Below are positions 1 through 51,950 of a stretch of 51,950 bases of DNA, piece after piece (within the stretch, counting starts at the first letter, position 1; the number at the start of each line of letters is the position of its first letter). Made by a program: the position numbers and the translations under genes. The stretch is from the NCBI GenBank assembly GCA_028278665.1, contig JAQAJI010000001.1, positions 1-51,950 on the forward strand, read 5' to 3'. The notes under the pieces were generated by a model. That model saw only the letters and a program-made list of their open reading frames with translations. It was not told the DNA's origin and ran no database searches. The stretch comes from Candidatus Rariloculus versatilis (GTDB lineage: Bacteria > Pseudomonadota > Gammaproteobacteria > Steroidobacterales > Rariloculaceae).

Positions 1-437
1 GCCGCGCCGGCGTGCTCGCAGCGCGTCAGCCGATCGAAGCGCTGCCGGCCGTATTCCGCCATCTCGGCGCGGCGGGCCTTGAAGTGTTCCTCGTAGGGCG
101 GAGTGAGCACGCCATCGCGGATTGTGCCTCCGGAGCTCATCGTGATCGCAAGCGTGCCGTTCTCGAAGAATATGGCCGGCATCGTGTTGTTGCCGCTCGA
201 CCAGAGCCCGTCCCACACGGGGATCGTCTCCATCGTGTGTTCGGTACCGCCGCCGGCCTGCTCGTACAGATATGCGTAGTGCTCTTCGGCAGTTGCGAAG
301 TCTCTCGGCGGGGGCTCGACGGGCGGCAGCTCGCGTGGCGGCTGCGCACTGAGGCCCTGTATACCGGCGACCGTCATGCAAATCACACCCAGATACGCGC
401 CCCGCAACCACGTCCTGAACGATCCACTAGCCTTCAT
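1..437 (-). CDS. Hypothetical secreted protein (partial, runs off window start)
   Basis: Manual minus-strand translation from ATG at 437: MKASGSFRTWLRGAYLGVICMTVAGIQGLSAQPPRELPPVEPPPRDFATAEEHYAYLYEQAGGGTEHTMETIPVWDGLWSSGNNTMPAIFFENGTLAITMSSGG..., open to position 1; signal-peptide-like N-terminus. Missing from the ORF track because truncated. Confidence 0.6.
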   Translation of the reverse strand, partial: MKASGSFRTWLRGAYLGVICMTVAGIQGLSAQPPRELPPVEPPPRDFATAEEHYAYLYEQAGGGTEHTMETIPVWDGLWSSGNNTMPAIFFENGTLAITMSSGGTIRDGVLTPPYEEHFKARRAEMAEYGRQRFDRLTRCEHAGA

Positions 438-468
438 TTCGTCATTCCTCATGCTGTGGTTATGCCCA

Positions 469-534
469 GGAGCCTGCGCCGCAGGTATTCACGGCTGCAA
501 GTCCGCTTTCGCGACTTCCTGCGGCAAAGGCTCC
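469..534. repeat. Dispersed palindromic element, copy 1 (compact)
   Basis: GGAGCCTGCGCCGCAGG...TTCACGGCTGCAAGTCCGCTTTCGCGACTTCCTGCGGCAAAGGCTCC; imperfect inverted ends; near-identical sequence recurs at 8561-8721. Confidence 0.7.
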
Positions 535-795
535 CGGCGGGCATAGCTTACACAGAATCGCTCATTCATGGTTGACACCTCTTGCGTTGGGGAGAACCGA
601 AGCCACGCTGCTCCGGCGGCTCGATTGCGACCGATGACCGGAACACACGGCGCGGCAACGGCCGATTGCCCGACCATGTCTCTACCCGGTGCTTCGTCAA
701 CGTCAAATGTCCCGATGATTACGTGAAACGTGACCAACTCCGATACCAAATCTGATAAACATGTACGGATAACATGGCGAGTTGGGGAGTGGTAC

Positions 796-1962
796 ATGAA
801 CGAAACCGTGCCGTTTGACGCGGCGGACGAGGCCCAGTTGCTCGATGCCATCGATCGCTGGGTCGACGCTGAGGTCAGTCCGGTCGTCAAGGAATACGAT
901 CACGCCGATCGCTGGCCTGCCGAGCTCGTGGAACAAATGAAGGCGCTGGGCCTCTTCGGGGCGACAGTGGGCGCCGAGTTTGGAGGCCTTGGGCTACCTG
1001 TAACGACGTACGCGAAGATCGTCATGCGCATCTCCTCGGTCTGGATGGCGCTCACGGGGATATTCAACTCGCACCTCATGCTTGCGCTGTCGATTGAAAG
1101 GTACGGTACGCCCGAGCAGAAGTCCGAGTGGCTGCCGAAACTCGCCTCGGGCGAGATTCGCGGCGGTGTTGCGCTCACGGAGCCCAATGCCGGCACGGAT
1201 TTGCAGGCAATCCGCACGACAGCGCGCCGCGACGGCGACCACTACGTCATCAACGGAACCAAGACCTGGATTTCCAACGGCATCGAAGGTTCCTGCGTCG
1301 CCTTGCTCGTCAAGACCGACCCGGAGGCTCAGCCGCGCCACAAGGGCATGAGCCTGTTCATCGCGCCAAAGATGGACGGCTTCACGACCGGCAACAAGTT
1401 CGAAAAGCTCGGCTACAAGTGCATCGATTCGGCAGAGCTCGTATTCGACGGCTATCGCGTACCGGCTGAATGTCTCATCGGTGGTGTCGAGGGGCAGGGG
1501 TTTTACCAGGTTACGGGCGGCCTGGAGCTCGGTCGCATCAATGTCGCGGCGCGCCGAGCCGGTATGGCACAAGGAGCACTGCAACTGGAAACCGACTATC
1601 CCCGGACCCGCCGCACGTTCGCCAAGCCGATCTGCGAGCATCAGCACATTCAGCTCAAACTCGCGGATATGGCCACGAGAGCACACGCGGCCCGATTGCT
1701 GACGCTCGACGCCGCGGCCGCATTCGATCGAGGCGATCGCTGCGATCTCGAGGCCGGCATGGCGAAGTACTTCGCTTCGGAGGCCGCATTCGAAAACAGC
1801 AGTGAGTCACTGCGCATTCATGGCGCTTACGGCTATTCGAAGGAATACGATATCGAGCGATTTTACCGCGACGCGCCGCTGACGATCATCGGCGAGGGTA
1901 CCAACGAGATTCAGCGTATCATCATCGCCCGCCAATGGATCAAGCGGAATTCCATCGCATGA
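796..1962 (+). CDS. Acyl-CoA dehydrogenase
   Basis: MNETVPFDAADEAQLLDAIDRWV...; ALTEPNAGTDLQAIRTTA, GTKTWISNG, IHGAYGYSKEYDIERFYRDAPLTIIGEGTNEIQRIIIARQ motifs; start inside ORF 730..1962. Confidence 0.9.
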   Translation: MNETVPFDAADEAQLLDAIDRWVDAEVSPVVKEYDHADRWPAELVEQMKALGLFGATVGAEFGGLGLPVTTYAKIVMRISSVWMALTGIFNSHLMLALSIERYGTPEQKSEWLPKLASGEIRGGVALTEPNAGTDLQAIRTTARRDGDHYVINGTKTWISNGIEGSCVALLVKTDPEAQPRHKGMSLFIAPKMDGFTTGNKFEKLGYKCIDSAELVFDGYRVPAECLIGGVEGQGFYQVTGGLELGRINVAARRAGMAQGALQLETDYPRTRRTFAKPICEHQHIQLKLADMATRAHAARLLTLDAAAAFDRGDRCDLEAGMAKYFASEAAFENSSESLRIHGAYGYSKEYDIERFYRDAPLTIIGEGTNEIQRIIIARQWIKRNSIA

Positions 1963-2165
1963 TGCCGCTCGAAGGGCCGGGTATTGCTTGTCTGGAAGTC
2001 CGGGGCGCAGGCCCTTCCGGGTCACAGCGCCTGACTGCCGCAGGCCAGTACCCATCCATCAACTTGTCGAGGACTTGTATGCAGATTCCATTGAGGAGTA
2101 TTTCGTTGGTCTCAGAACACTGACAACGGATCGAGGGTGCGCTGGAAGCCCGATTCGTAAATTGG

Positions 2166-2239
2166 CGCGCCCGGAGAGATTCGAACTCCCGACCACCTGG
2201 TTCGAAGCCAGGTACTCTATCCAGCTGAGCTACGGGCGC
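2166..2239 (-). tRNA. tRNA-Arg (anticodon TCG)
   Basis: Minus strand GCGCCCGTAGCTCAGCTGGATAGAGTACCTGGCTTCGAACCAGGTGGTCGGGAGTTCGAATCTCTCCGGGCGC: cloverleaf with 7-bp acceptor stem, anticodon loop CTTCGAA, T-arm GTTCGAATC. Confidence 0.93.
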
Positions 2240-2312
2240 GTCGTGACTGTCCCGGTGGGGACGCCAAGTATATGGGGCCGCGCTGCCCATGAGTAGCGGG
2301 CGGCGTTCGGTC

Positions 2313-3173
2313 TCAGACGACGAGCGCCTCCACTTTGCGCCGTTCGTTCGTGACGCCGAAGCGTCCGCGCTCGTCCAGCACCGGTCTTGCCAGCGCGCAG
2401 CCCAGGTCGTGGGTAAAGAACAGGCGCACTCCGCGTGCGACCTTGTCCTCGAGAAACAGCCGCTTCTCGTCGATGAGCTGCTCCGGGTACCGATCGTAGC
2501 CCATGGTGACGGGCAGGTGGACCCAGGGGCGGCCCGGGATCAGGTCCGAGCAAAACACGATGCCGCCCTCGCCGCCGACTTCCGCGAGCATTAGGCCGGG
2601 CGTATGCCCTTCGGTATAGCTGAATCGCACGGCATCCCCGAGACTCGCCACATGCTCGTCCTCGACGAGTTCGAGGCGTCCGCTCTCGGCGAGCAGGCGG
2701 TTGAGTTCGGGAATGAACGACGCGCGGTCGCGCGGGTGCGGATCGAGCGCGCGTTCCCAGCCGCGCCGACTGACCATGTAGCGCGCATTCGGAAACAGCA
2801 GTTCGCTCGGTTGGCCCTCTTCGTAGGCCGACAACAGGCCGCCGGCGTGATCGAAGTGCAGATGGCTCAATACGACGACATCGATCTCGTCGTGCGGCGT
2901 CCCGCATTGCTGGAGCGATTCGAGCAGCATGTGCTCCGACTCCATCACGCCGTAGCGCGTCTTGAGCTTCGGCTCGAAGAAGGCACCGATACCCGCCTCG
3001 AACAGCACGCGCTTGCCGTCCAGGTCATCGACGAGCATCGCGCGGCAGGAAAGTTCGACGAGGTTGCGCTCGTCGGGCTCCATCCACCGCGCCCAGAGCG
3101 CGCGCGGCGCGTTGCCGAACATCGCGCCGCCGTCAAGGCGCTGACGATTTCCTTCTACAGACCAGACGTGCAT
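2313..3173 (-). CDS. MBL-fold metallo-hydrolase
   Basis: [15 protein letters not shown] (HxHxDH), [29 protein letters not shown]. Confidence 0.88.
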
Positions 3174-3358
3174 GGCGAGCGCCTCAACAAAACCCTTGCA
3201 ACGATGATACGCAGTACATCATGGCCCACTTCGCCGAATGCGCATCGCGAGTGCCCCTGCGAAGCCCTTCGGGCCGCACCGAGCAGTCGCAGCCGGCTTC
3301 GGACCGGCCAGGCCCCTGAGCGCCTTCATCGCGATCGAACCGGCACCGGTAGCGCAGC

Positions 3359-4451
3359 TCAATGCCGGATGACGATCTTGCCCATGAAGCTGCCGTTACC
3401 CATGAAGTCGTAGGCTTCCTCAGCCTCATCGAAATCGAACACGCGGTCGATGACCGGATGGATCTCATGTTCTTCCATGAACGCATTCATCGCCTCAAAG
3501 TCGGCTTTCGATCCGACGTAGATGCCCGACGCCATGCACGGGGATGGGCGGGGCTGCACCGGTAAGTCCGCCGATCAGAGCGACGTGGCCCTCGAACGCG
3601 AGCGCCTGGAGCGCTCTGCTCAAGGTGTCGCGCCCGCCGATTTCCAGTACGTGGTCGACGCCGGCGTCATCAGTCAATGCCCGAACTTCCACCTGCCAAT
3701 CCTCGTTCTCGCGGTAGTTCACCGTGCCGACGGCACCGAGTTCGCGTGCACGGGCAAGCTTTTCGTTGCTCGAACTCGTGATGATGGGTTTCGCACCCGC
3801 GGCCGCAGCAAGAACCAGTCCGAAGCTCGACACGCCCCCCGTGCCCTCCAGCAGTACGTACTCGTCCGGCCGCAGATTCCCGTTCGTGAAGAGCCCATTC
3901 CATGCCGTGACGCCCGCGCAGGGAAGCGTGGCCGCCTCCTCGTAACTGAGGTGATCCGGTATCGCGACGAGGCCGCGTGGAGTCGTGACAATCATTTCGG
4001 CCAGCATGCCGCCGGTGCCGGGACCAGCCCCGCGCGCCGAGGGCCGGACCGCATCGTTGCGCTTGCCATCGACCCACTCCGTGAAAAACGTGCTGGCCAC
4101 ACGGTCGCCGACCTTAAACTCCGTCACGCCCTCTCCCACGGCGACGACTTCGCCGGCGCCGTCGGACAGCGGAACGTTGTCCGTGTAATCGACGCCGCGT
4201 TCTCCGACCGTCTCGTTGAGCATGTACCAGTCGCGGCGGTTCAGCGATGTCGCATGGACCCTGACCAGGACTTCGCCGGGACCCGCGACGGGACGCGACA
4301 CTTCCTGCATCACGAGTGCGTAGCCGTCGCCGCTCCTTTCAAATTGCCACTGGCGAATGGTTTCGGAGGACTGCGCCGCAGCGTGGGTCAGCGCGGTAAG
4401 CACCAGCGCCGTACCGACGGCGGCCGTGGAAAATGATCGTAGTGTTTTCAT
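3359..4451 (-). pseudogene. MDR-family zinc-binding alcohol dehydrogenase / quinone oxidoreductase-like gene with signal peptide, apparently frameshifted near 3530-3550
   Basis: N-terminal part MKTLRSFSTAAVGTALVLTALTHAAAQSSETIRQWQF...VLLEGTGGVSSFGLVLAAAAGAKPIITSSS...HVALIGGLTGAAPPIPVHG, C-terminal part in another frame MASGIYVGSKADFEAMNAFMEEHEIHPVIDRVFDFDEAEEAYDFMGNGSFMGKIVIRH. Confidence 0.75.
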
Positions 4452-4715
4452 GAATGTTCTCCGGGCCACACGGCAACTCGGGTGAAACGCGCCGAGCACC
4501 TCAAAAAAATGAGGACGCTCAGCTTCGGCACATAGGCTGCGCTTGTCAAGGAATCGTGCCCGACCCACGCGACGGCGATGCAGCGCGATCATCATACGTC
4601 GTTCGCTTCAAACACCATCCGGATGTCTTCGCCGTCGCGCACGATCTCGAACGGGAATGCAGTGTCCATGACCCGCGAGTGAACATGACCGTTTCGTATA
4701 AACTACCCACCCGTC

Positions 4716-5390
4716 ATGTTTACCGCCGACGACAAGAGCTTGCGCCAATCGTGGCTCGACGCTGCGCTGTCGCGTTTTGCAGCCGACAACGAAGCCTCCA
4801 TGCGGGAGACGCGCACGCTGCTCGAGAGCATCGTGCAGGATCGGGCGCTGCACGCACGCCTGATCAACACGATGTCGATGCTCGAGCACATGGGCAGTCA
4901 CAAAGTCATGGCGACTTGTCATTCGGCGACGATCGATCAGGCGACGCTCCAGCATGTCGCGGAGGAAGCCCACCACGCGTTTTTCATGAAGCGGCAGGCC
5001 GAGAAGTGCGCCGGCCGGGAGATGACATACGTTGCGCAGGACCTGCTCGCACCGGCCTCGGCACGCATGTATTTCCAGCGGCTCGAAGCGCTCGTCGTGC
5101 GCTTGCTCGCGAAGGGACGCGGCTCACGGGCCGCATATCTGTACATGTCGATGATCGTCGAGTTTCGCGCGTTGTGGTTCTACGGGCTCTACGAGCAATG
5201 CCTCAAGCGAGCCGGGTACGCGATGTCGCTCAAACGTCTTATCGGCGAAGAGCGCCATCACCTGAACGACATGGCGCAGCGGCTCGAGCTTGCGGGCGAT
5301 CTCGATGACGCGCGCGCACGCCGGCTTCTCGACGCGGAACGGCGGCTCTATCGCAGGTTTCTCGGCGCGCTCAAGCGTGCGACAGCCTGA
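4716..5390 (+). CDS. Hypothetical helical protein, possible ferritin-like/diiron fold
   Basis: MFTADDKSLRQSWLDAALSRF...; repeated E/H clusters EHMGSHK, EEAHHAFF, EFRALWFYGLYE, EERHHLND spaced as in four-helix metal-binding bundles. Confidence 0.6.
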   Translation: MFTADDKSLRQSWLDAALSRFAADNEASMRETRTLLESIVQDRALHARLINTMSMLEHMGSHKVMATCHSATIDQATLQHVAEEAHHAFFMKRQAEKCAGREMTYVAQDLLAPASARMYFQRLEALVVRLLAKGRGSRAAYLYMSMIVEFRALWFYGLYEQCLKRAGYAMSLKRLIGEERHHLNDMAQRLELAGDLDDARARRLLDAERRLYRRFLGALKRATA

Positions 5391-5495
5391 ACGGCTGGCG
5401 CTTTCGGGCACGAGAACCTGCCGCCAGGCCAACCACGCAGCGCGGCTGACGGCGCCACCGGAAGCGCAGGAGCCGTCCTGCCGCGCCCGAGCCGC

Positions 5496-6938
5496 TCAGA
5501 ACTCGCGCGCGAGCAGTTCGCGCACGCGCTCGACGTAGCGTTCCTTGTCGTAGAGCTTGTAGAAGACCGACGCCATGACGTTCTGCGGCCCGAAGAAGAA
5601 CCGCTCGTAGAGCGCCTGGCGGCCGCCGAAGCCCGAGATCGCGACGTCGTGGGCGAGCCGGAAGAGCGCAACGCGATCCTTGCTCGGAAGATTGACGAGC
5701 CCGAAGTATTTCTCGACATCGGGCGCGATCTCATTGGCGAAGTCCGCTTCGGTGGGCGTCGCCATGAGCGAGCTCGAGCCGAGCAATTGCACGAGTTCCA
5801 CGAGCCGCGGATACATCTTCGGAAACAGGTTCCGAGCCGTATCGAGCGGCCGCCTGAGCGGCACGTGCAAGCCCCAGCGATCCTCGGCTGCCTGCTGCTC
5901 TGCGCTGTAGAGAAACGCGCGCATCGACTCGGCGATCCACATGGCTTCGGCGATCTGTCCCTGAACGGCCATGTCCCGATCCCGCTCGCTGGCCTGGCAC
6001 ATCGCGCACAGGAGTCCCACGATGAACTCGGCCTTCGCGAGGTTCTTGCACACGACCTGGTGCATCATGTGCACGACGGCGTTGGTGTCGGCAAAGACGC
6101 GGTTGCAAAGATCCGGCGAGTCGTAGAGAAACACGCGCTCCCAGGGCACGAGCACCTCGTTGAAGATCACGACGCAGTCCATCTCCTCGAAGCGTCCGGC
6201 CAGGGGCGAATCAAAGAGCGACTTCCCCGTGTCGTAGCTGTCGCGGCAGATGTAGCGCATGCCCGGCGTGTCGTTGCCGATCACGAAAGCAAGCGCATAC
6301 GGGCGCGCCGATTCGTCGGCCCTGAGCACAGTCGACGGGAACACCGCGATCTCGTCCGATAGCGGACCGAGCGTCGCCAGCAGTCGTGCGCCGTTGACGA
6401 CAAGGCCCGCGTCCGTTTCCCTGACGACGCGCAGCGCAACTTCCTCGCTTGCCAGACCCTTCGCGCTCAGCGCCCGGTTGTAGCTCGGATTGACGAGCGT
6501 GTGGGTCAGCACGAGATCGTCGCGCAGGATGCGCTCGTAGCAGGCACGGATGTTGTCCGCGAATTCCGGGCGATTCTCCGCGAAGTACCCGGCCGCCGCC
6601 GCAAACGCCGTGAACGCGCAGTTCAGGTAATCCGGCGAGCGCCCGACCATACCGCCCGACCACTTCGACCAGTCGTACATGGCCGCGCCGCGCCGGACGA
6701 CGTCGTCAACGGACTTCGGCTGCAGCAGCGCCAGCGGATACCGTTCGCCGTCGGCCTCGAAGGTCAGCAGATCGCGCGTCTCCGGCGCGTGCTGGCGGTC
6801 GAGCAGCCGGGCGAGCGACGCCGCGCCGCGCGCGAGGTCCGGGTGAACCGTGACGTCGGCGACGCGCTCCCCGCCGATCCATACGTCCCTGCCATCGCGC
6901 AGACGCTCAAGATACTGCTCTCCCCGGCATGCACCCAT
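5496..6938 (-). CDS. 4-hydroxyphenylacetate 3-hydroxylase (HpaB) family flavin-dependent monooxygenase
   Basis: MGACRGEQYLERLRDGRDVWIGGERVADVTVHPDL..., HTLVNPSYNR, FNEVLVPWERVFLYD, GLVNLPSKDRVALFRLAHDVAISGFGGRQALYERFFFG. Confidence 0.88.
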   Translation of the reverse strand: MGACRGEQYLERLRDGRDVWIGGERVADVTVHPDLARGAASLARLLDRQHAPETRDLLTFEADGERYPLALLQPKSVDDVVRRGAAMYDWSKWSGGMVGRSPDYLNCAFTAFAAAAGYFAENRPEFADNIRACYERILRDDLVLTHTLVNPSYNRALSAKGLASEEVALRVVRETDAGLVVNGARLLATLGPLSDEIAVFPSTVLRADESARPYALAFVIGNDTPGMRYICRDSYDTGKSLFDSPLAGRFEEMDCVVIFNEVLVPWERVFLYDSPDLCNRVFADTNAVVHMMHQVVCKNLAKAEFIVGLLCAMCQASERDRDMAVQGQIAEAMWIAESMRAFLYSAEQQAAEDRWGLHVPLRRPLDTARNLFPKMYPRLVELVQLLGSSSLMATPTEADFANEIAPDVEKYFGLVNLPSKDRVALFRLAHDVAISGFGGRQALYERFFFGPQNVMASVFYKLYDKERYVERVRELLAREF

Positions 6939-7102
6939 GACTTTCCCTCAGTTACTCCATTCGAGCGAAAGGCCCCGCGACGCGCGGTCTCGGGGAACTC
7001 ACTTCAAAGAAATCGACCCAATACTTCAGGTCGCGGCGCGACGAGCCTACCATGGCAGCGGGGACAAGCTGCCTGCCGAAACCTCCCGGAGGATCAGGGA
7101 CG

Positions 7103-8542
7103 ATGAAAAAAGCCGCCGTACTCGTGCTCATCAGCGTTGCCGCGGCGACAGTCGCGCTGCCACCCGTGTTCGGGATCATGACGGAATCGCTGTTCGAGCG
7201 GCGAATTGCGGAGATCAATGATCACACCGCGTGGTCTTTGGAAATCCGCTCATTCGAGCGGGGCTGGTTCAACAGCACTGCGATGATCGAGGTCAGCCTG
7301 GGCAATGAACGGTTCGGGCCGCTGGAGTCGGTGACCGGCGGCGACGCGCTGACAGCCGCGGGCCTGGATCTGCTCGACGAGGGACTTTCGGTCCTCGTCG
7401 ACGTGGCTCATGGTCCGGTCGTTCTGCGCGGCGGGCCGTATGTCGGGCTTGCGAGAGTCTGGGCACGCCCCGATTCGACGCAAGCTGACGTCGCCGAACT
7501 CGAAGGCGGTCTCGGCGTTGACTACCTGTTCGAGTTTCGGGGAAGAGCCAGCTTGTTCGGCGGCCTGCGGTTCGATGCCGACGTGCCCGCCGTTGACTAC
7601 GCGGACGAATTCAGCGAGACCGTGTTCTCGGGCGTGCGGGCCGACGGCCGCCTTGACCGCGACGAACTCCAGTTGCGTCTCGACATCGATTCGGTGGCCT
7701 GGTCGAACCCGATTCTCGCGATCTCTGTCGACACGATCAGCTTGAGTACCGACAGCGAGTACCGCCTGGGCTACCTGGGGCTGGGCAACCTCGAGCTGGA
7801 GATGGGTCAGATGCTGGTCGTGAACCGGACGCTCGGCGGCGAACCGGTCTTCGAAGCGGGAAACATTGCCGTTCGAGGCGAGTCGGATCCGGCCGGCGAA
7901 GGAACGCTCCTTGCGAGTTCCGCGACGTACACAGCCGACTACCTCACCTTTGGCGAACGGTACCGTCTCACGGACGCGCAGATCGTCATGGCGATCGACA
8001 GGCTTGACGCTGAGGCAATGAACGACCTGGTCGAAGCGCAGACGCAGTTCGAAGAGCAGGCTGCGGCAGGGGGCGATCCGATGCCCGTGCTGATGCCACT
8101 GATCGTGCGCCTGCTCGCGGCCGAACCTGAACTGTCGATCGATCCGATCGGATTCGCGATGGACGAGGAACCGTTCCAGGCCAGCGTTCATGTACGAACC
8201 CACGCCGACGCACTGCCGGACCCGGTATCGGCGCTCGCCGCGAGCCCCGTGCTATTCATCGACGCGTTCACTCTCGAAGCCGAAGCCACCGCCTCGCGGG
8301 CACTCGCGCGGCGCATCGCGACCGAGGTCGTCAGGCAGCAACTCGCGGCAAATGCGCCCGGTGGAGTCGTGCTGAGCGGTATCGAAGCGATGGCCGAGGC
8401 GCAGGCCGCTGCGATGCTGGACGCCGTGGTCGCGCAGGGATTCCTGGTCGAGGACGGCGACTCCTACCGTGTCGCGGTCGAGGTCGTGAACGGGGAGTTC
8501 AGTCTGAACGGCCGCCCCTTGCCGTTTCTGTCGTTGCGCTGA
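7103..8542 (+). CDS. DUF945 (YdgA) family protein
   Basis: MKKAAVLVLISVAAATVALPPVFGIMTESLFERRIAEINDHTAWSLEIRSFERGWFNSTAMIEVSL: signal anchor plus the typical DUF945 N-terminal pattern. Confidence 0.75.
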   Translation: MKKAAVLVLISVAAATVALPPVFGIMTESLFERRIAEINDHTAWSLEIRSFERGWFNSTAMIEVSLGNERFGPLESVTGGDALTAAGLDLLDEGLSVLVDVAHGPVVLRGGPYVGLARVWARPDSTQADVAELEGGLGVDYLFEFRGRASLFGGLRFDADVPAVDYADEFSETVFSGVRADGRLDRDELQLRLDIDSVAWSNPILAISVDTISLSTDSEYRLGYLGLGNLELEMGQMLVVNRTLGGEPVFEAGNIAVRGESDPAGEGTLLASSATYTADYLTFGERYRLTDAQIVMAIDRLDAEAMNDLVEAQTQFEEQAAAGGDPMPVLMPLIVRLLAAEPELSIDPIGFAMDEEPFQASVHVRTHADALPDPVSALAASPVLFIDAFTLEAEATASRALARRIATEVVRQQLAANAPGGVVLSGIEAMAEAQAAAMLDAVVAQGFLVEDGDSYRVAVEVVNGEFSLNGRPLPFLSLR

Positions 8543-8560
8543 GCGCGCCAGGGACCGCCA

Positions 8561-8721
8561 GGAGCCTGCGCCGCAGGAGTTCACGGCTGCAAGTCCGCTC
8601 TCATCCGCCCCGACGCTCGATCGGTTGAGGAGAATATCGAGCCCTATTTGATGAAACCGATCGCGCAACGGGACGGCGATATCGGATTCTCGCTTTCGTG
8701 ACTTCCTACGGCGCAGGCTCC
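8561..8721. repeat. Dispersed palindromic element, copy 2 (with ~95-bp internal insert)
   Basis: Left arm ggagcctgcgccgcaggagt, right arm acttcctacggcgcaggctcc; central ttcacggctgcaagtccgct shared with 469-534; insert carries its own CGATCGGTT/AACCGATCG inverted repeat (8618-8626/8655-8663). Confidence 0.7.
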
Positions 8722-9218
8722 CGATCCGATTCGGCCGGCTCCTCCTCGACATCTTCGGGCGGCAGCTCGACCTCTTCGATCTCGATGACGTCGTCCTGTT
8801 CCACTTCGCCCTCGGCAATCCGCTCGATCTCTTCGGCCTCTTCTGTGGAGATCGGATGAAACTCGCCGAGCCTGCACGTAAAGCCGCGACCGAATCCCGC
8901 GCCGATACGGTCGAGAACCGAAATCGTATCGATGTCGCAGAGGCGGTAGCCCCGGATCTCGTACATGAAGCGGCCCTCGCGTTCGAGCCGCGGACACTCC
9001 CTTTCCAGAATGTTCTGATAGACCCGCCCGCCGCGCATGTAGAAGAGAATCGTCTTGTCGTCGACGATCCGTGTTCTTCGGATTCGGCTCACCATGACGC
9101 AATCCGCGGGCGTCCGGTCGAGCACGTCGTCGTCCTGGGCTGCGAGCGGCAGGCTCGGGACCGATGCGCCGAGCGCTACGGACGAAATCATCAGGCTCCA
9201 CTGGATTGCGCTGCGCAT
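8706..9218 (-). CDS. Hypothetical secreted protein with acidic C-terminal tail
   Basis: MRSAIQWSLMISSVALGASVPSLPLAAQDDDVLDRTPADCVMVSRIRRTRIVDDKTILFYMRGGRVYQNILERECPRLEREGRFMYE...EIEEVELPPEDVEEEPAESDREPAP. Confidence 0.7.
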   Translation of the reverse strand: MRSAIQWSLMISSVALGASVPSLPLAAQDDDVLDRTPADCVMVSRIRRTRIVDDKTILFYMRGGRVYQNILERECPRLEREGRFMYEIRGYRLCDIDTISVLDRIGAGFGRGFTCRLGEFHPISTEEAEEIERIAEGEVEQDDVIEIEEVELPPEDVEEEPAESDREPAP

Positions 9219-9337
9219 GGCTGCTCCGCTTGTCGTTGCTGGTCTCGGTGTTCGACTCCTCTTATACCGCAATGGTTTCCCGGCGCAAATCCGCGCGGCC
9301 TTGTGCAGTCCCTGACCCGCGCTATGATTCGCGCACG

Positions 9338-10393
9338 ATGACCATGAGCGACACCGCAGCCGCAACGCCGGACAGCGCGGTACTTGCAGCATTCGGCCTC
9401 GCGGCCGACACGCTCGAAGCCACGAACTCCGGCCTGATCAACCGCAGCTGGTTTGTGCGATCGACTGACGGCAAGCCGCTTGTGCTGCAGCGCGTGAACG
9501 CCATCTTCGCTACGCAAACGAATGCTGACATCGACCTCGTCACGCGTCACCTGCACTCCAGGGGGCTCGTGACACCAATGCTTGTTCCGACCCGCTCGGG
9601 CGCGCTTTGGCTTGAGATCGGCGAAACGGTCTGGCGCGTCCTGACGCGCATCGACGGCGTCATCCACGACTCGACCGAATCGCCCGCGCGCGCGGCCGAA
9701 GCTGGCCGCATCCTCGGAGAGTTTCACGCCGCCCTCGGCGACCTCGAGCACCACTTCGCCAACGCACGTCTCGGCGTTCACGACACGCAACGTCACCTCG
9801 CCAATCTGCGCTCTGCGCTGGCTGCCCAAACGGCGCACCGGCGTCATCGGACGATCGCAGGTCTCGCAGCCGAAATCGAGAATTTTGCCAAAGAACTCAC
9901 GCCGCAGCCGCAGGTTGCCGATCGGATCGTGCACGGTGACCCGAAGCTCGAGAACATCATGTTCGACCGGGACACGCAGCGCGCCGTGTGCATGATCGAT
10001 CTCGACACATTGACAATAATGCCCGCCGCGATCGAAATCGGCGACGCACTGCGATCCTGGTGCAATCCCGCCGCCGAAGATTCCGCCGATGCGGACTTCT
10101 CTGTCGAACTCTACGAGGCGGCGGTGGAAGCCTACGCGGCGGCGTCCCGCGGGCTGCTCGGAGCAGCCGAGTGGCGCTGCATTCCCGACGCCGCGTTCGC
10201 TATCGCCGTCGAACTCGCCGCCCGGTTCTGTACCGACGCGTTCGAAGGAAGCTACTTCGCCTGGGATGCGCGCCGAAACGTAAGCGCCGCCGAACACAAC
10301 GAAGCCCGTACGCGCGCTCAGCTCGCGGTTGCCGCCGGCATGCGGCGGGAACGCGCCCGTATGCAACTGCTCGTCGAGAACGTCTTCGGGTAA
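9338..10393 (+). CDS. Aminoglycoside phosphotransferase/choline-kinase-like family protein
   Basis: MTMSDTAAATPDSAVLAAFGL..NSGLINRSWFV, VHGDPKLENIMFDRDTQRAVCMIDLDTLTIMPAAIEIGDALRSW (HGDxxxxN, IDxD motifs). Confidence 0.82.
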   Translation: MTMSDTAAATPDSAVLAAFGLAADTLEATNSGLINRSWFVRSTDGKPLVLQRVNAIFATQTNADIDLVTRHLHSRGLVTPMLVPTRSGALWLEIGETVWRVLTRIDGVIHDSTESPARAAEAGRILGEFHAALGDLEHHFANARLGVHDTQRHLANLRSALAAQTAHRRHRTIAGLAAEIENFAKELTPQPQVADRIVHGDPKLENIMFDRDTQRAVCMIDLDTLTIMPAAIEIGDALRSWCNPAAEDSADADFSVELYEAAVEAYAAASRGLLGAAEWRCIPDAAFAIAVELAARFCTDAFEGSYFAWDARRNVSAAEHNEARTRAQLAVAAGMRRERARMQLLVENVFG

Positions 10394-10553
10394 CTGCTGA
10401 ACGGCGCCGTCGCGGCCGAACCGGACCACCCCCACAGCTTCGATCCCGTTCGTGAGCCGACGGGCGCTGCCGGGCGCTGTGACACTCGCGTGACACAGCA
10501 AGCGCTCCTGTCTGATATTCCTCGCACCGAGCCGCAAGCCGACGGAATTTCGA

Positions 10554-11885
10554 ATGCTCGAACAACTCGGAATGATCGGTGTGACGTGGCGTCAGGGCGG
10601 CGCTGAATCGCTCGCCGAATTCGCGCTGCCGCATGACGGCGCCGAAGAACGCCTGCGCGCGTTCGCCGTCGAGCTTGGTCTTGCCGAACTGGCCTATCTG
10701 TCGACCTGCAACCGCGTGGAACTCGTCTATGCGCACGGCGAACGTACCGCCGCCACCGACATCCGGCCGGCGGCGTTCAAATTGCTCGCCGGGCGCGAGC
10801 CTTCGTCCGGCGAGGCGACGCGGCGCCTGCGGGCCTGGCAGGGCGAAGGCGCGGCCGAGCATCTGTTCCTGATCGCAGCGGGCCTCGATTCGGCCTGCGT
10901 CGGGGAGACCGAGATCGTCGCCCAGGTGCGAAGCTGCCACGAGCGATCGACGCGGCTCGGCCTGTCCGGAGCGGCTCTCGAACTGCTGTTCGGGGAAGCG
11001 CTCAGGATCGCCGCTCGCGTTCGCGGCGAGACGTCGCTCGGCGCCGGGCGCGTGTCGCTCGCCGAAATCGCCGTTGCGCGGCTGCGCGAACGCCTGGCGC
11101 GTACCACGGGCACGGTCGCACTGGTTGGCGTTTCGGCAATGACGGAGCGTGCCGCCATCTCGCTGAGCGCCGCTGGCGTCCCGCTGGTCGTTGTCAATCG
11201 CTCGGCGGAACCGGCACAGGCGCTCGCCGATCGTTTTGGCGCCGTATGGCAATCGCTCGATGCGTTCCGGGCCGAACCTGCGCCCGTGGAGGCCGTGCTG
11301 GCTGCGACGGCCGCTCCCGGCCCGGTGTTCGAACGTGCGGACCTCGAACGCATTGCCGCGCGCACGCCCTCGGGCGAACCGCCGTTGATCGTCGACATGG
11401 CCGTGCCGCCCGATGTCGATCCGGCGGCCTGCACGAAGCTCGCGATCCCGCGCGTCGGCATGGATGAAATCGTCGCGCACGCCGAGCGCAACCGGGCCGC
11501 GCGGCTCATGGAGGCCGCCGAAGCGCGCGAGCAGGTCGACCGGGCGCTCGCAACGCTCAAGGATCGATACACGGAACGGTACTACGGACCGCTCTTCGGC
11601 GCGCTGCAGAAACGCTATCGGATTACCGCCCAGGAGGGAGTGAAACGCCTCTTCAGGAAGGAGCTGAAAGGGCTCGGCGAAGAGGAACGCGCCGCGGTCG
11701 AAATCTGGTGCGAAGTTCTTGCGAGGCGGTTCGCACACATCCCCTCCCTCGGCCTGCGCGGCCTGCTTCACTCGGGTCCGGAAGGCTCCGTTGAAGCCTT
11801 TCTCGGCGGTCTGGATCCCGAGTTTGCCGACGAACTCAGAGCGGCGCTCGAAGTCGGCGCGACCGGGCGCGAGTCAGGATCATGA
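10554..11885 (+). CDS. hemA: Glutamyl-tRNA reductase (divergent)
   Basis: YLSTCNRVELVY, GLDSACVGETEIVAQVRSCHERS, VDMAVPPDVDPAACTKLAIPRVGMDEI; first gene of hem cluster. Confidence 0.88.
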   Translation: MLEQLGMIGVTWRQGGAESLAEFALPHDGAEERLRAFAVELGLAELAYLSTCNRVELVYAHGERTAATDIRPAAFKLLAGREPSSGEATRRLRAWQGEGAAEHLFLIAAGLDSACVGETEIVAQVRSCHERSTRLGLSGAALELLFGEALRIAARVRGETSLGAGRVSLAEIAVARLRERLARTTGTVALVGVSAMTERAAISLSAAGVPLVVVNRSAEPAQALADRFGAVWQSLDAFRAEPAPVEAVLAATAAPGPVFERADLERIAARTPSGEPPLIVDMAVPPDVDPAACTKLAIPRVGMDEIVAHAERNRAARLMEAAEAREQVDRALATLKDRYTERYYGPLFGALQKRYRITAQEGVKRLFRKELKGLGEEERAAVEIWCEVLARRFAHIPSLGLRGLLHSGPEGSVEAFLGGLDPEFADELRAALEVGATGRESGS

Positions 11886-12814
11886 AGCTTCGGCTTGGCA
11901 CGCGGGCGTCGGACCTTGCCCGCACGCAGTCCGAAGCCGTCGCGCGATTCCTGGACGACGCGGGTTTCACGACCGAGCTCATGTTCATCCGCACGGCCGG
12001 CGACCGTTCGAATGCTGCATCGTTCGGCTCGATCGGCCCGCAGGGCGTGTTCGTGCGCGAAATCGAGCAGGCGCTCCTCGCCGAGACGATCGATCTCGCC
12101 GTGCACTCGTTCAAGGACCTGCCGACCCGTTCGCCGCCGGAACTCAGCGTCGCGGCAGTCCCGGAGCGAGCCGATGCGGCGGACGTCCTCATCGTCACGG
12201 ACGAGGCGCTCGATCGAAACGCCGGCTCGCTTCTGCCTCTGATCGAGCAGGCGCATGTCGGCACGGCCTCGGCTCGGCGCCGCGTCTGGCTCGAACACTT
12301 TCGCCCGGATCTGCGCGTTGAATCGCTGCGCGGCAACGTCCCGACCCGCATAAGGCGGCTCAGGGAGCGGCGCTGCGACGCGATCGTGCTGGCCGCTGCC
12401 GGCGTCGAGCGGCTGCGCAGCTCGACCGACGTGCTCGAACCGCTGCTCGAGGGACTGGCGGTCCTGCGGCTGGATCCGGAGCTGTTCGTACCGGCGCCGG
12501 CGCAAGGCGCCCTGGCCGTCCAGTGCCGGCGCGACAATGCCGAGGTCACCGCCGCGCTCCGGAGATTCGACGACATCTCGAGCCGGACCGCCGTTTCCAC
12601 CGAGCGCGCCGCGCTCGCACTCGCGGAGGGCGGTTGCGACATCGCGTTCGGGGCGTACTGTCAGCGTGCGGGCAGCGGATTCGAACTCATCGCGATGCTC
12701 GAACGCGACGGCCGGGTCCGCAGCTCAAGGGTTGCCGGCAGCGACGCCGCCGCGCTTGCAGACAAGGCCTGGACGGAACTCGCCATGCGTCGTGACGATC
12801 ATGCGGAAAGCTGA
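11882..12814 (+). CDS. hemC: Hydroxymethylbilane synthase (porphobilinogen deaminase)
   Basis: MKLRLGTRASDLARTQSEAVARFL, AVHSFKDLPT, ESLRGNVPTRIRRL, VPAPAQGALAVQCRRDN, GGCDIAFGAYC. ATGA overlap with hemA. Confidence 0.95.
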   Translation: MKLRLGTRASDLARTQSEAVARFLDDAGFTTELMFIRTAGDRSNAASFGSIGPQGVFVREIEQALLAETIDLAVHSFKDLPTRSPPELSVAAVPERADAADVLIVTDEALDRNAGSLLPLIEQAHVGTASARRRVWLEHFRPDLRVESLRGNVPTRIRRLRERRCDAIVLAAAGVERLRSSTDVLEPLLEGLAVLRLDPELFVPAPAQGALAVQCRRDNAEVTAALRRFDDISSRTAVSTERAALALAEGGCDIAFGAYCQRAGSGFELIAMLERDGRVRSSRVAGSDAAALADKAWTELAMRRDDHAES

Positions 12815-13592
12815 CGGCAAGCGAGTCGTGCTGACTCGAAGCGCAGGGGACTGCGCCGACTGGGCGAGACGACTCGAAGCGCTCGGCTTAACGCCCGTGA
12901 TCGTGCCGTGCATCGACTGCGAGTTTCTCAGCGAGCCTGCACTCGCGCTAACGCTGAGCAAAAGCGTTCGCGAAGCGGATTGGCTCGTGTTCACGTCGCG
13001 GCGGGGCGTGGAGGCATTCGCGTCGCTGCACGAGACCCCTCTGCCCGGTCGCATGAAGATCGCGGCCGTGGGCAAGGCCACCGCGGCCGCGGCCGAAGCG
13101 CTGCTCGGGCGGATCGACCTGACCGGTCGCGGCGCAACGGCGGCCGCGCTCGCCGACGATATACAATTCGCGCTCGCGCGCGGAGCGCCGGACAGTGAAG
13201 CCGCCGCGGCTGCGGGACCGGACAAGCGCGATCGGGGCAGGCAGGAGCGGCTGCTGCTCGTGCTCGCCGAGAACGCGGCCGGAACACTCGAGCGGAAGCT
13301 CGGGCGCACCGGCATCTCCCGGAGCCGGGTGAACGTCTACAGAACGGTACCGACACCGCCGACGGGCGACAAGATTCTGCTGTCGTCGCTCGCCGCCGAC
13401 GGTGTTTTTCTCGCGAGTCCGACGGCCGTCGAGGGTTTCGTGAATCGCGTGGACGTCGACGTGGCGCCGAAGCTCATCACGATCGGGCCATCGACTTCGG
13501 CGGCCGTGCGGGCGCGGGGGCTCGATGTCGCGGCCGAGGCCCGCGCGCCGGGGCTCGACGGATTGCTGGAGGCCATGCAATGTCTGAGTTGA
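12801..13592 (+). CDS. hemD: Uroporphyrinogen-III synthase
   Basis: MRKADGKRVVLTRSAGDCADWARRLEALGLTPVIVPCIDCEF..DWLVFTSRRGVEAF; ITIGPSTSAAVRARGL; overlaps hemC and hemB. Confidence 0.85.
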   Translation: MRKADGKRVVLTRSAGDCADWARRLEALGLTPVIVPCIDCEFLSEPALALTLSKSVREADWLVFTSRRGVEAFASLHETPLPGRMKIAAVGKATAAAAEALLGRIDLTGRGATAAALADDIQFALARGAPDSEAAAAAGPDKRDRGRQERLLLVLAENAAGTLERKLGRTGISRSRVNVYRTVPTPPTGDKILLSSLAADGVFLASPTAVEGFVNRVDVDVAPKLITIGPSTSAAVRARGLDVAAEARAPGLDGLLEAMQCLS

Positions 13593-14581
13593 TCATTACG
13601 ACACCGGAACGAGTCCGGCCGAGACGCCTGCGCCGGACTCCCGCGCTAAGGAATCTCGTGGCGGAAACCGACATCTCGGCCGCGCAGCTTGTCATGCCGC
13701 ATTTCGTCCTGCCGACGAGCGAATCCGAGGTGCCGATCGCGTCCATGCCGGGGATCTCCCAACTCGGGATCGAGACGCTCGTCGGCCGTGTCGAGTCCGA
13801 CCTCGCGCTCGGCATCCGTGCGGTGCTGCTTTTCGGTCAGCCGCACGACGGCGGCAAGACCCCGGACGGCACCGCCGCGGCCGCTGCCAATGGCGCGGTG
13901 CAATCGGCCGTTCGCCGGCTCAAGGGAGCATTCGGAGATTCGCTGGTCGTCATGACGGACGTTTGCCTTTGCGCCTACACCGATCACGGCCACTGCGGCG
14001 TGCTCGGCGACGGCGAAGTCGCAAACGACCCGTCGCTGCGCCCGCTCGTCGATGCGGCGCTGAGCCACGCCGAGGCCGGGGCCGACGTGGTCGCACCGTC
14101 AGACATGATGGACGGTCGCGTGGCCGCGATCCGCGATGCGCTCGACGAGTCCGGCCGCGACAACGTCGTCGTCATGGCGTACGCGGTCAAGTACGCCTCG
14201 GCCTACTATGGGCCGTTCCGCGACGCCGCAGATTCGACCCCGGGCATGGGCGATCGCAAGAGTTACCAGATGGACTGCCGCAATGTGCGCGAGGCGATTC
14301 GCGAAGCCGATCTCGATGCGGAGGAAGGCGCGGACCTCGTGATGGTAAAGCCGGCGTTGCCGTATCTGGACGTGATCCGCGCGGTTCGCGAGACGTCGGA
14401 CCTGCCTCTCGCGGCCTATAACGTTTCCGGCGAATACTCAGCCGTGAAGGCCGCCGCCGCGAACGGCTGGCTCGATGAGCCGAGCATCGTGCGCGAAAAC
14501 CTGCTGGCCATCAGGCGCGCCGGCGCGGATCTCATCATCAGCTACCACGCCCGCGATACGCTGGCCGGAGGCTGGCTGTGA
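13580..14581 (+). CDS. hemB: Delta-aminolevulinic acid dehydratase (porphobilinogen synthase)
   Basis: RPRRLRRTPALRNLVAET, TDVCLCAYTDHGHCGVL, VAPSDMMDGRVAAIR, MAYAVKYASAYYGPFRDAA, VKPALPYLDVIR, YNVSGEY. Confidence 0.96.
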   Translation: MSELIITTPERVRPRRLRRTPALRNLVAETDISAAQLVMPHFVLPTSESEVPIASMPGISQLGIETLVGRVESDLALGIRAVLLFGQPHDGGKTPDGTAAAAANGAVQSAVRRLKGAFGDSLVVMTDVCLCAYTDHGHCGVLGDGEVANDPSLRPLVDAALSHAEAGADVVAPSDMMDGRVAAIRDALDESGRDNVVVMAYAVKYASAYYGPFRDAADSTPGMGDRKSYQMDCRNVREAIREADLDAEEGADLVMVKPALPYLDVIRAVRETSDLPLAAYNVSGEYSAVKAAAANGWLDEPSIVRENLLAIRRAGADLIISYHARDTLAGGWL

Positions 14582-14654
14582 CCGCCGCGACGCAGTCGCA
14601 AGCACCGGCGCGCCGGCGCGCAATGCAGCCTCCGTCGCGCTCGGGAGGCCGGTC

Positions 14655-15974
14655 GTGACGGCGGGAACGCAATCGCGGGCCTGGTTCGAGCGCGCCAGGG
14701 CCGCGTTGCCCGGGGGCGTCGACTCGCCCGTGCGAGCCTTTCGCGCCGTCGGCGGCACGCCCATCGTGATTCAGGGCGCGAACGGTCAGACCATCGTCGA
14801 TGTCGACGATCGCCCCTATCTCGACTTTGTCGGATCCTGGGGGCCGCTGATCCTCGGCCACGCTCATCCGAAAGTGGTCGCCGCCATCGAGGCGGCCGCG
14901 CGCGGCGGCACCTCCTACGGCGCGCCATGCCGGGCCGAGATCGAGCTTGCCGAGCAGGTCGTAGAGAGCTACCCCGGGATCGAGCAGGTGAGGTTCGTGT
15001 CGTCGGGCACCGAAGCGGTCATGAGTGCGGTCCGACTCGCACGCGGCGCGACGGGCCGCGATCTGATCGTCAAGTTTTCCGGTTGCTATCACGGTCATGT
15101 CGATCATCTGCTCGTCGCCGCGGGCTCGGGCCTCGTCACGTTCGGCAAACCGTCGTCAGCCGGTGTACCGGCCGACTTCGCCGGACTGACACGCGTACTG
15201 CCGCTCGACGACGAAGCGGCGCTCGACGCGCTCTTCGCGGCCGAAGGCGACCGCATCGCGGCCGCGATCATTGAACCGGTACCCGCCAACAACGGACTCC
15301 TGATGCAGCGCCCGGCATTCCTCAAGGCCCTGCGCGCGCATTGCGATGCCTTCAGTGCGCTGCTGATCTTCGACGAGGTCATCACCGGCTTCAGGCTCGG
15401 ACCGGGCGGCGCCGCGGCGCACTACGGTCTCGTCCCCGACCTCGCGACCTTCGGCAAGGTCATCGGCGGCGGCATGCCCGTGGGCGCTTTCGCCGGTCGC
15501 CGCGAGCTCATGCGCGAACTCGCGCCCGAGGGCAGCGTCTATCAGGCCGGCACGCTGTCGGGCAACCCGGTCGCGATGGCGGCGGGGCTGGCGACCCTGG
15601 ACGTGCTTCGGGAATCCGATGGCTGGCAGGCTCTCGATGAGCGTGGCCGATATCTCGAGCAGGTTATCGGCGAGGCGTTGCGCGAGAGCCCGTTCCCGGC
15701 ATCGCTTGCCCGGATCGGCTCGATATTCTGGATCGCGCTCTTGGCGAGCGCGCCGCCGCGCACGGCGGAGGCCGTCGGTCCCGCTTCGGGCAAAGCCTAC
15801 GCAAACCTGTTTCATTCGCTGCTCGGGCAAGGCATCGCGCTTGCGCCGTCGGCCTATGAGGTCGGCTTTCTGTCGCTGGCGCATTCGCGCGCGGACATCG
15901 ACCGCCTCGGCGAGGCTCTTCGCGTGGCGCTGGCCGACGCGAATCCCGGCGAACCAACCGACGATCAGGCATGA
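14655..15974 (+). CDS. hemL: Glutamate-1-semialdehyde 2,1-aminomutase
   Basis: GTG start proposed; ARAALPGGVDSPVRAFRAVGGTP, SSGTEAVMSAVRLARGATGRDLIVKFSGCYHGHVDHLLVAAGSG, IFDEVITGFRLGPGGAAAHYGLVPDLATFGKVIGGGMPVGAFAGR, GTLSGNPVAMAAGL. Confidence 0.95.
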   Translation: MTAGTQSRAWFERARAALPGGVDSPVRAFRAVGGTPIVIQGANGQTIVDVDDRPYLDFVGSWGPLILGHAHPKVVAAIEAAARGGTSYGAPCRAEIELAEQVVESYPGIEQVRFVSSGTEAVMSAVRLARGATGRDLIVKFSGCYHGHVDHLLVAAGSGLVTFGKPSSAGVPADFAGLTRVLPLDDEAALDALFAAEGDRIAAAIIEPVPANNGLLMQRPAFLKALRAHCDAFSALLIFDEVITGFRLGPGGAAAHYGLVPDLATFGKVIGGGMPVGAFAGRRELMRELAPEGSVYQAGTLSGNPVAMAAGLATLDVLRESDGWQALDERGRYLEQVIGEALRESPFPASLARIGSIFWIALLASAPPRTAEAVGPASGKAYANLFHSLLGQGIALAPSAYEVGFLSLAHSRADIDRLGEALRVALADANPGEPTDDQA

Positions 15975-16070
15975 TCCCGACAAGCAACATGGCGAGCCTG
16001 CCGACGACCGGACACGATCCCGGTATGCAACGCACCGAGCCTGCCGATGATTAGGCGCGATCCCAGCAAG
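15958..16070 (+). repeat. 43-bp tandem repeat (about 2.6 copies) spanning the hemL stop / kinase start
   Basis: Units CCGACGATCAGGCATGATCCCGACAAGCAACATGGCGAGCCTG (15958-16000), CCGACGACCGGACACGATCCCGGTATGCAACGCACCGAGCCTG (16001-16043), CCGATGATTAGGCGCGATCCCAGCAAG (16044-16070). Confidence 0.8.
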
Positions 16071-17126
16071 GCCCTGCAGGTGGGCTTCCTCGTACTGCTG
16101 ACCATCTCCACGGCGCAGGTGGCCTACTGGATCATCGAGAACGTCGCGTATACGCGTGACGTGCAGCGGCGGTTCGCAGCGCTCTACGCGGCGGACGCGG
16201 CGGCCGTTGCGGTGTTGTCGGAAGACTCCGGCACAGCCGCACCGGTCGAGTTGTTCCCCCACGTAGAGGTCTCGCCGGACACGGGCGTCGCGACCGTGAG
16301 CGCCGACGCACTCGCCGAGCTCGAGCGCGAAAGTGCCCGCCGCACGAACCAGTACGTCTGGGAGGGCGCGTTCTTTCTCATCGTGCTGCTCGGCGGGATG
16401 GGCGTGCTCACGCGCGCGATTCGCCACGATGCACAACTGCGCAGGCGTCAGCAGAACTTCCTCGCGGCAGTCTCGCACGAGTTCAAGAGTCCCCTCGCGA
16501 GCATCCAGCTCGCCGCGGAGACGATCCAGTTGCGGGCCGCGGGGGCGGACAGCAAGCGGCTCGCCCAGCGCATCGTCGAAGACGGCGAACGCCTGCTGCG
16601 CATGGTCGACAATCTGCTTGACACCACGCGACTCGAGGAAGGCCGTCACGAGTTGACTCCGCAACGGACCGCACTCGCCGCGGCCGTACGCGCGAGCGTC
16701 GAGGAAATCGCCGAACGTGCCGAGCGCAACGGGATTTCGGTCGAGGTCGACGTGCCCGAACCACTGACGCTCTCGGTGGACAAGACGGCACTCGAATCGA
16801 TACTTCGCAACCTGCTCGACAACGCCGTCAAGGCCTGCATCGCCGGCGACGGGCGGGAGATCGCCGTGCGGGCCGGACAGGACGACGCCGCGATCGAACT
16901 CAGCGTGAGCGACGACGGGCGCGGTTTCGCGCCGGAGGACTCCGCGATGATTTTCGAAAAGTTCTACCGCCTCGGCGACGAACTCAGGCGCTCGGGTCCC
17001 GGCACGGGTCTCGGGCTCTACATCGTCCGGCGGCTCGCCGAACTTTCCGGCGCCGGGATCGAAGCCCGCAGTGACGGCCCGGGACAGGGCGCGACCGTGA
17101 CGATCCGCTGGCCGGCAGCGAAATGA
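16047..17126 (+). CDS. Membrane sensor histidine kinase
   Basis: Two hydrophobic segments flanking a ~70-aa extracytoplasmic region; H-box FLAAVSHEFKSPLASIQ; N-box LRNLLDNAVK; G-boxes DDGRGF, GTGLGLYIVRRL. Confidence 0.93.
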   Translation: MIRRDPSKALQVGFLVLLTISTAQVAYWIIENVAYTRDVQRRFAALYAADAAAVAVLSEDSGTAAPVELFPHVEVSPDTGVATVSADALAELERESARRTNQYVWEGAFFLIVLLGGMGVLTRAIRHDAQLRRRQQNFLAAVSHEFKSPLASIQLAAETIQLRAAGADSKRLAQRIVEDGERLLRMVDNLLDTTRLEEGRHELTPQRTALAAAVRASVEEIAERAERNGISVEVDVPEPLTLSVDKTALESILRNLLDNAVKACIAGDGREIAVRAGQDDAAIELSVSDDGRGFAPEDSAMIFEKFYRLGDELRRSGPGTGLGLYIVRRLAELSGAGIEARSDGPGQGATVTIRWPAAK

Positions 17127-17866
17127 ATGAAAGCCTGACACAAGCGGCGCGCATTCTCGTCGTCGACGACGAAGCGCATCTGGCCGACGGGATCCGGGAA
17201 AACCTCGAAGCCGAAGGCTATTTGACCGAAGTCGCGTACGACGGCCGCCAGGGCTTCGACGCGGTGCTCGACGGCAACTTCGACCTCCTCGTGCTCGATG
17301 TCATGATGCCGAAGATGGATGGCGTGGAGTTGTGCGCGAGGCTGCGCGCGCAGGGCCACCAGACCCCGGTACTGTTTCTGACGGTCAAGAACGCAGCGGA
17401 AGACCGCGTTCGCGGCTTTGAGGCCGGTGGCGACGATTATCTTGGAAAACCGTTTCATCTGAAGGAATTGCTTCTCCGTGTCGAGGCGATTCTGCGACGC
17501 GGCCGCTGGTACGACACGGCGTCCGCGGCGCTCGAATTCGGCGGCAACCGCGTGGATTTTCGAACCTATCAGGCGCGCGCCTGGGATGGCAGGCAGCATG
17601 CGCTCACGCACAAGGAAGCCATGATCCTGAAGGCGCTGTCCGAGCGCGAGAGCGGCGTCGTCACCCGCGAGGAGATCCTCGATCGCGTCTGGGGCTACGA
17701 GGTTTTTCCTTCGACGCGCACGATCGACAACTTCATCGTGCGCCTGCGCAGGCGATTCGAGCGCGATCCCGAGTTGCCCGTCCATTTCCACACCGTTCGC
17801 GGCGTGGGTTACCGCTTTACCGTGAAGGCGGAAGCGGCCGGTCACGAGGCTGATCCCGGTGGCTGA
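17123..17866 (+). CDS. OmpR/PhoB-family response regulator
   Basis: ARILVVDDEAHLADGI, LLVLDVMMPKMDG, GGDDYLGKPFHLKELLLRV; winged-helix VVTREEILDRVWGYEVFPSTRTIDNFIVRLRRRFE. ATGA overlap with kinase gene. Confidence 0.95.
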   Translation: MNESLTQAARILVVDDEAHLADGIRENLEAEGYLTEVAYDGRQGFDAVLDGNFDLLVLDVMMPKMDGVELCARLRAQGHQTPVLFLTVKNAAEDRVRGFEAGGDDYLGKPFHLKELLLRVEAILRRGRWYDTASAALEFGGNRVDFRTYQARAWDGRQHALTHKEAMILKALSERESGVVTREEILDRVWGYEVFPSTRTIDNFIVRLRRRFERDPELPVHFHTVRGVGYRFTVKAEAAGHEADPGG

Positions 17867-18896
17867 GCTGCTGCTGGATGCGCTCAGCCGCGTGCCGACC
17901 GCGCGGCGACCGGTATGGATCATGCGCCAGGCGGGCCGCTACCTGCCCGAGTACCGCGAGTTCCGCAAGAGTCACAGCTTCAAGGCGCTGTCAGGCAACA
18001 GCGAGCTCGCGGCCGAGGTCACGCTGATGCCGCTGAAGCGCTTCGAACTCGACGCGGCCATCGTCTTTGCCGACATCATGAGCCCGATGCCCGCGCTCGG
18101 CATCGACTTCGACTTCGATCCGGGCCCCGTCGTCGCCAATCCGATTCGGGACCGGCGCGGCGTCGAGCGTCTCCATGACCCCGATCCGGACGATGTCGCT
18201 CCCGAGGTCATGGAAGCGCTCCGGATTACGCGCGGCGCGCTTGCCGACAACGTCGCCTTGCTCGGGTTTTGCGGCGCCCCGTGGACCCTGGCTGCCTATC
18301 TCGTCGAAGGCCGCGGCGTGAAGGATTTTCCGACGCTGCGCGCCTTCGCCGCGGAACGGCCCGGGCTGCTCGACACACTGCTGTCGCGCCTGTCGGACCT
18401 CATGGGCCGCTATCTGATCGCGCAGGCCGAAGCCGGCGCCGACGCGGTCCAGATTTTTGACTCCTGGGCGGGACTATTGTCATTGGCGGACTGGCAGAGG
18501 TTCATCAGGCCGCACCTTCAATCGCTGCTCGAGACGGTCGGCGCCGCCGGCATACCGCGCATCATGTTCGTACAGAACGCACCGCACCTCATTGACGCCT
18601 ATGCGAAGCTGCCGGCCGAAGCGATCGCGACCGACTGGCGCATGGACCTGGCTGCGTTGCAGCGGGACCATGCCGAGCGCGCTGTACAGGGCAACATCGA
18701 TCCGGCAGTGCTGCTGGCCGGACCCGAGGCAACCGCCGGGCGCGTGCGGCAACTGCTCGACAGCGTCGCCCCGACCGGCCATATCGTCAATCTGGGTCAT
18801 GGCATTTTGCCGAGCACGCCGATCGCGAGCGTCGAGGCACTGGTCGAAACCGTGCATGCAGAGGTCAAGCCCGATATCGCCGCAAGCCGCGCCTGA
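17859..18896 (+). CDS. hemE: Uroporphyrinogen decarboxylase
   Basis: RRPVWIMRQAGRYLPEYREFR, IVFADIMSPMPALGIDFDFDPGPVVANP, FCGAPWTLAAYLVEG, IFDSWAGLLS, NLGHGILPSTPIASVEALVETVH; GTG start overlapping the RR gene. Confidence 0.97.
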   Translation: MAELLLDALSRVPTARRPVWIMRQAGRYLPEYREFRKSHSFKALSGNSELAAEVTLMPLKRFELDAAIVFADIMSPMPALGIDFDFDPGPVVANPIRDRRGVERLHDPDPDDVAPEVMEALRITRGALADNVALLGFCGAPWTLAAYLVEGRGVKDFPTLRAFAAERPGLLDTLLSRLSDLMGRYLIAQAEAGADAVQIFDSWAGLLSLADWQRFIRPHLQSLLETVGAAGIPRIMFVQNAPHLIDAYAKLPAEAIATDWRMDLAALQRDHAERAVQGNIDPAVLLAGPEATAGRVRQLLDSVAPTGHIVNLGHGILPSTPIASVEALVETVHAEVKPDIAASRA

Positions 18897-19081
18897 AACA
18901 GAAGACGACCTACCCCGGAAATTTCAGCAAGCGGTACCTTGCATGGAAAATCGCCGATGATTTTCAGCGGCGTGGGCGATAATAACGGTATGCGCGCAGG
19001 TGACAGTTTGCGCTGGCCGCGCCCTCGCTGGTCTTTTGCGCGCAGCGCTGGCCTCGTCGAGCGGGATGTCGTCTGCGACGC

Positions 19082-19840
19082 ATGGCACAAGAGTCTGGAG
19101 CAGGAATGAACACATCAACCGCAAAACAAGGTTCCGCCCCGGCGCCGCTCGATCTCAGCGAAAAGGGCATGAGCCATGGCCAGGTGACATCGCTGGACCG
19201 GCGGCTCTTCATGAAGTTCACAGCTTTCGGTGTATGCCGCAACGCGAAGGCCGCGGCCGATGCGCTCGAAACCGCAGACATCGAAGCTGCGCTTTACGTC
19301 GACGCGAACGACCCCGCGGGCATCGGCGTGATGGCGGCTCACGAAGATCCCGGCCACTTCGTGGACGAGCTGCGTGCCGTGTTTCAGGGACCGGCGTTTC
19401 GCGAACTTGAACACAAGCCCGAGTTCGACATGCTCGGCCGCAGTTACTCGATCGGGTACGAACCGGATCTCGAAGACACGCTGCTGGTCAAGCCGCGGCA
19501 GAAACTTCTCAATCCCGAGTTCGTCTGGGCGGTCTGGTATCCGCTGCAGCGTTCCAAGAAATTCCAGACCTTGCCGGCCGATCACCAGCGGCGGATTCTC
19601 GCCGAACACGGGACGCTTGCGAAGCGTTACGGCGTAGCGGGTTACGCCGCGGACATCCGCCTCGCCTGCCACGGCCTCGACCGGAACGACAACGACTTCA
19701 TCATCGGGCTGGTCGGACCGGAGCTCCACCCGCTGTCGGCCGTGGTGCAGGAGATGCGCAAGACCGAGCAGACGTCGCAGTACCTCGACAGCCTCGGACC
19801 GTTCTTCGTCGGCAGGACGTTCTGGCAACGCAAGGCCTGA
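19082..19840 (+). CDS. chdC: Chlorite dismutase family protein, candidate coproheme decarboxylase ChdC/HemQ
   Basis: LMKFTAFGVCRNAKAAADALE...DMLGRSYSIGYEPDLEDTLLVKPRQKLLNPEFVWAVWYPLQRSKKFQTLPADHQRRILAEHGTLAKRYG...MRKTEQTSQYLDSLGPFFVGRTF: WYP-x-x-R-S, AEHG and FFVG motifs as in ChdC proteins; between hemE and the ferrochelatase gene. Confidence 0.82.
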   Translation: MAQESGAGMNTSTAKQGSAPAPLDLSEKGMSHGQVTSLDRRLFMKFTAFGVCRNAKAAADALETADIEAALYVDANDPAGIGVMAAHEDPGHFVDELRAVFQGPAFRELEHKPEFDMLGRSYSIGYEPDLEDTLLVKPRQKLLNPEFVWAVWYPLQRSKKFQTLPADHQRRILAEHGTLAKRYGVAGYAADIRLACHGLDRNDNDFIIGLVGPELHPLSAVVQEMRKTEQTSQYLDSLGPFFVGRTFWQRKA

Positions 19841-19989
19841 CCGCTCCGTGAACGCGCCACCCGCCAGCGTAGCCGTGTCGCATCGTCCGCAGCGGTCGAT
19901 GGAGGTCGGATCCGAGTTGCTGGCACACTCGTCGCCATCGCACTCATGCCGTACCCTGCGCAGCCGGCGATGGCGGAGTTGACGGGCCG

Positions 19990-21078
<1,089 letters not shown>

Positions 21079-21307
21079 CGGTCCGTGGAAGTACGCCGCG
21101 CGCCGCCGGAACGGGCGAAACACCCGCCCGACAAGGCGCAAGGAAAGACAATACCGAACGCGGGAAGCCGGCCATGATCGAGCGACGAGCAACCCGGTTC
21201 GGGCAGCATGCATCGCCGGTCGATCAACCGCTTTGGGCGCAACGGTCCTGCCCCCGACGCGGCGGGGCAATCCTCGCCGGTACCCGGACGCCGGTCGACG
21301 CCGTGGC

Positions 21308-22675
21308 ATGAGCGCAGCCTTCTCGCACGACGTTGTTGTGGTCGGCGCCGGACTCGCCGGTCTGAACGCGGCGACGCGCCTCGAGGCCGAAGGCGTCGAC
21401 GTCCTCGTGCTCGAGGCCCAGGCCCGCGTCGGCGGGCGGATTCATTCGATGCGTCGGCTCGGCAGGAACGCCGAGGCCGGCGGAACCTACATCGGCGCGG
21501 GGTACAAGCGAGTCATTGCAACAGCCGCACGCCACGGCATCAGGCTCATCGACGTTACACGGGCGCTTGAGTTCTTCCGCGAACAGGACCTCGTGCTCGG
21601 CACGGAGATCATCCGCCAGGCCGAATGGCCCGATCATCCGGCGAACCCGTTTCCCGAGGGCGACAGGGCCCTGATGCCGTGGAGCTATCGCCGCGTGCTG
21701 CCGATGCGCGAGAACCCGCTCGGCTCGCCCGATGAGTGGCTCGACCCGAAGCACGCGTATCTCGACATCTCGATGCGCGACTGGATGCGCGGGCTCGGCT
21801 TGAGCGACGCGGCGATCGACATCGCTTACTCGCGCAACTCGACCTTCGGCGCGGACGCGGCGGACGTCTCCGCACTGCTGCTGCTGTTTCGGGCCGCGTT
21901 CTCGCGCGCGCAGCGCGCGCTTGCACCGAAAGGCACGCTCGGCTACACGGCCGCCAACGGTGTTGAGAGCATCCCGGCGGCGATGGCCGAATCGCTGCGT
22001 CGTGCCGTGCGACTGGAAAGCCCCGTGGTCGCGATCGACAGCGGCAAGGGTGCCGCGGTCGTTCACTGTGCCGACGCAAGCCGCATCCGGGCGCGACGTG
22101 TCGTTTTTGCGGCGCCTTTCGGTGTACTGCGCAACATCCGGATCGACCCGCCGCTCGCAGGCCTGCAGGCGGAAGCGGTCGATCGGCTGCGCTCCCAGGC
22201 CATCACGCAGGTCTATCTGCGCCCGAAAACGCCGTTCTGGGAACTGGATGGCTACGCGCCGAGCCTGTTCACCGATTCACTGCCGGGAATGGTCGCCGCA
22301 GCCCGGAGCGGCAGCGACCCTTCCGAAATCACGCACCTGACGGCCTGGCTCACGGGCGCCCATGCCACCGGGCTCGACGGGCTCGGTGAAGCCGAGGCGG
22401 GCCAGCGCGTCATCGATGCGATCGCAGCGATTCGTCCGGCCGCGCGCGGCCAGCTCGAATTCATCGGTCTTCACTCCTGGAGCGGCGATCCCTGGGCCGC
22501 CGGCGCCTGGGCCTGGTTCGGTCCCGGTGAAGTCACGCGCTACGCACCGGTCATGGGCAGTCCCCACGAGCGAATCCACTTCTGCGGCGAACACCTGGCG
22601 CTCGCCAGCCGCGGCATGGAAGCGGCCATGGAATCCGGAGAACGGGCGAGCATCGAGATTCTCGCGCAGCTCTGA
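21308..22675 (+). CDS. FAD-dependent amine oxidase-like flavoprotein; candidate porphyrinogen oxidase by context only
   Basis: DVVVVGAGLAGLNAATRLEAEGVDVLVLEAQARVGGRIHS; EAGGTYIG; C-terminal RIHFCGEHLALASRGMEAAMESGERASIEIL (monoamine-oxidase-like FAD site). Confidence 0.85.
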   Translation: MSAAFSHDVVVVGAGLAGLNAATRLEAEGVDVLVLEAQARVGGRIHSMRRLGRNAEAGGTYIGAGYKRVIATAARHGIRLIDVTRALEFFREQDLVLGTEIIRQAEWPDHPANPFPEGDRALMPWSYRRVLPMRENPLGSPDEWLDPKHAYLDISMRDWMRGLGLSDAAIDIAYSRNSTFGADAADVSALLLLFRAAFSRAQRALAPKGTLGYTAANGVESIPAAMAESLRRAVRLESPVVAIDSGKGAAVVHCADASRIRARRVVFAAPFGVLRNIRIDPPLAGLQAEAVDRLRSQAITQVYLRPKTPFWELDGYAPSLFTDSLPGMVAAARSGSDPSEITHLTAWLTGAHATGLDGLGEAEAGQRVIDAIAAIRPAARGQLEFIGLHSWSGDPWAAGAWAWFGPGEVTRYAPVMGSPHERIHFCGEHLALASRGMEAAMESGERASIEILAQL

Positions 22676-22954
22676 GAGAGCGTCGCGAATCCCGCGGCCC
22701 GGCAAGTCGGGAGTCGTAACGACGTTCGAAGCTGGAACTTTCATTCGCAGATGCAAGCCGGGAAGCGGCGATTATATCCCTGACCAGCCACCCGTCGGCC
22801 TGAGGCGGACCCGCCTTATTCAATCCGGCTATACCGGCATGAGAACTTGAACCTTCACGCGGGGCGTCAGTGGACGTAAGTTAGTCGTCCCCCGAGAGGT
22901 GGGCCGGCTCGGACGCCGGCAAGACATCGCCATACCGAGAGTGAACCGACCACG

Positions 22955-23740
22955 ATGAGTGCCCTGCCAAGCGCAGTAGCGGTAAACGCCCCGGCCGACC
23001 TGACGGTCGACCTGGCGTTGTACGATGAGGAGGCGACACGCGCTCATGCGCTCGATCACTGCAACCGCAAGTTCCAGTCACTCGATGCGCAGGAGCGCGT
23101 GGAGTGGGCGCTCGAACACCTGCCGGGCACCCACGTGCTGTCATCGAGTTTCGGAACCCAGGCGGCGGTCTCGCTGCATCTCGTCACGAGCGTAAGTCCC
23201 GGCATCCCCGTCATTCTGATCGATACAGGATACCTGTTTCCCGAGACCTATCGCTTCGTCGACGAGTTGACCGAGCGGCTCCAACTGAACCTCAAGGTGT
23301 ATCGCGCCGAACGTTCGACAGCGTGGCAGGAAGCGCGTCACGGGCAGCGCTGGAGCCTCGGTCGCGACGGGATCGACGCATACAACCAGGAGAACAAGGT
23401 CGAGCCGATGCGGCGCGCGCTGCGCGAACTCGAAGCGGGAACCTGGTTTGCGGGGCTGCGGCGCATCCAAAGCGAGGGTCGCGCGTCAACGCCGTATCTC
23501 AACTGGTCGGGCGGCCGCTGGAAAGTGCACCCGATCGCGGATTGGTCCGATCGGGACGTGCACCGCTATCTCGAGCAGCACCGCCTGCCGAGGCACCCGC
23601 TATGGGAAAAGGGCTTCCTGTCGATCGGCGATCACCACAGCACGCGGCCGATCCACGAGGCCGGCTCGCTCGAGCAGACGCGTTTCTTCGGCCTCAGACG
23701 CGAGTGCGGGATTCACCAAATAGATTTCGGCAAGCTCTGA
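22955..23740 (+). CDS. cysH: Phosphoadenylyl-sulfate (PAPS) reductase
   Basis: [103 protein letters not shown]; no CC pairs of the APS-type FeS cluster. Confidence 0.94.
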
Positions 23741-23944
23741 GCCCGGGTGGTGGGTTGCGAAACCTCGCATCGCACCGAAACCGGCGCCGCGCCGCCCCGA
23801 AAAGGCGAGCTGATCCGGAATATGGAGCGTATTTCAGCTACGAGCGAAGCAGTTCAGGCTGTGTGAATCGTCGGTTGATCGGAGGTCTTCCCACCCTGTC
23901 CAGTGGATCCTTGCCACGGGAGGCCAGCTAGGCCACCCGCGGCG

Positions 23945-24955
23945 TCACGCTGCCGCCGCCTCGTCCTGCTCGCAACCTCCACGTACCGGCAGGACCATTT
24001 CCCCAAGCAGCGTATCGACCTCGTCCTGCGTCGAGAGCGCGGCCGCGTCGCGGATGGCATGCGCCGAATAGTGCGGCGCAAACAGATGGATGAAATCGGT
24101 CATGTAGCCGCGCAGCACCATGTCGCGCGGGAAGCCGAGCCACGTCGTGACTTCGGGAAACAGTCCCTCGGCATTGATGGCCTTGAGATCTTCCTGGTCG
24201 CGGCACTCGTACGCCATCGACGCGATGACGCCGACGCCCATGCCCATGCGCACGTAGGTCTTGATGATGTCCGCATCGCGCGCGGTAAACACGACACGCG
24301 GTTCGAGGCCGAGGTCGTGGAAGGCGCGCTTGAATGACGATTCCCCGGTCAGGCTGAACACGTAGGTCACGAGCGGGTGCTCGGCGAGCGTTTCAAGGTC
24401 GAGCCGCTTCTTCTGTCTGGCAAGCGCGTGCTGCCTCGGCACGAGCGCGATGCGATGCCAACGGTATATCGGCAGCAGGGTCAGGTGCCGAAACAGGTGT
24501 TGGGACCCCGTCGCGATCGCAAAGTCGACCTTGTTCTGGTTGACGAGTTCGAGAATCTGCTCCGAGGTGCCCTGATGCAGTTCGAGACTGACCTTCGGAT
24601 AGCGTCTGCGGAATTCCTTGATGACATCGGGCAATACGTAGCGTGCCTGGGTATGCGTCGTCGCGATCGACAGCGTGCCTTCCTGCTCGTCCGTGAGATC
24701 GCTCGCAACGCTCGAGATGTTCTCGACCTCGCGCAGTATCTTGCGGGCTCGCGCGATCACTTCGCGGCCAGCCGGCGTTATGGCCGCGAGGCTCTTGCCG
24801 CGCCGCGTGAACAACTGCACGCCGAGTTCCGCCTCAAGCTGCTTGAGCTGTTTGCTGATCCCCGGTTGGCTCGTAAACAGCCGCTCGGCGGCCGACGTGA
24901 TGTTAAGCCCGCTGTCGACGACACCGATCAGGTACTTGAGCTGCTTAAGTGTCAC
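23945..24955 (-). CDS. cysB: LysR-family transcriptional regulator CysB
   Basis: GTG start proposed; VTLKQLKYLIGVVDSGLNITSAAERLFTSQPGISKQLKQLEAELGVQLFTRRGKSLAAITPAGREV; IATTHTQARYVLPDVIKEFRRRYPKVSLELHQGTSEQI. Confidence 0.92.
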   Translation of the reverse strand: MTLKQLKYLIGVVDSGLNITSAAERLFTSQPGISKQLKQLEAELGVQLFTRRGKSLAAITPAGREVIARARKILREVENISSVASDLTDEQEGTLSIATTHTQARYVLPDVIKEFRRRYPKVSLELHQGTSEQILELVNQNKVDFAIATGSQHLFRHLTLLPIYRWHRIALVPRQHALARQKKRLDLETLAEHPLVTYVFSLTGESSFKRAFHDLGLEPRVVFTARDADIIKTYVRMGMGVGVIASMAYECRDQEDLKAINAEGLFPEVTTWLGFPRDMVLRGYMTDFIHLFAPHYSAHAIRDAAALSTQDEVDTLLGEMVLPVRGGCEQDEAAAA

Positions 24956-25176
24956 TTCGATGCCCGAGTGTATTGCGACAGGAAAACGGAGTTTTCTTCG
25001 GCGGTGTCGACGGTCGCCGCATGCCGCCACGTGCGCGTTCCGCACTGTCAATCAACGTTCTCATATCGGTACATTAACCGTTATAGCGCCTGAGCATAAG
25101 GCCCGAAGCATAAACTGTTGGTTTGGGATAGATGTCCCGAGTATCCTGACTCGCGGGTCACGAACGATTGTCCGCC

Positions 25177-26616
25177 ATGCAGTATCTGCCTCTTTTTGCC
25201 GACATCAAGGACCGCGATTGCCTGATCGTCGGCGGTGGCCGCGTGGCGGAACGCCGGGTCTTGCTGCTCAGCCGGGCAGGCGCGAAGCTCACGGTAATCG
25301 CACCGGAACCGAGCCCTGAACTGGAGCGGCTGGCCGTTGTCGACGCGATCGAGCTGGCGCGCCGTCCATTCGACACCGAGCCATTGGACCGCTACTGGCT
25401 GATCGTCGCGGCAACCGACGATTCCGAGCTCAACGCCGAGGTCGCAGCCACGGCGCGACGCGCCAGGCGACTGTGCAATGTCGTGGACGATGCGGAACTT
25501 TCCACCTTCATCATGCCCGCCATCGTCGATCACGATCCGGTCACGATCGCGATCAGCAGCGCGGGCAAGTCGCCGGTGTTGGCGCGCTGGGTCAAGGGCG
25601 TGATCGAAACGGTCCTGCCGGTCCGGCTCGGTGACCTTGCCACCCTTGCCGGCCGCTGGCGCGAACGCGTGAAACTGGCCTTGCCGGACCTCGAACGGCG
25701 GCGCAAGTTCTGGCAGGCCATGCTCGAGGGCGAGGTGGCGCGCCACATGCTGGCCGGCCGGGCCGAACGAAGCGAGCTGCTGCTCGAGGAGGCGCTCGCC
25801 GCATGGCGCGGCGAAGAAGCTGCGACGCTCGAACCGGGCGAAGCGTATCTCGTTGGCGCCGGTCCCGGCAGCCCCGACCTCATCACCTTGCGCGGCCGAC
25901 AGTTGCTGGCCCAGGCCGACGTCGTCCTCTACGACCGGCTCGTCAGCGACGGGATCCTCGAGTATGCGCGCCGTGACGGCGAGCTGATCTCGGTCGGCAA
26001 GTCGCCGCGCACGCCCTCGATCACCCAGGCCCAGGTCAACCGCCTGCTCGTAAGGCTCGTCGCGTCGGGCAAGCGCGTCTGCCGCCTCAAGGGCGGCGAC
26101 CCGATGATCTTCGGCCGCGGCGGCGAGGAGATGCAGGCACTTGCCGAGGCGGGCCTACCGTTTCAGGTCGTTCCGGGCGTATCGGCGGTCGAAGGGTGTG
26201 CAGCGTATGCCGGCGTCCCGCTGACGCTGCGCGGCGTCTCCAGAGCGGTGCTGATCACGACAGGGCACAGCGACGACGGCAATGCCGAGGACCTCGCTTC
26301 GTTCCGGAGCGGCCAGACGCTCGCGCTCTACATGGGCGTCGCGCAACTTGAGGCGATCGGCAAGGCACTCATTGCCAACGGCCACGATCCGGCGACTCCG
26401 GCGGCCATCGTCGAGAATGGAACGATGCACGAGCAACGGGTCGTTCGAACGACGCTGCGGCGCCTCGGCGAAGTGCGCGACAGGCTCGGGGTCGAAGCCC
26501 CCGCGCTGTTGCTGGTCGGCGAGACGACACGCTGTGCGGAACGCTACAGGTGGTTCAATCCGGACGCGTTCGAGCGCCTGGACGACGACGACGAGAAATT
26601 GGCGCAAGTCTCGTGA
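25177..26616 (+). CDS. cysG: Siroheme synthase (uroporphyrinogen-III C-methyltransferase / precorrin-2 dehydrogenase / ferrochelatase)
   Basis: MQYLPLFADIKDRDCLIVGGGRVAERRVLLLSRAGA; second domain EAYLVGAGPGSPDLITLRGRQLLAQADVVLYDRLVS, KRVCRLKGGDPMIFGRGGEEMQAL, VVPGVSAVEGCAAYAGVPLT. Confidence 0.96.
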   Translation: MQYLPLFADIKDRDCLIVGGGRVAERRVLLLSRAGAKLTVIAPEPSPELERLAVVDAIELARRPFDTEPLDRYWLIVAATDDSELNAEVAATARRARRLCNVVDDAELSTFIMPAIVDHDPVTIAISSAGKSPVLARWVKGVIETVLPVRLGDLATLAGRWRERVKLALPDLERRRKFWQAMLEGEVARHMLAGRAERSELLLEEALAAWRGEEAATLEPGEAYLVGAGPGSPDLITLRGRQLLAQADVVLYDRLVSDGILEYARRDGELISVGKSPRTPSITQAQVNRLLVRLVASGKRVCRLKGGDPMIFGRGGEEMQALAEAGLPFQVVPGVSAVEGCAAYAGVPLTLRGVSRAVLITTGHSDDGNAEDLASFRSGQTLALYMGVAQLEAIGKALIANGHDPATPAAIVENGTMHEQRVVRTTLRRLGEVRDRLGVEAPALLLVGETTRCAERYRWFNPDAFERLDDDDEKLAQVS

Positions 26617-26737
26617 GGTCCCCAACGGCAAGGTTCATGCACGTCGCCGCCGGCCCGCAGCGAAACTCCATGGGGCATCTGCATGCGGCGGGGCGTTCGC
26701 CACGGGCTGCCTGGCGCTGCAGCAGGGCGGTGGCCGC

Positions 26738-27031
26738 GTGAACACGCGTGCGAACAGGCCAAGAAGCGTCGCCGAGTTGTTGAATTCCGGAACCATCCAA
26801 AGGCTCGCCCGTGAGGCGACGCGCAGGCGCACGCTTGCCTCGGAAATCCGGGAACTGTTACCGGACGAGGAGGCGGCACATCTCGTGAGCGCCGATCTGG
26901 ACGACGCGGGACAACTCGTTCTCGGCATGGACTCTGCGGCGTGGGCCGCGCGGCTGCGGTGCAGCTACCCGGAACTCGCCGGCCGCAGGCTCAAGGTCAG
27001 GGTCGTGCCGAGAGAGAAGCCTGCGCCGTAG
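26738..27031 (+). CDS. DUF721/DciA-like protein
   Basis: GTG start proposed; VNTRANRPRSVAELLNSGTIQRLAREATRRRTLASEIRELLPDEEAAHLVSADLDDAGQLVLGMDSAAWAARLRCSYPELAGRRLKVRVVPRE; neighbour of lpxC as in many gammaproteobacteria. Confidence 0.6.
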   Translation: MNTRANRPRSVAELLNSGTIQRLAREATRRRTLASEIRELLPDEEAAHLVSADLDDAGQLVLGMDSAAWAARLRCSYPELAGRRLKVRVVPREKPAP

Positions 27032-27032
27032 G

Positions 27033-27992
27033 CTAGTCGAGGAGTCCGGGCGCGAACTGGTAGGAAATGGGCGAGGGCCGCTGCTCGTCGAACGCGACTT
27101 CCTCATAGCAGTCGGGCCGGGCCAGCAGTTCGCGCAGCAGGAGATTGTTCAGGCGGTGGCCTGACTTGAAGGCGGAAAATTCCCCGATCAGGCAGGCGCC
27201 CAGAAGATAGAGGTCGCCCACCGCATCAAGCATCTTGTGCCTGACGAACTCGTCGCCGAATCGAAGGCCATCTTCGTTCAACACCCGGTACTCGTCCATG
27301 ACGATCGAGTTGTCGAGGCTTCCGCCGAGCGCCCGCCCGCGCGCCCGCAGCGAGTCGACGTCGCTCAGGAACCCGAAGGTTCGGGCCCGGCTGATCTCCT
27401 TCAGAAACGTCGATGTCGAGAACTCCAGGCTCGCGTTCTGGCGGTGCTTGCGCAGCACCGGATGGTCGAAGTCGATCTCGAAATTGAGCCGGAAGCCGTC
27501 GTAAGGCGCGAACCGCGCCCATTTGTCGCCATCGTCGACATGCACGGTCTTGCGAATGCGGATGAAGCGCTTCGGCGCATTCTGCTCTTCTATGCCGGCG
27601 GACTGCAGCAAAAACACGAACGGCGCCGCGCTGCCGTCCATGATCGGTACTTCGGGCGCCGTAAGGTCGATAAACAGGTTATCGATCCCGAGCCCGGCGA
27701 GCGCCGAGAGCAGATGCTCTACCGTACCGACCCGGCCGCCCCCCTGCTCGAGCGTCGTGCCGAGCACGGTGTCCGAGACGTTAAGTGCGGATGCCGGTAT
27801 GTCGACGGGTTCGGCGAGGTCAAGGCGGCGAAATACGATACCGGTATTGGTCGGCGCGGGCCGCAAGGTCATGTAGACCTTGGCGCCGCCATGCAGACCG
27901 ATTCCGGTTGCCCGGATGGAATCCCTTAAGGTGCGCTGCTTCAAGCCGCTTCGTCCCCCAAGAACAAATGCGAACCGTGCACTGTTGACCAA
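27033..27992 (-). CDS. lpxC: UDP-3-O-acyl-N-acetylglucosamine deacetylase
   Basis: [90 protein letters not shown]. Confidence 0.97.
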
Positions 27993-28091
27993 GCAGCCGC
28001 GCTCCGGGCGAACCCCCTGAACCGACTACGCCATGCGCTAGGATAACCGCCTTTACGGACAGGGACCAATTTTTGCGCAGGCAAGCGGTCG

Positions 28092-29306
28092 TCAGTCCGC
28101 CTGCCTGCGCAGGAACGCAGGCACATTGAGAAACGGCTCCGCCGCCGCCTTGTCCTCTCCGGGCGGCGCTTCCTCCTCCGCATGCTTGTCGCGCACCACC
28201 GTCGGGCGTTCGTAGTCGGCGTAGTTGGGTTCGCCGGCTATGCGCTTGTCGATGAGTCGCATCCGCGGGGCATCCTGTGCGCCGGTAGGCCCGCCGAGGC
28301 CGGTCGCGACTACCGTGACGCGAAGCTCGTCGGACATCTCGGGGTCGAGGACCGTACCGATGACGACTGTGGCGTTCTCGGCCGCGAATTGCTTGATGGT
28401 CTTGCCCACTTCCTCGAATTCGACGAGGCCGAGGTTCTCGCCCGTCGTCACGTTGACAAGCACGCCTTTCGCCCCTGCGAGGTCCACGCCGTCGAGCAAC
28501 GGGCTTGAGACCGCGGCCTCGGCCGCTACGCGGGCGCGATCCTCGCCGCTTGCCGAACCGGAGCCCATCATCGCAGTGCCCTGCTCGGACATCACGGTCT
28601 TGACGTCGGCGAAATCGACGTTGATCAGCCCCCAGCGGGTGATCAGTTCCGCGATGCCCTGCACGGCGCCTTGCAACACTTCATTCGCGGCTCGAAACGC
28701 CTCGATGAGCGTGACCTGCGGGCCGAGCACGGGCAGCAGCTTGTCGTTCGGGATCGTGATCAGCGAATCGACGTGCTTGGCGAGTTCAGCGATTCCGTGC
28801 TCGGCAACCTGCACGCGCTTGCCCTGTTCCATCGAGAACGGCCGGGTCACGACCGCGACCACGAGTATCCCGAGTTCCCGGGCAAGCTCGGCGATCACGG
28901 GCGCAGCACCCGTGCCGGTACCGCCGCCGAGGCCCGCGGTGATGAACAGCATGTCGGCGCCCTCGATCACCTCCTTGATACGATCGCGATCCTCCAACGC
29001 GGCTTGCTGACCGACCGTCGGGTCCGCGCCGGCGCCGAGGCCTTTCGTGATGTTGCGGCCGATCTGCAGCTTGGTCGTGACCTTGGTGTTCTGCAATGCC
29101 TGCGCGTCGGTGTTGGCACAGATGAAATCGACCCCTTCGATGCCGACCGCGACCATATGCGCAACCGCATTGCCGCCTGCGCCGCCGACACCAATCACCT
29201 TGATGACTGCCGATTTGGTTTGGCCATCCGTCAGTTCGAATGTCATTTTCAGACTCCCATCGTTGAATTCCAGATTTCCTTCGGGCATTGCGAAACTCCT
29301 GGGCAA
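28092..29306 (-). CDS. ftsZ: Cell division protein FtsZ
   Basis: [47 protein letters not shown]-terminal [10 protein letters not shown] conserved peptide. Confidence 0.98.
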
Positions 29307-29317
29307 CCGTGCGCTGC

Positions 29318-30553
29318 CTACAAACCTCCGCGAAACCAGGCCCGCATCCTGTCGAACACATTCGAAACACCGAGCCCGGACGCGGATGCTTCCGCCTTGG
29401 CTCGAATCGACTCTCTCGCGTAAAGCAGCAGACCCACGCCGGTCGCGTGGATCGGATTGCGGACGACGCCGGCAAGACCCGCGACGTACTGCGGCATGCC
29501 GAGGCGGACCTGCATGTGAAAGACCTCTTCGGCGAGTTCGATCGCCCCTTCCATCTTCGAACTGCCGCCGGTCAGCACAACGCCGGCCGGGATCAGCTCG
29601 GCGAAGCCCGAGCGCACCAGTTCGTCGCGCACGAGGCTCAACAGTTCCTCGTAGCGCGGCTCGACCACCTCGGCGAGCGTCTGCCGGGCCAGGCGGCGCG
29701 GCGGCCTGTCGCCCACGCTCGGCACCTCGATGGTCTCGTCAGAGTTCGCAAGCTGCGACAACGCGCAGGCATACTTGATCTTGATCTCTTCGGCGTGGTG
29801 CGCCGGTGTACGCAGCGATACCGCGATGTCGTTCGTCACCTGTGACCCGGCAATGGGGATGACCGCGGTGTGTTGAATCGCGCCGCCGCAGAAGACCGCG
29901 ATGTCGGTCGTACCGCCGCCGATGTCGGCGATGCACACGCCGAGTTCCTTCTCGTCCTCGGTCAGCACGGCGTAGCTCGAGGCGAGTTGCTCCAGAACGA
30001 TGCCGTCGACGCTGAGACCGCAGCGCTCCACGCACTTGACGACGTTCTGCACGGCACTGACGGCGCCCGTGACGAGGTGAACCTTCGCCTCCAGCCGCAC
30101 GCCCGACATGCCGACCGGTTCGCGAATACCGCCCTCGGTGTCAATGAGGAATTCCTGGGGCAGCACATGGAGCACGCGCTGGTCGGCCGGGATCGCAACC
30201 GCCCGGGCCGCATCGATGACGCGTTCGACATCGCTTGCGCTGACTTCCTTGTCGCGTATCGCGACGATGCCGTGCGAATTGAGGCTGCGAACGTGACTGC
30301 CGGCAACGCCCGTGTACACGTGGTTGATTTCACAGCCGGCCATGAGTTCTGCTTCCTCGACCGCGCGCTGGATCGAGCGCACGGTCGATTCGATGTTCAC
30401 GACCACACCGCGCTTGAGACCGCGCGACTCGCACGACCCGAGGCCAATGATCTCAAGCCGCCCCTCCGATGACAGCTCGCCGACGACGGCCACGACCTTC
30501 GACGTACCGATGTCGAGCCCGACGAGCAGATTGCGTGCGTCCCGCTTAGCCAT
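29318..30553 (-). CDS. ftsA: Cell division protein FtsA
   Basis: [88 protein letters not shown]. Confidence 0.97.
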
Positions 30554-31331
30554 TTGCGTAACTCTCGACCGTGTTCGCGAACCCGGCCCCGGTGCGCCAA
30601 CCGACCGCGAAACCGTTCGCATACCTCATGTCCACGTAATCCACTTCTTCGAACCGCTCCACAAGCGCAGGAGCCGCGACTTCAAAGAAGGTCTGTAGTT
30701 GGCGCTCGATATCGCGGCGACCCAGCCGAATCTCCTGCCCGCCGGCAAGCACGAGCGTAAAAGCGCCTCGAGCATCCAGATGCAGTGAATCGAGCATCAT
30801 GTTGGCCTCGGCCAGCCGGCCGCGCGACGACCGGTAAAACGCCACGATCTCCTGCTCGCTGCCGGGCGGCCCGATGAACTTCGGCAGCTCCGGAAAGGCA
30901 TGGCGCGCGTTGGCGGTAAACAGCTCGCCGCGGACGTTGAGGAGCCCCTTGTCACCCCAGCGGGCTGCGGCGCGATGTTCGGTGACTGTGATCTCGAGCT
31001 TGTCCGGCCAGAGCCTGCGGACCCTTGAGCTGTCGATCCAGTCGAGCGATTCGACCCGCTGGCGCAGCCGTTCAAGATCGACCGTCAGGAAACCCGAACC
31101 GAGTTCGGGCGCGAGCGCCGCCTGAACCTGAACCTCCGTCACGCGCTGAAACGGCCCCTCCACGATCAATTGCGTGACCGGCGGATCAAACACCGACCTG
31201 CCGAATACGAGGACCGCCACCACCACGGCGAGAATGATGGGCGGCACGAGCAGCGCGCCCCAGTTCACTTCGAAAGCCGGCTGCTTGGAATCGCGCCGGA
31301 CGTTCGTGTTCCGTTTGCGGCGTTTGCCCAT
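30546..31331 (-). CDS. ftsQ: Cell division protein FtsQ
   Basis: MGKRRKRNTNVRRDSKQPAFEVNWGALLVPPIILAVVVAVLVF; POTRA-like VTQLIVEGPFQRVTEVQVQAALAP; WPDKLEITVTEHRAAARWGDKGLLN. Confidence 0.92.
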   Translation of the reverse strand: MGKRRKRNTNVRRDSKQPAFEVNWGALLVPPIILAVVVAVLVFGRSVFDPPVTQLIVEGPFQRVTEVQVQAALAPELGSGFLTVDLERLRQRVESLDWIDSSRVRRLWPDKLEITVTEHRAAARWGDKGLLNVRGELFTANARHAFPELPKFIGPPGSEQEIVAFYRSSRGRLAEANMMLDSLHLDARGAFTLVLAGGQEIRLGRRDIERQLQTFFEVAAPALVERFEEVDYVDMRYANGFAVGWRTGAGFANTVESYANG

Positions 31332-32239
31332 CAGTCGGCGTCTCCGGCGTGCTCGCCGAGCACGCGTACTTCGAGTTCGAGCGCGACTCCGGTCCGCTGC
31401 TCCACCTCGACCCTGAGTTTGTCGATCAACCGCTCGATATCGGCCGCAGTGGCCGATCCCGTGTTGATGATGAAATTGGCGTGTTTCTCCGAAACCTCCG
31501 CACCGCCGACGCGCGCGCCCTTCAGACCCGCGCGCTCGATGAGCCGGCCGGCGAAGTTCCCGGGCGGATTGCGGAATACCGAACCCGCGCTCGGCAGACC
31601 CAGGGGCTGCGTCTCGCCGCGCCTGCGGAGCATCCCCCTGAGCGTGGATGGATCGGACCCGTCCTCCCCGTCGAATCGAAACGTCGCGCCAAGGAACCAC
31701 TCGTTCGCGGGACCTTCGACCGTGCGGTAGCCGCTTGAGAACTCCGTCCTTGCTCGCGTGGTCACGGCGCCGGATCGGTCGATGGTCGTTACGCTGTCTA
31801 CGTTGTCCCACGTCTCGCCGCCGAATGCGCCTGCGTTCATGGCGAGCGCTCCGCCGACGGTGCCCGGAATGCCCGCAAGGAACACGGCAGGTCCGAGCTT
31901 CCAGCGCGCGCAGCGCCGTGCGAGCGCTGCGCAGGGCACGCCCGCCGCGACCTGCACCCGCACGTCATCGAGCCGGACAACGTCCTTCGGCAAGGCGCTC
32001 GTGCGAACGACCGCGCCGCGAATGCCGCCGTCGCGCACGAGCACGTTCGACCCGAGCCCGATGAAGTAGACGGGCCGAGCGTCCGGCAATGTCGCAAGAA
32101 AGGACTTGAGGTCCTTCAGCCGCGCCGGCGTGAAAAACAGATCGGCCGGTCCGCCCACCCGCCAGGAGGTATGAGCCGCCATCGGCTCGTCGTACAGCAG
32201 CGCCGCTGCGTCAGCCATCTCTTCGGCCACCATGCTCAC
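31331..32239 (-). CDS. murB: UDP-N-acetylenolpyruvoylglucosamine reductase
   Basis: AHTSWRVGGPADLFFTP, FIGLGSNVLVRDGGIRG, GIPGTVGGALAMNAGAFGGE, GLPSAGSVFRNPPGNFAGRLIERAGLKG. Confidence 0.96.
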   Translation of the reverse strand: MSMVAEEMADAAALLYDEPMAAHTSWRVGGPADLFFTPARLKDLKSFLATLPDARPVYFIGLGSNVLVRDGGIRGAVVRTSALPKDVVRLDDVRVQVAAGVPCAALARRCARWKLGPAVFLAGIPGTVGGALAMNAGAFGGETWDNVDSVTTIDRSGAVTTRARTEFSSGYRTVEGPANEWFLGATFRFDGEDGSDPSTLRGMLRRRGETQPLGLPSAGSVFRNPPGNFAGRLIERAGLKGARVGGAEVSEKHANFIINTGSATAADIERLIDKLRVEVEQRTGVALELEVRVLGEHAGDAD

Positions 32240-33660
32240 TGGCGCACTCCGACCGGCCCGCGAACGGCGAGCAGACCCGGCAGCGTCGCCGCCACTGCGC
32301 CGATGCTGCCTGCCCCGAGAGTCAATACCACATCATCCGCACGCAGCACGTTGGCGAGCACCGTTTCCAGATCGTCGAGGTCCTCGACGTAGACCGGTTC
32401 CACCGCGGCTCGTGCGCGCACTGCCCGAGCCAGCGCCTTGCCGTCGGCATTGCGCAGCGGTTTCTCACCGGCTGCATAGACGCTTGTCAGCAGCAGAACA
32501 TCGACGTCGGCGAGCACCCGGGCGAAATCGTCGAGCAGCGCCCGGGTCCTCGAGTAACGATGCGGTTGAAAGGCGACAACGATTCTCTGTCCGGGCCAGG
32601 CATCGCGCGCGGCGGCGAGCGTCGCTGCAATCTCGGTGGGGTGGTGGCCGTAGTCGTCGACGAAGGTGACGCGCCCTGCGGCCGTATTGACGGTCCCGAG
32701 CACCTGCAGGCGGCGATCGATGCCGGAGAACTCCGAAAGAGCCGTCTGAATCGCCGGCATAGCGACGCCAAGCTCGCTTGCGACCGCGATCGCGGCGGCG
32801 GCGTTCAGAACGTTGTGCATGCCGGGCAGGTTCAGTTCGAAGGGGACCGGCTTGCCGCCGCCGGGCAGCCGAACCTTGAATCCGGTGCGTATTCCGCGGC
32901 GTTCTACCGCAGTGACCCTGACGTCGGCGCGTTCCGTGCGTCCGTAGCTCAGCACGCGCCGGCTGACCTTCCGTAGCAGCTTTCTCGTGTTCGCGTCATC
33001 GCGGCACATCACGGCGACGCCGTAAAACGGCAGGTTGTGTATGAAATCCAGAAACGCCTGCTTGAGCCGCCCAAGTTCGCCGTCGTAGGTTGCCAGGTGG
33101 TCGGTATCGACGTTCGTGACAACGGCGATCATCGGCTGCAGGTGCAGGAACGAGGCGTCACTCTCGTCGGCCTCGGCAACGAGGTATCGGCCGACGCCCA
33201 GCCGCGCGTGAGCATCGGCGCTCGCAAGCCGGCCGCCAATGACAAACGTCGGGTCGAGCCCGCCCTCGGCAAGCACGCTTGCGATCAGGCTCGTCGTCGT
33301 GGTCTTGCCGTGCGTGCCGGCAACGGCGATTCCGTAGCGAAAGCGCATGAGTTCACCGAGCATCTCGGCCCGCTGTACGACCGGTATGCGCCGCCGCTTC
33401 GCCTCGACGATCTCGGGATTGTTGCTGCCGACGGCGCTGGAGACGACGACCACATCGGCCTGGCCGAGCTGCACGGCGTCGTGGCCTTCGTGGACTACCG
33501 CACCGAGCGATTGCAGACGCTCGGTCGCGGCGCTCCGCCTGAGGTCCGAGCCATGCACCGAGTAGCCAAGGTTGACCAGCACCTCGGCGATGCCAGCCAT
33601 GCCAACGCCGCCGATCCCGACGAAATGGACCGTGTGGATTCGACCCATGCGGTCGTTCAT
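32236..33660 (-). CDS. murC: UDP-N-acetylmuramate--L-alanine ligase
   Basis: IHTVHFVGIGGVGMAGIAEVLVNLGYSVHGSDLRRS, IAVAGTHGKTTTTSLIASVL, VDDYGHHPTEIAATL, FQPHRYSRTRALLDDF. Confidence 0.97.
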   Translation of the reverse strand: MNDRMGRIHTVHFVGIGGVGMAGIAEVLVNLGYSVHGSDLRRSAATERLQSLGAVVHEGHDAVQLGQADVVVVSSAVGSNNPEIVEAKRRRIPVVQRAEMLGELMRFRYGIAVAGTHGKTTTTSLIASVLAEGGLDPTFVIGGRLASADAHARLGVGRYLVAEADESDASFLHLQPMIAVVTNVDTDHLATYDGELGRLKQAFLDFIHNLPFYGVAVMCRDDANTRKLLRKVSRRVLSYGRTERADVRVTAVERRGIRTGFKVRLPGGGKPVPFELNLPGMHNVLNAAAAIAVASELGVAMPAIQTALSEFSGIDRRLQVLGTVNTAAGRVTFVDDYGHHPTEIAATLAAARDAWPGQRIVVAFQPHRYSRTRALLDDFARVLADVDVLLLTSVYAAGEKPLRNADGKALARAVRARAAVEPVYVEDLDDLETVLANVLRADDVVLTLGAGSIGAVAATLPGLLAVRGPVGVRQ

Positions 33661-34745
33661 GGGGCACCTCCCGCATGGCGCAGGCACGCTTCGGCGAGCC
33701 GCTCGGCCGCGTCGGGTCGAGCCTGCTCGCGCGCCGCCTCGGCCATCTGCAGAAGGCCCGTTCGATCGCAAAGCAGACGCTCCAGTTCGCTACCGAGCCG
33801 CGTGGCGTCAAGCTCGCCCTCGGGCAGCAACACGGCCGCGCCCGCGGCAACGAACCGGCGCGCATTCTCCGTCTGGTGGTCGTCGACCGCGTAAGGAAAC
33901 GGTACGAGGATCGCACCGACGCCGCAGGCGGCAAGCTCGGCGACCGTTAACGCACCGGACCTCGCAACCACGAGGTCGGCCCAGCCGTAGGCATCCGCCA
34001 TGTCGTCAATGAACGTTTCGACGCGCGCGTCAACACCTGTTTCAGCGTAGCGCGCAGCCGTTTCTTCAGCCGCGGCCCCGGACTGATGCCGGATCTCCGG
34101 ACGCAGCGACTCCGCGATCAACTCGATCGCCGCGGGCAGCACGCGGTTCAGCGCCTGAGCGCCGCGGCTGCCGCCAAGCACGAGCAGGCGGATACGCCGG
34201 TCCGACGCCGCGATCGCGCGTTCGGCGGGCGGCGGCAGCGACGCGATCTCGCGGCGCACGGGGTTACCGATGAAGTGCGCGTCGACGCGCCCGGGGAAAC
34301 TGTCCGGGAATGCCTCGAACACCTGTTTCGCGAACCGCGCGAGTAGCCGGTTCGTCGTTCCCGCAATGGCGTTTTGCTCGTGTATGAGCAGCGGTCGCCG
34401 GGTAAGCCATGCGGCGATGCCGCCCGGACCCGACACGAAACCGCCGAAGCCAAGCACCGCGCCGGGCTTGCGGCGATGGAAGATGCACAGTGCCTGGGCT
34501 ACCGAGAAGGCGACCCTGAACGGTGCGGCGAGCCAGGCGCGCAGGCCGCTCCGCCTGATGCCGGAGATTGCAATCCAGTCGATGTCGAAGCCGTTTGCGG
34601 GAACGACCGTCGACTCGAGCCCCCGATGCGTACCGACCCAGACGACCGCTTGCTGGCGCTGCCGCAGCGTCGTGGCCACGGCGAGGCCCGGGAACACGTG
34701 TCCGCCCGTGCCGCCCGCCATGATCATGATCGGCCTGCCCGTCAC
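33657..34745 (-). CDS. murG: UDP-N-acetylglucosamine--N-acetylmuramyl-(pentapeptide) pyrophosphoryl-undecaprenol GlcNAc transferase
   Basis: GTG start proposed; IMIMAGGTGGHVFPGLAVA, LGFGGFVSGPGG, IHEQNAIAG, VLGGSRGAQALN, VPFPYAVDDHQTENAR. Confidence 0.96.
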   Translation of the reverse strand: MTGRPIMIMAGGTGGHVFPGLAVATTLRQRQQAVVWVGTHRGLESTVVPANGFDIDWIAISGIRRSGLRAWLAAPFRVAFSVAQALCIFHRRKPGAVLGFGGFVSGPGGIAAWLTRRPLLIHEQNAIAGTTNRLLARFAKQVFEAFPDSFPGRVDAHFIGNPVRREIASLPPPAERAIAASDRRIRLLVLGGSRGAQALNRVLPAAIELIAESLRPEIRHQSGAAAEETAARYAETGVDARVETFIDDMADAYGWADLVVARSGALTVAELAACGVGAILVPFPYAVDDHQTENARRFVAAGAAVLLPEGELDATRLGSELERLLCDRTGLLQMAEAAREQARPDAAERLAEACLRHAGGAP

Positions 34746-35899
34746 CGTTCCCGCCTCCGCCTGTTCGTCGCCTGTTGCACGCCACAGACTTCGCGATGGA
34801 TCCTGAAAAGCAGGCCGAGCGCGATGAGCGTCACGACAGTGCTCGAGCGACCGTAGCTGATGAGCGGCAGTGTCAGGCCCTTGGTCGGCAGCAAGCCTGT
34901 ATTCACCCCGACGTTGATCAGCGCCTCGATTCCGAGCATGAGCCCGATGCCCGTACTCAGCAGGCCCTGAAACGCCATGCCCTCGCGAATCGCTGTCTGG
35001 CCCATGTCTATGGCTCGATAGACCACGAGAACATAAAGCAGCACGATGAAGCTCGCACCCGCGAATCCCAGTTCCTCGGCGACAACCGCAAATACGAAGT
35101 CCGTGTGCGCTTCGGGCAGGTAGAACAGTTTTTGCACGCTCTCGCCGAGGCCGACCCCGAACCATTCGCCGCGCCCGATCGCGATCAGCGACTGGGTGAG
35201 CTGAAATCCGCTTGCGAAGGGATCGCTCCAGGGATTCAGGAACGTCGTGAGGCGTTCGAGCCGATACGCAGAATTCACCGCCAGCGCCCCGAGCGCGAAG
35301 CCCCCGACGACCAGCGCAAGCAGGAAGTCGCGCAGCCTTGCACCGGCGACGAACACGATGCCGAGGCTCGTCAGCGTGACGACCACGGCGGCGCCGAAGT
35401 CAGGCTCCGCAAGCAATAGCGCACAGACGCCGGCAACGATGAGCATGGGCTTGAGGAAGCCCCCGAAACTCGTCAGAAGTTCGGCCTGCCGGCGCGTCGC
35501 GTAACTTGCGAGGTACATGATCAGGAACAGGCGCGCCGGTTCGGAGGCCTGAAAGCCGATCGGACCGAGTTCGAGCCACCGGGAACTGCCGTTAACCGTC
35601 TGACCGAGACCGGGGATCAGCACCAGGGCGAGCAGCGCGATACAGCCGAGCAGGATCAGGCCGTTCAGCCGGTGCCACAGTTCCGTGGGCACGGCAGTCA
35701 CGACGAGTGCCGCGGCACAACCGATGCCCACTGCACCGAGATGCCGCAGCAGGTAATAGAGCGGCTGGCCGAAATTGCCGTCGGCGAGCGAGATCGATGC
35801 GGAACCGACCATCACGGCGCCAACGACGACGAGTCCGAGGCTTGCACACGCCAGCAGCGGGTCCACGTGGCTCGGCGGCATCGGCAACGCGCGCTTCAT
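34742..35899 (-). CDS. ftsW: Lipid II polymerase / division protein FtsW
   Basis: GSSRWLELGPIGFQASEPARLFLIMYLA, LNPWSDPFASGFQLTQSLIAIGRGEWFGVGLGESVQKLFYLPEAHTDFVFAVVAEELGF, KGLTLPLISYGRSS. Confidence 0.97.
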   Translation of the reverse strand: MKRALPMPPSHVDPLLACASLGLVVVGAVMVGSASISLADGNFGQPLYYLLRHLGAVGIGCAAALVVTAVPTELWHRLNGLILLGCIALLALVLIPGLGQTVNGSSRWLELGPIGFQASEPARLFLIMYLASYATRRQAELLTSFGGFLKPMLIVAGVCALLLAEPDFGAAVVVTLTSLGIVFVAGARLRDFLLALVVGGFALGALAVNSAYRLERLTTFLNPWSDPFASGFQLTQSLIAIGRGEWFGVGLGESVQKLFYLPEAHTDFVFAVVAEELGFAGASFIVLLYVLVVYRAIDMGQTAIREGMAFQGLLSTGIGLMLGIEALINVGVNTGLLPTKGLTLPLISYGRSSTVVTLIALGLLFRIHREVCGVQQATNRRRRER

Positions 35900-37299
35900 C
35901 GTGCGAGCTCCCGGACTGCTGCACCGAACGCCCTGCCGCGTTCGCGATAGTCCGCAAACATGTCCTGGCTTGCTGACGCCGGTGAGAGCAGCACTGTGTC
36001 GCCGGCGGCAGCGAGTTCCGCAGCACGCGCCACGGCTGCGCGCATCGTGTCGACCCGGGTGATCGGGCAGCTTCCCTCGATCGCCTCGGCGAGCGCCGGC
36101 GCCGACTCCCCGAGGAGTACGGCCGCCTTGAGCCTTCCGCGGGCCGCCTTTGCAAGCGGGGTGAAGTCCGCGCCCTTGCCGAGCCCGCCGGCAATGAGCA
36201 CGGCCGCTCCCGAGAGGCTCTCGAGCGCAGCGACGGTGGCGCCGACGTTGGTTGCTTTCGAGTCGTCGACGTAGACGACGCCCGCGACGGTGCCGACCGG
36301 CGCGAAGCGATGGGGCAGGCCCTCGAAGTTGCGCAACGCCTGCAGTGCCGGCCCACGCGCTCCGCCGAAAACCTCCACGAGCGCAAGCGCCGCCAGCGCA
36401 TTGGACTCCCCGTGCCGGCCGGGGACGGGCAGTTCGGCGGCGGGCATGAGCGGCTCGAGACTGCGCGCAAGCCAGCGTTCGCCGTCGGCAACGACGACCG
36501 AGTAGCCGTCCGCGATCGGCTCGTGCGTCGAAAACGCAATGCCGTGCGTGTGGCGCCGTCCCATCTCGCGTACAACCGGATCGTCCCAGTTGTACACGGC
36601 ACGTTCGGCAACGCGAAGAAGTTTCGCCTTCAGTTCAGCGTAACGCTCGAAACTCCCGTGCCGGTCGAGATGATCCGGAGAAACGTTGAGCACAACGGCG
36701 GCGAGCGGCCGCAGACTGTACGTCGTCTCCATCTGGAAGCTCGAGACTTCAAGCACATAGGCTTGCGCTTCGTCATGGCTCAGCAGTTCCAGCGCCGGAG
36801 GACCCAGATTGCCGCCGGCTGGAGCGTGCAGGCCCTGCGCTGCGAGGATTCGGGCCGTAAGCGTCGCGACGGTGCTCTTGCCGTTGGACCCCGTGACGGC
36901 CAGCACCGGCGCCTCGGCGGCCCGGGCAAAGAGTTCGATGTCACTGACCACCGGGATGCCGCGAGCGTGCGCAGCCTCGACGATCGGCGTATCCACGGAG
37001 AGCCCCGGTGACAGAACAAGCTCATCCACGCCCGCGAGCCACTTCGGATCGATACTCTCGAGCACGACTGGCATGTCCGGGCAGCTGCTTCTGAGTCCGG
37101 CAAGCCCGGGCGGCGCCGCGCGACTGTCGATGACGAGCGCCGGGCGGCGCCATTGCGCCAGGTACTCGGCGACGGCCCGACCCGTGGACCCGAGTCCCAC
37201 GATCAGCGTCCTGCCGCCTCGCTCAGCCACGGATATGTTCTCCCTGAACCACGTCTGCCATCCAGTCTGCGCGTTCGGTTGTCGCCATACGGTCGCCAT
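35896..37299 (-). CDS. murD: UDP-N-acetylmuramoylalanine--D-glutamate ligase
   Basis: TLIVGLGSTGRAVAEYLA, LAVTGSNGKSTVATLTARIL, VLNVSPDHLDRHGSFERYAELKAKLL, GLPHRFAPVGTVAGVVYVDDSKATNVGATVAALES. Confidence 0.96.
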   Translation of the reverse strand: MATVWRQPNAQTGWQTWFRENISVAERGGRTLIVGLGSTGRAVAEYLAQWRRPALVIDSRAAPPGLAGLRSSCPDMPVVLESIDPKWLAGVDELVLSPGLSVDTPIVEAAHARGIPVVSDIELFARAAEAPVLAVTGSNGKSTVATLTARILAAQGLHAPAGGNLGPPALELLSHDEAQAYVLEVSSFQMETTYSLRPLAAVVLNVSPDHLDRHGSFERYAELKAKLLRVAERAVYNWDDPVVREMGRRHTHGIAFSTHEPIADGYSVVVADGERWLARSLEPLMPAAELPVPGRHGESNALAALALVEVFGGARGPALQALRNFEGLPHRFAPVGTVAGVVYVDDSKATNVGATVAALESLSGAAVLIAGGLGKGADFTPLAKAARGRLKAAVLLGESAPALAEAIEGSCPITRVDTMRAAVARAAELAAAGDTVLLSPASASQDMFADYRERGRAFGAAVRELAR

Positions 37300-38387
37300 C
37301 AGCGAATCTTCAGGCTCGCAAGTCCGATGAGCACCAGGATCACGGTGATGATCCAGAAACGAACGATCACCTTCGGTTCCGCCCAGCCCTTGAGCTCGAA
37401 ATGGTGATGCAGCGGTGCCATGCGAAAAACGCGCCGGCCTGTTCTCTTGTAGGAGACGACCTGGATCATGACGGAGATGGTTTCGACCACGAACACTCCG
37501 CCCATGATGAACAACACCAGTTCCTGCCTGATCACCACCGCCACGAGTCCCAGCGCTGCTCCGAGCGCGAGTGCCCCGACATCACCCATGAAGACTTGGG
37601 CGGGATAGGTGTTGAACCACAAGAAGCCCAGGCCGGCGCCAGCCAGGGCCGCACAAAAAACGAGCATCTCTCCGGCCCCCGCGATATAGGGGATGCCGAG
37701 ATAGTTCGAGAAGACGACGTTGCCGGCCGCCCAGGCGATGAGCCCAAGCGCGCCGCCGACCAGCACGGCCGGCATGATCGCGAGACCGTCGAGCCCATCG
37801 GTCAGGTTGACTCCGTTGGAGCTGCCGACGATGACGATGTAGACGAACGCCACATAGGCGATTCCGTTGAGCGGTATCAAGAGGTTCGGAAAATAGGGGA
37901 TCAGCAGCGCCTGTTCGACCTCGGGATTCTCCGCCGTCGCGAACAACAGCAGTGCACCGGCAAGTGCTGCGACCGACTGCCAGAAGAACTTGGTGCGCGC
38001 CGCGAGGCCTTGCGAATCGCCGACGACCAGTTTCCTGTAGTCGTCCACGAAACCGATGAGCCCGAAGACCATCGTGATTCCCAGCACGATCCAGACGAAG
38101 CGGTTGGTCAGATCGGCCCACAACAGCGTGGCAACGCCGATCGACAGCAGTATCAGCGCGCCGCCCATCGTCGGTGTGCCCGCTTTGGGCAGGTGGCTTT
38201 CCGGGCCGAGCGATCGTACCGGCTGGCCCACGCTGCTCACGGTAAGCCGCTGAATCATGTACGGGCCGATTGCGAACGACAGCGTCAGCGCGGTCAGCGC
38301 GCCGAGGATCGCGCGCATCGTCAGGTAGCCGAAAACGTTGAATCCCGAGTAGAACTGCGTCAGGTATTCCATCAGCATCGTCAACAT
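37299..38387 (-). CDS. mraY: Phospho-N-acetylmuramoyl-pentapeptide transferase
   Basis: [80 protein letters not shown]. Confidence 0.98.
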
Positions 38388-39748
38388 CGGTCCGCCCTCC
38401 GCGTATCCACGTCGGCGAACGCTGCGACGAGGCGATCGAGCCCCATGACGCGTGAGCCCTTGATGAGGATCGTCAGGTCGGGGGCGAGCCGCGGCTCGAG
38501 CGCGCGCCTGGCCGATTCGATGTCGGTGGAAGTTTCGCCCCGCGTGCCGAAAGCATGCGCGGCATGCGCCGCTAGCGGGCCGATCGCTATCAGCGTGTCG
38601 CAGCGGCCGCGGGCGTAAACGCCGGTTTCCCGATGCAGGGCCTCGGCCTCGCGACCGAGCTCCGCCATGTCGCCGAGTACGAACACGCGCGTTCCGCCGC
38701 GCGCGCCGAGCCAGTCTAGCGCCGCGCGCGCCGAGGACGGATTCGCGTTGTAGCTGTCATCGACGACCGTCGCACCGGCGGTTCCGCGCAGTACCGTCAT
38801 GCGGCCAGGAACCTGCGAGCCACTGGCGAGGCCGGCGCGAATCGCGGCACCGCCCGCTCCGACGGCGTGCGCGGCGGCGGCCGCGGCGAGCGCGTTGGCT
38901 ACGTTCTGGCGGCCGACGAGCGGCAACTCGATGTCGAGTTGTTCTCCGTCCGGCAGGCACATCGTGAATCTTGAGCCGTCGCCAGCGAGTTCGGGCTCAC
39001 CGACCGCGCGGCAGTCGGCGTGCGCGCCCAGACCGAACGTCACGACGCGGTTCGCGCTCGAGCGCGCCCGCCAGTCAGCGCAAAAGGGATCCTCGGCATT
39101 GAGTACCGCCGTACCCGAGCGCGGCAGGTGATCGAGCAGTTCGCCCTTCGCCGCGGCGACGCCCGCGACGGAGCCGAACCCCTCCAGATGCGCTGCTCCG
39201 GCATTGGTGATGACGCCGACCGTCGGCTGCGCGAGCCCGCTGAGGTAATCGATTTCACCGGCGTGGTTGGCACCGAGTTCGACGACGATCACTTCGTGCT
39301 CCGGGCGTATCCGCATGAGCGTCAGCGGCAGGCCGATATCGTTGTTGAGGTTGCTGCGCGTAACGCAGACCTCCCTGTTGACGCGCAGTATCGATGCGAT
39401 GAGTTCCTTGACCGTCGTCTTCCCGGCGCTGCCGGTCACAGCGATCACCGGTAGCGGAAAATTGCCGCGCCAGGCACGCGCCATCGCGCCGAGCGCGCGC
39501 CGCGTGTCGTCGACCTCGACCTGCGGTAACGGCGTTTGCGCGACACGCGACACCAGGGCCCCGGCTGCGCCCTTCTCGTGCACCTCGGCGATGTAGTCGT
39601 TGCCGTCGAAGCGCTCGCCACGGATCGCGACGAACAGTGCCCCGCTCACGGATTGACGCGAATCGGTCGTGACGGCGTCGAACTCGCTGTCGGCGCCGAG
39701 CAGGCGGCCCTGCACTTCGTCGGCTACGGCTGCGAGACTGCGAGTCAT
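38381..39748 (-). CDS. murF: UDP-N-acetylmuramoyl-tripeptide--D-alanyl-D-alanine ligase
   Basis: [128 protein letters not shown]. Confidence 0.96.
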
Positions 39749-41226
39749 CAACGTCGGTCTCCAAGCACGTCTGCGACCACGGCACGATCGTCGAAGGGGC
39801 GTCGCCCTCCGGCGAAGGCTTGCGAGGTTTCGTGCCCCTTGCCCGCGACCAGCACGACATCCCCGTCGCCTGCCGCAGCCACGGCACGGGCGATGGCTTG
39901 TTCGCGCGAATGAGCGACCGCCACATCCGGGTGAGCCTCGATGCCAGTGCGGATATCCGCAACGATCGCGGCCGGATCCTCGCCGCGCGGGTTGTCGTCG
40001 GTAAGCACGATGTGCTGCGCCGAGCCTGCCGCCGCGGCGCCCATTTCGGGCCGCTTGCCGCGGTCGCGCTCGCCGCCGCAGCCAAATACGCACCAGAGCT
40101 CGCCCGGCGCGGCTGCCGAGAGCGTTGCGAGGGCGCGTTCGAGCGCGTCAGGTGTGTGCGCATAGTCGACCACGACCCAGGGCTGCCCGCGCGTGCCGCC
40201 GTGGACCTCCATCCGTCCCGGCGGCGGGCTGCATTCGGCGAGCGCGTCGCATACGTCTGTCAACGGCAGATCCCAGGCCAGCAGCGCACCGGCCGCAATC
40301 AACAGGTTCTCCGCGTTGAACTCCCCGATCAGGGGCGAGACGAGGGTCGCACTACCGTAGCGGCCGCTGACTTGGAGTTCCAGACCGGAAAGTGCCTTGA
40401 GTCGACAGCGGCCGGCGAGATTGGCGTCGGGCCGACCGTGCTGCGAGGTCACGATGGACTCGCAGCCTGCCGGCAGGTCTTGCAGCAACCTGGCCGCGAA
40501 GGGGTCATCGCCGTTGAGCACGGCCCTGCCGAGCGCGGGCCTCGTAAACAGGCGCGCCTTGGCATCGCCATAGGCGCTGAAGTCCCCGTGCTCATCGAGG
40601 TGATCGCGCGTGAGGTTCGTGAATGCAGCCGCAGCGACCTCAAGTCCCGCAATCCGATTCTGGGCCAGTGCGTGCGACGACACCTCGAGCGCGACTCGCG
40701 GCAGGCCCATCGCCGCGATCTCCCGATGCAGGCTCAGGCAGTCGGGCGTCGTCAGCGCGTGCGGCTCAAGGTCGGCCGGCGGCCCGAACCCCAGCGTTCC
40801 GATGTAGGCGCAGGCAGCGCCGCGTTCGGCCATCGCGTTCGCGATCAGCCAGGCAACCGTGGTCTTGCCGTTCGTCCCGGTCACTCCAAGCACGTCAGCC
40901 TGCTCGGCGTCGGGGGCGAAGAACGCTCTGGCAAGATCGCCGAGCCGGTCGTCGATTCCCGGTACCGCGAGGCTCGGCTCAGGCACTTCCCGATGGCCGG
41001 CATCGGGTGCGTAAAGGACGATCGCAGCGCCGCGCTCGAGCGCTTCGGCGGCGAAGTCCAGCCCGTGCCGCGTGGCGCCCGGCACGGCGAGAAACGCGGC
41101 GCCGGGCGTGACCTGACGACTGTCGATGACAAGATCCCGGATTTCCATGGCCGCGTGACCGGCCGCTCCCGGACCCAGCAGGTCTCCCAGCGTCATCGCG
41201 GCAGCGGTTAACGCGGCGCTCATCAT
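39748..41226 (-). CDS. murE: UDP-N-acetylmuramoyl-L-alanyl-D-glutamate--2,6-diaminopimelate ligase
   Basis: VLGVTGTNGKTTVAWLIANAMA, VALEVSSHALAQNRIAGLEVAAAAFTNLTRDHLDEHGDFSAYGDAKARLF, VVVDYAHTPDALERAL, VLTDDNPRGEDPAAI. Confidence 0.97.
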   Translation of the reverse strand: MMSAALTAAAMTLGDLLGPGAAGHAAMEIRDLVIDSRQVTPGAAFLAVPGATRHGLDFAAEALERGAAIVLYAPDAGHREVPEPSLAVPGIDDRLGDLARAFFAPDAEQADVLGVTGTNGKTTVAWLIANAMAERGAACAYIGTLGFGPPADLEPHALTTPDCLSLHREIAAMGLPRVALEVSSHALAQNRIAGLEVAAAAFTNLTRDHLDEHGDFSAYGDAKARLFTRPALGRAVLNGDDPFAARLLQDLPAGCESIVTSQHGRPDANLAGRCRLKALSGLELQVSGRYGSATLVSPLIGEFNAENLLIAAGALLAWDLPLTDVCDALAECSPPPGRMEVHGGTRGQPWVVVDYAHTPDALERALATLSAAAPGELWCVFGCGGERDRGKRPEMGAAAAGSAQHIVLTDDNPRGEDPAAIVADIRTGIEAHPDVAVAHSREQAIARAVAAAGDGDVVLVAGKGHETSQAFAGGRRPFDDRAVVADVLGDRR

Positions 41227-42950
41227 GGATCCACCCGTGCACTTGCTATGACGGAGACCGGCGGCTCGGCCAGCGCGTCCGGGGCGATGGCGAGCTGCCT
41301 GAGCGCACCCTCGGCGATCCTTGCAAATACCGGGGCCGCGACTTCACCGCCGTAGTAGGCTCCGCTCTGCGGATCGTCGATGACAACGACGACAACGAGC
41401 CTTGGGTCGCCGGCCGGTGCGACCCCGCCAAATACCGCCGTGTAACGGTCTTCGAGGTAGCCTCCGACACCGGACTTGCGCGCGGTGCCGGTCTTGCCTG
41501 CGATGGTGTAATTCGCGACCGCAGCGCGGCGCGCCGTACCCCCGGGCAGGACGACTGCCTGGAGCATGTTCATGAGGTTGTCGGCCGTCGATTCGGAGAT
41601 GATGCGCTCGCCCTGAGGACGTTCGTCGAGCGCGACGAACGATACGCTGCGCAATACGCCGCCGGCCGCAATCGCCGAATATGCGCGCGCGAGCTGCAGC
41701 GGCGTGACCGACAGCCCGTAGCCGTAGGAGAGCGTCGCCTGGCCGACCTCGCGCCAGTGCTGCGGGTCGTTGAGCACGCCCGCGGACTCGCCGGGAAAGT
41801 TGCTGTCGGTCAAGCGCCCGATTCCGAAGCCGGACAGCACCTGCCACAGACTCAACGGGTCAAGAGTCAATGCGATATGCGCGGCGCCGACGTTGCTCGA
41901 CCTTGCGAGCACAGTGGTCACGTCAATCTCTCCGAGATTCGAGTTGTCTTCGGTGAGCACGCGGCCGTTCACCGTGAGGATCCCGGGCGAGGTATCGACA
42001 GGCGAATCCGGGGAATACCGACCGCTTTCGAGCGCCGCAGCGAGGATGAACGGCTTGAAGCTCGAGCCGGGCTCCAGGATGTCGGTTGCGGCGCGGTTGC
42101 GGTAACGAGCGACATCGAGCTGGGAACGGTCGTTCGGGTTGTAGCTCGGCTGATTCACGATCGCGAGCACCTCACCGCTCGACGGATCGAGAATCACCAC
42201 CGAACCCGATGCGGCGCCGTTCTCCGCCACGGCACGCTTCAGTTCGCGATACGCAAGGTACTGCAGGCGCAGATCGATGCTGGTTCGCAAGGCGTTACCG
42301 TCCCGGGCCGGCCTGATCTGCTCGACGTCGCCGATTACGCGGCCCAGGCGATCCTGGATGACTCGCTTGCTGCCGATTTCAGGAGACAGCCAATGGTCGA
42401 ACGCAAGTTCCAGTCCCTCCTGGCCCTGATCGTCGACGTTGGTGAAGCCCAGGACATGGCCTGTCACCTCGCCCGCGGGGTAATAGCGGCGAAACTCCCG
42501 CTGGCTCCTGACGCCCGGGAGGCCCAGGCTCAAGGTCGCGGCAGCCCGGGCCGGGGCAATATGGCGCCTGAGGTAGACAAACTCTCTGTCCATGTTGCTC
42601 GCGATTCGCCGCGCGAGCTGATCGGGGTCGAGATCGAGCACGGCCGCAAGCTCGCCGAGCCGGTCAAGTTCAGGACCGAGTTCACCCGGGTTTACCCAGA
42701 TGCTGTCCACGGGCGTGCTGACCGCCAGCGGCTCGCCGTGGCGATCCACGATCGAACCGCGATGTGCCGACATCTGCACCGTCCTCACGTGCCTGTCGTC
42801 GCCCTGCGCGGTGAGGAATTCCCGGTCGATGAGCTGCAGCTTGAGAACCCGGATCTCGATCGCGGTTACGGCCGCGGCGAAGCAGACCAGCACGAACACG
42901 CTGCGCCAGCGCCCGCCCGACCTTTGGACAGTTTCGCCCTTGCCTGTCAT
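41223..42950 (-). CDS. ftsI: Peptidoglycan transpeptidase FtsI (PBP3)
   Basis: RGSIVDRHGEPLAVSTPVDSIWVNP, EPGSSFKPFILAAAL, ARSSNVGAAHIAL, YTIAGKTGTARKSGVGGYLEDRYTAVFGGVAPA. Confidence 0.96.
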   Translation of the reverse strand: MTGKGETVQRSGGRWRSVFVLVCFAAAVTAIEIRVLKLQLIDREFLTAQGDDRHVRTVQMSAHRGSIVDRHGEPLAVSTPVDSIWVNPGELGPELDRLGELAAVLDLDPDQLARRIASNMDREFVYLRRHIAPARAAATLSLGLPGVRSQREFRRYYPAGEVTGHVLGFTNVDDQGQEGLELAFDHWLSPEIGSKRVIQDRLGRVIGDVEQIRPARDGNALRTSIDLRLQYLAYRELKRAVAENGAASGSVVILDPSSGEVLAIVNQPSYNPNDRSQLDVARYRNRAATDILEPGSSFKPFILAAALESGRYSPDSPVDTSPGILTVNGRVLTEDNSNLGEIDVTTVLARSSNVGAAHIALTLDPLSLWQVLSGFGIGRLTDSNFPGESAGVLNDPQHWREVGQATLSYGYGLSVTPLQLARAYSAIAAGGVLRSVSFVALDERPQGERIISESTADNLMNMLQAVVLPGGTARRAAVANYTIAGKTGTARKSGVGGYLEDRYTAVFGGVAPAGDPRLVVVVVIDDPQSGAYYGGEVAAPVFARIAEGALRQLAIAPDALAEPPVSVIASARVDP

Positions 42951-43234
42951 GGCCCCGGCGCCGCGACGATCACGACCTGATCCTCATCGGGGACGACGAG
43001 TTCGAGTTGCTCTCCCGCGAGCGCTTCGACTCTCGGGTGTGTGGCCCAGGTGCTCTGCTCGAGCTGCAGGCGCCCCCAGTCAATCTGCAGTCTGGCCTCC
43101 TCGCGCTTTAGCGCTTCAAGCTCGGCGAAGAGCTGGCGGGACTGATGCGTGGCCGTAACGAGCCGAACTCCGGATACAAAGAACGCCGCCGCCACGATGA
43201 GCGCTGCGAGCAACACTCCGAAAGGCAATTTCAC
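42947..43234 (-). CDS. ftsL: Cell division protein FtsL
   Basis: Short single-TM protein with coiled-coil ATHQSRQLFAELEALKREEARLQIDWGRLQLEQSTWATHPRVEALAGEQL; position between rsmH and ftsI. Confidence 0.9.
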   Translation of the reverse strand: MKLPFGVLLAALIVAAAFFVSGVRLVTATHQSRQLFAELEALKREEARLQIDWGRLQLEQSTWATHPRVEALAGEQLELVVPDEDQVVIVAAPGP

Positions 43235-44193
43235 GACGCGGCCTCCTGCGCAAGCTTTTCGGCGATCCTGAGCCGCGCGCTGCGCGCTCGCCGGTTGCGG
43301 GCAAGCTCGGTATCCGTGGGCCGGATCAGCCGACCGACGTGCCGCAGCCGTGGTCGCGCCTCCGGCGGGATTCGCGGCAGGCCCGCGTAGGCCGGATCGC
43401 CGCGCACCTCACGGGCGATGAATCGCTTGACGATCCTGTCTTCAAGCGAGTGGAAGCTGATTACGAGGATCCGCCCGCCGCCGGCGAGGAGTTCCACGCT
43501 AGCGCGCAACCCCCGCTCGAGTACCGCAAGTTCATCGTTGACCACGATCCTCAGCGCCTGAAATACCCGCGTCGCCGGGTGAATCCGGGACGCGGTTCGT
43601 CCCGCCGCCGCGGGCGCTGCGGAACTGACCACGCGAGCGAGTTCAGCCGTTGTTGTCAACGGCTCGGCCGCGCGCGCGCGTACGATCGCAGCGGCTATGC
43701 GCCGCGCGCGCGGCTCCTCGCCGTAGTCGCGCAACGCCCGCGCAAGCTCAGCTTCGCCGACGTTGGCGAGCCAGGCTGCGGCCGTTTGCCCGATGGTCGG
43801 ATTCATGCGCATGTCCAGCGGCCCGTCGACTGCAAAACTGAAACCGCGCCGTGCCGCCTCCAGTTGGGGTGAGGAAACGCCGAGATCCAGCAGCACGCCG
43901 GACAAAGCGTGACTCCCGAGCCACGGCTCCACAGCGTCGCGCAGGTCTTCGAAGCCTGCATGCTCGATCGTGAATCGGGGATCGGCGCCGAACCGCCGGA
44001 TGCCGTCAGCCACGGCTTCCGGATCCTTGTCCAGCGCAAGTAGTCGCCCGCGGCGTCCGATTCGCGCGAGGATTTCACAGCTATGCCCTCCCCGACCGTA
44101 CGTGGCGTCGACGTAACGGCCGTCTTCAACCAGAGCCAGTCCATCAACGATCTCGTCCACCAGCACCGGCTGATGTACAGACACTTGCGCCAA
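43231..44193 (-). CDS. rsmH: 16S rRNA m4C1402 methyltransferase
   Basis: HQPVLVDEIVDGLALVEDGRYVDATYGRGGHSCEIL, GVLLDLGVSSPQLEAARRGFSFAVDGPLDMRM, ILVISFHSLEDRIVKRFI. Confidence 0.96.
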   Translation of the reverse strand: MAQVSVHQPVLVDEIVDGLALVEDGRYVDATYGRGGHSCEILARIGRRGRLLALDKDPEAVADGIRRFGADPRFTIEHAGFEDLRDAVEPWLGSHALSGVLLDLGVSSPQLEAARRGFSFAVDGPLDMRMNPTIGQTAAAWLANVGEAELARALRDYGEEPRARRIAAAIVRARAAEPLTTTAELARVVSSAAPAAAGRTASRIHPATRVFQALRIVVNDELAVLERGLRASVELLAGGGRILVISFHSLEDRIVKRFIAREVRGDPAYAGLPRIPPEARPRLRHVGRLIRPTDTELARNRRARSARLRIAEKLAQEAAS

Positions 44194-44204
44194 CCGCCCC
44201 GGTG

Positions 44205-44663
44205 CTACAGCACCAGCGACGTGAGTTCTTCAGGCAGGTTCGCAAACATTTCCGGATTGAAATCTACGAACTGCGCCTTCCAACTCGCCTCATCCCACAG
44301 TTCCAGCCTGTTGCCCTGCCCGACCAGCATGGCCTGACGCTCAATGCCGGCGTGCTCCCGCATCGTGCGATTGACTAAAATGCGGCCATGACCATCCATG
44401 TCCGGTTCGCTCGCCTGCCCGATCATCAGGCGCTGCAGCGCGAGGGTGGTCGGATGCAGCGCAGGAAGACGATTGAGCTTGCGTGCGAGTTCCTCCCAAT
44501 CCGGCTGCATGTAGATCCTGAGGTGCGGGCCGCCAAGGATCGGTATGCTGGCTGTGACGACGAGGTGGCCGTCGGCCCGGTCCCTGATACGCTCCCGATA
44601 GCGGGCAGGGATCGCCACGCGACCCTTGTCGTCCAAGGTTACATTCGATGCGCCTAGAAACAT
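44205..44663 (-). CDS. mraZ: Transcriptional regulator MraZ
   Basis: MFLGASNVTLDDKGRVAIPARYRERI, LRIYMQPDWEELARKLNRLPALHPTTLALQRLMIGQASEPDMDGHGRILVNRTMREHAGI. Confidence 0.96.
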   Translation of the reverse strand: MFLGASNVTLDDKGRVAIPARYRERIRDRADGHLVVTASIPILGGPHLRIYMQPDWEELARKLNRLPALHPTTLALQRLMIGQASEPDMDGHGRILVNRTMREHAGIERQAMLVGQGNRLELWDEASWKAQFVDFNPEMFANLPEELTSLVL

Positions 44664-44677
44664 CGCCGGAATAACCG

Positions 44678-44722
44678 CCCACTAAATTACACTTTCGCCC
44701 ACTACGGACCACGTTGTCCCAC
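44678..44722 (-). promoter_or_regulatory. Putative MraZ operator: period-10 GTGGG boxes upstream of mraZ
   Basis: Minus strand GTGGG-ACAAC-GTGGT-CCGTA-GTGGG-CGAAA-GTGTA-ATTTA-GTGGG: five boxes at exact 10-bp spacing (3 perfect, 2 degenerate) ending 14 nt before the mraZ ATG. Confidence 0.75.
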
Positions 44723-44922
44723 CTTAAAAGCGCGCTCGCCGGCTGTCAACAACTATCTGCATGAATTATTGTGTGCTGACAGTGAGTTAGAAGCTGCCAA
44801 GCGGGGCTTGACGCGAGTTCAGCTCGCGTTCCGCGCAGTCAGCGGAAGGATCACGTCGGTTGGGGCGGAAGACCGCCTCGCCGAAAACGGCTGATTCAGG
44901 CCCGAGCGTTGGCTCGGAAAGG

Positions 44923-45262
44923 ATCGGAGCCGGCCTGTAAGCCGGGTTCTGTCGAGCGTAACCATTCATCTGGGATATGCGTCTCCGCATACCTCGAGCG
45001 GCCTACCCGGAAGCTCGTGTGGGCGCACTCGAACGCTTCCCTATTCGGCCTTGCTCCTGGCAGGGTTTGCCGTGCCGCAGCGTGTTACCACCTGCGCGGT
45101 GCGCTCTTACCGCACCTTTTCACCCTTACCGCAAAAGCGGCGGTATGTTTTCTGTGGCACTTTCCGTAGGCTCACGCCCCCCAGGTGTTACCTGGTGCCA
45201 TGCCCAGGGAGCCCGGACTTTCCTCTGAGCTGCGCTCAGCGGTTACGCGGCCGGCTCCGAAC
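44923..45262 (-). ncRNA. rnpB: RNase P RNA (class A)
   Basis: Minus strand GAGGAAAGTCCGGGCTCCCTGGGCATGGCACCAGGTAACACCTGGG... through ...CAGAACCCGGCTTACAGGCCGGCTCCG; terminal helix CGGAGCCGGC/GCCGGCTCCG. Confidence 0.93.
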
Positions 45263-45348
45263 AACTAGCTTACCCCCTCCCGGCACGAGCGCAAGCACGG
45301 CAGCCGCCTGCGCGCCCCGGCAGAGGCGTTTTCACCACCGGCTGCGAA

Positions 45349-46197
45349 CTATGGCTTCCTCCGCGTCAGGCGGTATACGACGTTGCGCGGCAGACCCGTG
45401 ATCCTTGCACACAGCGTTGCAGCCTTGTCCGGCGGCAATTCCTCGCACAGGACCGAGAAGATCCGCAAGGCTTCGGACTCCTCGGGCCGTTGGGCAACCT
45501 TGTCGCCGGCAACGACGACGACGAACTCGCCGCGCAGGGGAATCCCGTCACCGAGCCGGAAGCCGAGCTCGGCCAGTGAACCCGCGTACACGCACTCGTG
45601 AAGCTTGGTCAGTTCGCGAGCGATCGCCGCATCGCGCTGCGCGCCGAAGTGCTCCGCGAGCACGCGCAGCGTAGCGTCGAGCCGGTGCACGGATTCGAAG
45701 AAGACCATCGTCCGGGTTTCGTCGTGCAGGGCTTGCAGTCGCGCGGTACGCTGTGCCTTGCGCCGCGGCAGGAAGCCCTCGAACACGAACCGGTCCGTCG
45801 GCAAGCCGCACACACTCAACGCTGCGGACACGGCACTCGGTCCGGGCACGCTCACGACTTCGATGCCCTCGGCAAGCGCCGCGCGGACCAGACGCCAGCC
45901 GGGATCGCTGATCAGCGGCGTGCCGGCGTCGCTGACCAGCGCGATCGATTCACCGTCGAGCAGGCGCGCAAGCAGCCCCGGCGTGCGCTCGACTTCGTTG
46001 TGATCGTGAAACGCGATTATTGTCCCTTTGAGGCCGATACTCGATAGCAATCGTCGGGTTCGCCGGGTATCCTCAGCCGCTATGACGTCGACCGCGCCGA
46101 GCACCTCGCGCGCCCGCAAGCTCAAGTCCCCGAGGTTGCCGATCGGCGTACCGACGACATGCAGCGATCCGGCCGGCGTGTCCTGCTTGCTGGTCAT
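45349..46197 (-). CDS. rsmI: 16S rRNA (cytidine1402-2'-O)-methyltransferase
   Basis: GSLHVVGTPIGNLGDLSLRAREVLGAVDVIAAEDTRRTRRLLSSIGL, ALVSDAGTPLISDPGWRLVRAALAEGIEVVSVPGPSAVSAALSVCGLPTDRFVFEGFLPRR. Confidence 0.96.
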   Translation of the reverse strand: MTSKQDTPAGSLHVVGTPIGNLGDLSLRAREVLGAVDVIAAEDTRRTRRLLSSIGLKGTIIAFHDHNEVERTPGLLARLLDGESIALVSDAGTPLISDPGWRLVRAALAEGIEVVSVPGPSAVSAALSVCGLPTDRFVFEGFLPRRKAQRTARLQALHDETRTMVFFESVHRLDATLRVLAEHFGAQRDAAIARELTKLHECVYAGSLAELGFRLGDGIPLRGEFVVVVAGDKVAQRPEESEALRIFSVLCEELPPDKAATLCARITGLPRNVVYRLTRRKP

Positions 46198-46219
46198 TTG
46201 AAGGATTCAGTCGACGACA

Positions 46220-48082
46220 ATGAAGTTGCGCCACTACATTGTATTGGCAATCGCGACAGCAGCAGTCGCAGGCTGCACGATGTCAACCGTGCCGTTGCCG
46301 CCGGACGCCACGCAGCTTGAGGTCCGCGCGCAATCGGAAGCCGCCGCGGGCAACCTGCGCGCCGCCGCAGATATCTATCGAGATCTCGCCGAGCAGAGCG
46401 TATTGGCGCGCCGTGCGGGCTACCTCATTGACGGCGCAATCCTGCTCATCGGGCTTGGCGACACGTCCGCGGCGCGGCAGTGGCTTGGCGAGGCAGGCAT
46501 GTCAGCGAATCCGGAACAGCAGAAGATCGTCGCGGGCCTGCTTGCCCGGATTGACCTCGACGACGGCGATCCCGACGCGGCGCTTGCGTTGCTTGCCACG
46601 ATCGTCCCCCCGATTCCGGACGAATGGCATGCCGAGTTTGCCGCGACTCGCGGCCAGGCCCTGATGCGCGTCGGCCGCCATGTTGAGGGCGTGGTCGAGT
46701 TCGTCGCTCGCGAGAGGCTGCTCGACGACGCCGCCGAGATAATGGCCAACCAGCGGCTTATCTGGGAGGAACTCCACGCCGCAGCGCCACAGGGTGCGCT
46801 CGAGCAAGGCGACGATCCTGTCGTCGCGGGCTGGCTCGCCCTCGCACCGCTCGCGGATGTCGCGGAGGATCCCGGGGAGTTTCGGCGCGCATTGCTCGAG
46901 TGGCGCGGCGTTTACGTCGATCACCCTGCTGCGGGCGGTCTTCTCGCGGAACTGCTCAGCGAACAGCGCAGCGTATTGCGGTATCCGCGCCAGATCGCAC
47001 TGTTGCTGCCGCTGAGTTCGCCGCAGCGCCCGGCCGCCGTGGCGATTCGCGACGGCTTTCTCGCAGCGCACCTGGCGGCCCCCGTCGACACCGCCGTCCG
47101 TGTGTACGATACGACGGCGCTCGGTGCGGCGGGCGCATATCTCAGCGCCCAACTCGACGGAGCGGATTTCATCGTCGGCCCGTTGCTGCGGCCGAACGTC
47201 GAGCGGGTCATCGGCCAGGCGGGATTCATCCCGACCCTGGCGTTGAACTTCGCAGAGAGCGAGGCGCCGTTCCTGCAGAGCTTCTACCAGTTCGCGTTGG
47301 CGCCCGAGGACGAAGCGCACGCTGTCGCCGAGCAGGCCATCGCCGCGGGAGCGAGAACCGCGGTCGCCATCGTTCGCAGCGACGACTGGGGTTATGACCT
47401 GCTCGACAGCTTCAGGTCCCGGTTCGAAGCCCTGGGCGGGCGCCTACTGGACTTCAGGGGCTACGATCCCGACCGGCAGGATTTCTCTGAGCCCGTCGAA
47501 TCGCTGCTCAACATTTCACTTAGCAACCAAAGGCGCAGTTCGCTCGCCGCGAACCTGGGTCTTGCGGTCGAGTTCGAACCCAGGCGCCGGCAGGACATCG
47601 ACATGATCTTCATTGCCGCCGATACGCCCCAGGCGGGGCGGCTGCTTGCGCCGCAGCTACGCTTCCACAATGCCGGCGACATCCCTGCGTATGCGACCTC
47701 GGCCATTCACGAGCCCGCTGACGGCTCGCGCGATTTCGACCTGAACGGCATCGTGTTTCCCGATGCACCGATGCTCGTCGCGCCGGACGACACGGCGACC
47801 TTCCTGCGCCAGGCACTCGAAACTCTCTGGCCGCAACGCGCGAGCAGATGGGTTCGCTTCTACGCGATGGGCTTCGACGCGTATCAGCTGATGAGCTCCC
47901 TGTATGTCCCGGGCACGCCCGGCTGGCCGTTGCTCGGCATTTCGGGGGAACTGAACCCGGACGGACAGGGCAAGATTCGCCGCACGCTGCCCCTCGCCCA
48001 GTTTCGCGACGGCCGTCCCGTTCCACTGCCGAGGCCACCCACCGAAATCGAGCCGACGAGAGCGTTCATCGGGTCACGATGA
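46220..48082 (+). CDS. lpoA: LppC/LpoA-family penicillin-binding protein activator lipoprotein
   Basis: Lipobox ATAAVAGCT; IALLLPLSSPQRPAAVAIRDGFLAAHLA...FIVGPLLRPNVERVIGQAGFIPTLALNFAE...IDMIFIAADTPQAGRLLAPQLRFHNAGDIPAYATSAI; between rsmI and yraN. Confidence 0.92.
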   Translation: MKLRHYIVLAIATAAVAGCTMSTVPLPPDATQLEVRAQSEAAAGNLRAAADIYRDLAEQSVLARRAGYLIDGAILLIGLGDTSAARQWLGEAGMSANPEQQKIVAGLLARIDLDDGDPDAALALLATIVPPIPDEWHAEFAATRGQALMRVGRHVEGVVEFVARERLLDDAAEIMANQRLIWEELHAAAPQGALEQGDDPVVAGWLALAPLADVAEDPGEFRRALLEWRGVYVDHPAAGGLLAELLSEQRSVLRYPRQIALLLPLSSPQRPAAVAIRDGFLAAHLAAPVDTAVRVYDTTALGAAGAYLSAQLDGADFIVGPLLRPNVERVIGQAGFIPTLALNFAESEAPFLQSFYQFALAPEDEAHAVAEQAIAAGARTAVAIVRSDDWGYDLLDSFRSRFEALGGRLLDFRGYDPDRQDFSEPVESLLNISLSNQRRSSLAANLGLAVEFEPRRRQDIDMIFIAADTPQAGRLLAPQLRFHNAGDIPAYATSAIHEPADGSRDFDLNGIVFPDAPMLVAPDDTATFLRQALETLWPQRASRWVRFYAMGFDAYQLMSSLYVPGTPGWPLLGISGELNPDGQGKIRRTLPLAQFRDGRPVPLPRPPTEIEPTRAFIGSR

Positions 48083-48447
48083 GCGAGCGCAGCGAGCGCG
48101 GTGCGCATTGGGAGACCTTTGCTTCGAACCACCTCAGAGCGCAGGGGCTCAAGGTCATCGCGCGCGGCTACCGCTGCCGCCTCGGTGAACTGGACATCGT
48201 GTGCCACCATGGCGAAACGCTCGTCGTCGTCGAGGTCAGGGCGCGCTCGACGGGCGCGTATGCCACGGCGCTCGACAGCATCAGCCACGGCAAGCGACAG
48301 CGCATCGTCAACGCCGCACGCCATTTCCTCATGCGCCATCCGCAATGGTTTCACCGCCCGCTGCGCTTCGACATCGTTGCGATCGATGCCGTCGACACCG
48401 AAGAGCCCAGGCTGACCTGGGTCAGAAACGCGTTCGACAGCGATTGA
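48079..48447 (+). CDS. yraN: YraN/UPF0102 family nuclease-like protein
   Basis: MSERSERGAHWETFASNHLRAQGLKVIARGYRCRLGELDIVCHHGETLVVVEVRARS...HGKRQRIVNAARHFL; ATGA overlap with lpoA. Confidence 0.93.
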   Translation: MSERSERGAHWETFASNHLRAQGLKVIARGYRCRLGELDIVCHHGETLVVVEVRARSTGAYATALDSISHGKRQRIVNAARHFLMRHPQWFHRPLRFDIVAIDAVDTEEPRLTWVRNAFDSD

Positions 48448-48470
48448 ATACGAGGGGGTGGGAAAGTGTA

Positions 48471-48613
48471 CTGCCGGTCGCGGTCTTCGTTGCAGGGAGT
48501 TGCGCTATGCGTAGTTTTCGTTGCGGGGAGCCGCACTACCGGTCGCAGTCTTCGTTGCGGGGAGCCGCATCATGGTCAGTCTAGGTTGCGGGCAGCTGCA
48601 CTACCGGCCGCTC
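48471..48613 (+). repeat. Degenerate ~31-34 bp tandem repeat (about 4 units)
   Basis: TTCGTTGC[A/G]GGGAG[TT/CC]GC... motifs at 48486, 48517, 48551 and (TAGGTTGCGGGCAGCTGC) 48582; spacing 31/34/31 bp. Confidence 0.75.
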
Positions 48614-48688
48614 GAAACACGCCGTGAATACATCCATGTAGGCTCCACGCGCGCGTCCATGCGCGCGAGGGTTTCAAGCGGCCGGTAG
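48601..48688. repeat. Large inverted-repeat element (18-bp arms with nested hairpins)
   Basis: ctaccggccgctcgaaac (48601-48618) / gtttcaagcggccggtag (48671-48688); nested tacatccatgta (48629-48640) and CGCGCGC-gtccat-GCGCGCG (48648-48667). Confidence 0.8.
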
Positions 48689-48877
48689 TACAGCTCCCCT
48701 TGTGCTTGCGGCAGACCGGAGGTGCGCACATGTATCACCCGTTCGAACGGCGGCGGCGCGGGGCGAGCCGGGGATCGCGCAAAACGATGCGACGCCGATT
48801 CGAGCCGCGTCAGGGCGGCTCGGCGAGATTGAGGTCGAACGGGTAGTTCGCGCGACCACACCCTTGCATGCGAGTAG

Positions 48878-49877
<1,000 letters not shown>

Positions 49878-49958
49878 ACCCTGGCAGTCCGCGGCAGAGG
49901 TCCCGCGTCGTACCGGGACCGGAAAGGCATCCGGTCGGCAAGCGCGGGTTCCGGGACG

Positions 49959-50588
49959 CTACTGACGCATTTCCAGCTCATGCTCGGTGAGGCTCGCCTG
50001 GAACGATCCTCGGGAAAACACTTCGTCCATGTAGCGCTGGATCGGCCGCGCCCGGTTCGGCAACGCGATACCGAACAGCGGCAGGCGCCAGAGTATGGGC
50101 GCGATCGTGCAGTCCACGAGGGAGAATTCATCGCTGAGAAAGAAGCGTTTGGCCAGGAATATGTCGGCGCTCGACAGGATGCTTTCTTCAAGCGCCTTGC
50201 CCTGCGCGGCCGCGGGCTTTCGATCACCGGCCCCGGCAATAGCCGCCACACGCTTGTACCAGTCCCTCTCGATCCGAAACAGCGCCAGGCGAAAGTGTGC
50301 GCGAGTGACGGGGTCGACGGGCATGAGCGGCGGATGGGGGAACCGCTCATCAAGGTATTCCATGATGACGCGGGAGTCGTAGAGCACGAGATCCCGGTCG
50401 ACGAGGGTCGGCACGCTGTTGTAGGGATTGAGATCCAGCAAGTCCTCGGGCAGATTGCCGTCCTCGACGTCCGCGATGTCGATGCTGATGTTCTTCTCGG
50501 CGAGCACGAGACGGGTGCGATGGCTCCACGCGTCGGTCGGGCTGGAGAACAACGTCATGACCGAGCGACGGTTGGAAATTACCGCCAT
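49959..50588 (-). CDS. sspA: Stringent starvation protein A (GST-fold)
   Basis: RRSVMTLFSSPTDAWSHRTRLVLAEKNISIDIADVEDGNLPEDLLDLNPYNSVPTLVDRDLVLYDSRVIMEYLDERFPHPPLMPVDP; adjacent to sspB and petC. Confidence 0.95.
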   Translation of the reverse strand: MAVISNRRSVMTLFSSPTDAWSHRTRLVLAEKNISIDIADVEDGNLPEDLLDLNPYNSVPTLVDRDLVLYDSRVIMEYLDERFPHPPLMPVDPVTRAHFRLALFRIERDWYKRVAAIAGAGDRKPAAAQGKALEESILSSADIFLAKRFFLSDEFSLVDCTIAPILWRLPLFGIALPNRARPIQRYMDEVFSRGSFQASLTEHELEMRQ

Positions 50589-50630
50589 ACAAGTGTCCCC
50601 TTAATTTAACTGGAGCGGAATGAACAACGA

Positions 50631-51422
50631 CTATGTTACGTCCTTCCAGATTTCTCTCTTAAGCAGCCAGGCAATTACGAGGAATACCAGCAAGATGCCG
50701 ATTACGCGAATTCCCAATGCTTCCCGGGCGAGTTGCGTCGGGTCGCCGATATAATCGAGAAAATTGACGATATCCCGAACGACCTGGTCATACTGTTGTG
50801 GAGTGAGTTGACCTGCGCTGACCTGCTCGAAACGACGAAATACCTCCTCGCCGTCGTGCGCCTCGTCGGCCTCGAAAACTGCCCGGTTGATTCCCTGCAA
50901 TTCCCACAGCACGTGGGGCATGGCGGTATTCGGAAGCACGACGTTGTCGACGCCGGTCAGGCTTGAAGGCGCCTGGTAGAAACTGCGCAGGTAAGTATAG
51001 ACGTAGTCGGTGCCGCGGCTGCGGGCGATCAGCGAAAGATCCGGCGGAGCGATGCCGAACCAGCGCACGGCATCTTCAGGACGCATCGAATTGGTCATCG
51101 TGTCGAACGGCTGCTCACCGGTGAACATGAGGTTTTGCACGACCAGGTCTTCGGTAAGCTGCAAATCTTCGGCCAGGCGGTTGTAGCGCACGTACTGGGC
51201 CGAGTGGCAGCCAAGACAGTAGTTGACGTAGTACCTCGCACCGCGTTGCAGCGATGCCGTGTCGGCGACATCGTTACCCGCAGGATCGAGTTCTGCCTCT
51301 TCCTGAGCCGATGCGACTCCGGCAAGCATTGAAACGGCCAGGACCGTCAGGAATCCGGCCGCGCGCGGCGACCGGCCGCTTGCTGCGGCGCGGGATGCTC
51401 GCCACCGGGCACCGCCGCTCAC
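50631..51422 (-). CDS. petC: Ubiquinol-cytochrome c reductase cytochrome c1
   Basis: RGARYYVNYCLGCHSAQYVRYNRLAEDL, FGIAPPDLSLIARSRGTDYVYTYLRSFY, NTAMPHVLWELQG, C-terminal TM; GTG start proposed within ORF 50631..51761. Confidence 0.95.
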   Translation of the reverse strand: MSGGARWRASRAAASGRSPRAAGFLTVLAVSMLAGVASAQEEAELDPAGNDVADTASLQRGARYYVNYCLGCHSAQYVRYNRLAEDLQLTEDLVVQNLMFTGEQPFDTMTNSMRPEDAVRWFGIAPPDLSLIARSRGTDYVYTYLRSFYQAPSSLTGVDNVVLPNTAMPHVLWELQGINRAVFEADEAHDGEEVFRRFEQVSAGQLTPQQYDQVVRDIVNFLDYIGDPTQLAREALGIRVIGILLVFLVIAWLLKREIWKDVT

Positions 51423-51950
51423 TTCGTCACCCTGATCGGCACCGGTTTCGTCTTCTCGTAACTCGTGTAGAACGGCATCAGGATGAAGAAGCCGAAGTAG
51501 AGCACGGAGAAGATTCTCGAGAACATCGTATAGAGCCCCGTCGCCGGCTGCAGGCCGAGATAGCCGAGCGCCAGAAAGCTCACGGCGAAAGTGCCGAGCG
51601 CAGTCTTGTAGATCCAGCTTCGGTAGCGAACCGACTTCACGCGGCAGCGGTCGAGCCACGGCATGAATATCGGCAAGAGCACGGCGGCGCCCATGAGGAC
51701 GACACCGAAGAGCTTGTCGGGCACCGCACGCAGGATCGCGTAGAAAGGCGTGAAGTACCACACGGGAGCGATGTGCTCGGGCGTCTGCAACGGGTTTGCC
51801 GGTTCGAAGTTGGCATGCTCGAGAAAATAGCCGCCCATGTCCGGCGCAAAGAACACGACCGCCGAAAAGATGATGAAGAATACGATGATGATCACGAGGT
51901 CCTTGCTCGTGTGATAGGGATGGAACGCGACGCCGTCGACCGGCTTCCCG
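51419..51950 (-). CDS. petB: Ubiquinol-cytochrome c reductase cytochrome b (C-terminal part, runs off window end)
   Basis: ...[79 protein letters not shown]. Confidence 0.95.
   Translation of the reverse strand, partial: [176 protein letters not shown]

Follow-up and report, generated by a model that had tools for sequence, protein, structure and literature searches.

A single locus in the window (the whole analysed stretch of 51,950 nucleotides from Candidatus Rariloculus versatilis) very probably encodes a complete pathway from glutamate to heme via coproporphyrin, with a MAO-type flavin oxidase among its enzymes. The coproporphyrin-dependent (CPD) route to heme is known chiefly from Gram-positive bacteria. 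The eleven genes of the heme block were collinear on the + strand between positions 10554 and 22675, in the order hemA-hemC-hemD-hemB-hemL-histidine kinase-response regulator-hemE-chdC-cpfC-FAD oxidase (Table 1). A previous sequence-only reading had proposed this cluster, and all of its genes, their order and their strand were confirmed. The overlaps that it had claimed were found as well and measured 4–14 bp (hemA/hemC, 4 bp; hemC/hemD, 14 bp; hemD/hemB, 13 bp; kinase/regulator, 4 bp; regulator/hemE, 8 bp). Its coproporphyrin-dependent interpretation was supported by gene content, fold, key residues, trees and the absence of the classical enzymes. Gene content, gene order, conservation in the family, the traits of ChdC and CpfC and the missing classical enzymes were established computationally.

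Table 1. Genes of the heme block and the adjoining upstream gene, with positions in the window.
Gene or product	Positions	Strand	Start codon	Match
APH-like phosphotransferase	9164..10393	+		Pfam PF01636 89 bits
hemA, glutamyl-tRNA reductase (C5 route)	10554..11885	+		TIGR01035 194 bits, cut-off 209.6; PF05201
hemC, hydroxymethylbilane synthase	11882..12814	+		TIGR00212 254 bits, cut-off 164
hemD, uroporphyrinogen-III synthase	12801..13592	+	ATG	PF02602 118 bits
hemB, porphobilinogen synthase	13580..14581	+		NF006762 459 bits, cut-off 297
hemL, glutamate-1-semialdehyde aminomutase	14655..15974	+	GTG (most likely)	NF000818 570 bits, cut-off 398
Sensor histidine kinase	16047..17126	+		HisKA + HATPase_c
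OmpR-type response regulator	17123..17866	+		Response_reg + Trans_reg_C
hemE, uroporphyrinogen decarboxylase	17859..18896	+		TIGR01464 362 bits, cut-off 303
chdC, putative coproheme decarboxylase, diderm subfamily (P0001)	19106..19840	+	ATG	PF06778 52 bits, cut-off 25
cpfC, putative coproporphyrin ferrochelatase (P0003)	19990..21078	+		TIGR00109 152 bits, cut-off 124.6
Flavin oxidase of the MAO type, candidate coproporphyrinogen III oxidase	21308..22675	+	ATG (instead of TTG 21233)	MAO-B best sequence match

The predicted hemA and hemD products were divergent, yet their identity was unambiguous. Gene order was identical in other genomes of the host family wherever the contig sufficed, with proteins 28–97% identical, and because the order repeats across these genomes, the cluster is not a chance arrangement. 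Intergenic gaps separated hemE from chdC (209 bp), chdC from cpfC (149 bp) and cpfC from the oxidase gene (229 bp) in this species; in other genera of the family the four genes touched or overlapped, typically at −4 or −1 bp. Scans of the gaps for repeats, promoters and terminators gave no lead, and an Rfam scan returned only rnpB and one tRNA. A cysG gene (siroheme synthase) was located close by, at 25168–26616.

We infer the enzyme activities, the role of the flavin oxidase and the regulation as follows. HemA and HemL would produce ALA, HemB, HemC and HemD would lead to uroporphyrinogen III, and HemE would yield coproporphyrinogen III. The flavin oxidase may then convert coproporphyrinogen III and O2 to coproporphyrin III and H2O2. 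CpfC would insert iron into coproporphyrin III, giving coproheme, and ChdC, with H2O2 and a radical tyrosine (Y145), would decarboxylate two propionates to form heme b. The kinase–regulator pair inside the block probably adjusts the cluster to heme or to the envelope redox state. A short periplasmic loop between two transmembrane helices was predicted for the kinase from hydropathy, and its place within the block was kept across the host family. The pair is a candidate heme regulator. Since CgoX is missing and the MAO-type oxidase stands in its place, the pathway would be a CPD variant; the oxidase is what is new here, and the remainder is a variant of the known pathway.

The Cld-family protein encoded by chdC was the sole match of its family in its own genome, and its best Foldseek matches were solved ChdCs. 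Roles in ChdC have been described for a catalytic Tyr, propionate-binding Arg/Lys and a proximal His (PMC7611857, PMC9953210). The catalytic Tyr was present as Y145, aligned with Y135 of Cd and Y147 of Lm. The propionate-binding residues (R139 and R208 in Cd) corresponded to R149 and R218, and the proximal His to H168; these four residues were invariant across 22 ChdC sequences. Distal residues differ between ChdC clades (PMC7611857). In the alignment, the linker was without a conserved His, which is the distal residue in Actinobacteria, and an invariant D183 occupied the position of the Firmicute Gln. Against the NCBI HemQ models, one of which is named for Actinobacteria, making the comparison unfair to a diderm subfamily, the protein scored 39.5 bits (cut-off 235), so far under the cut-off that it falls outside the curated HemQ groups. 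It belonged to a diderm subfamily represented in Acidobacteriota, Planctomycetota, Gemmatimonadota, Chloroflexota and others. Its fold, its residues at the key sites and the trees all agreed with a coproheme decarboxylase. That the protein is instead a chlorite dismutase or some other kind of peroxidase is scarcely credible: the Pfam name of the family and the invariant R185, which the alignment puts two residues away from the distal site, would fit such a protein, but Clds have Ile at the position of the invariant Tyr (PMC7611857), both propionate Arg were invariant, ChdC ranked first in the fold search and the gene kept its heme-operon setting throughout the host family. Chlorite dismutase function was rejected on these grounds.

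The best solved relative of the cpfC product was a CpfC (244 bits). In a quick tree it was placed in a clade with actinobacterial CpfC (99 SH-aLRT), far away from the HemH of E. coli and Pantoea. Residues C132, C338, C342, C343, H194 and E275 were invariant family-wide, the four cysteines being as in the actinobacterial type. The C-terminal motif of [2Fe-2S] ferrochelatases is C-X(1,11)-C-X(1,11)-C (PMC8529089); as C342 and C343 are adjacent, the strict motif needs an additional, not fully invariant Cys in the C357 region. By its tree position and its best solved relative, the predicted ferrochelatase is of the CpfC type, with a putative C-terminal [2Fe-2S] cluster. The label 'Gram-positive type' given to the pathway in the sequence-only reading held for CpfC (actinobacterial, putatively [2Fe-2S]) and failed for ChdC, which is of the diderm subfamily.

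Profile searches of the own genome, a metagenome-assembled genome (MAG) 92% complete, detected no HemF, HemN, HemG or HemJ, and no HemY/CgoX over the cut-off. ChdC was encoded once per genome in all 22 genomes of the host family, with HemN and HemY/CgoX each over the cut-off in 0/22. HemF occurred in a single family genome (G019), on a 3,356-base contig that is probably a contaminant. A divergent HemJ-like protein (61 bits) was encoded in 3/22, two of them from the own genus, with nearly the same sequence in two different genera; owing to this limited occurrence, HemJ was rejected as the general oxidase. Among 36 genomes of sister families within the same order, none had ChdC over the cut-off, and HemF, HemN and HemJ were found in 28, 17 and 19, respectively. 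ChdC together with CpfC was also found in a second group of 16 proteobacterial MAGs, which includes two chromosomes of ~5.1 Mb assembled as one contig each, and in this group HemF, HemN, HemJ, HemG and CgoX were each over the cut-off in 0/16. A canonical hemF/hemN plus hemG/Y/J set, which the sequence-only reading had named as evidence that would speak against it, was found neither in the own genome nor family-wide nor in the two chromosomes. A mere MAG gap was rejected as the cause, as the classical enzymes were absent family-wide and from both single-contig chromosomes. It is very improbable that heme is obtained by another route (PPD with unrecognised enzymes, siroheme/Ahb or uptake) and that chdC–cpfC is accessory. 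The incompleteness of the MAG and the nearby cysG are compatible with such a route, but HemF/HemN loss and ChdC presence coincided family-wide, the two chromosomes had the same pattern, and hemE and cpfC share the block.

According to reviews, Planctomycetota and Acidobacteria are the only diderms for which ChdC has been reported in most genomes, and outside the Deltaproteobacteria the protoporphyrin route is the main one encoded in Proteobacteria (PMC10991733, PMC10740692). An entire family of uncultured gammaproteobacteria seems to have abandoned the heme route of E. coli for the coproporphyrin route. If true, this would be a clear displacement of a whole terminal route in a class whose textbook model is E. 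coli, and ChdC and CpfC would no longer be a 'Gram-positive-only' trait, for example as proposed antibacterial targets.

The flavin oxidase gene lay immediately 3' of cpfC in 35/35 assessable loci, frequently with start and stop codons overlapping by 4 or 1 bp. Its product is not a CgoX/PgoX: fold and sequence searches matched the protein to the MAO type over its full length, and its profile matched MAO-B at 183 bits. No PPO/CgoX was among the best 60 profile matches or the best 50 folds; as a control, a profile built from true CgoX recovered B. subtilis CgoX (3i6d) at 463 bits. With TIGR00562 the window oxidase scored 37.6 bits (cut-off 97.85), with the best stretch at residues 7–72. The hhalign E-value was 1.4e-15 for the oxidase against CgoX, compared with 1.7e-87 for CgoX against PgoX. 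A divergent CgoX was rejected on the basis of the sub-threshold score, the better MAO matches and this separation of groups. With positions assigned via pairwise alignment, that of the MAO catalytic Lys was occupied by K, R, A or N, that of Tyr435 (aromatic cage) was Gly in 33/33 oxidases, and the covalent-FAD position had no Cys. The variable Lys and the invariant Gly make ordinary amine oxidation less likely. Five arginines of the oxidase (R129, R195, R333, R376 and R435) were invariant.

Because this enzyme adjoined cpfC in every assessable locus and ChdC bacteria of other phyla have a true CgoX (8/8 sampled genomes with the same ChdC subfamily), it is the best candidate for a non-orthologous coproporphyrinogen oxidase. 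We consider it probable that it performs the coproporphyrinogen III oxidation step, and with slightly less confidence favour an independently evolved enzyme from the amine-oxidase family, serving a proteobacterial CPD pathway without CgoX, HemG, HemJ or CgoN. The conserved gene may represent a new class of porphyrinogen oxidases. Alternatively, within a CPD pathway, coproporphyrinogen might react with air without any enzyme, or an enzyme encoded elsewhere might oxidise it; the MAO-type oxidase would then have another function, such as providing ChdC with H2O2 or acting on an amine related to porphyrins. Porphyrinogens do autoxidise, with background oxidation in air (PMC10965808), sequence and fold are amine-oxidase-like, and homologues outside a heme context exist: at 36–39% identity, they are encoded on megaplasmids of Novosphingobium, where none of the neighbouring genes was recognised as a heme gene. 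We regard this alternative as unlikely given the position directly behind cpfC, the residues at the Lys and Tyr435 positions, and the lack of CgoX, and nearly always of HemG and HemJ, in these genomes.

The predicted pathway shares HemE, CpfC and ChdC, the absence of HemF/HemN and an oxygen-type flavin oxidase within the block with the CPD pathway of Actinomycetota and Bacillota (HemE, CgoX, CpfC, ChdC). It differs in its gammaproteobacterial host, its diderm-subfamily ChdC, its MAO-type oxidase instead of CgoX, its completeness from hemA and the embedded two-component system. With the CPD-type genes of Acidobacteriota and Planctomycetota it has the ChdC subfamily (52–59% identity) and diderm hosts in common. 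In contrast to the block described here, chdC and cpfC were usually apart there, and the CgoX of the eight other-phyla genomes was often encoded beside a different cpfC (about 31% identity). Cutibacterium acnes, compared by description only, likewise has single-locus heme genes, in an actinobacterial host (PMC10427985). The expected six-electron flavin oxidation of coproporphyrinogen III would be like that of CgoX/PgoX (HemY) and CgoN (YtpQ). The candidate oxidase resembles CgoX at the superfamily level only, and CgoN, a DUF1444 protein, is not related (PMC10965808). Monoamine and putrescine oxidases were the best full-length sequence and fold matches, from which the oxidase is distinguished by the unconserved Lys, the Gly at the Tyr435 position, the missing covalent-FAD Cys and the heme-operon setting.

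Horizontal acquisition had also been suggested by the sequence-only reading. Recent import was rejected, since the block is kept in synteny throughout the host family and is common to other proteobacterial lineages; its acquisition is old, if horizontal at all. Distances of hemE, chdC, cpfC and the oxidase gene correlated at 0.78–0.91 (32 genomes, shared ancestry uncorrected), which likewise speaks against recent import. A plasmid search with ChdC returned one weak actinobacterial match. If the proposed oxidase role is true, hemE-chdC-cpfC-oxidase would be a proteobacterial pathway of mixed descent, with a diderm ChdC, an actinobacterial-type CpfC and a MAO-type oxidase. Gammaproteobacterial marks of the host comprised a dcw cluster with lpxC, LpoA, rnpB and CysB. 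The APH-like phosphotransferase gene was kept upstream of hemA in seven loci of the host family and is possibly outside the heme pathway.

The window forms contig 1 in an assembly of 2.9 Mb, and the genes around the heme cluster (lpxC-ftsZ-ftsA and the dcw cluster, rnpB, LpoA and CysB) were read as gammaproteobacterial in character. The sequence-only reading had described a single-locus, apparently coproporphyrin-dependent (CPD) heme cluster; its gene order and overlaps held, and the start positions of some genes shifted on re-reading. The heme block was collinear across the family (22 genomes) in every contig long enough to show it. The oxidase gene directly followed cpfC in all assessable loci, mostly with gaps of -4 to +4 bp, which were wider in the Ca. 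Rariloculus versatilis block. An APH/homoserine-kinase-like gene upstream of hemA (9164-10393) was also kept family-wide. Downstream of the cluster (22955-26616), as in several relatives, were cysH, cysG (siroheme synthase) and, on the opposite strand, cysB, so that two uroporphyrinogen III branches adjoin each other.

Genes of the heme cluster, with positions in the window
Gene	Position	Strand
hemA	10554-11885	+
hemC	11882-12814	+
hemD	12801-13592	+
hemB	13580-14581	+
hemL	14655-15974	+
histidine kinase	16047-17126	+
response regulator	17123-17866	+
hemE	17859-18896	+
Cld/ChdC-family gene (chdC)	19106-19840	+
ferrochelatase (cpfC)	19990-21078	+
flavin oxidase	21308-22675	+

In the 92%-complete assembly, no matches to HemF, HemN, HemJ or Flavodoxin_5 (HemG) and no HemY/CgoX over the cut-off were found; the Cld family was matched once. 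A single Cld-family match was present in each of the 22 family genomes, and neither HemN nor HemY/CgoX reached its cut-off in any of them. HemF was found in 1/22, a MAG with 5% contamination in which it lay on a contig of 3,356 bases, and HemG-family proteins exceeded the cut-off in 2/22, one inside a 923-aa frame and the other weak. Divergent HemJ-like proteins occurred in 3/22 (loci L055, L056 and L057, from genomes G001, G002 and G019); two genera carried very similar copies, and the proteins were possibly transferred. The sister families of the order showed the reverse: among 36 genomes, HemF was found in 28, HemN in 17, HemJ in 19 and ChdC over the cut-off in none. In an even sample of the class (369 genomes, 272 genera), the cluster's ChdC occurred in Ca. 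R. versatilis only. The CPD pathway type is already known; here it is apparently the sole heme route of a gammaproteobacterial family, which was not found described in the searched literature, which was open-access and took in few subscription papers. HemW also seems largely lost from the family, with HemW-like matches (about 130-145 bits, TIGR00538) in 4/22 genomes, in contrast to most other families of the order. Four sister-family genomes (G032, G045 and G056 of family f12 and G023 of f3; 82-95% complete) had no HemF, HemN, HemJ, ChdC or HemY over the cut-offs, and may have either heme dependence or some heme route besides these enzymes.

The top fold matches of the ChdC AlphaFold model (pLDDT 82) were solved ChdCs (Streptomyces, Corynebacterium, Listeria, Geobacillus), and chlorite dismutases (Clds) ranked later, as judged from the predicted structure. 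By alignment, Y145 and H168 correspond to the catalytic Tyr and the proximal ligand, and R149 and R218 match the Corynebacterium residues R139 and R208 in spacing (residue roles from PMC7611857, PMC9953210); Clds have Ile at the Tyr position (PMC7611857). All four residues were invariant among 22 sequences. At the distal position, neither the His of actinobacterial nor the Gln of Firmicute ChdCs was present; by sequence alignment only, D183 falls there. In a quick unrooted tree, proteobacterial ChdCs formed one group (100 SH-aLRT), separate from other phyla. CpfC was nearest to actinobacterial CpfC (46-48% identity; Pantoea HemH, 22.6%). Proteobacterial and actinobacterial CpfC were joined (99) and stood apart from the HemH of E. 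coli and Pantoea in a quick tree with long branches that leave the exact sister relation unsure. Catalytic H194 and E275 were invariant, as were four cysteines of a predicted [2Fe-2S]-binding kind.

Scanning a GTDB-based genome collection with the family ChdC alignment yielded 80 loci. Outside the family, hemE-chdC-cpfC-oxidase was found in 16 proteobacterial MAGs, one labelled Acidobacteria and two being single contigs (OY282447 and OY282433; 5,069,597 and 5,089,713 bases). Labels are the depositors' own and partly contradictory: some family members are "Rhodospirillaceae" and some of the 16 "Alphaproteobacteria". HemF, HemN, HemJ, HemG and CgoX exceeded cut-offs in 0/16 each. The remaining loci (Acidobacteriota, Planctomycetota, Gemmatimonadota, Chloroflexota and others) carried a ChdC of the same subfamily, with none of these neighbours beside it, and true CgoX (261-321 bits) was present in 8/8 tested genomes among them. 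The kinase-regulator pair between hemL and hemE (16047-17866) was kept family-wide and in part of the 16; the kinase had two predicted transmembrane helices and a short periplasmic loop of variable length. Among the matches listed, the pair reached no curated cut-off for any named two-component system, and that it controls heme is a guess based on its location.

By profile and fold comparison, the oxidase is a monoamine-oxidase (MAO)-type protein. In none of the family genomes did it reach the HemY/CgoX cut-off, and it was related to CgoX at the superfamily level only. Unlike MAO, by positions from pairwise alignment, it had no Cys at the covalent-FAD position, a variable lysine position and Gly throughout at the Tyr435 position. 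Because of these altered residues, the fixed linkage to cpfC and the absence of CgoX from exactly these genomes, the oxidase is the best candidate for the coproporphyrinogen oxidase that is otherwise lacking, and possibly represents a new oxidase class. Homologues (36-39% identical) were found on two Novosphingobium megaplasmids (loci L159 and L160, about 8001-9280), with no heme genes recognised beside them; one of the two carried a Tat-like signal.
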